From Pseudomonadota bacterium (GTDB lineage: Bacteria > Pseudomonadota > Gammaproteobacteria > Steroidobacterales > Steroidobacteraceae), in NCBI GenBank assembly GCA_021792555.1, contig JAJYUL010000001.1:62001-126000 (forward strand): 64,000 nt of DNA. The letters run 5' to 3'. The position numbers were made by a program, and so were the translations under genes. Shown in pieces: positions 1-64,000 of this stretch; position 1 is the first letter of the stretch, and every line of letters begins with the position of its first letter. Below the pieces are notes generated by a model. That model was given only the letters and a program-made list of their open reading frames with translations. It searched no databases and was not told the DNA's origin.

Positions 1-3000
1 GCCTGCAGCGAGCCGCCGCCGCCGGAGAGGATCAGCGACATGATCTGCGACTGCGACAGCGAGGGATTGGAAAAGAAGGAGACCTGCGGCTGCTTCAGAG
101 TGCCGCTGACGTTGATCCCCGCCGTGACGTCCGGGTAGCGGCGCACGGCACGGATCTCGATGCCCGGGTTGTCGAGCGGCCCGCCGCGGAAGAACAGCCG
201 CCCGGATTGGATGGTGAGCGTGCGCGCATAGGCGGAATACTGGCCCTTCTGCACGTACAGCTCGCCGGTGGCGGTCGTGCCCTGACCCGCACCGCTGCGC
301 ACGGTGAGCCGCCCGGTCAGATTGCCGGTCAACCCCATGGTCTCGATGTTGACGTCGTTGCCGAGCTCGAAGGTGACCGCGCTCGCCACCTGGTAGCGCT
401 TCGGCGAGCTCGCCGACTCCTCCCCGACGATCACCTGATCGGAGGAGGTGCGCACCGCCCCGGTGAGGTTGCGCGGCGCGATGTGCGCGTGAGTGATATC
501 GACCGTGCCGGTGACCTCGATGCGGCGGGCCGCCATGTGGAAATCGAGATTCGGGGACGCATCGATGCGCGCCTCGGGCACATCGACGACCCGCAGATCC
601 GTGCCCTGCAAATGCAGCTCGCCGTAGGGCACCTCGTCCCGCCAGCCCATCCGTCCGGTGGCACGCAGCAGCCCCTTGCCGACCCGCGCCGAGCCCTCGA
701 CGATCAGGCTGCCGCCGGCCAGGTGCGCCGTGAGGGCGAGATCGCGCATCAGCAGGTTCGTGCGGTACAGGTCGGCCGTGGCGTTGATGACGTGAATGAC
801 GCCGCTCAGGTGAGGATCGGAAACGGTCCCGCCTACGGCCGCGTTCGCGACCAGCACGCCCGAGACTTCATCGACACCCGGCATGTACAGCGAGACGAGG
901 TTCAGCCGGGCGGTCTGCACGCGCACGCTGCCCTTGAGCGGCATGTCGTGCCAGTCGGACACCTTGCGCCCGATGTCGAGCGTCGCATCGAGCGTGCCGA
1001 TGGCGCCGGAGCTGAGCGTGGCCTGCGCGTGGATCACGTCCGGTTGCGCGGTGGCGGTGAGCAGGCCCGAGCCGATGGTGGTCCGCTCGATCCGGCCGCT
1101 GACCAGCCGTCGCGACAGCACGCCGTTCGCCAGCGTCATGCGCAGCGTGCCCTGTGCAGGCAGGCCCCCGCCGCCGCTGAGATCGATCCGGGCGCCGATC
1201 GTCCCCTGGTACTGCACCGCCGGCGTCATGCCGGCCGTCAGGGTCGCCAGCGGCAGCGCGCTCGCGGTGACGTAGGCGGACCAGCTCGCGGGCGTCCAAG
1301 TGGCGCCGGTGCACAACGCGCCCGGCTGACCATCCAGGCACAGCGCATCGAGGGTGCTGCGCGTGTGCGACAGGGTCAGCTGCGCTGCGCGGCGCAAATG
1401 CAGCCGCAGCGACTCCGCCCCGGTGACGGTGAACGCAGTGACCTGGCCGCTGAACACGCCGCCCTCGAAGCTGCCGCCTGCCTGCGCCGCGAGGTGCAGC
1501 CCGGGCGCATTCGCCTCCAGCCGGGCCGCCAGCTTCGAGGGCGGGCCGTTCAGGGTGAAATCCAGGCTGCGCAGCCGGCGGTGCCGGGAGCGCAGCTCGC
1601 GCAACTGCACCGTCACGTCCGAAGGACGCGATGAGGTCGGGTCGAAATCGACGTGCGCGGTGATCGAGGCGAGCGAGTTCGGGCCGACGTGCAGATCCGA
1701 GCCGCGCAGCGAGGCCCGCACCTGCGGCGCGGAGAGCGGCCCGTCGATCGAGCCGCTCGCATCGATGCGGCCCCGGTCGGCGGCCGAGATGAGGCGCAGA
1801 TCCCCGGCCACCGAGAAGCGCAGGTTCGCCTGATGATCGAGCCGGCCATCGAGGGCGAGGCGGGTCTGCCCCAGGTTCAGCCGCAGATGCTGGAACGACC
1901 AGGCGCCGTGATCGCGGGCAAGGCGCCCGCCGCCGCTCGCGGCCTGGCCGCGCACCACACCGCTCAGCCGCTCGATGTCGACGCGCAACGGCGCGCCGGC
2001 GCCAAACCCCTCGCCCGCGGCGCTGAGCGCAAAGGCGATGCGGCCGCGCAGCTCGGAACGCACGCTGCCGGGATTGATGCCGCGGCCGCTGGCATGCAGG
2101 GACCAGCGCTTGGCCGGCAACCAGGCGAGCGAGCCGTCAGCCTCGACCTGACCGCCGAGCAGGCGCACCGTGGAGTGCTCGACCGTCAGACCGGTGGTGG
2201 TGACGGTGCCGGTGACGGTCACCGGCACGGGCGCCGAAGCGCCGAGCTGCACAAGCCCCTGCGCGCTGACCGCGTACGGCAGGCGCCCGGCGAGGGTGAA
2301 CTCACCCGATGCGCTGTGGAAGCGGGCCGCGCCGGTGAGCGGCCAGCGCAGCGCGCGCCACGCGCCCTGCAGGTGCAGGTGCGGCCGCCCGCCCGCAAAG
2401 CGCGCCGTGCCCGAGGCGCTGAGCGCCGTCCCCGAAGCCGGGTGGGTGATGGCGAGACGGCGGGCGGTCAGCATGCCGCCCGCGTAGCGTCCAGCGAATT
2501 GCACATGAAAGGCGCCCGCGTGCAGTCCCGCCGGATCGACGGTGCCGCCGATGCGCAAGTCCTCGATCCCGCCGGTGAGGGCCAGCTGGGCGCTGATGCG
2601 GCCGAGCCGGTCGGTGCGGTGCCAGGTGCGCAGATTCAGACCCCGCACGCCGAGCTCGCTCTGCGTCGTCCACACGCCGTTGCGGTCGTGCAGCAGCCCG
2701 CTCAGCGTGGCGGTGAACGGCGCGCGCAGATGCGCCGAGACATGCAGCGCGGCGACATTGCCATGCAGCGCCACACCGCCCTGCCAGAGCGGCTCCAGCG
2801 GGGCGCGCCAGCTGAAATCGCCGCGCGCGGACAACTGCAGCGGGCGCGCCGCGTGCAGCGCGGCGGCGAGCGAGTAGGAGGCGTGGCCCATGCGCAACGT
2901 GAGGCGCGGAATGTGGATGTCGCGGTACGCGATCCGCGCCGCTCCGTCGATATCCGCGCCGTGCAGCTCTCGGCCGTCCTCCAGAACCAGCGTGAGCGCG

Positions 3001-3410
3001 CCGATGTGCGCGTGCGTGACGTCGATCTCGAGCCACCACGGCAGGAACTTCGGATGCGTCACGGGCAGCGGGGGCACCGGTTTGACGCGAATGTACGCAT
3101 CCGCGATGGTCGTGTCCGGACTGACCAGGGTCCGCCAGGACAGCGCCGAGAAATGCACGCGGGTGAATACCCCGTCGAGGCGCAGGTACACGTGCCGCTG
3201 GTCGATCACGACGCGCCGCGCGTGCATGCCGGTCGCCAGCGTCCCCGTGACCTGCTCGATGCGCACCTGCGCCGTGCCGAAGCGCTGCGGCAGGTGCGCC
3301 ACGATGAAGCGCAGGCCGCTCTGGGTGAAGACGATGAAATAGAGCGCCGCGGCCAGGAGCCCCGCCAGGAGCGTGATGAGAAGGCCGGTCAGTGTCAGAA
3401 ATCGGCGCAT
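1..3410 (-). CDS. tamB: TamB, translocation and assembly module inner-membrane component (3' end truncated by window edge)
   Basis: Manual reverse-strand translation from ATG at 3410 (MRRFLTLTGLLITLLAGLLAAALYFIVFTQSGLRFIV...) stays open to position 1 (...SLSQSQIMSLILSGGGGSLQA). N-terminal TM anchor, repetitive beta-rich body, DUF490-like C-terminus, directly downstream of tamA. Not in the ORF track, apparently because its stop lies outside the window. Confidence 0.9.
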   Translation of the reverse strand, partial: MRRFLTLTGLLITLLAGLLAAALYFIVFTQSGLRFIVAHLPQRFGTAQVRIEQVTGTLATGMHARRVVIDQRHVYLRLDGVFTRVHFSALSWRTLVSPDTTIADAYIRVKPVPPLPVTHPKFLPWWLEIDVTHAHIGALTLVLEDGRELHGADIDGAARIAYRDIHIPRLTLRMGHASYSLAAALHAARPLQLSARGDFSWRAPLEPLWQGGVALHGNVAALHVSAHLRAPFTATLSGLLHDRNGVWTTQSELGVRGLNLRTWHRTDRLGRISAQLALTGGIEDLRIGGTVDPAGLHAGAFHVQFAGRYAGGMLTARRLAITHPASGTALSASGTARFAGGRPHLHLQGAWRALRWPLTGAARFHSASGEFTLAGRLPYAVSAQGLVQLGASAPVPVTVTGTVTTTGLTVEHSTVRLLGGQVEADGSLAWLPAKRWSLHASGRGINPGSVRSELRGRIAFALSAAGEGFGAGAPLRVDIERLSGVVRGQAASGGGRLARDHGAWSFQHLRLNLGQTRLALDGRLDHQANLRFSVAGDLRLISAADRGRIDASGSIDGPLSAPQVRASLRGSDLHVGPNSLASITAHVDFDPTSSRPSDVTVQLRELRSRHRRLRSLDFTLNGPPSKLAARLEANAPGLHLAAQAGGSFEGGVFSGQVTAFTVTGAESLRLHLRRAAQLTLSHTRSTLDALCLDGQPGALCTGATWTPASWSAYVTASALPLATLTAGMTPAVQYQGTIGARIDLSGGGGLPAQGTLRMTLANGVLSRRLVSGRIERTTIGSGLLTATAQPDVIHAQATLSSGAIGTLDATLDIGRKVSDWHDMPLKGSVRVQTARLNLVSLYMPGVDEVSGVLVANAAVGGTVSDPHLSGVIHVINATADLYRTNLLMRDLALTAHLAGGSLIVEGSARVGKGLLRATGRMGWRDEVPYGELHLQGTDLRVVDVPEARIDASPNLDFHMAARRIEVTGTVDITHAHIAPRNLTGAVRTSSDQVIVGEESASSPKRYQVASAVTFELGNDVNIETMGLTGNLTGRLTVRSGAGQGTTATGELYVQKGQYSAYARTLTIQSGRLFFRGGPLDNPGIEIRAVRRYPDVTAGINVSGTLKQPQVSFFSNPSLSQSQIMSLILSGGGGSLQ

Positions 3411-3423
3411 GGCGCGGTTCCGC

Positions 3424-5364
3424 TCACAGCCTGGGCGAGAAGTTGATGTACAGCCGGGGGCTGCCCGGCTGCGAGAGCGGCTCGCCCACGTCGATGCCGA
3501 GGGTCAGCACAGGCAGCCGCACCCGAAAGCCGATGCCCGCACCGTACTGCAGCAGGTGCGGGGTGTGGAAGCTGTTGAACGCATTGCCGTAGTCGAAGAA
3601 TGCCGCGATGCCGAAGTTGTGCGGCAGATTGCGGTCGATTTCAACGGTGCCGCTGATCATGTCTTCGCCGCCGGCCTGCTGGGGCGCCATGGGACAGCTC
3701 ACGGGATTGGGGGCGCCGGACGGAGGGGGGGGCCCGACGTAGCAGGTGTAGTCAGTGGTGCTCTTGGTGGTCTTGTCGGTGACCGGGTAGATGCCGGTGG
3801 CGAAGAAGGTCTGCGTCGGGGAGAGCGAGTTGTACTCGAAGCCGCGCACGCTGCCTTCGCCGCCGGCGAAAAAGCGCATCACGGGCGGCATGCTGTTGAA
3901 ATGCGAGACCGCGGTCGCGCCGAACGCATCGCGCAGCAGCAGGTGCCAGCCGGGCGCCAGCGTGAACACGCGCTCGAGCTGCACGCGGATCTGCAGGAAG
4001 TCCGCCTTCGAGCCGAGCGCGCCATGCGAGCCGCGCAGCTCCACCGAGACGCCGTGCTCGAAGATCGGCTGGCCGAAATAGCCGCTCGGGAGGGAAGTGA
4101 TCTCGACGCCGGGCACCAGCATGTTGTCCACGACACTGGCGATGGCGGTGACCGGGCTCACGCACGCCCCGTTCTGGAATACCGCGGCCGGGCAGATCGG
4201 GCCGCTCACCGAGCCGGTGGTGTGCACCGCATCGAGGAACCACTCGGTCTGCCAGCGGCCGGTCACCCGCGTCAGATGCACCCCGAAGCTCATGGTTCGG
4301 GCCGTCACGGCCGCCAGCTCGCGCTGCTCGACGCTCGCGGCGAAGGTGAGATTCTCGGTGGCGGGATCGCCGATCGGAATCACGTAGCGGCTCTGCAGGC
4401 TGTACTTGGTGAGCTGCGCGGCCTCCAGATCGACGCTCATCCGGTCGCCTTCCTGGTTGACCCGCCGGTCCTGCCAGCTGAGGATGCCGCGCGCCCCCGT
4501 GTCGGTGGCGTAGCCCGCCGCGATCGAATAGATGTTGCGCCGGCTCGGCTTGGCATGGATGCGCACCGGCACGGTGTGCCCGCTCTTGTCCGGCGTCCCG
4601 GGCACCACCTCGAGGTCGGAGAAATACCCCGTATCATCGAGCACGAACTGTGTGCGCAGCACCTGGGTCAGATCGAACGGCGCACCCCGGCGGTAGCGCA
4701 GATAGCGGCGCACCAGTTCGTTCTTCAGGGCATCCTGGCGGATGTGCGTCGCGCCGAAGCGGTAGCGCACGCCGGTGGCGAGCGTCAGGTAGATGCTGGC
4801 GCGGTGGCGGCGCGGGTCGACGAGCACTTCGTGCCGCGTCATGTGCGCATCAAGATACCCATAGGTTGCGGCGGTCTGCAGCAGCTCGCTCTTGAGCCGC
4901 TCGTAGGCCGCCTCATCGAGGCGCTCCCCGGGATGAAACGGCACGCGCGAAGTGATGCGGGTAAAGAGCCGGTCATCCGCGCCCGGCCCGGTGACCCGCA
5001 CATCGACGGTGCGCAGGATCACCGGTGGGCCCGGGTCGATCTCGAGCACGACGCGCCAGCGGCTCGCACCGGTCCGCCTCACGGTCGCATGCACGGTCGG
5101 CTGGAAGTAGCCATAGGGCTCGAGCGCCCCGCTCACTTCACTCTGCACCCGATTCTCCAGACGCTCGATGGTCTGGTCGTTCAGATGCGGGCTGTTCTTG
5201 TAGCGCTCGAAGCTCAGGTACGCGAGCACATTGGCGCGCAGTTTTCCGCTCACCCCGTGGACCGTGAGCGCGATATCGGCGTGCGCGGCGGCGGCGAGCA
5301 GCAACACGAGCGCGAGCGGGACTCGTGCCCATCGAGCCCCGCGAAACCGATTGCGACTCGCCAT
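3424..5364 (-). CDS. tamA: TamA, Omp85/BamA-family outer membrane protein
   Basis: 646 aa with signal peptide, POTRA-like N-terminus, C-terminal barrel with FFAGGEGSVRGFEYNSLSP and a terminal ...LYINFSPRL; paired with tamB. Confidence 0.92.
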   Translation of the reverse strand: MASRNRFRGARWARVPLALVLLLAAAAHADIALTVHGVSGKLRANVLAYLSFERYKNSPHLNDQTIERLENRVQSEVSGALEPYGYFQPTVHATVRRTGASRWRVVLEIDPGPPVILRTVDVRVTGPGADDRLFTRITSRVPFHPGERLDEAAYERLKSELLQTAATYGYLDAHMTRHEVLVDPRRHRASIYLTLATGVRYRFGATHIRQDALKNELVRRYLRYRRGAPFDLTQVLRTQFVLDDTGYFSDLEVVPGTPDKSGHTVPVRIHAKPSRRNIYSIAAGYATDTGARGILSWQDRRVNQEGDRMSVDLEAAQLTKYSLQSRYVIPIGDPATENLTFAASVEQRELAAVTARTMSFGVHLTRVTGRWQTEWFLDAVHTTGSVSGPICPAAVFQNGACVSPVTAIASVVDNMLVPGVEITSLPSGYFGQPIFEHGVSVELRGSHGALGSKADFLQIRVQLERVFTLAPGWHLLLRDAFGATAVSHFNSMPPVMRFFAGGEGSVRGFEYNSLSPTQTFFATGIYPVTDKTTKSTTDYTCYVGPPPPSGAPNPVSCPMAPQQAGGEDMISGTVEIDRNLPHNFGIAAFFDYGNAFNSFHTPHLLQYGAGIGFRVRLPVLTLGIDVGEPLSQPGSPRLYINFSPRL

Positions 5365-5412
5365 TTAGCGTTCAGACTCCGACCGGCAGGCCATAAACGA
5401 TTAATTGTAATC

Positions 5413-5422
5413 TGTCATGACA
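5413..5422. promoter_or_regulatory. Perfect 10-bp palindrome TGTCATGACA upstream of tamA
   Basis: Read directly. Lies in the AT-richer gap between the tamA start and the TANGO2-family stop. Confidence 0.3.
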
Positions 5423-5451
5423 CCGCTTGGCCGTGCCGATTCCCGCTGCGC

Positions 5452-6243
5452 TCAGCACCACTCCTGGGGCCCGAAGCGGTATTCGCTCTGGCCGCACGGG
5501 CTGCCGAGCCGATCGAAGCGCCGCTCGCAGATCCGCACCGCACCGCTCGACTCCAGCAGCAGGACCGTGGAGCACCGCGTGCCGAACGCGGGGTGCTCGA
5601 CGAAGGGCGCTGACAGCGCGCGCTCCCAGGACGCCGACGCCGGATCCGCCGGTGCGGGGTCCACCGCGCCGGCCGGATGGCGGTCGGCGAGCATCTCGAG
5701 CAGCGCCCCAGGCTCCGCCCCCGGGGCCGAGGCGGACTGCCCGAGCCAGCGCTCGAACGCGCCGCGCACCCGGGTCAGCTTCGGCCAGGGACTGTCGAGA
5801 CGGTGGTTCGACAGGCCGTAGATGCCCGGCTCGAGCCGCCGGGCGAAGGGCTCGGTGCGATTCGAGCCATACCAGAGCGAGTCCGCGTCCGCGAGCAGCA
5901 GATTGAACCCCCCGTACTGCTCCGCCGCCGGCGCGAGCGCCCCGAGATACGCTTCGGCGCCGGCTGCGGCGGCGAGGTACGCGGGAATGAGCCCACCGCG
6001 GGAGGGGGCCCCGGCGGGGGCGCTCTGGCGCTCGCGGTAGTTGGTGATGACGCCGAAGCGGCGGCGGCGGTCGATGCCGAGCCACGTGCCGCCGGCGCGC
6101 AGGTCCCGGCCGGCGAGCAGCCCCCGGGAATCGAGCCACGGCGCGAGCGGATCGGCGGGCCGGTCGTGATATTCGTCGCGGTTCGCCGCCACGATCAGGC
6201 GGTAGCGCGGATGGGCGCGCCAGGCGAGCACCAGCAGACACAC
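5452..6243 (-). CDS. NRDE/TANGO2 family protein
   Basis: VCLLVLAWRAHPRYRLIVAANRDEYHDRPADPLAPW contains the NRDE motif. Likely GTG start at 6243 overlaps the nudC stop. Confidence 0.85.
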   Translation of the reverse strand: MCLLVLAWRAHPRYRLIVAANRDEYHDRPADPLAPWLDSRGLLAGRDLRAGGTWLGIDRRRRFGVITNYRERQSAPAGAPSRGGLIPAYLAAAAGAEAYLGALAPAAEQYGGFNLLLADADSLWYGSNRTEPFARRLEPGIYGLSNHRLDSPWPKLTRVRGAFERWLGQSASAPGAEPGALLEMLADRHPAGAVDPAPADPASASWERALSAPFVEHPAFGTRCSTVLLLESSGAVRICERRFDRLGSPCGQSEYRFGPQEWC

Positions 6244-7142
6244 TACGGATGCGCTCCGAGCCAGGACTCGATCAGCCGCCGCGAAATGGAATGCGGCGGC
6301 GGCAGCTGAACCTCGCCGGCGCGCACCGCCTCGCGCGAGAGCCAGCGTGCGTCCTCGAGCTCCCGGCCGACCCGCACCACGCCCGGCGCGCCGAGCGCCT
6401 GGAAGCCGACCATGAGCGAGGCCGGAAAGGGCCAGGGCTGGGAGGACTCGTATCGGCAGGAGAGCACCTGCACGCCGGTTTCCTCCATGACTTCGCGCTG
6501 CACCGCGTCTTCGAGACTCTCGCCGGGCTCGACGAAGCCGGCGATGGTCGAGTAGCGCCCCGGCGGCCAGCCGCTCTGGCGGCCGAGCAGCGCGCGCTCC
6601 CCGTCGGTGACCAGCACGATGATGGCCGGATCGAGGCGCGGGAAGTACTCCTGCGCGCACTGTGCATCCGCGCAGACCATGCTGTGGCCGGCGCGCGCCG
6701 GCACGGTCGGTGCGCCGCAGACGCCGCAAAAGCGCTGGCGCGCACGCCAGATCGACAGCGCCCGCGCGTAGGCGAGCAGCCCCGCCTCCTCGGCATCGAG
6801 CTGCGGGGCGAGGGGGCGCAGCTCCTGAAACGCCGTCCCGGCGGGCAGATCCACATCCGGCCATTCGGGCCCGAGGGTGAGCAGCAGACAGCGCCGCTGC
6901 CGGAACCAGCCGAGCAGCACGAAGCGCTCGGGCTCGGCCGCCGCCACCGCCGGGTGGCGCCCCGAGACGAACGCTATGCGCGCCGGCTCGGCCCCATGGA
7001 GCAGTTGGCCGGTGCCGCGCGCCAGCAGGAACTGCGTATGCGGATCGGCGAGCGCGCGCTCGAGCCAGTCGGCTTGCTCGCGTATCTCGGTGCGGCGCTC
7101 GACGTACGCGCCGGAGAAGAAGTTCGGCCGGGCGGGTTTCAT
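6243..7142 (-). CDS. nudC: NAD(+) diphosphatase NudC (Nudix)
   Basis: Zinc-ribbon cysteines (FCGVCG...CADAQC) and Nudix box GFVEPGESLEDAVQREVMEETGV. ATG at 7142 chosen over the longer 6243..7817 frame. Confidence 0.9.
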   Translation of the reverse strand: MKPARPNFFSGAYVERRTEIREQADWLERALADPHTQFLLARGTGQLLHGAEPARIAFVSGRHPAVAAAEPERFVLLGWFRQRRCLLLTLGPEWPDVDLPAGTAFQELRPLAPQLDAEEAGLLAYARALSIWRARQRFCGVCGAPTVPARAGHSMVCADAQCAQEYFPRLDPAIIVLVTDGERALLGRQSGWPPGRYSTIAGFVEPGESLEDAVQREVMEETGVQVLSCRYESSQPWPFPASLMVGFQALGAPGVVRVGRELEDARWLSREAVRAGEVQLPPPHSISRRLIESWLGAHP

Positions 7143-7143
7143 G

Positions 7144-7728
7144 TCATGTCGGGTGGCTCGGCGGCGGGGACGCGCCGCGCTTGTGTCCTCCTTTCGGGGG
7201 GGCACAATGATCGCACCACCGGGGGCGTAGCGGGAACCGTTCGACCACCATCGGCGCGTGACATTTGGCGCAGCGCCGCACCGCGAGCTGCTCGCCCGTG
7301 CGCAGGCACTGCGCCAGGAACACCGCATGCTCGAATGAAATCGCGGGCTTCGGCACCACGGTGCTGTAGTAATCGTAGACGTCGCACAGCAACTCCCCGA
7401 TGCGCAGGCGCGTCGCCGCGGCTGCGCGTTTCGCGGCAGGCTCCTCGCGCACCAGCCCGCACGCGCAATACGCCGAGGCGAGAAGCGCGGCTTCCGTGCG
7501 CACGCGCGCCGAGCGGGTGAAGTACCCGGCCTGCTGGGGGGACTTGCCGCGATGGCGCGGCAGCTGGCGCGGTCCGCCGCAATAGCGCTGCCAGAGCTTG
7601 CGGATCCGGTGATCGGTGAGCCCGGTGAACATCCGGATGGTGCGCGTACGGGCCTCGTAGCGCACGAACCGCAGCGCCAGCTGGAAATTCTGCAGTTCCC
7701 CCTCGTAGCGATCTTCCAGGACTCGCAT
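7144..7728 (-). CDS. FlhC-like transcriptional regulator
   Basis: From ATG 7728 (purine-rich SD GGAAGGAAG): QNFQLALRFVRYEARTRTIRMFTGLTDHRIRKLWQRYCGG... plus a C-terminal Cys4 cluster (RRCAKCHAP...RWCDHCAPP), matching the FlhC layout by eye. Confidence 0.7.
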   Translation of the reverse strand: MRVLEDRYEGELQNFQLALRFVRYEARTRTIRMFTGLTDHRIRKLWQRYCGGPRQLPRHRGKSPQQAGYFTRSARVRTEAALLASAYCACGLVREEPAAKRAAAATRLRIGELLCDVYDYYSTVVPKPAISFEHAVFLAQCLRTGEQLAVRRCAKCHAPMVVERFPLRPRWCDHCAPPKGGHKRGASPPPSHPT

Positions 7729-7901
7729 ACCGCTTCCTTCCCGGCCCGCCGGGCCGCGCCCCCCCGAGAGCGCATTCTCGGCCTTTCCCGGCAAAGCACA
7801 ATCGGGCGAAATTGCAAAAATTGATCGAAATGCGGGGGTGGCTAGCGGCCGCAGTAGCGCTACTATCGGCGTTGTGGAGGGGACCACACGGAGGATGCGT
7901 G

Positions 7902-8564
7902 ATGTCTAGTCACGAAGGGGAAACTCACAGTGGGCACGGACCCGGGGCCGCAGGACCGCCGCGCGAGGCCATTGAAGCACTGCCCGAACTCAATGAGCTG
8001 TGTCTCGAGGTCCTGGCCGACCAGGCGCGGGCGGGCTGCGCCCACGCAGCGGTGCCGAAAATTGCGCAGCTGTGGCTGGCGCTCGATGCGCCCGGCCGCC
8101 GCCGCGCCGCGAGCCATCCGTTCCTGCTGTTCGATGCAGGCTTTTCGGACCCACAACTCTGGCTGAAACTCAGCAGCGCCCAGGTCAGTGACGCTCCGCC
8201 TGCGGCCTACGAGACCGTCTTCACGGTGTCGCAGGCAGTCGTGGCCACGGAACTGGTGTTCGTCTATGCCTGGTCGCTCGCCCGCCGCCACGCCGTCCAG
8301 GCGCGCCTGGCCCTGGGCATGCACCCGCTGTGCGCCGAGTGGATCGGCGCACACAGCGTGCTGCGTGCCCATCAGTTGGGTCGCCGGCTGTGGATGTGGC
8401 TGCGGCCGCGCTGGCTGAACAGCCCGGAGTTCTGGGAGGAGCTGCTGCAGGGGGCCGCCGAGGGCGGCGTCGCGCATCAGCGCGCCCGGATACAGGGCAT
8501 GCGGCTGCTGGCGGCCGAGACGGCCGCCGCGCTCCGCCAGAGCGGCCACGAAGAGCCTGATTAA
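7902..8564 (+). CDS. Hypothetical protein, divergent from the FlhC-like gene
   Basis: ATG 7902 preceded by GGAGG; 220 aa. No family recognised. Confidence 0.7.
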   Translation: MSSHEGETHSGHGPGAAGPPREAIEALPELNELCLEVLADQARAGCAHAAVPKIAQLWLALDAPGRRRAASHPFLLFDAGFSDPQLWLKLSSAQVSDAPPAAYETVFTVSQAVVATELVFVYAWSLARRHAVQARLALGMHPLCAEWIGAHSVLRAHQLGRRLWMWLRPRWLNSPEFWEELLQGAAEGGVAHQRARIQGMRLLAAETAAALRQSGHEEPD

Positions 8565-9466
8565 ACGGCGATCTGACGCATGCCCGTGGAATCACGGGCG
8601 CCGCGGAACATCCCCTGGGTGGTGAAATCCAGGCTGATGCGCCCGGCGGCATCGACGGCGATGATGCCGCCGCTGCCGCCGAGCGCGCGCAGCCGCTCGT
8701 GCAGCGTTTCGTGCACCGCCGCCTGGAGGCTGACTCCGCGGTACTCGACCGACGCGGCGATGTGGTGCGCCGCCACCAGGCGCATGAAGTACTCCCCGTG
8801 CCCCGTGGCCGACACGGCGCACACCCCGTTCTTCGCGTAGGTCCCCGCGCCGATGATCGGCGAGTCCCCCACGCGTCCCGGACGCTTGTTCGCCATGCCT
8901 CCGGTCGAGGTGGCCGCGGCCAGATTGCCGGCGGCATCGAGCGCCACGGCGCCCACGGTGCCCTGCGGCGAGGGCATCAGCTCCGAGACGCTGCGTCCGC
9001 CGCGCAGCAGTTCCAACTCGGCCTGCCGCTCGGCGGTGCGGAAGTAGGCATTCGGCACGAGCTCGAATCCCTCCTCGAGCGCGAATTCCTCGGCGCCGGC
9101 ACCGACCAGCAGGACGTGGCGGGACTTTTCCATGACCCGCTGCGCGAGGTCGACCGGGTTTCTCACGTGCCGGACCGCGGCGACCGCGCCGGCCCGCAGC
9201 GTGCTGCCATCCATCACCGCGGCGTCGAGCTCCGCGCCGCCCTCGCGTGTGAGAGCCGCGCCGCGGCCCGAATTGAACAGCGGGTCGTTCTCGAGCGCGC
9301 GCACCGCCGCGACGACCGACTCGAGGCTCGAGCCGCCCCGCTCGAGCACCGCGTAGCCCGCATCGAGCGCCGCGGCAAGACTCTCGCGGTATTGCTGCTG
9401 CCGCTCGCCCGACAGCCCCTGCGCCGGCAACGCGCCTGCGCCCCCATGAATCGCAATGGCATACAT
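8561..9466 (-). CDS. iaaA: Isoaspartyl peptidase / plant-type L-asparaginase (Ntn hydrolase)
   Basis: MYAIAIHGGAGALP... with autoprocessing site GTVGAVALD and GDSPIIGAGTYA. Confidence 0.9.
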   Translation of the reverse strand: MYAIAIHGGAGALPAQGLSGERQQQYRESLAAALDAGYAVLERGGSSLESVVAAVRALENDPLFNSGRGAALTREGGAELDAAVMDGSTLRAGAVAAVRHVRNPVDLAQRVMEKSRHVLLVGAGAEEFALEEGFELVPNAYFRTAERQAELELLRGGRSVSELMPSPQGTVGAVALDAAGNLAAATSTGGMANKRPGRVGDSPIIGAGTYAKNGVCAVSATGHGEYFMRLVAAHHIAASVEYRGVSLQAAVHETLHERLRALGGSGGIIAVDAAGRISLDFTTQGMFRGARDSTGMRQIAV

Positions 9467-9528
9467 ATAGAACGAGTACTCCGCGCGTACCGCGCCCGCA
9501 GTCGCTATGATCGGGGCGGATTTTACCG

Positions 9529-12500
9529 GTGAACGAACTCATGCCGCACAGGATTCGAAGCATTCTCATCGCCAATCGCGGCGAAATTGCAATTCGGGTG
9601 ATGCGCGCCGCCAGTGAACTCGGCCTGCGCACCGTGGCCATCTACTCGCGCGAGGACCGCTTTTCCCTGCACCGCACCAAGGCCGACGAGGCGTACCTCG
9701 TCGGGCAGGGCAAGGGGCCCATCGAGGCGTACCTCGACATCGAGGACATTCTGCGGATCGCGCGCGAGGCGCGCGTGGACGCCGTGCACCCCGGCTACGG
9801 CTTTCTCTCGGAGAATCCGGACTTCGCCGCGGGCTGTGCGCGCGCGGGCATCGAATTCATCGGTCCGGAGCCGGAAACGATGCGGCTGCTCGGCAACAAG
9901 GTCTCGGCGCGCAATCTCGCCGAGCGCGCCGGAGTGGCGGTCATGCCCGCCACCGCGCCGCTGCCGCAGGATCCGGCCGAGTGCGTGCGCCTGGCGCGCC
10001 CGATCGGCTACCCCGTCATGCTCAAGGCGAGCTGGGGCGGCGGCGGGCGCGGCATGCGCGTGGTCGAGAGCGATCAGCAGCTTCAGGAGCTGCTGCCGGT
10101 GGCCCGCCGGGAAGCCAAGGCGGCTTTCGGCAACGACGAGGTGTATCTGGAGAAGCTCGTGCGCCGTGCGCGGCACGTGGAGGTGCAGATCCTCGGTGAT
10201 GCCCACGGCGGGCTGGTCCACCTGTTCGAGCGCGACTGCACCGTGCAGCGGCGCAACCAGAAGGTGGTCGAGCGCGCCCCGGCGGTGTTTCTCACCGCGG
10301 CCGAGCGCGCCGAGATCTGCGCAGCGGCGCTCGCCATAGGCCACGCCGCGCGGTACCGCAACGCCGGCACGGTGGAGTTCCTGCAGGATGCGGACAGCGG
10401 CAAGTTCTATTTCATCGAAGTCAACCCACGCATCCAGGTCGAGCACACGGTTACCGAGTGCGCGACCGGCATCGACCTGGTGAAGGCGCAGATCCGCATC
10501 GCCGAGGGCGCCCGGCTCGGCACCCCCGAGAGCGGCGTGCCCGCTCAGGAGGACATCCGCATCCAGGCCCACGCCCTGCAGTGCCGGGTGACCACCGAGG
10601 ATCCTGAGAACAATTTCATCCCCGACTACGGCAAGATCAGCGCCTACCGCAGCCCCGCAGGGTTCGGCATTCGGCTCGATGCGGGCACCGCCTACACCGG
10701 CGCCATCATCACGCGCTCGTACGATTCGCTGCTGGTGAAGGTGACCGCCTGGGCGTCGACCCCGGAGGAGGCCATCGCGCGCATGCACCGCGCGCTGTGG
10801 GAGTTCCGCATCCGCGGCGTGGTCACCAACCTGCGCTTCCTCGACCAGGTGATCACGCATCCGCGCTTTGCCGACGGCGCGTACACGACCAGGTTCATCG
10901 ACGAGACCCCGGAGCTGTTCCGCTGGCCGCGCAAGCGCGATCGCGCCACCCGCATCCTCACCTACATCGCCGAGACCATCGTCAACGGCAACCCCGAGAC
11001 GCGCACCCGGCCGCGTCCGGAGCGGATCGAGACCCCGAAGCTGCCGCCCTCGCCGCTCACCGAGCCGGCATCCGGCACCAAGCAGAAGCTCGATGAGCTC
11101 GGCCCGGAGGGCTTTGCCCGCTGGATGCTCGCCGAGCAGCGGGTCCTGCTCACCGACACCACCATGCGCGATGCGCATCAGTCGCTGCTCGCCACGCGCA
11201 TGCGCACCATCGACATGGCGGCCATCGCGCCGTACTACGCCAGCCTCACGCCCGAGCTGTTCTCGGTGGAGTGCTGGGGGGGAGCGACGTTCGACGTTGC
11301 GATGCGCTTCCTGCGCGAGGATCCGTGGCAGCGCCTCGCGGTGCTGCGCGAGCGCATGCCGAATCTGCTGCTGCAGATGCTGCTGCGCTCGGCCAATGCC
11401 GTCGGCTACGCGAATTATCCGGACAACGTGGTGCGGTTCTTCGTCAAGCGGGCGGCCGAGCGCGGCATCGATGTGTTCCGCATCTTCGACTCGCTCAACT
11501 GGGTGGAGAACATGCGCGTCGCCATCGACGCGGTGCTCGAGACCGGCCGTCTGTGCGAGACGGCGATCTGCTATACGGGCAACCTCAGCGACCCGCACGA
11601 GAAGAAGTACACCCTGGACTACTACCTGCAGCTCGCCCGGGAGCTGAAGGCCGCCGGCGCGCACGTGCTCGGCATCAAGGACATGGCCGGGCTGTGCCGG
11701 CCGCGCGCGGCGTTCACGCTGGTCAAGGCGCTGAAGGAGGAGGTTGGCCTGCCGGTGCACTTTCACACGCACGACACCAGCGGCATCGCCGCCGCCAGCG
11801 TGCTCGCGGCGGTCGAGGCCGGCGCGGACGCCGTCGACGGGGCCATCGATGCGATGAGCGGTCTCACCTCGCAGCCGAATCTCGGCTCGATCGTCGAGGC
11901 GCTGCGCCACGGCCCGCGCGATCCCCTCGTCGATCCGGCGAAGCTGCGCATGCTCTCGTCCTACTGGGAGCAGGTGCGGCGGCTGTACTGTGCGTTCGAG
12001 AGCGACATCCGCTCCGGCGCCTCCGAGGTGTACGTGCACGGCATGCCGGGCGGCCAGTACACCAACCTGCGCGAACAGGCGCGCGCGCTCGGCATCGACA
12101 GCGCGCACTGGCCGCAGGTGGCGCAGGCCTACGCGGACGTCAACCAGATGTTCGGCGACATCGTCAAGGTCACCCCGAGCTCCAAGGTGGTGGGGGACAT
12201 GGCGCTGCTGATGGTGACCAGCGGACTGACGCCGCGGCAGGTGCTCGATCCTGAGGTCGACGTGCCCTTTCCGGACTCGGTCGTGCAGTTCTTCCACGGC
12301 GATCTCGGTCAGCCCTACGGCGGTTTTCCGCCTGATCTGCAGCGCAAGGTGCTCAAGGGCGCCCGAGCGCTCGCGCAGCGGCCGGGCGCTTCGATGCCGG
12401 CGGTCGATCTGGCGGCCGAGCGCGCCACGCTCGAGAAGGCCACGCCGCGCGCAGTCGGCGATGACGATCTGGCGTCCTACCTCATGTACCCGAAGGTCTG

Positions 12501-12987
12501 GCTCGACTACGACGCGGAGCGCTCGCGCTACGGCGATGTGGGGATTCTGCCGACCGCGGTGTTCTTCTACGGCATGGAGCCCGGCGAGGAGATCAGCGTC
12601 GACCTCGAACGCGGCAAGCGCCTGTTCGTGCGCTACGTGGCGTGCAGCGAGATCCACGAGGACGGCACGCGCACGGTGTTCATGGAGCTCAACGGGCAGC
12701 CCCGCGCGCTGCGCGTCGCGGACCGCAGCCAGGTGGCCAAGCGAGCGCCGCAGCGCAAGGCCGAGCCGGGCGATGCGAAGCAGATCGGCGCGCCCATGCC
12801 GGGCGCGGTCGCGACGATCGCGGTGAGCGTCGGGCGCAAGGTGGCGCGCGGAGACGTGCTGATCAGCCTCGAGGCGATGAAGATGGAGACGCAGGTGCGC
12901 GCCGAGACCGACGGAGAGGTCGCGCAGATCCTGGTCACGCCCGGGCAGCAGGTCGATCCGAAGGACCTGCTCATCGTGCTGCGCTGA
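9529..12987 (+). CDS. pyc: Pyruvate carboxylase, single-polypeptide form
   Basis: 1152 aa: biotin carboxylase domain (ILIANRGEIAIRV...FIEVNPRIQVEHT), carboxyltransferase domain (LLTDTTMRDAHQSLLATRMRT) and biotinyl site EAMKMETQV. Confidence 0.95.
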   Translation: MNELMPHRIRSILIANRGEIAIRVMRAASELGLRTVAIYSREDRFSLHRTKADEAYLVGQGKGPIEAYLDIEDILRIAREARVDAVHPGYGFLSENPDFAAGCARAGIEFIGPEPETMRLLGNKVSARNLAERAGVAVMPATAPLPQDPAECVRLARPIGYPVMLKASWGGGGRGMRVVESDQQLQELLPVARREAKAAFGNDEVYLEKLVRRARHVEVQILGDAHGGLVHLFERDCTVQRRNQKVVERAPAVFLTAAERAEICAAALAIGHAARYRNAGTVEFLQDADSGKFYFIEVNPRIQVEHTVTECATGIDLVKAQIRIAEGARLGTPESGVPAQEDIRIQAHALQCRVTTEDPENNFIPDYGKISAYRSPAGFGIRLDAGTAYTGAIITRSYDSLLVKVTAWASTPEEAIARMHRALWEFRIRGVVTNLRFLDQVITHPRFADGAYTTRFIDETPELFRWPRKRDRATRILTYIAETIVNGNPETRTRPRPERIETPKLPPSPLTEPASGTKQKLDELGPEGFARWMLAEQRVLLTDTTMRDAHQSLLATRMRTIDMAAIAPYYASLTPELFSVECWGGATFDVAMRFLREDPWQRLAVLRERMPNLLLQMLLRSANAVGYANYPDNVVRFFVKRAAERGIDVFRIFDSLNWVENMRVAIDAVLETGRLCETAICYTGNLSDPHEKKYTLDYYLQLARELKAAGAHVLGIKDMAGLCRPRAAFTLVKALKEEVGLPVHFHTHDTSGIAAASVLAAVEAGADAVDGAIDAMSGLTSQPNLGSIVEALRHGPRDPLVDPAKLRMLSSYWEQVRRLYCAFESDIRSGASEVYVHGMPGGQYTNLREQARALGIDSAHWPQVAQAYADVNQMFGDIVKVTPSSKVVGDMALLMVTSGLTPRQVLDPEVDVPFPDSVVQFFHGDLGQPYGGFPPDLQRKVLKGARALAQRPGASMPAVDLAAERATLEKATPRAVGDDDLASYLMYPKVWLDYDAERSRYGDVGILPTAVFFYGMEPGEEISVDLERGKRLFVRYVACSEIHEDGTRTVFMELNGQPRALRVADRSQVAKRAPQRKAEPGDAKQIGAPMPGAVATIAVSVGRKVARGDVLISLEAMKMETQVRAETDGEVAQILVTPGQQVDPKDLLIVLR

Positions 12988-13090
12988 GGGCGACGGGCAC
13001 GGACGCAAACATATCGCAGAGCGATAGAATTACCGGCGCGCGGGGGAACCGGCGGCGCGAGCCGGCCGCCGCCGTTGCAGGGAGACAGGG

Positions 13091-14671
13091 TTGAGCGAGT
13101 GGTTCATGTTCGCCGACCGGCGCGGCCCGCTGGCGTTCTGGCTCGGCAGTCTCGCCGTGGTGATCGGGGTGCTGCTGCACGTTCCGGCGTTCCTGATGGC
13201 GCGCGCCATGCACTACCGCATGGCCGGCATGCCGATGGGAACGCCGATGCTCTGCGGCATGGCCTGCATCCTCACCGGCGCGGCTGCGGCGGCTTACGGG
13301 CTGCTGCCCAAGCAGGCGGCCCCGCAGGGTGCCGCGATTCACGAGCGGATCGTGGCTCCCGAGGACGCCCCGCTCACCGTGTGGCACTGGGCGGCCGGCG
13401 GGGCGCTCGCGGTCGCCCTCGTGGTCGACATCATGAAGGTCAGCACGCTCGGCTTCGTGCTTCCGGGCATGCGCGCCGAGTACGGCCTCAGCGCGGCGGG
13501 CGTCTCGGTGCTGCCGTTCGCCGCGCTCACGGGCGCGACGCTGGGCTCGTTCATCTGGGGCGCGCTCGCGGACCGCTACGGCCGGCGCGCCACCCTCCTG
13601 CTCGCCGCCGTGATGTTCATCGGCACCTCGATCTGCGGGGCGATGCCGTCGTTCAGCTGGAACGTGTTCATGTGCTTTCTCATGGGTGCCTCGGCCGGCG
13701 GACTGCTGCCGGTGGCCTACGCGCTGCTCGCGGAGATCATGCCGACGCGCCACCGCGGCTGGAGTCTGGTGCTGGTCGGGGGCATCGGCGCGCTCGGCGG
13801 TTACCTGGCCGCCTCGGGGTTCTCGGCGTTGCTGCAGCCGCACTTCGGCTGGCGAATCATGTGGTTTCTGAACCTGCCCTCGGGGCTGCTCCTGATCGGC
13901 CTGTCGCCGCTGATTCCGGAGTCGGCGCGCTTCCTGATTCACATCGGCCGGCCCGAGGAGGCGCGCGCAACGCTCGAGCGCTTCGGCTCCGTCGTGATCA
14001 CGCGCACCGAGGCGTGGGACGAGGAGGCGCGCCTCGATCACTCGCACCTGCCGCCCACCGATCTGCGCTTTCTCGGCACGACCGTGGCGCTCACCGTCGC
14101 CGGCCTCGCCTGGGGCTTCGTCAACTTCGGGCTGCTGTTGTGGCTGCCTGGCGAGCTGATCGCCGAGGGCCGCGACATGGGCCTGGCCGCCGCGCTCATC
14201 GCCCGCTCCTCCCTGTTCGCAGCCCCGGTGGTGGCCGTCGCGGCGTTTCTCTATGCGCGCTGGAGCACCAAGGGCACGCTGCTGATCATGACCGCGATCA
14301 CCGCGGCCGGCGTGCTGGCGCTGGTTCTGCAGCAGAGCGCTGTGGCGGCGGCGGAAAACCCGCTGCTCGCCCCGGCGCTGCTCATCGTCGGCTCGACCGG
14401 CGTCATCTCCATTCTGCTGCCCTATTCCGCGGAGAACTATCCGCTGCGCATCCGCGGCCGCGCCACCGGATGGGTCGCCGGCTGCAGCAAGGCCGGCGGC
14501 CTGATCTGTCAGGGGCTCGGCACGCTCGCGCTGGTGCCGGCGCTGCGCGTCTCGGCGGCGGCGATCGCCGTGCCGGTCGTGCTCGGCCTCGGATTGATCG
14601 CGCGTTACGGCCGCGAAACGCGCGGTCGCGACCTGCGCGAGCTCGAACGCGTGGTGGCCGAAACGCGCTGA
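13091..14671 (+). CDS. MFS transporter with extra N-terminal TM segments
   Basis: 526 aa, TTG start after GGGAGACAGGG. MFS signature WGALADRYGRRATLL and PESARFL preceded by two additional hydrophobic stretches. Confidence 0.85.
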   Translation: MSEWFMFADRRGPLAFWLGSLAVVIGVLLHVPAFLMARAMHYRMAGMPMGTPMLCGMACILTGAAAAAYGLLPKQAAPQGAAIHERIVAPEDAPLTVWHWAAGGALAVALVVDIMKVSTLGFVLPGMRAEYGLSAAGVSVLPFAALTGATLGSFIWGALADRYGRRATLLLAAVMFIGTSICGAMPSFSWNVFMCFLMGASAGGLLPVAYALLAEIMPTRHRGWSLVLVGGIGALGGYLAASGFSALLQPHFGWRIMWFLNLPSGLLLIGLSPLIPESARFLIHIGRPEEARATLERFGSVVITRTEAWDEEARLDHSHLPPTDLRFLGTTVALTVAGLAWGFVNFGLLLWLPGELIAEGRDMGLAAALIARSSLFAAPVVAVAAFLYARWSTKGTLLIMTAITAAGVLALVLQQSAVAAAENPLLAPALLIVGSTGVISILLPYSAENYPLRIRGRATGWVAGCSKAGGLICQGLGTLALVPALRVSAAAIAVPVVLGLGLIARYGRETRGRDLRELERVVAETR

Positions 14672-14675
14672 GCGC

Positions 14676-16277
14676 TCAGCGGCGATTCAGCTGCAGCAGC
14701 GCCAGACCGTGCTGCGGCACGGCGACCTCGATTCCTCCGGAGACGAGCTGCACGGGACGCGGCGGCGCCAGCCGGCCCGCCGCCCGCAGCACGGCGATCT
14801 GCTGCGGCGTCGGCCAGGACGGCCGCCCCATCGCATCGAAGGCCCGCAGCACGTTGCTGTGCCGGTCATCGACACGCCACAGCAGGCCGCGCGCGTCGGC
14901 TGGAAATCCCTCGACCTTGATGTCGAATACCCGGCGGGAACGGTGCGGCGGTGGTGGCGTGTAATGCGGACCCCTGCCGTCCGGGGGAGCGTAGTCCCAC
15001 AGTGCCAACACGAGCGAGCCGTTGCGGGTCCGCGTGATCAGCGCGGAACGCACGCTCGGCGCGAGCCTCTCGTGGCCGAGCTTGTGCAGCAGCGCGAAGG
15101 CGTTGAACGACGCCTTCGGGATGTCGTCCTCGGCGATCAGGCCGAACCCGCCGTAGAACGGCTTGCGGATCACTCCGCCTTCCTCGAACACGTCCGAGAA
15201 CGTCCAGTAACTCATCGCATGCAGCAGGCCGTCGCACTGGCGGATCGTGCTGGCGATCCACGGCCCCATGTAAGGCGTGTCGGTCACGTCCGGCTCGTTG
15301 CTGTAGCTGGCATTGAACTCCGAGAGGATCAGCGGCAGATGCGGATAAGGAGAGTGCGCGATCTCATCATGCACCTTGCGCACCGCACGGCAGACCATCG
15401 TGCGCCGGGTCACGTGCTCGTGTCTCCCGAACACGTGCTCGGCGGTGTCGTTGCCGTAGACGTGCGTGCTGACGAAGTCGATCGGGGCGTGCACCTTGGC
15501 CACGTGGCGCAGAAAGGCGCTGACCCACGCCGCCTGGGCGGTCGCCGGACCACCGACGCGCAGCCGGCTGCTGACGCTCTTCAGGGCGCGGGCGGTGTGA
15601 TCGTACAGCGTGAAGTAGGTGCTCTGCTTCGGCACCCCGCCCCAGAAGCCGAGGTTCGGCTCGTTCCACACCTCGAAATACCACTTGGAGACTTCCCCGA
15701 TGCCGTACTGGGCGATGAAGTGGCGGGCGAGCGCCTTGATCATCCGGTCCCATTCGGTGTAGCTGCGCGGCGGGGAGACGTTTGGGTGATACCAGAACGA
15801 CTGCACCATCTTCGGATTGCTCGCCAGCGCCGTCGGCATGAAGTCGAGCTCCACGTAGGGACGCACGCCATGCGCGAGGAGTGCGTCCATGATCTGGTCG
15901 ACGTAGGAGAAGTTGTACGGCGCACCGGCGTCGCGGCCGCCGCTCTTGCCGGAGTGCCGGTCGTAGAAAAGAGCACTGTGCCCGTCCGCGAGGCCGACGT
16001 GATCGTCCAGCAAGCCGTGGAAGCGCACGTAGCGGATGCCCGTGGCCGCCTTCATCATGGCGAGATCGCGCTGATAGTTGGCGCGCAGTGCGAGCACCGC
16101 GCGGCCGGAGCCGAACATGTGTTCCCAGAAATGCGGGAAGGGCTGGCCGCTCGCGCGGGCGTCGATGCGCAGAACCTCGGGGGCGGTGCCGGGCGCAGAC
16201 CGCGGCGCCGCGCGCACGCTCGTGCACCAGGCGCATGCGAGCGCGATGAACAGGGCCGGGACGGATGTACGATTCAT
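14676..16277 (-). CDS. Glycoside hydrolase family 39-like (beta-xylosidase type), secreted
   Basis: Sec signal; acid/base EVWNEPNLGFW and nucleophile region LILSEFNASY. Confidence 0.82.
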   Translation of the reverse strand: MNRTSVPALFIALACAWCTSVRAAPRSAPGTAPEVLRIDARASGQPFPHFWEHMFGSGRAVLALRANYQRDLAMMKAATGIRYVRFHGLLDDHVGLADGHSALFYDRHSGKSGGRDAGAPYNFSYVDQIMDALLAHGVRPYVELDFMPTALASNPKMVQSFWYHPNVSPPRSYTEWDRMIKALARHFIAQYGIGEVSKWYFEVWNEPNLGFWGGVPKQSTYFTLYDHTARALKSVSSRLRVGGPATAQAAWVSAFLRHVAKVHAPIDFVSTHVYGNDTAEHVFGRHEHVTRRTMVCRAVRKVHDEIAHSPYPHLPLILSEFNASYSNEPDVTDTPYMGPWIASTIRQCDGLLHAMSYWTFSDVFEEGGVIRKPFYGGFGLIAEDDIPKASFNAFALLHKLGHERLAPSVRSALITRTRNGSLVLALWDYAPPDGRGPHYTPPPPHRSRRVFDIKVEGFPADARGLLWRVDDRHSNVLRAFDAMGRPSWPTPQQIAVLRAAGRLAPPRPVQLVSGGIEVAVPQHGLALLQLNRR

Positions 16278-16354
16278 TGCGGTCTCTCCGCGGCGGCAGA
16301 GGAATTCGGCCGTCGCACCAGGGGACTGACCGGACTATGGTAGAGGATTTCGGG

Positions 16355-16371
16355 GGCGGCGGAGCGCCGCC
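16355..16371. other. Perfect 7-bp stem / 3-nt loop hairpin (GGCGGCG-GAG-CGCCGCC)
   Basis: Read directly, between two minus-strand genes. No U-tract on the minus strand, so not called a terminator. Confidence 0.4.
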
Positions 16372-16434
16372 GGCGAACAGCGGTGCGCCCGCGACGCTGC
16401 GCAGGGGAAGCGACATGGCCGCGCGGATCCGCCG

Positions 16435-17898
16435 TCAACCCAACTTGACCATCACATGACGCGGTACGGTGTAGTCCTCGAGCGCGTAGAGCGAGAGGTC
16501 CTTGCCGTAGCCGGAACGCTTGAGCCCGCCGTGCGGCATCTCTCTTGCCAGAGTCCCGTGGGTGTTGATCCACGTGCAGCCGTATTGCAGCCGCGCCGCA
16601 ACCTGCATCGCCTTGCCGATATCGCGCGTCCAGACCGAGGAGGCGAGCCCGTATTCGGAGTCATTGGCCCACCGCACGGCCTGCTCGGCCTCGGTGAAGC
16701 GCGTCAGAGTCACGACAGGCCCGAAGATTTCGCTGCGGACGACTTCGTCATCCTGCCGGGCGCCGGCGATCACCGTCGGTTCGTAGAAGAAACCCGCGCC
16801 ATCGCGCACGCGTCCGCCGGTGGTGACGCTGAGGTGTCCGGCCGCTGCGGCACGCTCGACGAATCCGGCAATGCGGTTGCGCTGCTCGGCGGAGATAACC
16901 GGGCCCATGTCCACCGCCGGAGCGTTCTGCGGGCCGACGGTGAGGCCGCCGGCCGCATGCGTCACCTCGGCGACGACGCGATCGTATACGGACGACTCCA
17001 CATACAACCGGCATGCCGCGGTGCAGTCCTGGCCGGCGTTGTAGAACCCGAACACGCGCATGCCCGCGGCCACGGCTTGCAGATCGGCGTCCGCGAAGAT
17101 GATCACCGGCGCCTTGCCGCCGAGCTCGAGGTGGGTGCGCTTGAGATTGCCGGCCGCCGCAGCGAGCACCTTCTGCCCGGTGGCGACATCGCCCGTCAGC
17201 GAGACCATGCGCACTCGGGCGTGACCGACCAAGGGCGCCCCGACGCTCTCCCCGCGCCCGCACACGATGTTCACGAGCCCCCGGGGGAGGATTTCGGCGA
17301 GCGCATCCGCGAGCTTCAACACCGTGAGCGGGGTCTGTTCCGAGGGCTTCAGCACGATCGCGTTGCCCGCGGCCAGCGCCGGGGCCAGTTTCCAGGCTGC
17401 CATCATCAGCGGGTAGTTCCACGGCGCGATCGAAGCGACCACCCCGATCGGATCGCGGCGGATCATGCTCGTGTGGCCGCGCAGATATTCGGCCGCGACC
17501 GGGCCGGTCTGCACGCGAACGGCGCCGGCGAAGAAGCGGAACACATCGGCGATGGCGGGCATCTCGTCCCGGCGCATGGCGCTCAGCGGTTTGCCGGTGT
17601 TGAGCGATTCGAGCTGCGCGTACGCCTCGGCCTCAGTCTCCAGATGCCGAGCGATCTCGAGCAGGCGCTGCGCGCGGTGCGCGGGCGTGCTCTGCGACCA
17701 GGACTCGAACGCTGCCGCGGCAGCGTCTACCGCAGCCTCGAGCTGCTCGGCGGACGCTTCCCGGACGGTCGCGATCCGCTCCCCGGTGGCGGGATCGAGG
17801 ATGGCCTCCGCCGGGCCGAGCCCGGGCACCCGCTCGCCATTGATCAACAGGCGTGTTTCGAGGGGTTCGGCCGGCGGCGTTGCGGTGGGAGGACTCAT
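16435..17898 (-). CDS. NAD(P)-dependent aldehyde dehydrogenase (aminobutyraldehyde/betaine-aldehyde type)
   Basis: 487 aa with [12 protein letters not shown] and catalytic [11 protein letters not shown]. Confidence 0.88.
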
Positions 17899-18022
17899 GG
17901 GTTAGAGAATAGCGCAGCCGCGGTGCGCGTCGCGGACGGCGGAGGCTTTTGGCCGCGGGACGTCTTAATGAGACAGGCGGGCCGAATCGTGCAATCCGCG
18001 GGCGCGGCCGGCCGGGGCGACA

Positions 18023-18036
18023 TATAATACGCGTAT
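18023..18036 (+). promoter_or_regulatory. Candidate -10 (TATAAT) overlapping 10-bp palindrome ATACGCGTAT
   Basis: catATAATACGCGTATaaac read directly upstream of the GntR-family gene. No convincing -35. Confidence 0.45.
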
Positions 18037-18053
18037 AAACGGATGATTCACTA

Positions 18054-18872
18054 ATGCATCGTAGTGCTGAGCAGTCTCGCATGAGTGCAGATGAGCGTCT
18101 TGGTCCGCAGCGGGCGGACGCCCCACGGCCCGTGCCGCGCTGCAGCCTGCTCGATCCGCAGCGGGGCAAGTCCAGCCACGATCAGATTGCCGCGACGCTC
18201 GGCACCGAGCTGCTGCAGGGACGCTATCCGCCCGGCAGCACCATGCCGGCGGAGGCCGAGCTCGGCGAGCGGTTCCAGGTCTCGCGCACCGTGCTGCGCG
18301 AGGTGATGAAGACGCTCGCCGCCAAGGGCTTCGTGGTGCCGAAGACGCGGGTCGGCACGCGCGTGCGCGATGCGGTGTTCTGGAACTACTTCGACGCCGA
18401 TGTGCTCGCCTGGCGGCTGCGTCTGGGTCTCGACGACGAGTTTCTGCAGACGCTGACCGAAGTCCGCCGCTCGCTCGAGCCGACGGCGGCGGCCCTGGCC
18501 GCGCGGCGGCGCCGTCCGCAGGACGTGGCGCGGCTGCGCGAGTGCGTGCGTCAGATCGGCCGGACCGATCACTCACGGCAGAGTTTCGCCGCCGCGGATC
18601 TGGACTTCCACCTCGCGGTCGGCAGCGCGTCCGGCAATCCGCTCGTGCGCTCCATCGCCAGCGTCATCGAGACGGCCCTGGTGGCTTCCTTCACCTACAG
18701 CTCGCCGGTCGACGACCCGGCCGATCACGCCGCGAGCGTCAGCGGGCATTCGGCCGTGGTCGACGCCATCGAAGCGGGCGACGAGGCGCGCGCGGCGCAG
18801 AGGATCCTCGCGGTCATCGACACCGGCGTGCGGCGCATCGGCCGGCGCAAGCAGCTCGGTCCGCCGCCGTGA
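18054..18872 (+). CDS. GntR-family (FadR subfamily) transcriptional regulator
   Basis: wHTH LPPGSTMPAEAELGERFQVSRTVLREVMKTLAAKGFV-type sequence plus FCD-like C-terminus. Alternative start at 18081. Confidence 0.88.
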   Translation: MHRSAEQSRMSADERLGPQRADAPRPVPRCSLLDPQRGKSSHDQIAATLGTELLQGRYPPGSTMPAEAELGERFQVSRTVLREVMKTLAAKGFVVPKTRVGTRVRDAVFWNYFDADVLAWRLRLGLDDEFLQTLTEVRRSLEPTAAALAARRRRPQDVARLRECVRQIGRTDHSRQSFAAADLDFHLAVGSASGNPLVRSIASVIETALVASFTYSSPVDDPADHAASVSGHSAVVDAIEAGDEARAAQRILAVIDTGVRRIGRRKQLGPPP

Positions 18873-18889
18873 GCGCCGTCCGCCGCCCG

Positions 18890-19648
18890 CTACACCCAAC
18901 CGCCGTCGACGATGTACTGCTGACTGGTGCAGGCGCTGGCCGCATCCGAGGCCAGAAACACGACGACGTTCGCGACCTCCGCGGGCTGCAGTTTGCGCTT
19001 CAGGCATTGCCGCGCGGCGATCTCCTTTTCAGTCTCGGGCGTGACCCATTTTTCCAGCTGGCGCTGGGTCATGATCCAGCCCGGCGCCACCGCGTTGACG
19101 CGGATGCCGTAGGGCCCGTAGTCCCGGGCGAGCGAGCGGGTCAAGCCGAGCACCGCGGACTTCGAGGCGGTATAGGCGACCATGCCGCCCTGGCCGATGA
19201 TCCAGGAGATCGAGCCGAGATTGATGATCGCGCCGCGCCCGGCCGCCTTCATCCCCGGCAGCACCGCCTGCGCGCAGAAGAACTGCTGCTTGAGATTGAC
19301 GGCGATGCGGCTGTCCCACAGCGCCTCGGTCACCTCTTCGGTGGCGTGCCGCTCGTCGTTCGCGGCGTTGTTGACCAGCACCTGAACCGGGCCGAGGCGC
19401 CCGGCAACGGCCGCGACCGCGCGCTGCAGCGCCGCCACGTCGGTCAGGTCGCAATGCTCGAAGTGCACCGCGGCGCCCGCGGCGGTGAGCTCGCGCACCA
19501 GGGCGCGCGAGGGCGCATCCGCCACGTCGATGAAGGCGACGCGGGCGTGCTGCGCGGCGAACTGGCGCACGATCGCCTCGCCGATCCCCGAGCCGCCGCC
19601 GGTCACCAGAACGACTTGGTCTTTCAGGTCAGAATAGATGGCTGTCAT
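18890..19648 (-). CDS. SDR family NAD(P)-dependent oxidoreductase
   Basis: VTGGGSGIGEAIV, NNAAND, YTASKSAVLGLTRSLARDYGPYGIRVNAVAPG. Confidence 0.9.
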   Translation of the reverse strand: MTAIYSDLKDQVVLVTGGGSGIGEAIVRQFAAQHARVAFIDVADAPSRALVRELTAAGAAVHFEHCDLTDVAALQRAVAAVAGRLGPVQVLVNNAANDERHATEEVTEALWDSRIAVNLKQQFFCAQAVLPGMKAAGRGAIINLGSISWIIGQGGMVAYTASKSAVLGLTRSLARDYGPYGIRVNAVAPGWIMTQRQLEKWVTPETEKEIAARQCLKRKLQPAEVANVVVFLASDAASACTSQQYIVDGGWV

Positions 19649-19782
19649 CTGTCAACGCACTCCGGGGGCTGATGGTGACGCCGGCGCGCACCGCCACGGC
19701 CGGCGATCCGCGCGCCATCATACTGCGCGCGGGCGAGCCGTCGCTTTCGCTTCCGACATTCGAGCAGGAGGATGAGATCCAC

Positions 19783-21366
19783 ATGGCACTGACGGGAGAA
19801 TTGTTCATCGGCCGCGCGCGGCGCAGCACGCCGCGGCGCTTCCAGGCGATCGATCCGGCCCGGGGCGGTCCGATCGAACCTGCGTTCAGCGCCGCCGGCG
19901 CCGAGGAACTCGATGCGGCCTGCGCGCTCGCGCACGCGGCGTTCGATCCGTACCGCTCGCTGCCGCCGGCCCGCCGGGCGGAATTTCTCGACGCGATCGC
20001 GGCGCAGATCCTCGCCCAGGGCGAGGATCTGCTTCAGCGCGCCCACGCGGAGACCGCGCTGCCGCTCGCGCGGCTGGAGGGCGAACGCGCCCGTACGGTC
20101 GGCCAGCTGCGCCTGTTCGCCGCCGAGCTGCGCAGCGGCGCGTGGCTCGGCCTGCGCGTCGATCCGGCGCTGCCCGAGCGCCAGCCCCTGCCGCGCCCGG
20201 ACCTGCGGCAGCGGAAAATCCCCTGCGGCCCGGTCGCGGTGTTCGGCGCCAGCAATTTTCCGCTCGCCTTTTCGGTGGCCGGAGGCGACAGCGCCGCGGC
20301 GCTCGCGGCCGGCTGTCCGATCGTCGTGAAGGGCCATCCCGCCCATCCGGGCACGAGCGAATGGGTGGCGCGGGCGATCGTCGCGGCCGCTGCGGCGACC
20401 GAGATGCCAGAAGGGGTGTTCTCGCTGCTCAACGGCCCCGATGTCGCGCTCGGCACGGCGCTGGTCGCCGATCCGCGCATCCGCGCGGTCGCGTTCACGG
20501 GCTCGCGCGCCGCGGGAGTTGCGCTCATGAAGGTGGCCGCCGGCCGCCCGGAGCCCATTGCAGTGTTCGCCGAGATGAGCAGCGTCAACCCGGTGATTCT
20601 CCTGCCGGCGGCGCTCGCGAGCCGTGCGGGGAGTCTCGCCAAAGAGTTCGTCGCCTCGCTCACCCTCGGTGTCGGGCAGTTCTGCACCAATCCGGGCATC
20701 GTCGTAGCGCTGGAGGGCGAGGGGCTCTCGACATTCATCGACGCTGCGGCCGAAGCGCTCCGCGCCGTTCAGCCCGGCGTGATGCTGAGCGAGGGCATTC
20801 ACCGCAACTACACCCAAGGCCTCGAGCGGCTGGCGGGCGAAGGCGCGCAGCTGCTCGCGCAGGGGGCGGCGGACGGCGCCGGGAACTGCGCTCGCGCCGC
20901 CCTGTTCAGCGTGCCCGCCGGATCGCTCCTGGCGCACCCCGCGCTCGCCGAAGAAGCTTTCGGGCCGGCCTCGCTCGTCGTACGCTGCGCGCACGTCCGG
21001 GAAGCGCAACAGGTCATCGAGCGGCTCGAGGGTCAGCTGACCGCGACTTTGCAGATGGAGGAGGCCGACCAGCCGCTCGCCCGCCAGCTGCTCCCCGCGC
21101 TCGAGCGCAAAGCCGGACGCATCCTCATCAACAGCTGGCCGACCGGCGTCGAGGTCTGCCACGCGATGGTGCACGGCGGGCCGTTTCCGGCGACCTCCGA
21201 CGGACGCAGCACATCGGTCGGCACGCTGGCCATCGAGAGATTTCTGCGCCCGGTGTGCTACCAGGGCTTTCCGGACGCATTGCTGCCCGCCGAACTGCGC
21301 GCCGCGCAGCTGCCGCGCTGGCCGCACCGGTTTGACGGCGAGCTGCGCCTCGGCAGACCGGACTGA
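19783..21366 (+). CDS. Aldehyde dehydrogenase (NADP+), 2,5-dioxovalerate / alpha-ketoglutarate semialdehyde dehydrogenase type
   Basis: MALTGELFIGRARR... with FGASNFPLAFSVAGGDSAAALAAGCPIVVKGHPAHPGTSE, FAEMSSVNPV and GQFCTNPG, resembling KGSADH. Confidence 0.85.
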   Translation: MALTGELFIGRARRSTPRRFQAIDPARGGPIEPAFSAAGAEELDAACALAHAAFDPYRSLPPARRAEFLDAIAAQILAQGEDLLQRAHAETALPLARLEGERARTVGQLRLFAAELRSGAWLGLRVDPALPERQPLPRPDLRQRKIPCGPVAVFGASNFPLAFSVAGGDSAAALAAGCPIVVKGHPAHPGTSEWVARAIVAAAAATEMPEGVFSLLNGPDVALGTALVADPRIRAVAFTGSRAAGVALMKVAAGRPEPIAVFAEMSSVNPVILLPAALASRAGSLAKEFVASLTLGVGQFCTNPGIVVALEGEGLSTFIDAAAEALRAVQPGVMLSEGIHRNYTQGLERLAGEGAQLLAQGAADGAGNCARAALFSVPAGSLLAHPALAEEAFGPASLVVRCAHVREAQQVIERLEGQLTATLQMEEADQPLARQLLPALERKAGRILINSWPTGVEVCHAMVHGGPFPATSDGRSTSVGTLAIERFLRPVCYQGFPDALLPAELRAAQLPRWPHRFDGELRLGRPD

Positions 21367-21404
21367 GTCGTGCGTGAGCGTGCGCCGCATCACGCGGCGT
21401 GCGC

Positions 21405-22385
21405 TCACAGCGGCTGCGGCGTCACGGCGTCCGCCGTGCCGCGCGCCAGCCGGTTGCGCAGCGGCAGCAGAAAGGCGTCAGCGCTGATTTCGAACTCATC
21501 GCCCGGCGCGGTGCGGACCTGGTCTGTGAACGACAGAGTCGCGGTACCGAAGAAATGCACGTGCACGTCGCCCGGCCGGCGGAAGTTGGCGTATTTGAAG
21601 TGATGGTGCTCGAGGTTGGCGATGGAGTGCGACATGTTCGCCTCGCCGGTCAGGAACGGCTTCTCCCACAACAGACGCCCGCCGCGGTAGATGCGGCTCG
21701 TGCCGCGCACGTCCGGCGGCAAGGCGCCGGTGAGGAGCTCCGCGCCGAGCGCCACCGGCCGGAGCTTGGAGTGCGCGAGCCACAGATAGTTGTGTCGCTC
21801 GGTGATGTGGTCGGAGAATTCGTTGGCGAGACAGAAGCCGAGCCGCCGGGGCACGCCCGCCGGATCGATCAGATAGATGCCGGCGATTTCCGGCTCCTCG
21901 CCCCCGTCGAGCGCGAATGCCGGTGAGCTGAGCGGCGCGCCGCTCGGCACCACACTCGAGCCGTCGCCCTTGTAGAACCACTCCGGCTGCGCGCCGACGG
22001 CCCCCGGGGCCGGTTTGCCGCCCTCGAGGCCTTCACGAAAGATGCGCATCGAGTCGGTCTGGCCGGTCTCGGCCTGGGCGAGCGCGTGCATCCTGTCGCG
22101 GCTCTCGGCCGAGCCGAGGTGCGTCAGGCCCGTGCCGGTGAGGTACAGGTGGGCCGGGTCCGGATGCTCGATGGGCGGCAGCAGCCGCACGTGGCCGAGT
22201 TCGACCTGCCGCCCCGTGCGCCGGCGCCCGACCGCCTGCGCGAGGCTCGTGCCCTCGGCAATGGCGGCAGCGGCGAGCGCATAGACGCTCGGGACATCCG
22301 CGAGCCGCTCGGCGCGTCCGGCGTCCGCCAGGGCGGCGACGCAGCGCTCGCCTTCCGCTTCGATCTGTACGAGACGCAACGACAT
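21405..22385 (-). CDS. AraD1/GguC family protein (fumarylacetoacetase-like fold)
   Basis: From ATG 22385: MSLRLVQIEAEGERCVAAL...LTGTGLTHLGSAESRDRMH... EWFYKGDGSSVVPSG, GguC/AraD1-like. Confidence 0.82.
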   Translation of the reverse strand: MSLRLVQIEAEGERCVAALADAGRAERLADVPSVYALAAAAIAEGTSLAQAVGRRRTGRQVELGHVRLLPPIEHPDPAHLYLTGTGLTHLGSAESRDRMHALAQAETGQTDSMRIFREGLEGGKPAPGAVGAQPEWFYKGDGSSVVPSGAPLSSPAFALDGGEEPEIAGIYLIDPAGVPRRLGFCLANEFSDHITERHNYLWLAHSKLRPVALGAELLTGALPPDVRGTSRIYRGGRLLWEKPFLTGEANMSHSIANLEHHHFKYANFRRPGDVHVHFFGTATLSFTDQVRTAPGDEFEISADAFLLPLRNRLARGTADAVTPQPL

Positions 22386-22448
22386 GAACACTCCTGCCTG
22401 ACTGCAGACTGACGGCCGGCACAAATCATAGTGCAAAGCTCCGTCATA

Positions 22449-22516
22449 TGTCTGAGTAAATGGCCGAGCTTGACAGCCGGCCGGGCGTCTCCTTATTGTC
22501 TGATTAATGGGCGAGC
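22449..22516. promoter_or_regulatory. Two imperfect direct repeats in divergent araD1-like/MFS promoter region
   Basis: TGTCTGAGTAAATGGCCGAGC (22449-22469) and TGTCTGATTAATGGGCGAGC (22497-22516). Confidence 0.5.
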
Positions 22517-22570
22517 CGTGACGCCGCACCGCGTGCTCAGGGCCGAACCTCCCGATCCGGAGCCCTTTGC

Positions 22571-23884
22571 ATGGCAGTCATGATTGGCGGCGATACAGGC
22601 GTGGCGCAGGCGCAGGCGGACGCGCCGCAGAAGTACACGGCAGCCCTCGTAGTGCTGGCGACCGTGTTCTTCATGTGGGGGTTCGCCACGGTCCTGAACG
22701 ATATCCTCATCCCGCACCTCAAATCCGCCTTCCGCCTGGACTACGCGCAGGTCCTGCTCATTCAGTTCGTGTTCTTCCTCGCCTACCTGGTCATGGCGAT
22801 GCCCTCGGCGAAGATCCTCGAGCGCACCGGCTACAAGCTCGCGGTGGTGGTCGGCCTGCTCGGCATGGCGGTGAGCGCCGCCGGGTTCATCCCTGCGGCC
22901 ATGCTCGAGTCCTACGGGCTGTTCCTGGTCGCGCTGTTCCTGCTCGCCGCCTCGATCACGCTGCTGCAGGTGGCCGCCAACCCGTACGTGGCGGTGATCG
23001 GCCCGCCGCAGACCGCCTCCAGCCGGCTCAATCTGGTGCAGGCGTTCAACTCCGCCGGGACGATGCTCGCTCCTCTGTTCGGCAGTCTGCTGATTCTCGG
23101 CCACAACGCCGGCGCCGCGCGCCGCGCGGCTGATCAGCTTACGGCCGCACAGCGCGCCGCAGGGGTGCACACCGTCGAGCTGCCCTACGCGATCATCGCG
23201 GCGGTGCTGCTGGCGCTGGCGGTGCTGGTGTGGCGGGTGCGGCTGCCGGACCTCGGCAAGGAGACGCGGCGCGCGGCGCGGGCCGAGCGGGCCGGACAGA
23301 GTCTCTGGCGGCACCGCAACCTGGTGTTCGGCGTGCCGGCGATCGCGTTGTATCTGATCTGCGAGGTCGGCATCGGCTCGACGCTGGTGAATTTCATGTC
23401 CCAGCCCTCGATCGGCGCGATGTCGCACGCGCGGGCCGCCGATTACCTCACGCTCTACTGGGGCGGGGCGATGGCCGGGCGGTTCGTCGGCTCGTGGTTT
23501 CTGCGCTGGATGCGCCCGCAGCGGGTGCTCGCGGCCGTGACGATCGGGGCGCTCGTGCTGGTCGGCATCGCGATCCTCTCCACCGGCCATGTGGCCATGT
23601 GGAGCCTGCTCGCAGTGGGACTGTGCAACTCGATCATGTTCCCGACGATCTTCACCCTCGGCATCCGCGGCCTCGGGCCCCTGACCGAGGAAGGCTCGGG
23701 GCTTCTCATCATGGCGATTGCCGGCGGCGCGCTCGCGGAACTGCAGGGGGTGCTCGCCGATACGGTCGGCCTGCACTGGTCGTACATTCTGCCGTGGGTC
23801 TGCTACGGCTACGTTCTCTTCTATGCGCTGTGGGGTTACCGCGCTACCGGCGCCGTGCAGGACGAGCAGCTGCTCGCCTCCTGA
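22571..23884 (+). CDS. Sugar MFS transporter, FHS/FucP-like family
   Basis: FFMWGFATVLNDILIPHLKSAFRLDYAQVLLIQFVFFLAYLVMAMPSAKI and QVAANPYVAVIGPPQTASSRLNLVQAFNSAGT. Confidence 0.88.
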   Translation: MAVMIGGDTGVAQAQADAPQKYTAALVVLATVFFMWGFATVLNDILIPHLKSAFRLDYAQVLLIQFVFFLAYLVMAMPSAKILERTGYKLAVVVGLLGMAVSAAGFIPAAMLESYGLFLVALFLLAASITLLQVAANPYVAVIGPPQTASSRLNLVQAFNSAGTMLAPLFGSLLILGHNAGAARRAADQLTAAQRAAGVHTVELPYAIIAAVLLALAVLVWRVRLPDLGKETRRAARAERAGQSLWRHRNLVFGVPAIALYLICEVGIGSTLVNFMSQPSIGAMSHARAADYLTLYWGGAMAGRFVGSWFLRWMRPQRVLAAVTIGALVLVGIAILSTGHVAMWSLLAVGLCNSIMFPTIFTLGIRGLGPLTEEGSGLLIMAIAGGALAELQGVLADTVGLHWSYILPWVCYGYVLFYALWGYRATGAVQDEQLLAS

Positions 23885-24632
23885 GCGGCTCCCTCCCGCG
23901 CGATCCGCCGCCGGTGGTGTCGAGCAGCGCAAGACGCACCAGATCCGTCATCGCCGCGCGTGCGGCCGCCGGATCGCGCCGCTCCACCGCTTCGTAGACG
24001 CGCAGATGATCGGGCAGCGGGTCGCGGCTGAGAGGCGCGGCGCGCTGTTTGAATATCGTGGTCCACGTGACGGCGGCGGCGATGCCGCTCGAGAGCGAGG
24101 AGAGAAACGGATTGCCGGAGGCGCCGAGCAGCGCGGTGTGGAACGACCGGTCCGCCTGCCTGCCCGCCTCGACGGCGAGCGACTGCGCGGCCATGTCCTC
24201 GAGCGCCTGGCGCATCGCGCGCAGCTGCTCCTTGCTGCGGCGCGTCGCGGCGAGCGCGGCCGCGGCCGGCTCGACGATGGTGCGCAGCTCGAACAGCGCG
24301 TTCAGCAGGCGCGCATCCGGCGTGGCGCTGAAGATCCACGACACGACGTCCGGATCGAGCAGGTGCCACCTGCCGGGATCGCTGACCCGCGTGCCGAGTT
24401 TGGGACGCGACTCGACGAGGCCCTTGGCGGCAAGAATGCGCAGCGCCTCGCGGTAGGCGGTCCGGGAGACCTTGAGCTGCTCACTGGCGGCGATCTCCCC
24501 GTCCAACACGCCCCCGGGGGACAGCCGCCCCGACACGATGCGTACGCCCAGATCGCGCGCGATGGTTCCGTGCAGCCGCAGGGCCTTCCTGCCCGGGGCG
24601 CTGGCGGAGGAAGCGGGCGTCCTCGGTCGCAT
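23844..24632 (-). CDS. GntR-family (FadR subfamily) transcriptional regulator
   Basis: ATG 24632: MRPRTPASSASAPGRKALRLHGTIARDLGVRIVSGRLSPGGVLDGEIAASEQLKVSRTAYREALRILAAKGLVES...; 3' end overlaps the MFS gene by 41 bp. Confidence 0.85.
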   Translation of the reverse strand: MRPRTPASSASAPGRKALRLHGTIARDLGVRIVSGRLSPGGVLDGEIAASEQLKVSRTAYREALRILAAKGLVESRPKLGTRVSDPGRWHLLDPDVVSWIFSATPDARLLNALFELRTIVEPAAAALAATRRSKEQLRAMRQALEDMAAQSLAVEAGRQADRSFHTALLGASGNPFLSSLSSGIAAAVTWTTIFKQRAAPLSRDPLPDHLRVYEAVERRDPAAARAAMTDLVRLALLDTTGGGSRGREPLRRRAAARPARRR

Positions 24633-24771
24633 CGGTGGCCTACTCTTGGGTGGGTTGACACCGGCCAGTATAACGCTCCATGGCCGCGGCACAGGGCGAA
24701 TCGCCATGGCCGCAGGTCCGCCGCGCATCCAACAGCGTGGCGGCTTGACGCTGGCGGAACCGCGACTCATG

Positions 24772-24789
24772 ATATTTATATTATTTAAT
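24772..24789. promoter_or_regulatory. 18-bp GC-free stretch upstream of the FAD-oxidase gene
   Basis: ATATTTATATTATTTAAT in a very GC-rich background, about 30 bp before ATG 24819, with TTGACG at 24745-24750 upstream. Confidence 0.4.
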
Positions 24790-24818
24790 GCCGCCCGCGT
24801 GGCGGGAAGCAGACTCCC

Positions 24819-26222
24819 ATGAGCCAACTGATCGAACAGCTGCGCGCCGCGCTCGGCGCGGACGCCGTGCTGCACGGCGCAGCCGCGATGGAGGCGCGCG
24901 ACGCCGCGCAGACTCATGGCCTCGCTGTCGATTTGGGCGCGCCGCTGGCGGTGCTGCGGCCGCGCTCGACGGCCGAAGTCGCGCTCATCCTGCAGAGCGC
25001 GCAGGCGGCCGGTCAGGCGGTGGTGCCCTGGGGCGGGTGCACCGGCCTGGTGGACGGGGCGCACGCCGACGGCGCGCTCGCCCTGTCGCTCGAGCGCATG
25101 AACGCGATCGAGGAGATCGATCCGCTCAATCGTGTGATGCGCGTGCAGGCTGGCTGCATCCTGCAAAAGGCCTGCGAGGCCGCGGAAGCGCACGGCCTGC
25201 TGCTGCCGCTCGATCTCGGCGCGCGCGGCTCGGCCACACTCGGGGGAACCATCGCCACCAACGCGGGCGGCAACCGCGTGCTGCGGTGGGGAATGATGCG
25301 GGATATGGTCCTTGGGCTCGAGGCGGTGCTCGCGGACGGCACAGTGATCAACGGCCTGAACACGCTGATCAAGAACAATGCCGGCTATGATCTGAAGCAG
25401 CTGTTCATCGGCTCGGAAGGCACCCTCGGCGTCGTGACGCGCGCCGTGCTGCGGCTGCGCCCCAAGCCGTTGAGCGAAAACGTCGCGCTCCTCGCGGTGG
25501 AAGCATTCGAGCACCTGCCGCGCCTGCTGCAGCGCCTGGAGCGTGAGTTGGGCGGCTCGCTGTCGTCTTTCGAAGTGATGTGGGCGGAGTTCTACCGTCT
25601 GGTGACGACGCCGCCTGCCGCGGGCCGACCGATCCTGCCGCATGGTCATGCGTTCTACGTGCTGGTCGAGACACGCGGCGTGAACCCGAGCGCCGATGCG
25701 GAGCATTTCGAGAACGTGCTCGCCGGAGCCCTCGAAGCGGGCGAGGTATCCGATGCCGTCATCGCCAAATCGGACACCGAGCGCAAGGCCATGTGGAGCC
25801 TGCGCGACGATGTGCCGCAGGTCACGCGCGAGGGACCGGTCGCGGCGTTCGATGTGAGCCTCAAGATAGACGATATGCCAGGGTATCTGGACGAGGTGCG
25901 CGAGGGGCTCTCTGCCCGTTGGGGAAGCCAGTGCCGCTTCGTGGTGTGGGGCCACCTCGGCGACGGGAATCTGCACGTGATGGTCGGGGTCGAGGACGGC
26001 TCGCCGCAGACCCATCACCAGATCGAGCAGCAGGTCTACGGACCGCTGCGCAAGCGCCCCGGCTCGTCCATCTCCGGCGAGCACGGCATCGGTCTGCAGA
26101 AGCGCGATTACCTGTCGTGCTCGCGCACCGCGGAGGAGATCGCGCTGATGCGCACACTGAAGGCGGCCCTCGATCCGCGCAACATCCTCAACCCGGGCAA
26201 GGTGCTCGGCGTCACGGCCTGA
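24819..26222 (+). CDS. FAD-binding oxidase, GlcD / D-2-hydroxyacid dehydrogenase family
   Basis: VVPWGGCTGLVDGAHADGALALSLERMN, GGTIATNAGGNRVLRWGMMRDMVLGLEAVLADG, C-terminal SGEHGIGLQKRDYL. Confidence 0.9.
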   Translation: MSQLIEQLRAALGADAVLHGAAAMEARDAAQTHGLAVDLGAPLAVLRPRSTAEVALILQSAQAAGQAVVPWGGCTGLVDGAHADGALALSLERMNAIEEIDPLNRVMRVQAGCILQKACEAAEAHGLLLPLDLGARGSATLGGTIATNAGGNRVLRWGMMRDMVLGLEAVLADGTVINGLNTLIKNNAGYDLKQLFIGSEGTLGVVTRAVLRLRPKPLSENVALLAVEAFEHLPRLLQRLERELGGSLSSFEVMWAEFYRLVTTPPAAGRPILPHGHAFYVLVETRGVNPSADAEHFENVLAGALEAGEVSDAVIAKSDTERKAMWSLRDDVPQVTREGPVAAFDVSLKIDDMPGYLDEVREGLSARWGSQCRFVVWGHLGDGNLHVMVGVEDGSPQTHHQIEQQVYGPLRKRPGSSISGEHGIGLQKRDYLSCSRTAEEIALMRTLKAALDPRNILNPGKVLGVTA

Positions 26223-26238
26223 GGCTGCGGCCGGCGCT

Positions 26239-27435
26239 TCAGCCTCCGCCCGGCGGCCCGGAGGCGCGCAGCAGGTGCGGCCCGAGATCGCTCACCGAGC
26301 GGCAGCCGAGCTGCCCGAGCACTCGGTCGAGCTCGACGGTGAACATCTCGATCGCGCGGCGCACGCCGGGCTCGCCGGCCGCTGCGAGTCCATAGAGCGT
26401 GGCGCGGCCGATCATCACCGCATCGGCGCCGAGCGCGAGCGCCTTGGCGACATCCGTGCCGCGGCGAAAGCCGCTGTCGATCAGCACGGTCATGCGGCCG
26501 CCGACCTCGGCGGCAATCTCCGGGAGCATCTCGACGGGCGCGACGCAGTAATCGAGCTGACGGCCGCCATGGTTGGTGAGCACGACGCCGTCGCAGCCGA
26601 GCTGCGCGGCGCGGCGCGCATCGGCGACGCTGAGCACACCTTTGATGAGGAGCTTGCGCGGCCAGTGATCGCGGATCCATGCGATGTCGTCCCAGGTGAT
26701 GGTGGGCGCGAACATCTGCGGAATGATGGTGCTGCCGCCGACCGCGCTCGCGGCGCCGGGCGGCAGGAAGGTCTCGATGTTGCGAAAGCGCGGGATGCCG
26801 CGGCGCAGCAGCACCTGTGTCAGCCAGCGCGGGTGGCGCAGGGTGTCGATTGCTGCGCGCAGCCGGGGATGGCCGGGGCTGCGGTAATTACGCTTGTCCC
26901 ATTCTCGGCTCCCGAACACATTGGCGTCGCTGGTGAACAGCAGCGCCTCGTAGCCGCTGGCGGCCGCCCTGTGCATGATGTTTTCGGCGATTGCGCGGTT
27001 GCGCATGACGTAAAGCTGCATCCACAGCCGCCCCCCGGCCTGTCTGGCCACATCCTCCAGCAGCGTCGTCGAGACCGTGCTCAGGGTGTAAGGAATGCCG
27101 GCAGCGGCGGCAGCACGGGCGAGGGCGATGTCGCCGTCCGGATGCAGCATGCCGTTCAGCCCCGTCGGAGCGATGGCGAGCGGCGCGCTGCACGGCGCGC
27201 CGAGCAGCTCGGTCGCGAGGCTGCGGCCCTCGGTGTCGATGAGCGTCGGCGGCAGGAACCGCAGCGTTGCAAAGACCTCGCGGTTGCGGCCGAGCGTCGC
27301 CTCGTCCTCCGCGCCCCCTTCGACGTACTCGAACGCGAAGCCCGGCACGCTGCGCCGCGCCACCTCGCGCAGATCGGCGATGTTCAAAGCCGCGCTGAGA
27401 TCCCGCCCGCTGAAGGGCCGGCGTTTCCAGGGCAT
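26239..27435 (-). CDS. FMN-dependent alpha-hydroxy-acid oxidizing protein (glycolate oxidase/LldD family)
   Basis: APTGLNGMLHPDGDIALARAAAAAGIPYTLST, CDGVVLTNHGGRQLDYCVAPVEMLPEI, DSGFRRGTDVAKALALGADAVMIGRATLYG. Confidence 0.9.
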   Translation of the reverse strand: MPWKRRPFSGRDLSAALNIADLREVARRSVPGFAFEYVEGGAEDEATLGRNREVFATLRFLPPTLIDTEGRSLATELLGAPCSAPLAIAPTGLNGMLHPDGDIALARAAAAAGIPYTLSTVSTTLLEDVARQAGGRLWMQLYVMRNRAIAENIMHRAAASGYEALLFTSDANVFGSREWDKRNYRSPGHPRLRAAIDTLRHPRWLTQVLLRRGIPRFRNIETFLPPGAASAVGGSTIIPQMFAPTITWDDIAWIRDHWPRKLLIKGVLSVADARRAAQLGCDGVVLTNHGGRQLDYCVAPVEMLPEIAAEVGGRMTVLIDSGFRRGTDVAKALALGADAVMIGRATLYGLAAAGEPGVRRAIEMFTVELDRVLGQLGCRSVSDLGPHLLRASGPPGGG

Positions 27436-27484
27436 GTGCGGACGCTCCGGTGAGGGTGAGTTCAGGATGGACGTCGGCGGCGGC

Positions 27485-28225
27485 TCACAGGCTCCAGCCG
27501 CCGTCGATCACGTGGATCTGCCCGGTGGTATAGGTGGCGCCGGCCAGGTACACCACCAGGTCGGCGATCTCCTCCGCGCGGCCGATACGGCCGATCGGCT
27601 GGCGCGCCACGAAGGCGGCGCGCGTGCGTTCGTAGTCCCCCTGGGCGCGCAGCCGCCCCTCGAGCGAGGGCGTCTCCACGGTACCCGGACAGATGGCGTT
27701 GCAGCGGATGCCGCGGCCGACGAAGTCGGCCGCCACGGACTTGGTCAGCCCGATCACGGCCGCCTTGGTCGTCCCGTACACGCAGCGCACCGGGACGCCT
27801 TTGACGCTGCTCGCCACGGAGGACATGTTGATGATGCAGCCGTCGGCCCGCTCGAGCATGCCCGGCAGCACCGTGCGGATCGTGCGGACCATCGCCTTGA
27901 CGTTCAGGTCGTAGGCGAAATCCAGCTCCTCATCGGTGCTCTCGAGGATCGTGCCGTGGTGCACGCAGCCGGCGCAGTTGAAGAGAATGTCGACGATGCC
28001 GGCGCGGTCGACCGCTGCGGCGACGCTCTTGCCGTCGCGCACGTCCATGCGGCAGGTCTCGATGCCATGCTCGGCGAGCGACGCGAGCCTGGGTTCCTCG
28101 ATGTCGGTGGCGAGCACGTGCGCCCCCGCCGCCGCAAGCGCCAGCGCGCTCGCGCGCCCGATGCCCTGCGCGGCGGCGGTCACCAGCGCGCGCTTGCCGT
28201 TCAAACTGATTGCGGTACTGGACAT
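27485..28225 (-). CDS. SDR oxidoreductase, resembles 2-keto-3-deoxy-L-fuconate dehydrogenase/BDH2-type
   Basis: ATG 28225: MSSTAISLNGKRALVTAAAQGIGRASALALAAAGAHVLATDI...NCAGCVHHGTILE...YGTTKAAVIGLTKSVAADF. Confidence 0.85.
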   Translation of the reverse strand: MSSTAISLNGKRALVTAAAQGIGRASALALAAAGAHVLATDIEEPRLASLAEHGIETCRMDVRDGKSVAAAVDRAGIVDILFNCAGCVHHGTILESTDEELDFAYDLNVKAMVRTIRTVLPGMLERADGCIINMSSVASSVKGVPVRCVYGTTKAAVIGLTKSVAADFVGRGIRCNAICPGTVETPSLEGRLRAQGDYERTRAAFVARQPIGRIGRAEEIADLVVYLAGATYTTGQIHVIDGGWSL

Positions 28226-28247
28226 GTCTGCTCTCGAGTCGTCAACG

Positions 28248-29315
28248 TCATGATTGGGAAACGGGCGTCGCCGGCGCCTCGTTGGACTGGTAGCACGCCT
28301 CAACCAGCGCCATCGTGTGCCAGGCGTCTTCGACGGAAGTGCGCAGCATTTCGTCCTCGCCGCTGGCGTAGCGCTGAACGTTGGACATCGTGCCGATGAA
28401 CGCGTCCGGAAACCACGCGCCTTCGAGCGACACGGCCTGCCAGGCGCCGCCGCGCGGGGCGATCCACAGCTCATCGGGCTCGCCGCGCGGATAGTCGAGC
28501 AGCAGACCGAGCTTCACCAGCGCGGCGCCGCGCTCCCCCTCGATACGGAAGGTGGCGTCCTGGAAGCGGCGGCCGAAGTCATGGTGGTGATTGATCGAGA
28601 GCGTCACGCGCAGTTCCGGGCCGTAGTCGAGGATCGCCGAGGTGCGTGTCTGCGCCAGTTCACTGCCCGGGTAATGGTAGGTCCGGGCGAGGACCCCGCG
28701 CGGCTCACCGGCGAGCGCCCGTATGGTGTCGAGGTAATGAATCGAGTGCGAGACGATCTCGACGCGCGGATTGGGAATCAGATGAGGGAACAGCTCCCAG
28801 GGCGTCACGAGACTGAGGTGCACTTCGACGTCGAGCAGCCGCCCGAGCAGCCCGCGCTCGCTCGCCGCCGCAACGGCCTCCATCATCGGCGCGAAGCGCA
28901 GTTGGAAGTTGACCGCGGCCGCCAGGCGCCGCTCACGGCAGACCGCACGAATGGCGGTGGCCTGCGCCAGGTCGAGTCCGAGCGGCTTCTGGATCAGCAC
29001 CGCCGCCCCGGGCGGCAGGGCCGCGAGGATGGCGCGGTGGGCCACCGGCGGGGCGGCCACGTCGAAGACGCACCCCTCTGCAGCGGCCGCTTCCTCCAGC
29101 GAGCGGTACACCTGCCCGATCCCCCAGCGCTGGGCAGTGGCGCGCGCTCTGTCAGCGTCCACGTCGAACACGCCCGCCACTGGGAAGCCGGCCTTGCGGT
29201 ACGCCGGCAGGTGCGCATCGTTGACGATGCCGCCGGCGCCGATGATGACGATGGGCCGAGGCGCGCTCGGCAGCGAATGCCGCTGCCGCAGGCCGGCTGC
29301 GTTCCACTCGGTCAT
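28248..29315 (-). CDS. Gfo/Idh/MocA family oxidoreductase
   Basis: ATG 29315: VIIGAGGIVNDAHLPAYRKAGFPVAGVFDVDADRA, IQKPLGLDLAQA. ATGA overlap with the upstream gene's stop. Confidence 0.88.
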   Translation of the reverse strand: MTEWNAAGLRQRHSLPSAPRPIVIIGAGGIVNDAHLPAYRKAGFPVAGVFDVDADRARATAQRWGIGQVYRSLEEAAAAEGCVFDVAAPPVAHRAILAALPPGAAVLIQKPLGLDLAQATAIRAVCRERRLAAAVNFQLRFAPMMEAVAAASERGLLGRLLDVEVHLSLVTPWELFPHLIPNPRVEIVSHSIHYLDTIRALAGEPRGVLARTYHYPGSELAQTRTSAILDYGPELRVTLSINHHHDFGRRFQDATFRIEGERGAALVKLGLLLDYPRGEPDELWIAPRGGAWQAVSLEGAWFPDAFIGTMSNVQRYASGEDEMLRTSVEDAWHTMALVEACYQSNEAPATPVSQS

Positions 29316-30502
29316 TGCAGGATGGCCTCGAGGCGCTTTTGCGCCTCGCACAGCAGCAGCCGGCTCGGCTCCTCGGTGTCGAGCGCGCGCGCGAGCAGCT
29401 CGTCGATCACATGCGAGACCTCGGCGAGGCGCGGATGCAGGGGCAGCTCCCGGGCGTGCTCGTGCAGGGCGTCGAGCCGGTGATAGAACGGAACGAGCCG
29501 ATTCACCTGCGCGTCCGCCCAGGTGGAGCGGCGCACACCGATGGCGCCCTCGAGCGTCGTGAGTTTGTCCATGGGCGCGGTGGCCAGGTGGCGCAGGAAG
29601 GACCAGGCCAGATCCTTCTGCCGCGAGCCGCGGGCGAGCGTGATGACCCAGAAGACGTTCAGCGAGACGCTGCGCCCGCCGGGCCCCATCGGCAGCGGCG
29701 CGACCTCCACGCAGCCCTTGACCCGGCTTTCGCTCCAGGTCTCGGCGAGCGCCGCGAATCCGAACCAGTTGGCCATCAGCGCCACCTTCCCCGCGCAGAA
29801 CAGCAGGCCCGCCTTGACGCTGTCGAGGCTGCGGGCGCCGGGCGCGATCGCCGCCTCGTCGCGCGCGAGGTGGCGCAGGAAATCGAGCGCGCTCTCGGCC
29901 TGCGCCGAGCGCAGCTGCGGCCGGGCGCCGGGGCCGAACGGCTCGCCGCCGCGTGACCAGACGTGGATGCAGAAATCGTAGAAGCCGTTGTGGCCGTCGG
30001 GATACAGCGCGAGCGTGGTGCCGTAGAGCTCCCGCTCCGGCGCGTGCAGCCGCCGGGCGGTGGCATGGAAGTCCTCCCAGGTGTCCGGCACGGGCAGGCC
30101 GGCCGCCTGCAGCAGATCCTTGCGGTAGATGAGGCACTCCGGCCCGTCGTGATACGGCAGCCCCCAGAGGCCGCCCGCAAAATCCGCAAGACGCACCAGC
30201 GAGGGGCTCCAGGCGGTTGGAAAATCCGGGATCGGCGCGTGCGCGAGGTGGGTACGCAGATTTTCGATCAGTCCGGCCGATTGCGCCTCGGCGAGCCAGT
30301 CGGTCGAGAGGAAGGCCAGATCGAGCGAGCCGTCGCCGAGGCCGCCCCGGACGAACAGCCGCGCATGCAGGTCATTGAGCTCGAGCGGCTCGAGTTCCAG
30401 TTCGAGCGGCTCGCCGCCCTCGCGCGCGAACGCGGCGAACTGCCGCCGCAGCGCGTTCTCGAACGGATCAAACTTGCGGACCGCTATGCGGATTCGTCGC
30501 AC
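29312..30502 (-). CDS. Family-1 extracellular solute-binding-protein-like, no visible signal peptide
   Basis: MRRIRIAVRKFDPFENALRRQFAAF...GLWGLPYHDGPECLIYRKDLLQAAGLPVPDTWEDFHATARRL, typical MalE-like SBP motifs with a non-hydrophobic N-terminus. Confidence 0.8.
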   Translation of the reverse strand: MRRIRIAVRKFDPFENALRRQFAAFAREGGEPLELELEPLELNDLHARLFVRGGLGDGSLDLAFLSTDWLAEAQSAGLIENLRTHLAHAPIPDFPTAWSPSLVRLADFAGGLWGLPYHDGPECLIYRKDLLQAAGLPVPDTWEDFHATARRLHAPERELYGTTLALYPDGHNGFYDFCIHVWSRGGEPFGPGARPQLRSAQAESALDFLRHLARDEAAIAPGARSLDSVKAGLLFCAGKVALMANWFGFAALAETWSESRVKGCVEVAPLPMGPGGRSVSLNVFWVITLARGSRQKDLAWSFLRHLATAPMDKLTTLEGAIGVRRSTWADAQVNRLVPFYHRLDALHEHARELPLHPRLAEVSHVIDELLARALDTEEPSRLLLCEAQKRLEAILQ

Positions 30503-31307
30503 CGCGCGCCTCCTCTTCGGGCTTCAGCCCGGCGTGCACCGCGATCACATCGGCGCAGGCCTTCAGCGCCGGCAGCATGGTCTCCAGGCTCGGGCCGCTC
30601 TTCTCCTTCAGCGTCGCGATGGTGAGGGCCGCCTTGATGGAGGAGCCCGGCGAGCCGACCGGGACCCCGATATCCAGCCCGCCGACGAACCGCTCGCCTT
30701 CCGATCGCTCGTAGCCGCGCGCGCGGATCGCCGCGAGACGCTTGAGAAACTGCGCGCGCGCGGCGGGCTTCTCGCGCCGCCATTCCAGATCGTGCGTCAG
30801 CAGCTCCTCGCAGTCCTGCGGCTCCATGTTCGCCAGCAGCACGCGGCCGGAGGTGGTGTGCATGGGAGAGTGCTGCGAGCCGACCTCGACCGACAGTCGA
30901 AAGGGCTTTGGGCTCTCCTCCTGCGCCAGCACCAGCACCCGCTCCCGGTGCAGCACCGAGAGGTGGCAGGATTCGCGCAGATCCTCGGCGAGTCCGCGCA
31001 TCAGCGGCTGGGCGGCCTTCAGCAGCACCTCGTAGGGCGAGTGGGTGCGCGACAGCTCGAACAGCTTGAGCGTCAGCGAATACGCGCCCGTGGTCGGCTC
31101 GCGCCGCAGGTAGCCGCGGCTCTCCAGGCAGGCGAGCATGCGGAAGATCTCCCCGGCCTGGCGGCTCAGCGCACGGGCGAGCTGCGCCTGGGTCAGCGGC
31201 ACGGCCTGATCGGAGAGATACTCCAGAACGTCGAGACCCTTCTCGAGCGCCGGCACGGAGTACTTGGTGCGGCGTTCCTCGAGATTGAGCAGCCTATCGT
31301 GTGTCAT
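30468..31307 (-). CDS. IclR-family transcriptional regulator
   Basis: YSVPALEKGLDVLEYLSDQAVPLTQAQLARALSRQAGEIFRMLACLESRGYLRR plus IclR effector domain. Confidence 0.9.
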   Translation of the reverse strand: MTHDRLLNLEERRTKYSVPALEKGLDVLEYLSDQAVPLTQAQLARALSRQAGEIFRMLACLESRGYLRREPTTGAYSLTLKLFELSRTHSPYEVLLKAAQPLMRGLAEDLRESCHLSVLHRERVLVLAQEESPKPFRLSVEVGSQHSPMHTTSGRVLLANMEPQDCEELLTHDLEWRREKPAARAQFLKRLAAIRARGYERSEGERFVGGLDIGVPVGSPGSSIKAALTIATLKEKSGPSLETMLPALKACADVIAVHAGLKPEEEARGATNPHSGPQV

Positions 31308-31323
31308 GCAACCTCCTTTCAGC

Positions 31324-32358
31324 TCAGAGGACGGCTGGCTGAGATTGTGCCTGATGGGCGTCCGGCGCGCCGGGCGGCGGGGCGCTCGGCGCTCGGCGCG
31401 GCGCGCGGCGCCGGCCGCCGACGGTGTAAATCGCAGCCGCCGCGATCAGCACCGTCCCCTCGATCAGGCCCTGGTAGTTTGCGCCCAAGTTCAGCACGTT
31501 GAATCCGTTGGTGAGCGTGTACAGCACCAGCGCGCCCGCGACTGTCTTCAGCACGCTGCCGGCGCCGCCGAAAAGCGACGTGCCGCCGAGGATCGCCGCC
31601 GCGATGACGGTCAACTCCTCGCCCTGCAGCGCGGTGGGATTCATCGCGCCGAACCGCGAGGCGTACAGGACGCCGGCGAAGCCGGCCGCGAGGCCCGAGA
31701 GGACGAACGCGCCGAGCTTGTAGCCGCGCACGTTGATGCCGGCAAGCCGGGCGGCCTCGGGATTGCCGCCCACGGCATAGATGCGCCGGCCGAGCGTGGT
31801 GAAGTGCAGTACCAGCCAGACCGCCAGCGTGAATCCCGCCATGTACAGAATCGGCAGAGGCAGGCCCGCGGCGCGCCCGCTCTCGAAGCCGGTCATGGCC
31901 GTGAGCGCGGCGGGCGTGCCGACCATCAGGGAGCGTCCGTTGGTCACCACCAGCACCAGACCCCGGATCGCGGTGAGCGTACCGAGCGTGACGATGAAGG
32001 CGTTGATGCCGACCAGCTCGACCATCGCGCCGTTGAGCAGCCCGAGCGCGCCGGCGGTGGCGAGCGAGAGCATCATCGCGGCCCAGAAGCCCACGTGGTC
32101 GATCACCAGGATGTTGACGGCCGCGGCGAGCGCCGCGACCGACGCCACCGACAGGTCGAAATTGCCGGTGATCAGCACCACGGTCATCGCCACTCCCATG
32201 ATGGCGACCGGCGCGGTCTGGTAGAGAATGTTGATGAGATTGACGGGGCTGAGATAGCTCGGCCGGCCGAGCGCAGCGGTGACCACCGTCAGGACGGCCA
32301 CCAGCAGCGCCAGCGCGTAGTACACGCCCGCCTCGCGCAGGCCCAACATCTGTCGCAT
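31324..32358 (-). CDS. Sugar ABC transporter permease (RbsC-like)
   Basis: TVVLITGNFDLSVASVAALAAAVN, FIVTLGTLTAIRGLVLVVTNG. Alternative GTG start at 32379 overlapping the upstream stop. Confidence 0.88.
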   Translation of the reverse strand: MRQMLGLREAGVYYALALLVAVLTVVTAALGRPSYLSPVNLINILYQTAPVAIMGVAMTVVLITGNFDLSVASVAALAAAVNILVIDHVGFWAAMMLSLATAGALGLLNGAMVELVGINAFIVTLGTLTAIRGLVLVVTNGRSLMVGTPAALTAMTGFESGRAAGLPLPILYMAGFTLAVWLVLHFTTLGRRIYAVGGNPEAARLAGINVRGYKLGAFVLSGLAAGFAGVLYASRFGAMNPTALQGEELTVIAAAILGGTSLFGGAGSVLKTVAGALVLYTLTNGFNVLNLGANYQGLIEGTVLIAAAAIYTVGGRRRAPRRAPSAPPPGAPDAHQAQSQPAVL

Positions 32359-32375
32359 CGTCCCCCCCGAACTTC

Positions 32376-33902
<1,527 letters not shown>

Positions 33903-33909
33903 GGTCCGC

Positions 33910-34872
33910 TCACCACTGCGGGGGACAGTCGCGGACATTGGCGCGGGTGATGCCGGGCGTTCGGTACGTGATGAAGGCCGCGTGCAGCGGCTTCTTGCCC
34001 GTCACGTCCTCGTAGAGCGCCTCGAAGGCGAGCGCACCGAGCTCCAGCGGCCGGTAGCAGACCGTGCCGTCGATGCGGCCGGCCTCGAGCGAGAGGATCG
34101 CGAGCCGCGAGCCGCCGATGCCGATGAGCTTTGCGTGCGAGCCGGCCGAGCGCACCGCACGTGCACAGCCGACGGCCATGTCGTCCGCTTCGTTGAAGAA
34201 GAGATCGACGTTGGGGTGGGCTTCAAGAATGTTCTGACAGGCGACGTCCGCGTCTTCCGTGCGCCAGTTGCCGGGCTGCGATGCGACGATCCGATAGCGG
34301 ACATGCGCCGCGCGCAGCCCCTGCTCGAATCCGTGCTCGCGCTGCAGCACCTCCGGGAAGCCGGGCGCGCCCTGGATGATCGCAATGTGTGCGACGCGGC
34401 CCCGCGGCAGCAGTCGTGCGGCGAGGCGCCCGGCCTCGCGGCCGGCGGCAGTCTCGTCCTGGGTGACCAGGGCGACGAGCTTCGGGTAGACCTCGCGCAG
34501 CGGCCGCCGGTGTGGATTGCCGACTTGCGAACCGACTGCCACGACCGGGATGCCGGCCCGCGCGGCACGGTTCACCCAGCTCTCGGCGATGACCGAGTCG
34601 AGCGGCATGAGCACGATGCCGTTGACACGCTCGGCGATGAGATCCTGCAGATCGTTCGCCTGCTTCTGCACGCGGTTCTGCGCATCGAGCACGATGGCCT
34701 GGACACCCGCGCGGGCAGCCGCCTGCCGGAACCCCCGGGCGATCGCCGCGGCGAACGGATAGCTCAGCCCCGCGCTCGAGAGACCGAAACGCAGGGGTGC
34801 CGCGGCGGCTGCGTGCGAAAGGATCGCGCCGCACAGCGCTGCCGCAAGGGACGTACCGCGCGCGCGCTTCAC
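33910..34872 (-). CDS. Sugar ABC transporter substrate-binding protein (RbsB-like, periplasmic)
   Basis: Clear signal peptide MKRARGTSLAAALCGAILSHAAAAAPL, then LSSAGLSYPFAAAIARGFRQAAARAGV...DLIAERVNGIVLMPLDS. Confidence 0.9.
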   Translation of the reverse strand: MKRARGTSLAAALCGAILSHAAAAAPLRFGLSSAGLSYPFAAAIARGFRQAAARAGVQAIVLDAQNRVQKQANDLQDLIAERVNGIVLMPLDSVIAESWVNRAARAGIPVVAVGSQVGNPHRRPLREVYPKLVALVTQDETAAGREAGRLAARLLPRGRVAHIAIIQGAPGFPEVLQREHGFEQGLRAAHVRYRIVASQPGNWRTEDADVACQNILEAHPNVDLFFNEADDMAVGCARAVRSAGSHAKLIGIGGSRLAILSLEAGRIDGTVCYRPLELGALAFEALYEDVTGKKPLHAAFITYRTPGITRANVRDCPPQW

Positions 34873-34891
34873 GGCTGCGAGCCGCCCCGTC

Positions 34892-35344
34892 TCATGCGAT
34901 CGCCTCGCGCCGCTCGACCAGATACAGATGCTCGCAGGCGAGCACGATCTCGCCGTGCTGGTTGGCGATTTCGACCTGCTCGACGATGATGCCGTGCGTC
35001 TTGCGCTTGGGATGATCGCGCCGGCCGCTGATGCGCGCGGTTACCGTTAGGGTGTCGCCGATGAACACCGGGCGAATGAACCGCACGCGGTCGTACCCGT
35101 ACGACATGGATCGAGGGTTGATGGTCGAGGCCGTCATGCCGATGCCCATGCTCAGCACCAGGGTGCCATGGGCGATGCGCCGCTTGAAGGGCTGCTGCGC
35201 GCACCACTCCGCATCCATGTGGTGCGGGAAGAAATCACCGCTCTGACCGGCATGGGCCACGACGTCCGCCTCGGTCACGGTGCGGCCGAAGGTGCGGCGT
35301 TCGGCGCCGATGTCGTAATCCTCGAAGTACTGCTCGACGATCAT
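34892..35344 (-). CDS. MaoC-family hydratase/dehydratase
   Basis: [48 protein letters not shown] hotdog/MaoC pattern. Confidence 0.88.
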
Positions 35345-36549
35345 GGCGATTCTCCCGGCGCGTCGAGGCCGAAGCGGCGCAGGACCTCGGCGGTGTCGCG
35401 GCCGAGCGCCGGCGCTCCGCGTGGGTGGGTGAGGATCTGCCCGTCGATGCGGATCGGGCAGCGGGTGGTGGTTAGGGTACCGTGCTGCCCGTCATGGATC
35501 TGCTGGGTGAGCTCGAGTGCGGCAAAACCCTCGCTCTCGAGCAGCTGCGGCCAGGTGAACACCTCGGCGCACCAGATGTCGGCCGGCTCGAGGATGGCGA
35601 GCCAGTGCGCCGTGATCTGCGTGGCGAGGTGGGCGGCGAGGATGGACTTGATCGCGGCCCGCTCGGTGAACCAGCGCGCCGGATCGGTGTAGGGGCGAAG
35701 CGGCTCGCAGCCGATCAGCGCGCCGAGCCGGTCGATGGGCGTCATCGCCACCGCCAGATAGCCATCGGCGGTCTGGTAGATGCCGTATGGCGCGCCGATG
35801 TACACACTGGCGTTGTTGACCGCATCGCGCGCCGGCTGCTGGCCGTCGCCGTTGAGGAACGCGGTGAACTGCTCGAACTGCATGTCGATGGCCGATTCGA
35901 ACAGGCTCACGTCGACCCGGCCGCCCCGGCCGGTCCGCCCACGCCGCACGAGCAGCCCGAGCACGCCCTGGCACAGATGCGCGCCGGCCATGAGGTCGGC
36001 GATCGACACGCCCATGGGCACCGGTCCCTGGGCTGCATCCCCCGACAGCCACGCCAGGCCCGACATGGCCTGCACCAGCAGGTCCTGGCCCGGCTTCTTG
36101 CGCCAGGGCCCCTCGGTGCCGTAGCCGGTGATGGCCGCGTAGATCAGCCGCGGGTTCAGCTCCGCCACCGTCGCGTAATCCAGGCCGAGGCGGTCCATCA
36201 CGCCCGGACGGAAATTGTGAACCATCACGTCTGCGCGCCGGATCAGCGCCTTGACCCGCTCCAGATCGGCCGGATCCTTCAGATCCGCAGCAAGGCTCTC
36301 CTTGTTGCGGTTGATGGTGTGAAAGAGCGCGCTGTCCCCGCCGAAGGACTGATCGGCGAGATAGAGGCGGCGGGACAGATCCCCCCCCTGTGGACGCTCC
36401 ACCTTGATGACCTCGGCACCGAGATCCGCCAGCCGCAGGCAACAGGAGGGCCCGGCTAGGAACTGGCTGAAATCCAGTACCACCACCCCCTCCAGCGGTC
36501 GCTCCGCGGTCGTCGTCGGCGCGCCGCGGTCCGCGTGCGCTGTCTTCAA
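35341..36549 (-). CDS. CaiB/BaiF family CoA-transferase
   Basis: [66 protein letters not shown]. Apparent TTG start 36549 with GAGGAG SD. Confidence 0.9.
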
Positions 36550-36579
36550 CCGGGCTCCTCGCGTATAGTTTGCAGATAA

Positions 36580-36608
36580 ATGCTATGTTCGTTGACAAAC
36601 GGTGTCAA
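36580..36608 (-). promoter_or_regulatory. Candidate sigma70 promoter for the CoA-transferase operon (TTGACA-N17-TAGCAT)
   Basis: Reverse strand: TTGACA at 36608-36603, 17-nt spacer, TAGCAT at 36585-36580, about 30 nt before the TTG start. Confidence 0.5.
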
Positions 36609-36609
36609 C
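36591..36609. promoter_or_regulatory. Perfect inverted repeat GTTGACA-AACGG-TGTCAAC, candidate operator
   Basis: Read directly in the divergent intergenic region 36550-36653; overlaps the candidate minus-strand -35. Confidence 0.65.
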
Positions 36610-36653
36610 CGGACTGCCGCTTGGGGCCGCGGGAAGGACGAGGGGGACGAGAA

Positions 36654-37775
36654 ATGCGCAAAGACCGGTCGATCCTGCTGCGGGGCATGACCTGGGACCA
36701 TCCGCGCGGCTACGGGCCGCTCTCGGCGTGCGCGGCGGCGTGGCTCGAGCGGACCGGGGTACGGATCGAATGGGAGCGGCGCTCGCTGCAGGATTTCGAG
36801 TCTTTTTCCGTGGCCGAGCTGGCCACACGGTACGACCTCATCGTGATCGATCATCCGCACGTCGGGCAGGTGACGCGTGAGGGGTGCCTCCGGCCGCTCG
36901 ATGAGGCCATCGCGCCGGATGCGGTCGGAGCGTCGCTCGCGAGCTACCAGTGGGGCGGGCGGCTGTGGGCGCTGCCGATCGACGCGGCCGCCCAGGTCCA
37001 GGCCTGGCGGCCGGACCGCCTGGCCGAACCGCCCCCGGACTGGGCGGCCGTGCTCGCGCTCGCGGCCGAGGGCGCCGTGGTATGCCCGCTGCGCCCGCCG
37101 CATAATCTGATGGCGCTGTTCACGCTGTGCGGACTGGCCGGCCGTCCGGCCCGCACGCACGGCGGGGAGCTGTTCGATCCATCGGCCGGCCGCGAAGCCT
37201 ATGAACGTCTGCGTGAACTCGCCGCGCACCTCGATGCGCGCTGCAGCGCGGAGGATCCGATCGCGGTTCTCAAGCGCATGGCCGAGCCGGATTCCGCCGT
37301 GCTGTGCGCCCCGCTCATCTACGGGTATGTCAGTTACTCCAGGCCCGAGGCCCGCGGAGCGCGCATCGCGTTTGCGGATCTGGCGCCGCTGTCCCGCGGC
37401 GGCTCGTGCGCCGGCTCGGCGCTCGGCGGCACCGGCATCGCCGTCTCGGCGTTTTCCGCCGAGCCCGACGCCGCGGCCGCCTTCGCCCGCTGGGTGGCCG
37501 GCGCCGAGGCGCAGTGCGGGCCGTACCTCGCCGGCGGCGGTCAGCCGGCGCACCGCGCCGCCTGGAGCGATGCGCTCGCCAATGAGGCCACGCTCGATTT
37601 CTTCCGCAATACGCGCGCGACGCTCGAGGGCGCCTGGGTGCGCCCGCGTCACGACGGCTACATGAGTTTCCAGGACCGCGCCGCCCGGCGCCTGCAGCAG
37701 GCGCTCGAGGCGCGCGAGTCCGCCGCCGCGGCCATCGCGGCGCTCAATCGACTGCATCTCGAGGTGTCACCATGA
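36654..37775 (+). CDS. Solute-binding-protein-like protein, no visible signal peptide
   Basis: MRKDRSILLRGMTWDHPRGYGPLSACAAAWLERTGVRIEWERRSLQDFESFSVAELATRYDLIVIDHPHVGQ..., SBP-like with a charged N-terminus; purine-rich SD upstream. Confidence 0.75.
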   Translation: MRKDRSILLRGMTWDHPRGYGPLSACAAAWLERTGVRIEWERRSLQDFESFSVAELATRYDLIVIDHPHVGQVTREGCLRPLDEAIAPDAVGASLASYQWGGRLWALPIDAAAQVQAWRPDRLAEPPPDWAAVLALAAEGAVVCPLRPPHNLMALFTLCGLAGRPARTHGGELFDPSAGREAYERLRELAAHLDARCSAEDPIAVLKRMAEPDSAVLCAPLIYGYVSYSRPEARGARIAFADLAPLSRGGSCAGSALGGTGIAVSAFSAEPDAAAAFARWVAGAEAQCGPYLAGGGQPAHRAAWSDALANEATLDFFRNTRATLEGAWVRPRHDGYMSFQDRAARRLQQALEARESAAAAIAALNRLHLEVSP

Positions 37776-39610
37776 ACCAACCCACTTCACGCCGCACGTT
37801 TCTGCAATCGGCCGCGACGGCGGCGGGATTCGGGGTCATCGGCGCGCGTGCGCGCTGGGCGCGCGCACGCTCAGCGCCGGCGGCGCCCGGGGCAGGCCGC
37901 AGCGCGCCCATCGAGCGGCTGCACGAGTTCGACTATGGCGACGTCGCGCTCACGGGCGGTCCGCTGAAGGCACAGTACGACTTCATTCATGCGCACTACC
38001 TGGCCCTCGACAACGACCGGCTGCTGCAGGTCTACCGGGAGCACGCCGGCCTGCCCGCGCCCGGCATCGACATGGGCGGCTGGTACGGCGCGGGGGGATT
38101 CATTCCGGGCCACGCCCTCGGCCAATACATCTCCGGCATCGCGCGCATCGGGCGCTGCACCGGCGATGAGGCGTGCCGGTCGAAGGTGCACGAACTGGTG
38201 CACGGCTTCGGCCGCGCGCTGGACGCCAACCCGGTTCCCTATGCCGGCGAGGGCGCTTGGAAGATGTGGCCCGCGTATGTGCTCGACAAGCACATGATCG
38301 GCTTGATCGACGCGTACCGCCTGAGCGGCGTGCGGCCGGCACGCTCGCTGATCCCGCGCGTGATCCACGGCGCGCTGCCGTTCATCTCGCCGGTCAGCCG
38401 CGACCGGATCGGCGTGAAGAATCCCCCCTATGACGAAACCTACATCGTCTCGGAGAACCTGTTCACCGCCGCGCACCTGACCGGCGAGCGCCGCGTGCGT
38501 GATCTGGCCGTGAAATACCTGCTCGACAAGCCGTATTTCGACCCGCTGGCGCACGGCGAGAACGTGCTGGCCGGCCGCCAGGCCTACAGCCACGTCATGG
38601 CGCTCAGCTCGGCGGCCATGGCCTACCTCGAGCTCGGCGAGCCGCGCTACCGCGATGCCATCGTCAACGGCTGGAGGTTCCTCCAGGAGCAAAGCTATGC
38701 GACCGGCGGCTGGGGGCCGAACGAGCTGCTGATCGCCCCCGGCACCGGCGCGCTGTATTCCAGCCTCGCCGCCACCGAGAATCATTTCGAAACGCCGTGC
38801 GGGACGTACGCGACGATGAAGCTCGCCCGCTACCTGATGCGCTTCACCGGCGATGCGCGCTACGGCGATGGGCTCGAGCGGATCATGTGGAACGGACTGC
38901 TCGCGGTGCGTCCGCCGGACTCCAACGGCAACTCGCCGTACTACTCGAGCTATCACCCCGACGCCAAGAAAGTCTTCTACCCGCAGAAGTGGCCGTGCTG
39001 CTCGGGGACGCTGGTCCAGGGCGTGGCCGACTACGTGCGCAACGTCTATTTCCACGCGCCGGGCGCGCTCTACGTGAACCTGTTTACGCCGTCGCGGGTC
39101 CGCTGGCGCACCGGCGGGCGCGCGGTCACGCTCACGCAGCACACCGATTACCCGGCCGGCGAGTCGGTGACGCTGCACATCCAAACGGCCGCGCCCGCGA
39201 CCTTCACGCTCATGATCCGCATTCCCGGCTGGCTCGGCGCGCAGCCCGAGATCCGCGTCAACGGCGCTCGCGTGACCGGTGCGGCCGAGCCGGGTACGTT
39301 CGCCGCGGTGCGGCGCACCTGGCGCGACGGCGACCGGGTGGAGCTGCACCTGCCGCAGGCCTGGCGCACCCAGACGGTCGACCGCTCTCATCCCGGCACC
39401 GTCGCGCTGCTGCGCGGGCCGCTCGTGTACAGCGCGCTCAACTTCGCCGGTCCCGGCACGCCCGTCCCGCGGCTGGATGTCGCCGGCCTCACGCCGGTCA
39501 CGGGCGCGGAGGATTCCTACCGGCAGAGGGACCGCGGCCAGCAGATCCTCTTCGTGCCGTTCTACAAGGTCCTGAACGAGTCCTACAATGTCTACTTCCA
39601 GCGGGCCTGA
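37772..39610 (+). CDS. Tat-exported GH127/DUF1680-type beta-L-arabinofuranosidase-like protein
   Basis: Tat motif SRRTFLQSAATAAGFGVIGARA; FETPCGTYATMKLARYLMRFTGDARYGDGLERIMWNGLL and KWPCCSGTLVQG (putative metal/catalytic Cys region). ATGA overlap with the upstream gene. Confidence 0.85.
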   Translation: MNQPTSRRTFLQSAATAAGFGVIGARARWARARSAPAAPGAGRSAPIERLHEFDYGDVALTGGPLKAQYDFIHAHYLALDNDRLLQVYREHAGLPAPGIDMGGWYGAGGFIPGHALGQYISGIARIGRCTGDEACRSKVHELVHGFGRALDANPVPYAGEGAWKMWPAYVLDKHMIGLIDAYRLSGVRPARSLIPRVIHGALPFISPVSRDRIGVKNPPYDETYIVSENLFTAAHLTGERRVRDLAVKYLLDKPYFDPLAHGENVLAGRQAYSHVMALSSAAMAYLELGEPRYRDAIVNGWRFLQEQSYATGGWGPNELLIAPGTGALYSSLAATENHFETPCGTYATMKLARYLMRFTGDARYGDGLERIMWNGLLAVRPPDSNGNSPYYSSYHPDAKKVFYPQKWPCCSGTLVQGVADYVRNVYFHAPGALYVNLFTPSRVRWRTGGRAVTLTQHTDYPAGESVTLHIQTAAPATFTLMIRIPGWLGAQPEIRVNGARVTGAAEPGTFAAVRRTWRDGDRVELHLPQAWRTQTVDRSHPGTVALLRGPLVYSALNFAGPGTPVPRLDVAGLTPVTGAEDSYRQRDRGQQILFVPFYKVLNESYNVYFQRA

Positions 39611-40874
39611 GCGCGCGCGCGTCGTCGCGCGCTACTGGATCGAAACGGCCCGGCCGCTCGAGGAGGCGGCGGCCCAGATGGCCGGCGAGCAGTCGACCGG
39701 CACGTTCGTGCGGGTCGCCGGCGAGACGGATGCATTGCGCGAACGGTTCGCCGCACGCATCGAGGCGCTCCGGCCGACGGGGGAGACGAACGCGCCGTCG
39801 CTGCCCGGAGCCTGGCAGCCCAAAGGCGGCCCGGGCGTCTGGCGCACCGCGGAGGTCACACTGTCCTGGCCGCTGCACAACTTCGGACCGTCGCTGCCGA
39901 ACCTGCTCGCCACCGTCGCCGGCAACCTCTGGGAACTGAAGGCATTCTCCGGGATGCGGCTGCTCGAGCTGACGCTGCCGCCGGAATTTCTGGCCGCGTA
40001 CCCGGGCCCGCAGTTCGGCGTGTCCGGCACGCGCGCCGTCGCCGGCGTGCACGGGCGGCCGCTCATCGGCACCATCATCAAACCCAGCGTCGGGCTCTCG
40101 CCCGAGGCCACGGCGGCGCGCGTCGCCGAGCTCGCCGCGGCGGGTGTGGATTTCATCAAGGACGACGAGCTGCAGGCCGACGGGCCGCACTGTCCGTTCG
40201 AGGCGCGCTTCAGCGCGGTGATGCGCGTGCTGCGCGAGCATGCGCAGCGCACCGGGCAGCGAGTCCTGTACGCGGTCAACATCACCGGGGAGATCGATCA
40301 GATGCTGCGCCGCCACGAGCGCGTCGTGGCCGAGGGCGGCAACTGCGTCATGGTCAGCCTGCACAGCATCGGCCTGCCCGCCCTCAGCGTGCTGCGCGCG
40401 CACTGCCAGGTGCCGATCCACGGCCACCGCAACGGCTGGGGTCTGCTCGGCCGCTCGCCGGCGATCGGCGTGAGCTTCCCGGCCTGGCAGAAACTGTGGC
40501 GGCTCGCGGGCATCGACCACGTGCACGTCAACGGACTCGACAACAAGTTCTGCGAGAGCAACGAGTCGGTCATCGCCTCGGCGCGCGAGTGCCTCACGCC
40601 GATGTTCGCGCCGCCGGCGCGCGGCTGTGAGATCATGCCGGTGTTCTCCTCGGGGCAGACGGCGCTGCAGGTGCCGGGCACCTGGCAGGCGCTGCGCTCC
40701 GTGGACCTCATTCACGCCTGCGGGGGCGGGATCATCGGCCATCCCGGCGGCGCGGCCGCCGGCGTGCGCAGCCTGCGTCAGGCCTGGGAGGCGGCCGTCG
40801 CCGACATCCCTCTGCTCGAGTACGCGCGCGAGCACCGCGAGCTCGCCGAGGCGATCGCAGCCTTTGGCCGCTGA
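39588..40874 (+). CDS. RuBisCO-like protein (type IV RLP), candidate 3-oxo-isoapionate-4-phosphate decarboxylase or transcarboxylase/hydrolase type
   Basis: GTIIKPSVGLSPEATAARVAELAAAGVDFIKDDELQ, IHGHRNGWG, IDHVHVNGLDNKFCES, FSSGQT, CGGGIIGHPGG; adjacent DUF1537 kinase. Confidence 0.88.
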   Translation: MSTSSGPERARVVARYWIETARPLEEAAAQMAGEQSTGTFVRVAGETDALRERFAARIEALRPTGETNAPSLPGAWQPKGGPGVWRTAEVTLSWPLHNFGPSLPNLLATVAGNLWELKAFSGMRLLELTLPPEFLAAYPGPQFGVSGTRAVAGVHGRPLIGTIIKPSVGLSPEATAARVAELAAAGVDFIKDDELQADGPHCPFEARFSAVMRVLREHAQRTGQRVLYAVNITGEIDQMLRRHERVVAEGGNCVMVSLHSIGLPALSVLRAHCQVPIHGHRNGWGLLGRSPAIGVSFPAWQKLWRLAGIDHVHVNGLDNKFCESNESVIASARECLTPMFAPPARGCEIMPVFSSGQTALQVPGTWQALRSVDLIHACGGGIIGHPGGAAAGVRSLRQAWEAAVADIPLLEYAREHRELAEAIAAFGR

Positions 40875-40884
40875 GGAGCGCCGG

Positions 40885-42198
40885 GTGGATCGAGCTCTGT
40901 ACGCCTATTACGGCGATGACTTCACCGGCTCGACCGACGTGCTCGAGGTGCTGGCATCGGCCGGCGTGCGCAGCGTGCTGTTCATCGGGGCGCCGCAGGA
41001 GCGGCACGTGCGGCGCTTTTCCGGCTGTCAGGCATTCGGCATCGCGGGCGACAGTCGCAGCCGCACGCCGCAGTGGATGCGCGCGCATCTGCCGGCGCTG
41101 TTCGCGCGGCTCGGGGACTTCGGCGCGCCGATCACGCACTACAAGACATGCTCCACGTTCGACAGCTCGCCGCAGATCGGCTCGATCGGCCGCGCGCTCG
41201 AGGTCGGCCACGAGACGCTGGGCGGTCCGTTCATTCCGATCGTGGTGGCCGCGCCGCACCTCGGCCGTTACGTCGCCTTCGGCAATCTGTTCGCCTCCGC
41301 CGCAGGCACCGTGCATCGCATCGATCGCCACCCGACGATGCGCTCGCATCCGGTCACGCCCATGCACGAGGCGGACCTGCGCCGGCACCTCGCCGCACAG
41401 ACATCCATGCGCATCGGACTGATCGATCTGCCGACGCTGGCGGGCAACGCGGCCGCCGAGGCGCTGGCCCGGTGTGTGGGCGCGGGCGATCAGGCGGTGT
41501 TGTTCGACGGGGTCGGCGAGGCGGATCTTCAGCAGACCGGTCGGCTGCTGTGGGCGAACGCCTGCTCGCATACGTTGTTCTGCGCAGGCAGTTCCGGCCT
41601 GCCGTATGCCTTGCTCGCGCCGTGGCGGGACGCGGGGCTGATACCGGCGCGGCGCGAAGCGCCGCCGCGCAGCCGTCCCGTCGATACGCTGCTGGTCATG
41701 AGCGGCAGCTGCTCGCCGGTGACCGAGCGGCAGATACAGGCCGCGCTGCGCGCCGGCTATCACGGCATCGCGCTCGATCCGACGGCTCTGCTCAGCGCCG
41801 CGCACGGCCGCGAAGCGGGCGAGCTGTTGGTGCGTGAGGCGGTCGGCAGCCTGCGGGACGGCCGCAGCACGGTCGTATACAGCGCGCTCGGACCGCTGAG
41901 CGCGGGCGCATCTGCCTCCGGCGAGGCGCTCGGCCGGCGCATGGGCGAGTTGCTCTCGCGCATCCTCGCAGAGGCGCCCGTGCCGCGCGTGCTGCTCGCC
42001 GGCGGGGATACCTCGAGCCACGCGGTCGCGCAGTTGGGTTTGTACGCCCTCACCTGGACGGCGAGCCTCGAGCCGGGCGCGCCGCTGTGCCGGGCGCATG
42101 CCGAGGGGCGCACGGACCTTGAGGGCCTGGAGCTGGTCCTCAAGGGTGGCCAGGTCGGCAGCGAGGCGTTCTTCGAGCGCGTGCGGCTCGGGCGCTGA
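40885..42198 (+). CDS. Four-carbon acid sugar kinase family (DUF1537), candidate 3-oxo-isoapionate kinase type
   Basis: GTG start 40885 after GAGGAGCG: VDRALYAYYGDDFTGSTDVLEVLASAGVRSVLF...HYKTCSTFDSSPQIGSIGRALEV...LAGGDTSSHAV...LVLKGGQVGSEAFF. Confidence 0.88.
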   Translation: MDRALYAYYGDDFTGSTDVLEVLASAGVRSVLFIGAPQERHVRRFSGCQAFGIAGDSRSRTPQWMRAHLPALFARLGDFGAPITHYKTCSTFDSSPQIGSIGRALEVGHETLGGPFIPIVVAAPHLGRYVAFGNLFASAAGTVHRIDRHPTMRSHPVTPMHEADLRRHLAAQTSMRIGLIDLPTLAGNAAAEALARCVGAGDQAVLFDGVGEADLQQTGRLLWANACSHTLFCAGSSGLPYALLAPWRDAGLIPARREAPPRSRPVDTLLVMSGSCSPVTERQIQAALRAGYHGIALDPTALLSAAHGREAGELLVREAVGSLRDGRSTVVYSALGPLSAGASASGEALGRRMGELLSRILAEAPVPRVLLAGGDTSSHAVAQLGLYALTWTASLEPGAPLCRAHAEGRTDLEGLELVLKGGQVGSEAFFERVRLGR

Positions 42199-42359
42199 CA
42201 CGGGGGCGCCCGTCGCGGCGCGAGCCCGACCTGGGCCGCATTTGCAGGCCGGCCCCCTTTCGCTATGCTCGCCGCTGGAGAAGAGCAGAGCGCGACGCCG
42301 CATGAGCCTTGTGAGACCGCCGGACTTGTCAGTGACGCTTGACGCGTGAGCGCACGGCC

Positions 42360-43475
42360 GTGACGGAGCACGCCTCTGCGCAAGGGCTCATTCCGGTCGT
42401 CCGCTTCGGCGCGCTCGGCGACATGATCGTGACGCTGCCCCTGCTGCGCTGCCTGCGGGAGCGGCACGGCCGCCCGTGCCTGGTGATCGGCACGGGCGGA
42501 TGGCCGGAGCCGGTATGCCGGGGCAACCCGGATGTGGGGCGCGTGATTGCCCTCAGCCGCCACCTGCCTGCGCCGTTCGATCCCGCGTGGTGGGCCGCGG
42601 TGGCCGCGTTGCGGCGCTGCATGGGCGGGCCGGTGTACGAGCTCTGCGAGAGGCCCCGCGCGGCGCAAGCCGAGCGGCTGCTCGCCTTCGGCGGCGTCGA
42701 GCGCGCGAGGCGCATATCGCTTCGCGATGACCTGCCGCGGCCGGGGGAGCACGCGATCGAGCGGTTGCTGCGCGCCGCCGATTGCAGCCCGGCCGCGCCG
42801 GCATCGGCCGTGCCGCGCCTCGCGGTGCTCGAGCCGGAGCGCATCGAGCGGGATCGCTGGCTCGATGCGCAAGGCTGGCGCGGCAGGCCGCTCATCCTGG
42901 TGCAGACCGGCAACCGCCGCACCATGAGCTCAAAGCGGCATCGGCACCGCAAGCTCAACCGCGACGAGAAGGCGTGGCCCAACGAGCGCTGGCGGCAGCT
43001 GCTGCGGGGGATTCATGCGCGCATGCCGCAGGCCGTGCTGCTGCTGTGCGGCGCGCCGCCCGAGGCGGCGTTCATCCGGGAGATCCAGCAGGAAGCGGCG
43101 CTCGAGTGCGTCGCGCCGGCGGTGTTGGATCTGCGCGCGCTGTTTGCGCTCTGCGAGGCCGCGCACAGCATGATTTCGATCGACACCGGACCGGCACATG
43201 CCGCCGCCGCGCTCGGGGTGCCCCTGGTGGTGATGTTCGGATCTCATTCCCCGGCCGAGTGGCTGCCGCGCGCTGCGGGAACCCCCGTCATCGGGCTCGG
43301 CGGACCACCCGAGACGCGCCGTGTCGATCAGCTTGCGGTCGAGACGGTCATCGAGAGCTGGTGGAAGATGGTCCAAGGTCTGCCGGCCCCGATCGCGGGC
43401 GGCTGCGCCGAGGGCGCAGGGCCGCCGCAGCGGGCCGAAGGAGCGCGCCCCGTGCCCGGCGTCAGCCCGACCTGA
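42360..43475 (+). CDS. Glycosyltransferase family 9 (heptosyltransferase-like)
   Basis: IPVVRFGALGDMIVTLPLLRCLRERH... MISIDTGPAHAAAALGVPLVVMFG. Start uncertain (GTG 42360 or TTG 42339). Confidence 0.8.
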   Translation: MTEHASAQGLIPVVRFGALGDMIVTLPLLRCLRERHGRPCLVIGTGGWPEPVCRGNPDVGRVIALSRHLPAPFDPAWWAAVAALRRCMGGPVYELCERPRAAQAERLLAFGGVERARRISLRDDLPRPGEHAIERLLRAADCSPAAPASAVPRLAVLEPERIERDRWLDAQGWRGRPLILVQTGNRRTMSSKRHRHRKLNRDEKAWPNERWRQLLRGIHARMPQAVLLLCGAPPEAAFIREIQQEAALECVAPAVLDLRALFALCEAAHSMISIDTGPAHAAAALGVPLVVMFGSHSPAEWLPRAAGTPVIGLGGPPETRRVDQLAVETVIESWWKMVQGLPAPIAGGCAEGAGPPQRAEGARPVPGVSPT

Positions 43476-43658
43476 AGGTGAGCCCGCCGATTCGATCGCC
43501 CGACTCGCCGGACGCGCACAGCCGGAACGGGCCGCCGCCTCGCTCACCGGCGCATCCGGCGTTTCACGGCGCCGGGGAAGCGGCGAACGTCCCGGAGGCG
43601 CAGCTCACGTGACACAAGCGGTGGCGCTCGGGGCGCTTCGCCCGACGCGCAGGACCGG

Positions 43659-44957
43659 TTACAGCTTGTCCTCGACCGCGACCCGTTCAGGCGCGGCGGA
43701 ACCGTCGGGCCCGTCAGGCTCCACCGTCAGTCCCGCCGTGCAGTCGACCCGCGAGAAAACGATCGCCGCGATCAGCACCATCAGCGCCACCGCCTGCACG
43801 GGCAGTTCGTAGTTGCCGGTGGCGCCGACAATGTACCCGAAGGCGAGCGTACAGAGCACGCCCCCGGCCTGACCGGCGGTATTCATCACGCCGGTGGCCG
43901 CGCCGCCGTGGTTGCCGCCGATGCTCATGCACATGGCCCAGGCCGCCGGCAGCATCAGGTCCATGGTCGCGAATCCCGCGCTGGCGAGGATCACGATCGC
44001 GGCGCGGCTGGTGACGAGACTCATGGCGAGCAGCAGGCCCGCCCCGACGATCAGGCAGCCGGCGGTCATCAGTCGCGTCGCGCGGCGCAGGCCGATCCTG
44101 AGCCCGAGCCGGTCGCACACGGTCCCGCCGACCAGGTTGCTGCCGATGCCGAGCAGAAACGGAAAGGCCGCATACACGCCCATCTGCCGCAGCGTGAAGT
44201 GCCCGGCGTGCACCATCCAGGTCGGAAACCAGTTGAAGTAGAACCAGCTGCCGGCGCCGTAGCAGCCGTAGGCGAGCACGATGAGCCACAGCTGAGGCAG
44301 CTTCAGCAGGCGGCCGAGCGCACCCTTGCCGCCGTGCGCATCGCCGCGACGCTCGCCGATTTCGGCAAGCTCCTCCGGCCCGATACCCGGCTGCTCGGCC
44401 GGCCGGTCGTGGTACCAGAGCCACCAGGCGAGCGCCCAGAGCGCCCCGATGACGGCCAGCACCCAGAACACCGCGCGCCAGCCGAAGTGGATCGCGAGCG
44501 GCACCAGCAACAGCGGCGCGAGCGCCCCGCCGAGGCGGCTCGCGGCCCACACCGCGCCCTGGCCGCGCGCCCGCTCGCGAGCCGGCAGCCAGCGCCACAG
44601 GACCCCCGAGGCGTTCGGATAGGCGCCCGCCGAGCCGATGCCGAAGCAGAAACGCACGATTGCGAGCGGAATGAAGCTCGTGCACGCGCCGGTGAGCGCC
44701 GTGAAGCCCGACCACCAGGCGGCGATGCGCGAGAGCTCGCGCCGCTGGCCATGGCGGTCCCCGAGCGCGCCGGAGGGGATTTCAAACAGGCCGTAGGCGA
44801 TCACGTAGGCGCTGAGCACCCAGCCCCACTGCTCGGGCGTGAGGCCGAGATCCTGCTGGATGCGCGGACCCAGCACCGAGATGGCCATCCGGTCGAGAAA
44901 CGTAATGACCGAGACGACGCTGAGCAGCCCGACGACGGCGTAGCGCTTCTTGAACAT
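43659..44957 (-). CDS. MFS transporter (anion:cation symporter-like)
   Basis: MFKKRYAVVGLLSVVSVITFLDRMAISVLGPRIQQDLGLTPEQWGWVLSAYVIAYGLFEIPSGALGDRHGQR. Confidence 0.88.
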   Translation of the reverse strand: MFKKRYAVVGLLSVVSVITFLDRMAISVLGPRIQQDLGLTPEQWGWVLSAYVIAYGLFEIPSGALGDRHGQRRELSRIAAWWSGFTALTGACTSFIPLAIVRFCFGIGSAGAYPNASGVLWRWLPARERARGQGAVWAASRLGGALAPLLLVPLAIHFGWRAVFWVLAVIGALWALAWWLWYHDRPAEQPGIGPEELAEIGERRGDAHGGKGALGRLLKLPQLWLIVLAYGCYGAGSWFYFNWFPTWMVHAGHFTLRQMGVYAAFPFLLGIGSNLVGGTVCDRLGLRIGLRRATRLMTAGCLIVGAGLLLAMSLVTSRAAIVILASAGFATMDLMLPAAWAMCMSIGGNHGGAATGVMNTAGQAGGVLCTLAFGYIVGATGNYELPVQAVALMVLIAAIVFSRVDCTAGLTVEPDGPDGSAAPERVAVEDKL

Positions 44958-45632
44958 TCAGCCGGTCCCGAGACCGAACACCTCGCGCACCTGGCGCACG
45001 CCGGACTCGGGGCTCGAGAGCACGGGGGCCTGCACGGCGCCTGCCGGCAGCGCCGCCACGACCCGCGCCATGGACGCCTGCGCCAGCACGATCACATCCA
45101 CGTCGCGCATCCTCTCGGTCAGCGCGGCGCTCACCAGGCGATCATGGGTGGCGGTATCGCCCGAGAGCACCGCCTCGAACGCGCCCTCGCACAGGCACTC
45201 GATGACATCGACCGGCCGGTTGGCCTCGAGCGCGGCGCTGCGCACCAGCGCCGATGTGGGCTCGAGCGTCGTGCGCAGCGTGGCGAGCACGCCGATCCGG
45301 CGGCCCTGGCGGACCGCGGCGCGCGCCATGGGCGCGTCCACCCGCAGCACCGGCGGATCGAACAGCTGCTGGGCGATATCCACGGCCGGGCCGACGGACG
45401 AGCAGGTCACGAGCACCCCGTCGGCGCCGCCTTCGAGCGCCGAGCCGACGAGCGTGGCGAGGCGCCGCACGGTGGTCTTCTGCAGCCGCCCGGCCTGGAT
45501 CGTATTCTTGATGAGGCTCTCATCGACGGTGTGGAAGATCTGCACCTCCGGCAGCCATTGCGCGCACAGCGAGGTGAACAGGGGAGTCAACACCGGGGAG
45601 GTGTGCAGCAGAGCGAGTTTGCGTTGCGCCAT
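44958..45632 (-). CDS. Asp/Glu racemase superfamily protein with a single canonical cysteine
   Basis: GADGVLVTCSSVGPAVDIAQQLF; second motif reads VIVLAQASMARV with no Cys. Confidence 0.8.
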   Translation of the reverse strand: MAQRKLALLHTSPVLTPLFTSLCAQWLPEVQIFHTVDESLIKNTIQAGRLQKTTVRRLATLVGSALEGGADGVLVTCSSVGPAVDIAQQLFDPPVLRVDAPMARAAVRQGRRIGVLATLRTTLEPTSALVRSAALEANRPVDVIECLCEGAFEAVLSGDTATHDRLVSAALTERMRDVDVIVLAQASMARVVAALPAGAVQAPVLSSPESGVRQVREVFGLGTG

Positions 45633-45633
45633 G

Positions 45634-48600
45634 TCAGTCTCTCGTCAGTTCATAGGTTCCTGAAGCGAGCTCGGCGGTGAACGCACCGAGGCTGCCGGTC
45701 ATCGGGCCGAGAACGGCCGTGCGCAGCGGCTCACCGTCGGCGCGCCACTCGCGCGGCCGGCCCGGCAGGCGCACCTGCGCGCTGCTGTTCGCCGGTATGC
45801 GCAGACGCAGCCGCGCCAGTCCGCGCGCATCCCCGTCGAGCTCGGTCGAGATCAGACCGAGGCAGGAGTCGTAGTGAGCACGCACGCGCGGGATGCGCGC
45901 ATCGAAGATCGGATCGACCTTGATGCGCCGGAAGCCGGGGGCCGCCTCGTTGATCCCGCCGAGCCGCCGGTACATGAATCCGACCACCGCGCCGAGCGCG
46001 TAGTGATTGAACGAGTTCATCGACTGATCGACCGCGTTGCCGTTCCAGCGCTCCCACATGGTGGTCGCGCCGTGCTCGATCATGTAGCCCCAGGAGGGAT
46101 ATCGGGTCTGCAGCAGCAGCGTGACCGCGAGCCGCTCCTGGCCGGTGTCGGCGAGCGCATCGAGCAGGCAGGGAGTGCCGAGGAAGCCCGTGGACAAGAG
46201 GTCGCCGCGGCTCTCGACGTCCGCGGCGAGCCGCGCGCCGGCCCGGCTGCGCAGCGCCGCGGGCACCAGCCCGAAGCGCAGCGAGAGCGCGTAGCTGGTC
46301 TGGCTGCCGTTGCCGACGGTGCCGTCGGCCCGGACGAATTCCCGCGCGAAGGCCTGCTCGATGCCCCGGCGCATGCGCCGGTAGCGCAGCGCCTCGTCAG
46401 AGTGGCCGATGGCGCCGGCCATCTCGGCCATCAGCGCCGCGCAGCGCGCCCAGTAGGCCGTCGCCACCAGCGCCTTCGGCGTGGTCGCTTCCGCCGGATT
46501 CGGCGCCACATCGGGGTTGGTCGAGACGACCGACAGCCAGTCGCCGAGATCCAGTCCCCGGCGGCGGCGCCAGATGAAGTCCGGGTTGACCTCGGCCACG
46601 TAGTCGAGCCAGCGCTGCATGTGCGGCCAGTTCTCTTCGATCACGGCAGTGTCGCCGTAGCGCCGGTACAGCGTCCACGGCAGGATCACCCCCGCGTCGC
46701 TCCACCCGGCGGTCACCAGCTCGGGGAATGAGCGCGGCTGCGGGGTGACGATCGGGAACGCGCCGTCGGGAGTCTGCCCGGCGCGCACCTCGGCCATGAA
46801 TCGGCGGATGAAGGCGTCGACGTCCATGTTGAACGCGGCGGCATCGAGAAACACCTGGATGTCGCCCATCCAGCCCATGCGCTCGTCGCGCTGCGGGCAG
46901 TCGGTGGGCACGCCGAAGAAGTTCGACCGCTGGCTCCACAGGGCGTTGTGCCAGATCTGCTGCGCGATCGGCTGCTCGAGTTCGAGGGCGCCGGTCTCGG
47001 CGGCGTCGGTGTGCGCCACCACGCCCTCGATCGACTCGCGGGTGGGCACGCCGGGGAAGCCGGTGATTTCGACGTAGCGGAAACCGTGATAGGTGAAGTG
47101 AGGCTCGTAGATTTCCCCGTCAGGATCACCGCGCAGCGTGTAGTGGTCCGTCGCGCGCGCGGCACGCAGGTTCGACGTGTTGATGTTGCCGTCGGGATAG
47201 AGGATCTCCGCGTGGCGCAGGCGCACCGTCGTACCTGCCGGTCCCTTCACGCGCAGCCGGCACCAGCCGGCGAAGTTCTGTCCCAGGTCGCACACATAGA
47301 CGCCGGGACTCGGCTGCGTGATCGCGCGCACCGCCAGCGTCTGCAGGGCGCGGATGGGCGGATCGATCTGCGCGACGAGCCGCTCGCGCGGGCGCGCCCC
47401 GATCGCCGCGCGCCGCCAGGCGGAGGCCTCATAGCCCGGCTGATCCCAGCCCTGCCGCTCGCGCCGCGCGTCGTAAACCTCGCCGTTGTAGATCTCCGAG
47501 GAGAGGATCATCGAGTCCGCGAGCCGCCAGCTCGAGTCCGTCACCACGACGTCGCGGGTGCCGTCGGTGTAGTCGAGCACCAGCTGTGCGAGGAAGCGCC
47601 GTGGACTGCCGGCGAGCGCGTAGCGCTCATTCATCCAGCTGAACGCCGAGGCGTACCAGCCGTCACCGATCAGCGCACCCATCGCGTTGGCGCCGGGGCG
47701 CAGCAGCTCGGTCGCGTCATAGCATTGATAGAGCACGTGGTCGCTGGCCACGGTGATCTCCGGCGACAACCGGGCCGTTCCGAGCCGCTTGCCGTTGATG
47801 TGAGGCTCGTAGGCGCCGAGCGCCGTCGCGTAGAGTCTGGCGCGAGCGAGCGGTTTGGCGACCGTGAAGTCACGGCGCGCGAACATCGCAGGGCGCGGCG
47901 GTCGGGGGTCGCAGGGCGGGGCGGTGGCGGCGGGGCGCGCCGGGGGCCAGGCGGCATCGTCGAAATCCAGACCCGTCCAGCCGGCCGGCGTCGTGCGCGA
48001 GGTGCGCCAGTGCGGACCGCTGGTGAAGCGGACGATGGTGCCGTCGGTGTGCCACACCTTGATGAGCGCGGCGAGTGCGCCGCCCGTGCCGGGCATGAAG
48101 GTGCCGGGATCGGCGCGGCCGCTGACGGCAATGACGTGCGCACCCGGGGTGGCCGGCAGCGCGATGCGCTGCATCGATCCCCAGGGTCGCTCGGTCGGCA
48201 ACCGGACCGGCTCGCCGTCGATCCATACGCCGAGCAGATCGTCCTTGGCGGACAGCCACAGCTGCGCCCGGTGCACCCCGGCGGGCAGGACGAACCGGTA
48301 GCGGAACTGCTGCGGCTCGGGCGCGAGAGCCGGCGCATCGCTCCAGATCCAGTGGATCCCGGCCGCGCGATCGGCGCGCTCCTGCGGATCCTCGATGTCG
48401 AGCCATTCGGCCTGCCAGTCGGACGGGCTGAGCAGGCCCATCTCGAACCAGGCCGGCTCGCTCGGGGAGGCGGCTCGGCCGTGCCCGTCCCAGACCTGCA
48501 CCCGCCACCAGACGCGCTGCCCGGAGTGCAACGTGCTGCCGTCGTAACGGATGTCGAAGCAGCGGCCCGAGCGGACCACACCGCTGTCCCAGAGATCGGC

Positions 48601-48885
48601 CCGGCCGGCTTGGAGTTGCTCGCGGCTCGAAGCTGCCGTGATGCGGTACGCGCCCTGCGCCGCACCGCGCCCTCGGCCCGCGAGCGCCCAGGAGAGGCGC
48701 GGCTGCGGGACTTCGAGTCCGAGCGGCTGCTCGATGCGCTCGGCGCGCAGCCGGGTCACCCGCACAGCCGCGGGCGTCGCGGCGTCGCGCGCGGCGCCGT
48801 GCGCGCCGGCCGGCCGCAGCAGTACCGGCGCGGCCGCGAGCAGCCCGGTGCCAAGAAGCGCGCGGCGGCGATTGATCCTGGCCAT
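45634..48885 (-). CDS. Alpha-L-rhamnosidase, GH78-like, exported
   Basis: MARINRRRALLGTGLLAAAPVLLRPAGAHG signal; RLRAERIEQPLGLEVPQPRLSWAL, FGVPTDCPQRDERMGWMGDIQVFLDAAAFNMD. Confidence 0.92.
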   Translation of the reverse strand: MARINRRRALLGTGLLAAAPVLLRPAGAHGAARDAATPAAVRVTRLRAERIEQPLGLEVPQPRLSWALAGRGRGAAQGAYRITAASSREQLQAGRADLWDSGVVRSGRCFDIRYDGSTLHSGQRVWWRVQVWDGHGRAASPSEPAWFEMGLLSPSDWQAEWLDIEDPQERADRAAGIHWIWSDAPALAPEPQQFRYRFVLPAGVHRAQLWLSAKDDLLGVWIDGEPVRLPTERPWGSMQRIALPATPGAHVIAVSGRADPGTFMPGTGGALAALIKVWHTDGTIVRFTSGPHWRTSRTTPAGWTGLDFDDAAWPPARPAATAPPCDPRPPRPAMFARRDFTVAKPLARARLYATALGAYEPHINGKRLGTARLSPEITVASDHVLYQCYDATELLRPGANAMGALIGDGWYASAFSWMNERYALAGSPRRFLAQLVLDYTDGTRDVVVTDSSWRLADSMILSSEIYNGEVYDARRERQGWDQPGYEASAWRRAAIGARPRERLVAQIDPPIRALQTLAVRAITQPSPGVYVCDLGQNFAGWCRLRVKGPAGTTVRLRHAEILYPDGNINTSNLRAARATDHYTLRGDPDGEIYEPHFTYHGFRYVEITGFPGVPTRESIEGVVAHTDAAETGALELEQPIAQQIWHNALWSQRSNFFGVPTDCPQRDERMGWMGDIQVFLDAAAFNMDVDAFIRRFMAEVRAGQTPDGAFPIVTPQPRSFPELVTAGWSDAGVILPWTLYRRYGDTAVIEENWPHMQRWLDYVAEVNPDFIWRRRRGLDLGDWLSVVSTNPDVAPNPAEATTPKALVATAYWARCAALMAEMAGAIGHSDEALRYRRMRRGIEQAFAREFVRADGTVGNGSQTSYALSLRFGLVPAALRSRAGARLAADVESRGDLLSTGFLGTPCLLDALADTGQERLAVTLLLQTRYPSWGYMIEHGATTMWERWNGNAVDQSMNSFNHYALGAVVGFMYRRLGGINEAAPGFRRIKVDPIFDARIPRVRAHYDSCLGLISTELDGDARGLARLRLRIPANSSAQVRLPGRPREWRADGEPLRTAVLGPMTGSLGAFTAELASGTYELTRD

Positions 48886-48898
48886 GGCGTGAGCCTCC

Positions 48899-50170
48899 TC
48901 AGCCGCGCGGGCCGCCAGTCGCGGCCTCTGCGAGCGCTTTGCCCGGCGCGAACAGCTCCTTGTAGACGGTCTCGGCCATGAGGTGATAGCCGGCGTCATT
49001 CGGGTGCAGATCATCCCCGCACTGATCCGCGCCGCGGTAGTGATGCGGATGCCGCGGATCGCGCAGCGCGCCGTCGAAGTGGATCACGCCGTCGAACCCG
49101 CGGCCCCGGCGGATCCACGCGTTGACCTGCTCGCGCACTTTCTCGCCCTCGGGATGCTCGTAGGTCGAGCCCATGTAGGGGGTGAGCGTGCCGAGGTAGA
49201 TCTTGATGCCGTGCGCGTGCGCCTGGCGGATCAGATCGCGGTAGGCGCCGATGATGGCGGATGCCGGCAGCGGGCCGGTGTCGCCGCGCGGGTCGTAGGC
49301 CCAACCGATATCGTTGATGCCCTCGAGCAGCACGATGGCGCGCACGCCCGGAATGTCGAGCGCGTCACGCTGGAAGCGCGCGAGCGCCTTAGGTCCCGCC
49401 CCGTCGTGCAGCAGACGGTTGCCGCTGATGCCGGAGTTGATCACGACCCAGCGGCGATCCGCGCGGTGCGCCGCGAGCAGACGGGCCAACTGCTGCGGAT
49501 AGCCGCGATGCGTGCCCGGCGTGGAACAGAAGCCTTCGGTGATCGAATCGCCGAATGCCACCAGCACCGGGTGCGGATCGGCAGTGGACACCTCCACGCC
49601 GCTCGCCAGTTCCGGCGCCTGCGGCCGCCCGCCCTGCGGCCAGACCGCTTCGGTCACATGATTGCCGCTCGGGGAGACCCAGAGGTTGTGCAGATGGCCG
49701 GCGGGCGCGGCGCCCGAGGGGTAATAGACGGAGATCGCGATGTTCTCGAAGCGATGGACCGTCATGTTGATGGGATCGCTCACCCACGCCTTGCCGATCG
49801 GGATGACGCCGCCGCGCTTGCCGCCGAAGGTGAGCATGTGCAGGGTGCCCGGCTGCAGCACCCCGTTCGGCGAGGACGCGGCGATGGTGACTTCCCCGAA
49901 CCTCACGGGCGAGAGCCCGAGCTCATTCGTCAGGCGCACGCGCACGCGGTTGCCGCCGGCTTCGAGCTGCACGACCTGGCGCACCGACTGATGCGAGAAC
50001 GTGCGCTGCTGGTTGCAGCCCCATACGGCGGTAGTCGGAAAGGGCGGGGAATACCACGCCTCGACCCAATGTCCGCCGGCCCCGGCGGCCCACGCTCCCG
50101 GAGCGCAGAGGCACATCGCCCAGACGGCGGCAGTGCGCGCGGCCGCTCGACTCCAGCGCCGCAGGCTCAT
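48899..50170 (-). CDS. SGNH/GDSL-family hydrolase, secreted
   Basis: Signal peptide; LVAFGDSITEGF, GINDIGW, DDLHPNDAGYH. Confidence 0.88.
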   Translation of the reverse strand: MSLRRWSRAAARTAAVWAMCLCAPGAWAAGAGGHWVEAWYSPPFPTTAVWGCNQQRTFSHQSVRQVVQLEAGGNRVRVRLTNELGLSPVRFGEVTIAASSPNGVLQPGTLHMLTFGGKRGGVIPIGKAWVSDPINMTVHRFENIAISVYYPSGAAPAGHLHNLWVSPSGNHVTEAVWPQGGRPQAPELASGVEVSTADPHPVLVAFGDSITEGFCSTPGTHRGYPQQLARLLAAHRADRRWVVINSGISGNRLLHDGAGPKALARFQRDALDIPGVRAIVLLEGINDIGWAYDPRGDTGPLPASAIIGAYRDLIRQAHAHGIKIYLGTLTPYMGSTYEHPEGEKVREQVNAWIRRGRGFDGVIHFDGALRDPRHPHHYRGADQCGDDLHPNDAGYHLMAETVYKELFAPGKALAEAATGGPRG

Positions 50171-51249
50171 CCGCGCACCACGAGGTAGTTGCCGAGACCG
50201 ATCACGACCGTGGCCCCGACCAGGGTCACCAGCCCCGCGGTCATGATGGCCAGGCTGCGCGCGCTGGCGCCCTTCCATTCCTTCAGCGCGAGTCCCCACA
50301 GGGTGGCGAAGATGATGATGCTGGACATGTGCAGCGTCCAGCTGGAGAAGGCGTATCGGCCCATCTGACTTTCCCCCATGGTGTAGAAAAAAAACTGCAG
50401 ATACCAGGCCGTGCCGCCGAGGGCGCACAGCAGGTAGTTGCGCCGCAGCGAGACCCGCCCGCCGTCGGCGTCGAGTCCGCCTCTGAGATCCCGCCCGCTG
50501 GCGTTCCTGATGATGAGGTACACGCACCAGATGGCGTTGGTGGTGAAGCCCCCGAGCAGCACCACCACGAGCACCGGCAGCCCCTGCCAGAGCGCGCCGG
50601 TGCCGTGCGCGAGCGTCAGATGCCGGATCGGGCCGCCCGCGTCGAGGCCGTAGGCGAAGCAGCTGCTCATGATGCCGGAGAAGATCGCCACGGCGATGCC
50701 CTTGCGGAAATCGCGCGCCCGCGGCAGGGCGCGGTCCTGCTCGGTCAGGTGGCGCTCGGTCTGCTCCTGCTCCTTGTCATGGCCGGCCTTGCCGACGATG
50801 GCGATGCCCGCGAGCGCCACGGCCACCCCGAGCAGCACGATCCGTCCGCCGGTGCTGTGGATGAGGCTGCCGAACAGCTGGCCGCTCACCAGCGGCGGAA
50901 TGAGCGTGCCGAAAGCGGCGGTGAGTCCGAGCGCGACCGCCGTGCCGAGCGAGATGCCCAGATAGCGCATCGTCAGCCCGAAGGTCAGTCCGCCGAAGCC
51001 CCACAGCACGCCGAAGAAATAACACAGCGCGAGCGTGCGCGGCGGCGTGGCCGCCAGTACGGCGAGCAGGTGGTGGGTCTGCACGCCCGCGAACAGCCAC
51101 GGCGCGATGATCCAGCTGAACAGGCCCCCGATCAGCCAGAACACCTCCCAGGACCAGCCGCGCACCGCGCGGTACGGCACGTAGAAGCTCGCCGAGGCGA
51201 ACCCGCCGAGCCAGTGGAACAAGACGCCGAGCAATGGGTTGGGTGTCAT
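50167..51249 (-). CDS. rhaT: L-rhamnose/proton symporter RhaT
   Basis: LLGVLFHWLGGFASASFYVPYRAVRGWSWEVFWLIGGLFSWIIAPW, GIMSSCFAYGLDAG, GTAWYLQFFFYTMGESQMG. Confidence 0.92.
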   Translation of the reverse strand: MTPNPLLGVLFHWLGGFASASFYVPYRAVRGWSWEVFWLIGGLFSWIIAPWLFAGVQTHHLLAVLAATPPRTLALCYFFGVLWGFGGLTFGLTMRYLGISLGTAVALGLTAAFGTLIPPLVSGQLFGSLIHSTGGRIVLLGVAVALAGIAIVGKAGHDKEQEQTERHLTEQDRALPRARDFRKGIAVAIFSGIMSSCFAYGLDAGGPIRHLTLAHGTGALWQGLPVLVVVLLGGFTTNAIWCVYLIIRNASGRDLRGGLDADGGRVSLRRNYLLCALGGTAWYLQFFFYTMGESQMGRYAFSSWTLHMSSIIIFATLWGLALKEWKGASARSLAIMTAGLVTLVGATVVIGLGNYLVVRG

Positions 51250-51305
51250 CGTATGTGCGCCTGGGGATGCGGGAGTAAGCGTGGGAATGCGAGCGGCACC
51301 GGCGC

Positions 51306-52208
51306 TCAGATCCGGTAGATGCGCTCGGCGGTGCGAGCGAAAAGATCGGCGCGTTCCGCGGCGCTCGCCCCGCCGAGGATCTGCGCGTAGGCTGCGATGA
51401 ACTGCCCGTACGTGCCGAACAGCCGATCCACGGGGAAGTTGCTCCCGAGCATGGTGCGCGCCGCACCGAATATCTCCAGCGTCTCGAGCACGAACGGGCG
51501 CAGCGACTCGGTGCTCCAGCGCCAGTCGAGCATGGCGAGGCCGGAGATCTTCACCGCCACGTTCGGCTGCGCCGCGAGCAGCCGCATGCCGCTGCGCCAT
51601 GCCGCGAGCCCCGCCGGATCCTTCTCGAGCGGCATGCCGGTGTGATTGAGGATCAGCGGCGTGTTGGGATGGCGCGCGGCGAGGCGGGCCGCCGCGCTCA
51701 TCTGCGCCGGGTAGATCTGCAGATCGAAGGACAGCTCGTGGCGCGCGAGGCGCGCGAAGCCCGCCTGCCACGCCTCGTCGGCGAGCAGATCGCGCGGCGT
51801 ATAGGTCTTGGCCGGATCCGGATGCCAGTTGAGGATCTGGCGGATGCCGCGCACGTTGCGGTGCTCGCGGTGGCGCTCGAGCAGCGCCGCCGCGTCGGGC
51901 TTCTCGAGCTCGGCGTGGGCGACGATCGCCTGCGGAAAGCCGCGCGCGTCGGCGAGCTCCTGCAGCCAGCGGGTCTCGGCGAGCGCATCGGCGGGGTTTG
52001 CGCCCGCCTCGACGTGCACGACCTTGAGCGCGCGCACCGCACCCTCCTCGGCGTCGCACAGATAGTCATCGAGCAGGTAGTTGCGCGCGATGGGTGAGAC
52101 GTCGCCGGTGATGCCGACCGGCAGCGGCGGAGTGAGCCAGGGGTAGCGGATGCGCCCGAGATCCCACAGGTGCATGTGAGCATCGACGAGGGTCAGCGGC
52201 TCGGTCAT
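51306..52208 (-). CDS. Amidohydrolase-family lactonase (L-rhamnono-1,4-lactonase / L-fuconolactonase type)
   Basis: LTLVDAHMHLWDLGRIRYPWL, HVEAGANPADALAETRWL, NHTGMPLEKD, GSNFPVDRL; in the rhamnose operon. Confidence 0.85.
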   Translation of the reverse strand: MTEPLTLVDAHMHLWDLGRIRYPWLTPPLPVGITGDVSPIARNYLLDDYLCDAEEGAVRALKVVHVEAGANPADALAETRWLQELADARGFPQAIVAHAELEKPDAAALLERHREHRNVRGIRQILNWHPDPAKTYTPRDLLADEAWQAGFARLARHELSFDLQIYPAQMSAAARLAARHPNTPLILNHTGMPLEKDPAGLAAWRSGMRLLAAQPNVAVKISGLAMLDWRWSTESLRPFVLETLEIFGAARTMLGSNFPVDRLFGTYGQFIAAYAQILGGASAAERADLFARTAERIYRI

Positions 52209-52290
52209 ATCGCTCTCCGCGGGCGCGGCCACGCCCGCCCGGCGCAGGCCCGAGGCGGATACGGCGGGGTTGTCCGCGCGGCCGCCCTCA

Positions 52291-53040
52291 TCAGTAGGTG
52301 GTTCGGCCGCCGGAGATGTCGAAGGTCGCGGCGGTGGAGAAGGAGCATTCCTCGCTCGAGAGCCAGCACACCAGCGCGGCCACCTCCTCGACCTCCCCGA
52401 GCCGGCCCATGGGGATCTTCGAGCGCATGTAGTCGATCTGACTCTGCGGCAGCTGGGAGAGAATCGGACTCTTGAAGGTCGCCGGGGTCACGCAGTTGAC
52501 GCGCACGCCCGTCTGAGCGAGTTCCTTGCCGAGCGACTTGGTCAGGCCGATGACCGCGGCCTTGGCTGCCGAGTACGCCGAGGCATTCGGATTGCCCTCC
52601 TTGCCGGCGACCGAAGCGATGTTGACGATCCGGCCGTAGTCGTGCCTGAGCATGTAGGGCACTATGGCCCGGCACGAGTTGAACGTGCCGTTGAGATCGA
52701 CGTCGATGACCCGCCGCCACTCCTGCGGCGGATACTCCCAGACGGTGGCGGTCGGACCGGTGATGCCGGCGCTCGCGATCAGCACGTCGATGCGGCCGAA
52801 GGCCGCATAGGCGCGCTCGGCGGCGCGCGCCACCTCATCGGCATCGGCCACGTCGACCCGGGCGAGCTCGGCGCCGGGAATGGCCTTCGCGGCCGCATCC
52901 AGCGCCTTCTCGTCCCAGTCCCACAGGCAGACCCGGCCGCCCTCCGCGACGATGCGCACCGCCGCCTCGCGCCCGACGCCGGAGGCGCCTCCGGTGATCA
53001 CCGCCGTGCGATGCTGAAAGCGTCCCGAAAATATCGTCAT
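52291..53040 (-). CDS. SDR oxidoreductase in rhamnose operon (candidate 2-keto-3-deoxy-L-rhamnonate dehydrogenase or L-rhamnose dehydrogenase)
   Basis: AVITGGASGVGREAAVRI, YSAAKAAVIGLTKSLGKELAQTGVRVNCVTPATF. Confidence 0.85.
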   Translation of the reverse strand: MTIFSGRFQHRTAVITGGASGVGREAAVRIVAEGGRVCLWDWDEKALDAAAKAIPGAELARVDVADADEVARAAERAYAAFGRIDVLIASAGITGPTATVWEYPPQEWRRVIDVDLNGTFNSCRAIVPYMLRHDYGRIVNIASVAGKEGNPNASAYSAAKAAVIGLTKSLGKELAQTGVRVNCVTPATFKSPILSQLPQSQIDYMRSKIPMGRLGEVEEVAALVCWLSSEECSFSTAATFDISGGRTTY

Positions 53041-53053
53041 GTCGTCGTTCTCC

Positions 53054-53908
53054 TCAGCGCCGCCGCCAGGCATGCACGGTCTGGCGCTGTTCGCCGAGCT
53101 TTTCGATGCCGAGGCGGATGGTGTCGCCCGGCGCGAGGTAGACCGGCTCGGGCTTCTGCCCCATGCCGACCCCGGGCGGCGTGCCCGTAGTGATGATGTC
53201 GCCGGGCTCCAGAGTCATGAAGCGGCTGACGTAGCTGACCAGGGTTGCGACCCCGAAGATCATGGTGCGGGTGTTGCCGGTCTGCTTGCGCTCGCCGTTG
53301 ACGTCGAGCCACATGTCGAGGTTCTGCACGTCGCCGACCTCCTCGCGCGTCACGAGCCACGGCCCAACCGGACCGAAGGTGTCGCAGCCCTTGCCCTTGT
53401 CCCAAGTGCCGCCGCGCTCGATCTGATATTCACGTTCGGACAGGTCATTGACCACGACGTAGCCGGCGACGTATTCGAGCGCGTCGCGCTCCTCGACGTA
53501 GCGGGCCGTCGTGCCAATCACGACGCCGAGCTCCACTTCCCAGTCGGTCTTCCTCGAGTCCTTCGGCAGCATGACCTCATCGTTCGGACCCTGCAGGCAA
53601 CTGATCGCCTTGGTGAAGACCACCGGCTCGGTGGGAACGGGCAGATTGGATTCCGCCGCGTGGTCGGCGTAGTTCAGGCCGATCGCGAGAAACTTGCGGG
53701 TGCCGGTGAACGGCATGCCGAGCCGCGGGGTGCCGCTGACGGCCGGCAGGCTGGCCGGATCGAGGGCGGCGAGACGCGCGAGGCTCGCCGGCGCGAGCTG
53801 CCCGGCATCGAGATCCGGGATTTTTCCGGCGAGTGAGCGGAGGGTGCCGTGCTCGTCGAGCAGTCCCGGCTGTTCATGGCCGGCGGGGCCGTAGCGCAAC
53901 AGTTTCAT
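53054..53908 (-). CDS. Fumarylacetoacetate hydrolase family (2,4-diketo-3-deoxy-L-rhamnonate hydrolase type)
   Basis: FLAIGLNYADHAAESNLPVPTEPVVFTKAISCLQGPNDEVMLPKDSRKTDWEVELGVVIG, GDIITTGTPPGVGMG. Confidence 0.88.
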   Translation of the reverse strand: MKLLRYGPAGHEQPGLLDEHGTLRSLAGKIPDLDAGQLAPASLARLAALDPASLPAVSGTPRLGMPFTGTRKFLAIGLNYADHAAESNLPVPTEPVVFTKAISCLQGPNDEVMLPKDSRKTDWEVELGVVIGTTARYVEERDALEYVAGYVVVNDLSEREYQIERGGTWDKGKGCDTFGPVGPWLVTREEVGDVQNLDMWLDVNGERKQTGNTRTMIFGVATLVSYVSRFMTLEPGDIITTGTPPGVGMGQKPEPVYLAPGDTIRLGIEKLGEQRQTVHAWRRR

Positions 53909-53964
53909 GGCGTTTCGATGGATCTCTTTCAGGCTGCAGGTACAGAAAAGGCGCGCCGGGGGCC

Positions 53965-55143
53965 TCAGCGCGGATAGGGGCGGTGCAGCGGCAGGCTGCG
54001 GTTCAATTCGACGCCGAAGCCCGGCGTGTCGGGCAGCTTCAGCCGGCCGTTGACGGGCACGGGCTCGCCGATCAGCTGCGGATGGAACATGGGCACGACG
54101 CGGTCGGCCGCGGGTGCCATCATCAGGAATTCGGCGAACGGACTGTTGTGGCGGGTGATGACGAAGTGGTAGCTGTAGACGCTCGAGCCGTGCGGGATCA
54201 CCAGAGCGCCGCGGCTGTCCGCGAGCGCGGCGATTTTCTGCAGCTCCGTCAGGCCGCCGCACCAGCCGACGTCGGGCTGGATGATGTCGCAGCAGTCCAT
54301 CTCGAGCAGCATGCGGAAGCCCCAGCGGGTCGCCTCGTGCTCGCCGGTGGTGACCAACATCCCGGGCGGCGTGCTACGCTTCAGCTGTGCGTAACCCCAG
54401 TAGTCGTCCGGCGACAGCGCCTCCTCGATCCATTTCAGGCCGTGCGCCTGCGCGCCATGCGCCAGCCTGACGGCATAGGGCAGATCGAGGCTCATCCAGC
54501 AGTCGAGCATGAGCCAGAAATCCCGGCCTACGCGGCCGCGCATCTCGCCGAGCGCCTCGAGATTGCGGCGCAGTCCCTCCTCGCCTTCGGCCGGTCCGTG
54601 ATGCAGCGGCAATTTGCCGCCAATGAAGCCCATCTGCTGCGCAAGGTCGGGACGCGAGCCGGTGGCGTAGAAGATGAGTTCGTCGCGCACCTTGCCGCCG
54701 AGCAGCTGATAGACGGGCTCGCCGCGCAGCCGCCCCAGCAGGTCCCACAGCGCCAGGTCGACGCCGGAGATGGCGTTCACGACCAGGCCCTTGCGCCCGT
54801 AGTACTGGGTCGAGAAGTACATCTGATCCCAGATCTTCTCCACCTCGGCGGGATCGCGGCCCTCGAGAAAGCGGGCCAGATGATGCTCGACGATGTAGGC
54901 GGCCGGCTCCCCGCCCGTGGTCACGGCGAAGCCGATGGTGCCGTCGGCCGCTTCGATCTCCACCACCAGCGTGCCGAGCACGTTGATGCCGAAGCTGCGC
55001 CGGCTCTGGCGGTACTCCGGATAGCGGCTCATGGGCGTGGCGATATGATCGTCTATCCAGTGGCTGCCGGCCTGATCGTGGTAATCGGCGCCGCCGCCGC
55101 GGATGACGAAGGCGCGCACTTGTCGGATCAGCGGAAAAGTCAT
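53965..55143 (-). CDS. rhmD: L-rhamnonate dehydratase (enolase/mandelate racemase superfamily)
   Basis: [93 protein letters not shown]. Confidence 0.92.
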
Positions 55144-55242
55144 GTGCGGCGTCGGCCTCGGGTCTGGATGAACGGACGGGCAGTTGAGCGCGCGGGTTGC
55201 GGCCGCGGCTTCTGTCCCACATACTAATACGGGTACCACATA

Positions 55243-56130
55243 ATGAGAAGCACGCGAAACGCAGACCGGCACGAGCGCCCCGCCGCGCGCGGCGAGGAGC
55301 CGGAGCGCGCGCGCCTGGGGAGCCAGACGCTGCTGCGCGGGCTGGACGTGATCGACGTCGTGGCCGAAGGGCCGATCAAGCTCGGCGATCTGGCCGCTCG
55401 GCTCGGCCTGACACGCAGCACCACGCACCGCCTGGCATCGGCGCTGACCGACCGGCGCTATCTGTCGTTCGTGCCGCACAGCGGCTACAGCCTCGGCCCG
55501 AAGCTGCTCGAGCTCGGGTTCCGCGTGCGCGATGAACTCGACCTGCCGCGCGTGGCGGCCCCGCACCTGGAGCGTCTGGCGCTGCTGACCGAGGATACGG
55601 TGCATCTCGGAGTGCTCGATCACGGCCACGTGCTGTACCTCGACAAGGTGCCGGGCAAACGCCGCATCAACATCAGCTCACGCATCGGCGAGCTGCAGCC
55701 GGTCAGCTCCACCGGGCTCGGCAAGGCACTGATACTCGATCTCGACGAGGACGCCTGGATCGAGCTGTTCCGCACCGAGCGTCCCGAGCGGCGCGGTGAG
55801 GTCAGCCTGCAGGAATGGCTCGAGCGCATGCGCCGCTACGTGCGCAGCGGATATGCATTCGATCTGCAGGAGAACGAGGATCAGATCCGCTGCATCGCAG
55901 CACCGATCCGCGACGTGGCGGGCCGCACGATCGCGGCGATCAGCGTCTCGAGCGCGGCGCAATACATGAGCGATCAGCGCATGCAGACCTTGAGCAAGGA
56001 TGTGCTGACCACCGCCCAGCGCATCAGCGAGGATCTCGGCTGGACCGGCCGGCAGCCCGCCGCGCCGACCCAGGCCACGGGCCGCAGCAAGGCGCACGGG
56101 AAGCGGCGCGGAGCGGCGGGCCCTCGCTGA
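55243..56130 (+). CDS. IclR-family regulator, divergent from the rhamnose operon
   Basis: [50 protein letters not shown] plus IclR effector domain. Confidence 0.9.
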
Positions 56131-56250
56131 GCGCGCCCTTTTTCGCGTCGCCGACGCAAAGCTCGTTCGCAGCGTCGATCGCGCCGATCAGGCCGGAACA
56201 GTTCACTGCACGCGGTACCGCCCAGCCCGGGCTGCCTGCGCGGGATTGCC

Positions 56251-57504
56251 CTAACGCGGCAACGATATCTCCGCGCGCAATCCCCCGGAGGGCACGGCCT
56301 CGAAGTGCAGCGCACCGCGATGCAAGGACAGCAGACGGTGACAGATACGCAGCCCCATGCCGGACCCGTGACCCGGCTGCTTGGGCAGGACGCCGGCGTT
56401 CATGGCAGACAGCATGTTCTGAGTCGGTACGCCGCCGCCCCTGTCGGTCAGGGAAAACAGGATGCTATTGCCGGTGCAGGCCGCAGCAAATGTCAGGCCG
56501 CCGCCGCCGTAGCGACGGATATTGTCGAAGAGATTCCGAAATACCCGCTCGAGTGCCATGGGGCGACAGGAAAACTCGCAATTTGTGCCGCTGATCTGGG
56601 TTTGCACCTGCAGCGCATAGCGTTCCCTTGCAATGCCCACCATTTCTTCGGCCCAATCGACCAGGCTGACGGCCACCGTTTTCTCGCTGCTGCCGCCCTG
56701 GACCCAGGCCAGAAAATTGGCGATGACTTCATCCATTTCCTGCACGTCGGCCAGCATCGCGGGTCTGTGCTCCGGAAGGGCCTGATCGGACAAATGCAGG
56801 CTGAGCATCAGCCGGGAGAGCGGGGTACGCAGTTCATGCGAGATCCCGGTCAGCAGCAACGTCCGCTCCTCATGCAGACGATGAAGATCATCGGCCATGC
56901 CCGCGATGGTTCGTTCCAACTCCTGGATTTCGCTCGGCGCCTGGCGGCTGATCGGATATTCGCTCAGTTCTCCACGCAAGATGCGCGGCGTGGATGCGGC
57001 GAGGCGGGCTAACGGGCGATTGATCTGGCGCACGATCAGCCAGGCCCCGAGCAGGGTCAGCAAGGCAATGATCAGCAGGCGCGCCAGCGTGAACGGGTTG
57101 CCGCTGAAGGCCATGTCCTCTATGGGGACGCCCAGCCAGGGCTCGTTCAGGCCGGCCCTCATCCACAGCCAAGTCTCCCCTGCCTGACGCGCCGAGCGCA
57201 GCTCGGCACCCGGAGCGAAGCGTGCGAAGTATCTTGCGCTTTGATGCAGAAAATAAGAACCGGGCGGCGCGCCGCGCGCCGATGCCGAATACCTCCAGGG
57301 TGGCGGCACCGAAGGCGGGCCTGTCGTGCCGCCCGCAGCGCGGTCGGCCTGCCAGAGGATGCGCGCGAAACGGTGGGCGGCCGGCTGCAGCACGTAATTG
57401 TGGAACACGAAATAAATCAGCCCCTGGCTGCCCAGCAGGAGAATGGACAGCAGGAGCAGGCTGCGCCCGAGGGTGCTGCGCGGCCAGATCTGGCCGATTC
57501 TCAT
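56251..57504 (-). CDS. Sensor histidine kinase, EnvZ-like
   Basis: Two TM segments, HAMP-like region, H-box GISHELRTPLSRLML, N-box VFRNLFDNIRRYGGGG, G2 GHGSGMGLRICHRLL. ATGA overlap with the RR stop. Confidence 0.92.
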   Translation of the reverse strand: MRIGQIWPRSTLGRSLLLLSILLLGSQGLIYFVFHNYVLQPAAHRFARILWQADRAAGGTTGPPSVPPPWRYSASARGAPPGSYFLHQSARYFARFAPGAELRSARQAGETWLWMRAGLNEPWLGVPIEDMAFSGNPFTLARLLIIALLTLLGAWLIVRQINRPLARLAASTPRILRGELSEYPISRQAPSEIQELERTIAGMADDLHRLHEERTLLLTGISHELRTPLSRLMLSLHLSDQALPEHRPAMLADVQEMDEVIANFLAWVQGGSSEKTVAVSLVDWAEEMVGIARERYALQVQTQISGTNCEFSCRPMALERVFRNLFDNIRRYGGGGLTFAAACTGNSILFSLTDRGGGVPTQNMLSAMNAGVLPKQPGHGSGMGLRICHRLLSLHRGALHFEAVPSGGLRAEISLPR

Positions 57505-58208
57505 GGTTCGGCGACGAACAGATAGCCGCGTCCCCATACGGTGCGGATATGCCGATTCTCGCGCCGGTCATCGCCGAGCAGGCGGCGCAGACGGGATATC
57601 TGCATGTCGATGCTGCGATCTTCGGGGTCGTGGGAGCGCTGCCGGGTCAGCCGAAGCAGTCTTTGCCGTGAAAGAACCTGGCCCTCGTGATCAATGAATG
57701 CGGCCAGCGTGTCGAACTCCGCAGTGCTCAGCTCCAGGCGCCTTTCGTCCAAGAAGATTTCCTGGCGCCTGCGGTCCACCCTGAAAGGCCCGACCTTGCG
57801 GGGCTCGTCAACTGCCGCGGTCGGCAGCGCCGAGCCGCGCGTGCGCCGCAGGACGGCCTGGATCCGTGCCAACAATTCGCGGGGATGGAAGGGCTTGGCG
57901 AGATAGTCATCGGCACCCATCTCCAGGCCCAAGATGCGATCGAGCTCGTCGCCGCGGGCAGTGAGCATCAGGATCGGAACCGGATATTTCCGGCGCACAC
58001 GCTGACATATCTGCAAACCGTCTTCGCCGGGCAGGCCGAGGTCGAGAACGATCAGGTCGATCTGGGATTCCTCCAGCGCCCGCTCGACCTGATGCCCGTC
58101 GCTCAATCCCTGCACGCTGAAAGCGTAGGATCGCAGGTGGGACTCCACCAGGCCGCGCAGCCGCAAGTCGTCTTCAATGACGAGAATGTGCCCTTTGGTT
58201 CGTTCCAT
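57501..58208 (-). CDS. OmpR/PhoB-family response regulator
   Basis: ILVIEDDLRLRGLVESHL, LIVLDLGLPGEDGLQ, MLTARG, KPFHPRELLARIQAVLRR, C-terminal wHTH GRGYLFVAEP. Confidence 0.93.
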   Translation of the reverse strand: MERTKGHILVIEDDLRLRGLVESHLRSYAFSVQGLSDGHQVERALEESQIDLIVLDLGLPGEDGLQICQRVRRKYPVPILMLTARGDELDRILGLEMGADDYLAKPFHPRELLARIQAVLRRTRGSALPTAAVDEPRKVGPFRVDRRRQEIFLDERRLELSTAEFDTLAAFIDHEGQVLSRQRLLRLTRQRSHDPEDRSIDMQISRLRRLLGDDRRENRHIRTVWGRGYLFVAEP

Positions 58209-58281
58209 ACCGTTACGATAACCGCAGGTTCCAGCGCTTCCAAGAGCCGAATGTAACAACGTATCTTGGCGCCGGGCGCGC

Positions 58282-58300
58282 GTGACGAATTGTTACGAAT
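58282..58300. promoter_or_regulatory. Direct repeat GTGACGAAT-T-GTTACGAAT (10-bp period), candidate response-regulator site
   Basis: Read directly in the RR/OMF divergent intergenic region; further GTTACG boxes at 58212 and 58324 and an inverted GTAAC near 58253. Confidence 0.55.
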
Positions 58301-58377
58301 CTGCGCGTTTCGCCCCCAAGATTGTTACGCACGAGATGTTTAGTCTGCCCCGGTGGTAGGTCACCCCGGGACGGACG

Positions 58378-59904
58378 ATGGATATATTCTGGCAAAATGC
58401 CGCGCACCGACCCTGTCCGGTCGGCGATGGCGCCCGCAAGGGATTCAGGCGCGCCGCACGGCTCATGCTGCTCCTGCCGGCGTTTCTGGACGGTTGCGCC
58501 GTCGGGCCGCGGCTTGCCGTTCCGCAGATGCGGCCACCGTCGCATTATATCCGCAGCGGGGCGCAAACGCCGTCGAGCCGGCAGTCGCTCACCGGGACCT
58601 CCAACGTCACGGTTCAATGGTGGACGCTGTTCCACGCACCGCTATTGAATCGCTACATCCGGCTGGCGCTGCAGGCCAACCCGGGTCTCGCCGCGGCGCG
58701 CGCCTCACTGGCCAGAGCCACCGCGCTGGTGGATGAAGCGGAAGCGGGATTTCTACCTCAGGTGACAGCGGATGCCGCCGCGGCACGGGAGCGCTCCGTG
58801 CTCGCCGGCACACACGGAGGTACCGCGTACCGCATTCCGGGCAATCTCTACAGCCTGCTGCTCGGGTCTGTTCAAATCCGCTACAGCCCTGACGTGTTCG
58901 GTCGGACTACGGATCAATTGCGCTCCGCCAAGGCCGAGCGCAAGGTTGCCGCGGCGCAGGTGCGGATGACCGAAGTATTTCTGGAGGCAGCCGTAGCGCG
59001 CGCGGTGATTCAGGCAGCCGGAGCACGCGAGGAATGCAAGGCGGCCCGAGATATCGCCGCGGATGACCGGCGTCTTCTCGATTTGCTGCGCCGGGAATAC
59101 CGTCTCGGGGCCAGTAATCTGCAAGAGCTGCGCCAGCAGGAAGCATTGACCGCGAGCGCAGCGGCCGCGATTCCCCCGTTGCGAGCCCGGATGGATGCGA
59201 GTCGGCACGCCCTTGCCTATCTCCTGGGGAGATACCCCGGTCGGCCTCTCCGGCTGCCCAGGCTGGCCGCGATGAGGTTGCCTTCCAGGCTTCCGACGGC
59301 CATCCCCTCGGTGCTGCTCGAACAGCGTCCCGACATCGCGGCCGCCGCCGCAGAAGTTCAGGCGGCATCCGCCCGTGCCGATCTGGCAGCGGCGAACCGC
59401 TTTCCGCGCATGCAGATAACCGCCGCGTTGGGCAAGGCGGCCCAGAGCGGGGCGCTCTTTTTCAATCCGCTCTCTACGCTCTGGTCGCTGGGCGCGGGCA
59501 TCGCGGCCCCGATATACGAGGGGGGCGCCCTGGCGGCCGCAGAAAGGGCAACGATCGCCCAATACCGCCTCAGCAGCGACCGCTATCGCGCAACGGTGCT
59601 CGACGCATTTGCGCAGGTGGCCGACGCCCTGCGCGCCCTGCAGAGCAGCGAGCAGGTCTACAGGCAGACCGCGATCGCAGAAAAGGCGGCAACGCAAGCC
59701 CTGACACTTGCGCAGGACCGATACCGGGACGGCGTGATCGCTTATAGCTCGGTGCTCGAAGCGGAAATAGCCGCCCAGCGCGATACCCAGGCCGCGATCC
59801 GGGCGCAAGGCGAGCGGTATCTCGACACCGTCGCCTTGTTTCTGGCCGTGGGGGAGGGATGGTCAGCTGCGCATGACGGCGCGAATGCGGGAGCACGATC
59901 GTGA
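58378..59904 (+). CDS. RND efflux outer-membrane factor lipoprotein (NodT/OprM-like)
   Basis: Lipobox-like LLPAFLDGCAVGP; tandem OEP repeats, FNPLSTLWSLGAGIAAPIYEGGALAAAERA. Confidence 0.9.
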   Translation: MDIFWQNAAHRPCPVGDGARKGFRRAARLMLLLPAFLDGCAVGPRLAVPQMRPPSHYIRSGAQTPSSRQSLTGTSNVTVQWWTLFHAPLLNRYIRLALQANPGLAAARASLARATALVDEAEAGFLPQVTADAAAARERSVLAGTHGGTAYRIPGNLYSLLLGSVQIRYSPDVFGRTTDQLRSAKAERKVAAAQVRMTEVFLEAAVARAVIQAAGAREECKAARDIAADDRRLLDLLRREYRLGASNLQELRQQEALTASAAAAIPPLRARMDASRHALAYLLGRYPGRPLRLPRLAAMRLPSRLPTAIPSVLLEQRPDIAAAAAEVQAASARADLAAANRFPRMQITAALGKAAQSGALFFNPLSTLWSLGAGIAAPIYEGGALAAAERATIAQYRLSSDRYRATVLDAFAQVADALRALQSSEQVYRQTAIAEKAATQALTLAQDRYRDGVIAYSSVLEAEIAAQRDTQAAIRAQGERYLDTVALFLAVGEGWSAAHDGANAGARS

Positions 59905-60989
59905 GAAAGGTCTTTGTGTTGGCAGTGTCCATGGTGTTGGCGTTTTTTGCGGCAATCTTCGCGCTCTATCGCTGGCGCGAGCACCGGCAGGACGCGCGAC
60001 GGGCGCAAAACGCCCATGTGATCGTTACCGTTTCGGCGACCGCAGTGCGCTATGCGCGAGTCGATCCGCGCACCGCGGTCGTAGGGGAAATCGTGGCCGC
60101 GCGGGGCACCGAGCTCAGTCTGCAGTCGTCGGGTGTCATCCGCCGCATCGTCTTTCACTCCGGCCAGCGGGTCCGCGCCGGGCAACTGTTGCTCAGCGTC
60201 GACGCGGGCGCCCTGCCGGGCCGGCTTAAAGGGGCGCAAGCCGACGCCGCGCTGGCGCGGGAGAACTACGAGCGGGCCCGCAACGTCTATGCAATCCGTG
60301 GAATTTCCACCGCGGCGCTCGACAAGGCCAAGTATCAGGCGATGGCCTCGGCCGCCAAAGTCTCGGCGCTGCAGGAGAGCCTGGCCGACACGATGCTGAA
60401 GGCTCCATTTTCAGGCGTGTTGGGTCTGCGCGACGTCTATCGCGGACAATACCTGCGTGCGGGCAGTCCGGTCGTGGAGCTGGTCGACCCCCGCGAGCTC
60501 TATGTCGACTTCTCCGTCCCCCAGGGTGCCGCCGGACAGGTGCACACCGGCACCGATGTCACTTTTGCTCTCGGCAGCGAGCGGGCACGCCAGCAATATT
60601 CGGCGCGCATTTTCGCCCTCAACACGCGGGTCGACCGCAGGAATCGCGCCTTGTCCGTACGCGCGCGAATTCTGGGCGATCATCCGTTCGTGCGCCCCGG
60701 GACGTTCGCCCTCGTGCAACTGCCGACGGCCGCGGCGCGCCGGCGTCTCGTCATTCCACGGGTGGCCGTCGCCTATCACAGTTACGGTGATTTTGTATAC
60801 GTTTTGCGGCGGCGCAAAGGCAGCGGTTGGATCGCGCAGGAAGCAAGAATCGAGACCGGGTCGGTCCAGGGAGACGACGTCGTGGTGCGCAGCGGCCTGC
60901 AGGCCGGCGAAATGATCGTCACCGCGGGGCAGGTGAAGTTGCACGACGGCGATTCCGTGCGCATCAACAACGCCGTCCACCTCGACTGA
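59901..60989 (+). CDS. RND efflux periplasmic adaptor subunit (MFP)
   Basis: N-terminal TM; SSGVIRRIVFHSGQRVRAGQLLLSVD, LADTMLKAPFSGVLGLRDVYRGQYLRAGSPVVELVDP. ATGA overlap with the OMF stop. Confidence 0.92.
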   Translation: MRKVFVLAVSMVLAFFAAIFALYRWREHRQDARRAQNAHVIVTVSATAVRYARVDPRTAVVGEIVAARGTELSLQSSGVIRRIVFHSGQRVRAGQLLLSVDAGALPGRLKGAQADAALARENYERARNVYAIRGISTAALDKAKYQAMASAAKVSALQESLADTMLKAPFSGVLGLRDVYRGQYLRAGSPVVELVDPRELYVDFSVPQGAAGQVHTGTDVTFALGSERARQQYSARIFALNTRVDRRNRALSVRARILGDHPFVRPGTFALVQLPTAAARRRLVIPRVAVAYHSYGDFVYVLRRRKGSGWIAQEARIETGSVQGDDVVVRSGLQAGEMIVTAGQVKLHDGDSVRINNAVHLD

Positions 60990-61005
60990 TCCCAAGGAAA
61001 CTCTC

Positions 61006-64000
61006 ATGCGCCTCGGCGAAGCCTTCATTCACCGGCCCATACTGGCCGTCACAATTGTCCTGGCGTTGTTCTTTTTCGGCTTGCGCTCACTGGGAATGCT
61101 GGCCGTAACCGAATATCCGCCGACTAAAACCTCCCTGATCACCGTAACGACCCACTATTTCGGAGCGACACCGAAGACCGTCAACGCGTTCATCACCGCG
61201 CCCCTGGAGAAGGCGGTAGGGCAGATTCCCGGGATCAACTATATGACGGCGGTGAGCGAGGACGGCGTATCGATCATCACGCTGTACATGCGCATGGGAA
61301 TGAATCCGAATGCCGCGCTTTCCCAGACGCAGATCAAAGTCAACAGCGTCATGAACCAACTCCCCAAGGGGGTGATGCAGCCGATTGTGGTCGAAATGCC
61401 GGGCTCGGGCGCGTATCTGATGTATCTGACCTTTTCCGGCAAGGATTTCGATCAGCAGCAGATCACGGATTATCTGACCCGTGTGGTGCAGCCTGCTATT
61501 CAGTCGGTCCCCGGGGTCGGCCTGACCAATATCCTGCCGCCGGGAACCGGCCCGAGCGGCAACACCTTCGCCATGCGGATCTGGCTCGATCCGCACAAGA
61601 TGGCGGTGCTCGGCGTGACCCCCGCCGATGTCCGCGCCGCGCTGCAGTCCAATGACTACGTGTCAGCTGCCGGGCGGTTGCGGGGACGGTACACGGCGGT
61701 GTCTTTGACGGCGGATACGGCGCTTCACAGCGCTGCGCAGTTCCGCCGGCTCGTGGTCAAGACCGTCCATGGCGTTCCGATCCAGCTCGATCAGGTCGCC
61801 AAGGTGACCCTCGGCGCACAGACCTACGATTCGTCGGTGCTCGTCAATGGCAAGCCGGCGGTGAATCTGGGCGTCATGCAGGCGCCGGGCAGCAATGCCC
61901 TGCAGGTGGCCGCGGGGGTCAGGAAGAGACTGAGCCAACTGGTGGTCAATATGCCGGCCGGGATGCATGGCCGCGTGCTGTACGACGGGGCCCAGTTCGT
62001 CCGCAGCTCGGTGCACGAAGTCATCGGGGATATCGCGCTCGCGCTGCTCATCGTCATCGTCGTGATCTATGGTTTCATGGGCTCCTGGCGCGCGCTGATC
62101 GTGCCCGCCATCGCGATTCCAATCGCGATGGTGAGCGCCATGACCATTCTGCATGTCCTGGGATACACGCTCAATCTGCTGACTCTGCTGGCGATGGTGC
62201 TGGCCATCGGCCTGGTGGTGGACGACGCAATCATCGTCGTTGAGAACGTGCATCGGCATATGGAGCATGGCGCCACACCCGTCCATGCCGCTGTGCAGAG
62301 CGTGCAGGAGTTGGCGAGTCCGATTCTGGTCATGGCGACGACTTTGATCGCGGTGTTCTCGCCAATGGCGTTCATCGGGGGGCTGGTCGGCCAGCTGTTC
62401 AGCGAGTTCGCCTTCACCATCGTCGCGATGGTATTGATGTCGATGGTCACGGCGCTGATTTTCGCCCCCATGCTCTCCTCGCGGGTGTTGCAGACGGGCG
62501 CAGAGGACCGGATGACGCGGCTGGTCGAGGCCGGCTTCTCGCATCTGAGAGGCGTATATGCGCGCGTTCTGCAGCGCAGCCTCGAGTTCTGGCCGGTGAC
62601 CGTGACCGTTGCGGGGCTCCTGACGGTCGGCGTCGCCGGATTGTTCGTCATCAGTCCAAGCGAGCTCGCGCCGCCCGCCAACCAGGGGATCATCTATGTC
62701 AATGGTGTGGCGCAGCCCACTGCCACGCTCGAGTACATGGTTGCCTACGATCGCTACCTGACCCATGCCGTATTCGACCGGATCAAGAGCCGCCGCGATA
62801 GTTTTGCCGTCAATGGCGTCGGCATCGGCGGCTTTCTGCTCAATAACGAGGTCATGGCGGGCGTGGTGCTGAAGCCGCACCGCGGGTCAGTGTCCACTCA
62901 GGAGGTCCGGCAAAAAGTGCAGCGCCTGGCGCAGCGGGTGCCGGGCATGAAATTGTCGGCGTTCGGTCTACCGCCCCTGCCGGGGGCTGCCGTGGGGCTG
63001 CCGGTGCAGTTCATCATCACCAGCACCGGCGGGAGTTACCAGGAACTCGACCGTGTCGCCCGGGAGCTCACTGAACGCGCACGCTCCAGCGGCCTGTTCT
63101 CCTTCATCTGCAAGAACCTCAAGTACAACGACGTAATCATCAGAGTACGGATCCATCGCCAAATGGTCGCCGATTTCGGCATGACTGCGGCCGATGTCGG
63201 TAAGAGTCTGGCCACGCTGCTCGGCGGCAACTTCGTCAATTACTACAGCATGGACGGTTTGAGTTATCGTGTCGTCCCCCAGGTGCCGCCTGCCTTGCGC
63301 GCCAATCCGAAACTTCTCGAGGACTATACGATCAAGACGCCGGCGGGGGCCGAGGTTCCGGTGTCGACCTTTGTGTCCCTGACGAGCGAGCCTGCGCCCA
63401 CGTTTCTGCCGCAATTTCAGAATCTGCCCGCGGTGTTCGTCACCGGCAGTCCGGCCCCCGGCGTATCCCTCGGGCAGGCGCTCGGCTTCCTGCAGCATGC
63501 GGCGCGTCATCTGGTTCCCGAGGGGGATCAGATCCATTATGCCGGAGTGTCCCGCCAATACATGCAGCAGGGCAACACATTGTTCGTCACTTTCGGCTTC
63601 GCCCTGTTGATGGTCGTGTTGCTGCTGGCCGCCCAATTCGACGGCTTCCGCGACGCAGGCGTGGTGATCACCGCTGTGCCCCTGGCGCTGTTCGGCGCGC
63701 TGCTGCCCATCGCGCTGGGGCTCTCCAGCATCAATATCTATTCCGAGGTGGGGCTGGTGATGCTCATCGGCTTGATTGCCAAGCAGGGCATACTGGTCGT
63801 GCAGTTTGCTCGGCAACTGCAGAGGGAGAGGCAGCTGTGCAGGCGCGCGGCGGTGATCGAGGCCGCGGCGCTGCGTCTGCGTCCCATTCTGATGACGGTG
63901 GCAGCCATGATCGCCGGTGCGGTGCCGTTGCTTCTTGCCAGCGGCGGCAATGCGCAAGCCCGCTTCTCAATGGGACTGGTGATCATTGCCGGTCTTGGCT
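61006..64000 (+). CDS. RND efflux permease (AcrB/MexB-like), truncated by window edge
   Basis: MRLGEAFIHRPILAVTIVLALFFFGLRSLGMLAVTEYPPTKTSLITVTTHYFGATPKTVNAFITAPLEKAVGQIPG...; TM4 IGLVVDDAIIVVENVHRH, TM10 GLIAKQGILVVQFA. Open to the window end and absent from the ORF track. Confidence 0.95.
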   Translation, partial: MRLGEAFIHRPILAVTIVLALFFFGLRSLGMLAVTEYPPTKTSLITVTTHYFGATPKTVNAFITAPLEKAVGQIPGINYMTAVSEDGVSIITLYMRMGMNPNAALSQTQIKVNSVMNQLPKGVMQPIVVEMPGSGAYLMYLTFSGKDFDQQQITDYLTRVVQPAIQSVPGVGLTNILPPGTGPSGNTFAMRIWLDPHKMAVLGVTPADVRAALQSNDYVSAAGRLRGRYTAVSLTADTALHSAAQFRRLVVKTVHGVPIQLDQVAKVTLGAQTYDSSVLVNGKPAVNLGVMQAPGSNALQVAAGVRKRLSQLVVNMPAGMHGRVLYDGAQFVRSSVHEVIGDIALALLIVIVVIYGFMGSWRALIVPAIAIPIAMVSAMTILHVLGYTLNLLTLLAMVLAIGLVVDDAIIVVENVHRHMEHGATPVHAAVQSVQELASPILVMATTLIAVFSPMAFIGGLVGQLFSEFAFTIVAMVLMSMVTALIFAPMLSSRVLQTGAEDRMTRLVEAGFSHLRGVYARVLQRSLEFWPVTVTVAGLLTVGVAGLFVISPSELAPPANQGIIYVNGVAQPTATLEYMVAYDRYLTHAVFDRIKSRRDSFAVNGVGIGGFLLNNEVMAGVVLKPHRGSVSTQEVRQKVQRLAQRVPGMKLSAFGLPPLPGAAVGLPVQFIITSTGGSYQELDRVARELTERARSSGLFSFICKNLKYNDVIIRVRIHRQMVADFGMTAADVGKSLATLLGGNFVNYYSMDGLSYRVVPQVPPALRANPKLLEDYTIKTPAGAEVPVSTFVSLTSEPAPTFLPQFQNLPAVFVTGSPAPGVSLGQALGFLQHAARHLVPEGDQIHYAGVSRQYMQQGNTLFVTFGFALLMVVLLLAAQFDGFRDAGVVITAVPLALFGALLPIALGLSSINIYSEVGLVMLIGLIAKQGILVVQFARQLQRERQLCRRAAVIEAAALRLRPILMTVAAMIAGAVPLLLASGGNAQARFSMGLVIIAGLG

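Follow-up and report, generated by a model that had tools for sequence, protein, structure and literature searches.

Gene content of the locus

By analysing a stretch of 64,000 nucleotides from a Steroidobacteraceae bacterium (hereafter the window), we found four consecutive genes on the + strand, for which open reading frames and Pfam matches agree with the placement given in an earlier note on this DNA. They encode an SBP-like protein without obvious signal peptide (SBP_bac_8, 36654..37775, Pfam 48.6 bits), a retaining glycosidase resembling GH127/GH146 that carries a Tat-like signal (37772..39610, Pfam GH127 132.6 bits), a RuBisCO-like protein (RLP, 39588..40874) of the OiaX/OiaT-related clade A, and an OiaK-related DUF1537 kinase (40885..42198, Pfam SBD_N 189 bits and NBD_C 108 bits). 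The SBP-like and GH127-like genes overlap by 4 nt and the GH127-like and RLP genes by 23 nt, and a gap of 10 nt separates the RLP gene from the GTG start of the kinase at 40885, which has GGAG ahead of it; the genes are adjacent and overlapping rather than “fused”, as the title of the note had it. This arrangement is far beyond chance: the conservation check that the note had called for shows the whole order again in at least 10 congeners, and GH127-RLP-kinase also in Sphingomonads and Acidobacteria, with a GH127 identity of about 48-57%.

The most informative neighbours, left unlinked in the note, are three genes on the - strand (43659-49014) encoding a galactonate-transporter-like MFS transporter that is conserved in clade A (43659..44957, MFS_1 189.5 bits, TIGR00893 218 bits), an Asp/Glu-racemase-fold protein (RAC, 44958..45632, Asp_Glu_race 74.8 bits) and a GH78 alpha-L-rhamnosidase kept beside RAC (45634..49014, Bac_rhamnosid6H 401.6 bits). 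The AlphaFold model of RAC (pLDDT 95) matches glutamate, aspartate and hydantoin racemases, with which RAC shares the fold and the first catalytic cysteine (Cys77) but only about 12-22% identity. Moreover, the second catalytic cysteine, whose presumed position was judged visually from the motif, is replaced by an invariant glutamine (Gln185 in the window) and is missing in all 41 aligned RACs, so that RAC seems to lack the cysteine pair of these racemases.

Relation of the RLP and kinase to apionate enzymes

D-apionate pathways were reportedly described by Carter and colleagues in 2018, with the RLPs OiaX and OiaT acting on 3-oxo-isoapionate-4-phosphate together with the kinase OiaK. The kinship that the earlier note had seen is borne out, since OiaX and OiaK are the best curated families of the window RLP (451 bits against NF042437) and kinase (472 bits against NF042436), yet both scores fall far below the curated cut-offs of 700 bits. 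As in these systems, the RLP adjoins the DUF1537 kinase, which it does in almost every locus, and the family-level relatives are the same. The RLP belongs to the RuBisCO superfamily (238 bits for RuBisCO_large, together with the N-terminal domain), and the KDDE carbamylation/metal motif noticed before is present (K191, D193 and E194, K191 being the metal-site lysine). What differs is that the window has RAC, the MFS transporter and glycosidases, and that OiaJ was not found in the genome.

The note had also read the KPK loop as KPS. The reading is correct, but there is nothing unusual in it: all 48 scored RLPs of clades A-C have S at this position, as do most OiaJ-linked RLPs, while VOC-type RLPs have N and OiaX has A. 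Because S is standard in this branch, KPS as a mark of lost function was ruled out. The closest solved sequence, 3NWR (full length, 417 bits), belongs to the VOC/TRAP-linked clade and reads KPN. In addition, the window RLP retains K165, H313, K320 and S354 along with the metal-site residues, whereas OiaX has Q at the H313 position and G/C at the S354 position (OiaX members over the cut-off: Q at H327, G/C at S379). Since the window RLP keeps residues lost from OiaX, it may plausibly perform a split of the OiaT kind, with 3-phosphoglycerate and lactate as predicted products. Among curated models, none for OiaT was matched.

In the tree, clade A sits beside OiaJ-linked RLPs and not in an unrelated clade, the placement that the note had set against its own reading, and clade B RLPs cluster with OiaX (support 86/94). 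A single clade of RAC-type RLPs was rejected (AU p 3.6e-5), so RLP orthology alone cannot transfer function. Across about 100 loci, the front end of the RLP-kinase pair is of the KARI-like OiaJ type, a VOC protein with a TRAP transporter, or RAC, as in the window, where MFS and GH78 genes lie beside it. Three gene clusters first guessed to be apionate genes turned out to encode TRAP transporter subunits and a VOC protein. The RLP-kinase-RAC cassette is found in Gammaproteobacteria, Sphingomonads, Acidobacteria, Verrucomicrobiota, Planctomycetota, Bacteroidota, Chloroflexota and Paenibacillus, and also in a haloarchaeon.

Association with aceric acid hydrolase

Aceric acid is a rare branched sugar of side chain B of rhamnogalacturonan-II (RG-II) in plant pectin. 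Published work (PMC5698469, PMC10850190, PMC8218411) identifies BT1003 as an aceric acid hydrolase and the sugar itself as 3-C-carboxy-5-deoxy-L-xylose. Homologous RLP-kinase-RAC cassettes lie beside this GH127 hydrolase (NF049879) in other phyla. First, in the Chloroflexi locus L048 the hydrolase (996.5 bits, cut-off 950) is directly upstream of the RLP gene with a gap of 28 bp, and in genomes G739, G527, G755 and G837 it is 35-55 bp away. Second, with the reservation that genomes of one phylum are linked by phylogeny rather than independent samples, the NF049879 hydrolase occurs in 7/7 RLP genomes of Bacteroidota against a background of 16/299 (hypergeometric 2.9e-10) and in 10/10 of Verrucomicrobiota against 11/291 (1e-17, or 8e-15 without the two seed genomes). 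Third, NF049879 matches of any strength were observed in all 31 genomes with RLPs of clades A-C, compared to 2 of 19 with other RLP types. Because enzymes for many sugars are gathered in RG-II loci, the substrate cannot be deduced from this co-occurrence alone. Between the RAC of the window and its counterparts in aceric-acid-hydrolase loci from other phyla, sequence identity is 46-54%, which suggests that all of them catalyse one reaction.

The association extends to further genes of the window. A family III CoA-transferase (35341..36549, - strand, Pfam 342 bits) and a MaoC-type hydratase (34892..35344, - strand, Pfam 79.7 bits) have counterparts in Bacteroidota and Verrucomicrobiota (57-64% identity for MaoC), where they lie near the aceric acid hydrolase gene and adjoin homologues of the SBP-like protein. 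These partners, which the note had described as co-transcribed and unexplained, are thus not accidental.

The window hydrolase itself is of another subtype. It retains the Glu/Cys/Cys-Cys motif of GH127/GH146 in a motif alignment (ET(P)C and CC) but scores 88.8 bits against NF049879, whose curated cut-off is 950, and no NF049879-type hydrolase above 89 bits was found in the window genome. Its best PDB match is 5OPJ, which we take to be a GH146 beta-L-arabinofuranosidase; judging by this likeness, the enzyme could release arabinose instead of aceric acid. With a different GH127/146-like protein in place, the transfer of the aceric acid reading to this genome is weaker.

A proposed route and its alternatives

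On balance, we think that the window module probably serves to degrade a sugar that is branched and carboxylated, the likeliest candidate being aceric acid of RG-II side chain B. The substrate, the five steps that follow and all their intermediates are predicted from the gene content, its conservation, the fold families, the active-site residues and the hydrolase association in other phyla. The exported GH127/146-like hydrolase would free aceric acid while GH78 takes off rhamnose, and the MFS transporter would bring aceric acid in. RAC would then turn the aldose into the 2-ketose, a beta-keto acid, although we know of no member of the RAC fold acting as an aldose isomerase. Phosphorylation of C1 by the DUF1537 kinase would give P-OCH2-CO-C(OH)(COOH)-CHOH-CH3, which would be closely homologous to the compound that OiaX and OiaT act on and would differ from 3-oxo-isoapionate-4-phosphate solely by CHOH-CH3 for CH2OH. 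Finally, the RLP would remove or move the carboxyl group, yielding 3-phosphoglycerate and L-lactate in an OiaT-like manner or 5-deoxypentulose-1-phosphate in an OiaX-like manner. More tentatively, and with the chances rather against it, RAC may feed the RLP as an aldose-ketose isomerase and the RLP may cleave the phosphorylated keto-aceric acid, with no CO2 released, to 3-phosphoglycerate and L-lactate.

It is unlikely that the substrate is a different plant sugar acid, carboxylated or branched, for instance from a rhamnose- or arabinofuranose-containing glycoside on which the GH127/146-like protein would act as a beta-L-arabinofuranosidase. The proximity to 5OPJ fits such a substrate, as does the fact that clade A has this GH127 subtype in place of NF049879, and GH39, two aldehyde dehydrogenases and SDRs share the conserved island with the RLP module; against it stand the identity of RAC to its counterparts in aceric-acid-hydrolase loci and the lack of a carboxyl group for the RLP in ordinary arabinose. 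Within the aceric acid reading, the RLP could be a plain OiaX-like decarboxylase, with an aldolase splitting 5-deoxypentulose-1-phosphate into DHAP and acetaldehyde. We regard this as unlikely: the best curated family of the RLP is indeed the decarboxylase OiaX, with which clade B clusters, but the RLP keeps the His and Ser replaced there and no aldolase was recognised among the annotated neighbours.

Least probable is the catabolism of D-apiose or D-apionate with an unknown enzyme replacing OiaJ, to which the curated families and the position of clade A beside OiaJ-linked RLPs would point, because both enzymes score far below the cut-offs, PF16896 (which we took as OiaJ-type) gave no hit in the genome, which is 99% complete, nor in control genomes, no apiosidase-family protein (PF13204) was found in the genome, and RAC loci are devoid of OiaJ with the sole exception of L029. 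In addition, several RAC loci carry an ApsI/AptAB/AplK-like apiose cassette next to the RLP module, complete in L036, L056, L059 and L060 and partly seen in L061, L208-L211 and L214, where the region is cut; apiose thus seems to be handled by a route of its own. Of the apiose/apionate pathway proposed in the note, the enzyme relatedness and a variant route for a branched acid sugar are supported, while apiose or apionate as the substrate is not. Without an apiosidase-family protein, this organism would not be a full RG-II degrader.

Returning to aceric acid, neither a bacterial route for it nor any publication of a pathway for apionate or aceric acid was found in the literature searched. If true, our proposal would be a first candidate bacterial route, so that what becomes of this sugar, among the oddest in the plant cell wall, is directly testable; it would also add a new substrate class for the RLP-DUF1537 pair and show that the pair can be reused as a back end for several different enzymes at the front.

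Other genes in the window

The remaining neighbours lie on the - strand unless stated. Beyond GH78 are a genus-conserved GDSL esterase-type protein (48899..50527, Pfam 105 bits), whose true start is probably further in, an amidohydrolase-type sugar lactonase of the rhamnose/fucose type (51306..52232, Amidohydro_2 141 bits, NF052480 120.6 bits with cut-off 400), an SDR dehydrogenase likely of a rhamnose route (52291..53073) and a 2,4-didehydro-3-deoxy-L-rhamnonate hydrolase-like protein (53054..54262, NF053535 492.4 bits, cut-off 500), with a true start probably near residue 119. On the other side are an Rbs-type sugar ABC importer (31324..34872), kept in congeners and in Sphingomonas gei L041, an IclR regulator (30468..31307, Pfam) and, on the + strand, a GlcD-like FAD hydroxyacid oxidase (24819..26222, TIGR00387 240 bits, cut-off 567.9). 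The permease (31324-32379) and binding protein (33910-34872) of the importer were assigned by Pfam and its ATPase (32376-33938) by open reading frame and cross-locus homology. An FMN-dependent L-lactate dehydrogenase-like protein (26239..27435, FMN_dh 441.7 bits, NF008398 317 bits with cut-off 376), also present in five congeners, is a possible outlet for lactate; as the neighbouring rhamnose route would make lactate too, it lends weak specific support.

RuBisCO-like protein and DUF1537 kinase in the window

By combining open reading frames with Pfam, we could confirm four genes on the + strand, with the presence, order, overlaps and gap described in the earlier note: an SBP-like gene (36654-37775), a GH127-like gene (37772-39610), the RuBisCO-like protein (RLP) gene (39588-40874) and the DUF1537 kinase gene (40885-42198). 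They are, however, merely adjacent and not fused as that note had it. The genome carrying them (about 3.5 Mb, 84 contigs, completeness 99.2%) has congeners in which the island around the four genes is kept genus-wide. The module is real and conserved, and it is likely a new pathway variant.

A second RuBisCO_large match (453 bits), stronger than that of the RLP, was found on another contig of the same genome (G000 C5:48613-49536) and is most likely a true form I RuBisCO. Many congeners have matches of this second kind, with 33-35% identity to the window RLP.

The earlier note had read the RLP and the kinase as possibly part of a variant apiose-like or apionate pathway. Their top curated families are indeed those of D-apionate catabolism, the RLP type OiaX (451 bits) and the kinase OiaK (472 bits), but both scores are below the cut-off of 700. 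The OiaX cut-off was reached in five genomes of the phylum sample (772-786 bits), the RLPs of which form a separate branch in the tree. The window RLP, whose nearest solved sequence is 3NWR, belongs to clade A together with RLPs of Sphingomonads and Acidobacteria (support 100/99), and this clade adjoins RLPs linked to OiaJ, the oxidoisomerase of the D-apionate route. Clade B groups RLPs of Bacteroidota, Verrucomicrobiota and Planctomycetota (support 99/98).

Neighbourhoods of RLP-kinase pairs

By scanning genome contigs, we obtained 80 named loci, which were labelled by homology and sorted into types having the RLP and the kinase in common. In type 1, the pair occurs with a PGDH_C/KARI-like protein, which we infer to be OiaJ because it also adjoins the OiaX genes above cut-off. 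Type 2, found in Burkholderiales (for example L069-L097, L164 and L168) and including 3NWR, has a VOC protein, a TRAP transporter and a LacI regulator. In type 3, the pair is accompanied by RAC, a protein with the Asp/Glu-racemase fold, and by glycosidases. The window belongs to this third type, with an MFS-RAC-GH78 set at 43659-49014 on the - strand (RAC at 44958-45632). A single clade of all RAC-type RLPs was rejected with a constrained tree (p 3.6e-5), which indicates that RAC joined with the RLP family more than once, or was swapped.

Some loci fall outside the three types. RLP-kinase pairs without any of the three front ends were seen at L050-L053, L055, L058 and L063; an SDR gene lies near most of them (L050, L051, L052, L055 and L058), and in some a TRAP transporter sits between the RLP and the kinase. 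In Paenibacillus (L046, L056 and L061), a protein of 574-577 aa is encoded one gene upstream of RAC or RLP, and the L046 protein gave no Pfam or NCBIfam match.

Association with aceric acid hydrolase

We then compared GH127 proteins near or beside RLPs with NF049879, the aceric acid hydrolase profile, whose curated cut-off is 950 bits. Scores were 996 bits in a Chloroflexi locus (L048), 943 bits in Bythopirellula (L064) and 899 bits in Opitutales (L059). The Chloroflexi protein also matches PDB 5MQO with 775 bits, an entry that we take to be BT1003. Published work (PMC5698469, PMC10850190, PMC8218411) identifies BT1003 as an aceric acid hydrolase and gives the sugar's structure, 3-C-carboxy-5-deoxy-L-xylose.

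In the Bacteroidota sample (n=299), RLP was present in 7 genomes and a hydrolase above cut-off in 16, with both in 7/7 RLP genomes. Among 291 Verrucomicrobiota, 10 genomes had an RLP and 11 a hydrolase above 870 bits, a threshold set once the scores were known (the next score down being 762), and 10/10 RLP genomes had both. Hypergeometric probabilities, which ignore the kinship of genomes, were 2.9e-10 and 1e-17, respectively. RLP and hydrolase share one contig in all co-occurring genomes except Olivibacter (G141), where they are on separate contigs, and gene runs of hydrolase-RLP-kinase-RAC-SBF-transporter occur in the neighbourhoods. Aceric acid, a sugar of RG-II side chain B, is well supported by context as the substrate in clades B and C.

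For the window, aceric acid may be proposed as the substrate by extension from these clades. Its GH127-like protein retains an ET(P)C motif and a CC motif, scores 89 bits against NF049879, short of the 950-bit cut-off, and is nearer to 5OPJ than to the aceric acid hydrolase.

Proposed chemistry

By chemical reasoning, the C1-phosphorylated 2-ketose of aceric acid would differ from 3-oxo-isoapionate-4-phosphate by having CHOH-CH3 in place of CH2OH. If the RLP works like OiaT, the other RLP type of D-apionate catabolism, it would yield 3-phosphoglycerate and lactate. Every RLP of clades A, B and C keeps the equivalents of K175, K201, D203, E204, H327, K334 and S379, whereas OiaX has Q at the His (H327) position and G/C at the Ser (S379) position. 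In its AlphaFold model (pLDDT 95), RAC folds like racemases of glutamate and aspartate; Cys77 is kept, with Gln185 at the presumed second-Cys position, in 41/41 aligned sequences. Such a single base would fit a 1,2-proton shift.

As for the apiose reading, a search of the window genome found zero OiaJ-type and zero apiosidase-family proteins. Several hydrolase/RLP loci also encode a protein resembling fucose isomerase, together with a split transketolase and an FGGY kinase, presumably the ApsI/AptAB/AplK apiose route; NCBIfam gives these proteins no ApsI, AptAB or AplK naming. If this set is indeed that route, apiose would be handled without the RLP.

Other catabolic genes in the window

The window also has a rhamnose-type oxidative route at 51306-54262, with a lactonase, an SDR and a 2,4-didehydro-3-deoxy-L-rhamnonate hydrolase (492 bits, cut-off 500). 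Given these genes and GH78, rhamnose is probably consumed too. Finally, in Bacteroidota and Verrucomicrobiota (L224, L225, L226 and L230), homologues of the MaoC and CoA-transferase genes (34892-36549) and of the SBP-like gene are grouped close to the aceric acid hydrolase, and this set perhaps serves another RG-II sugar.
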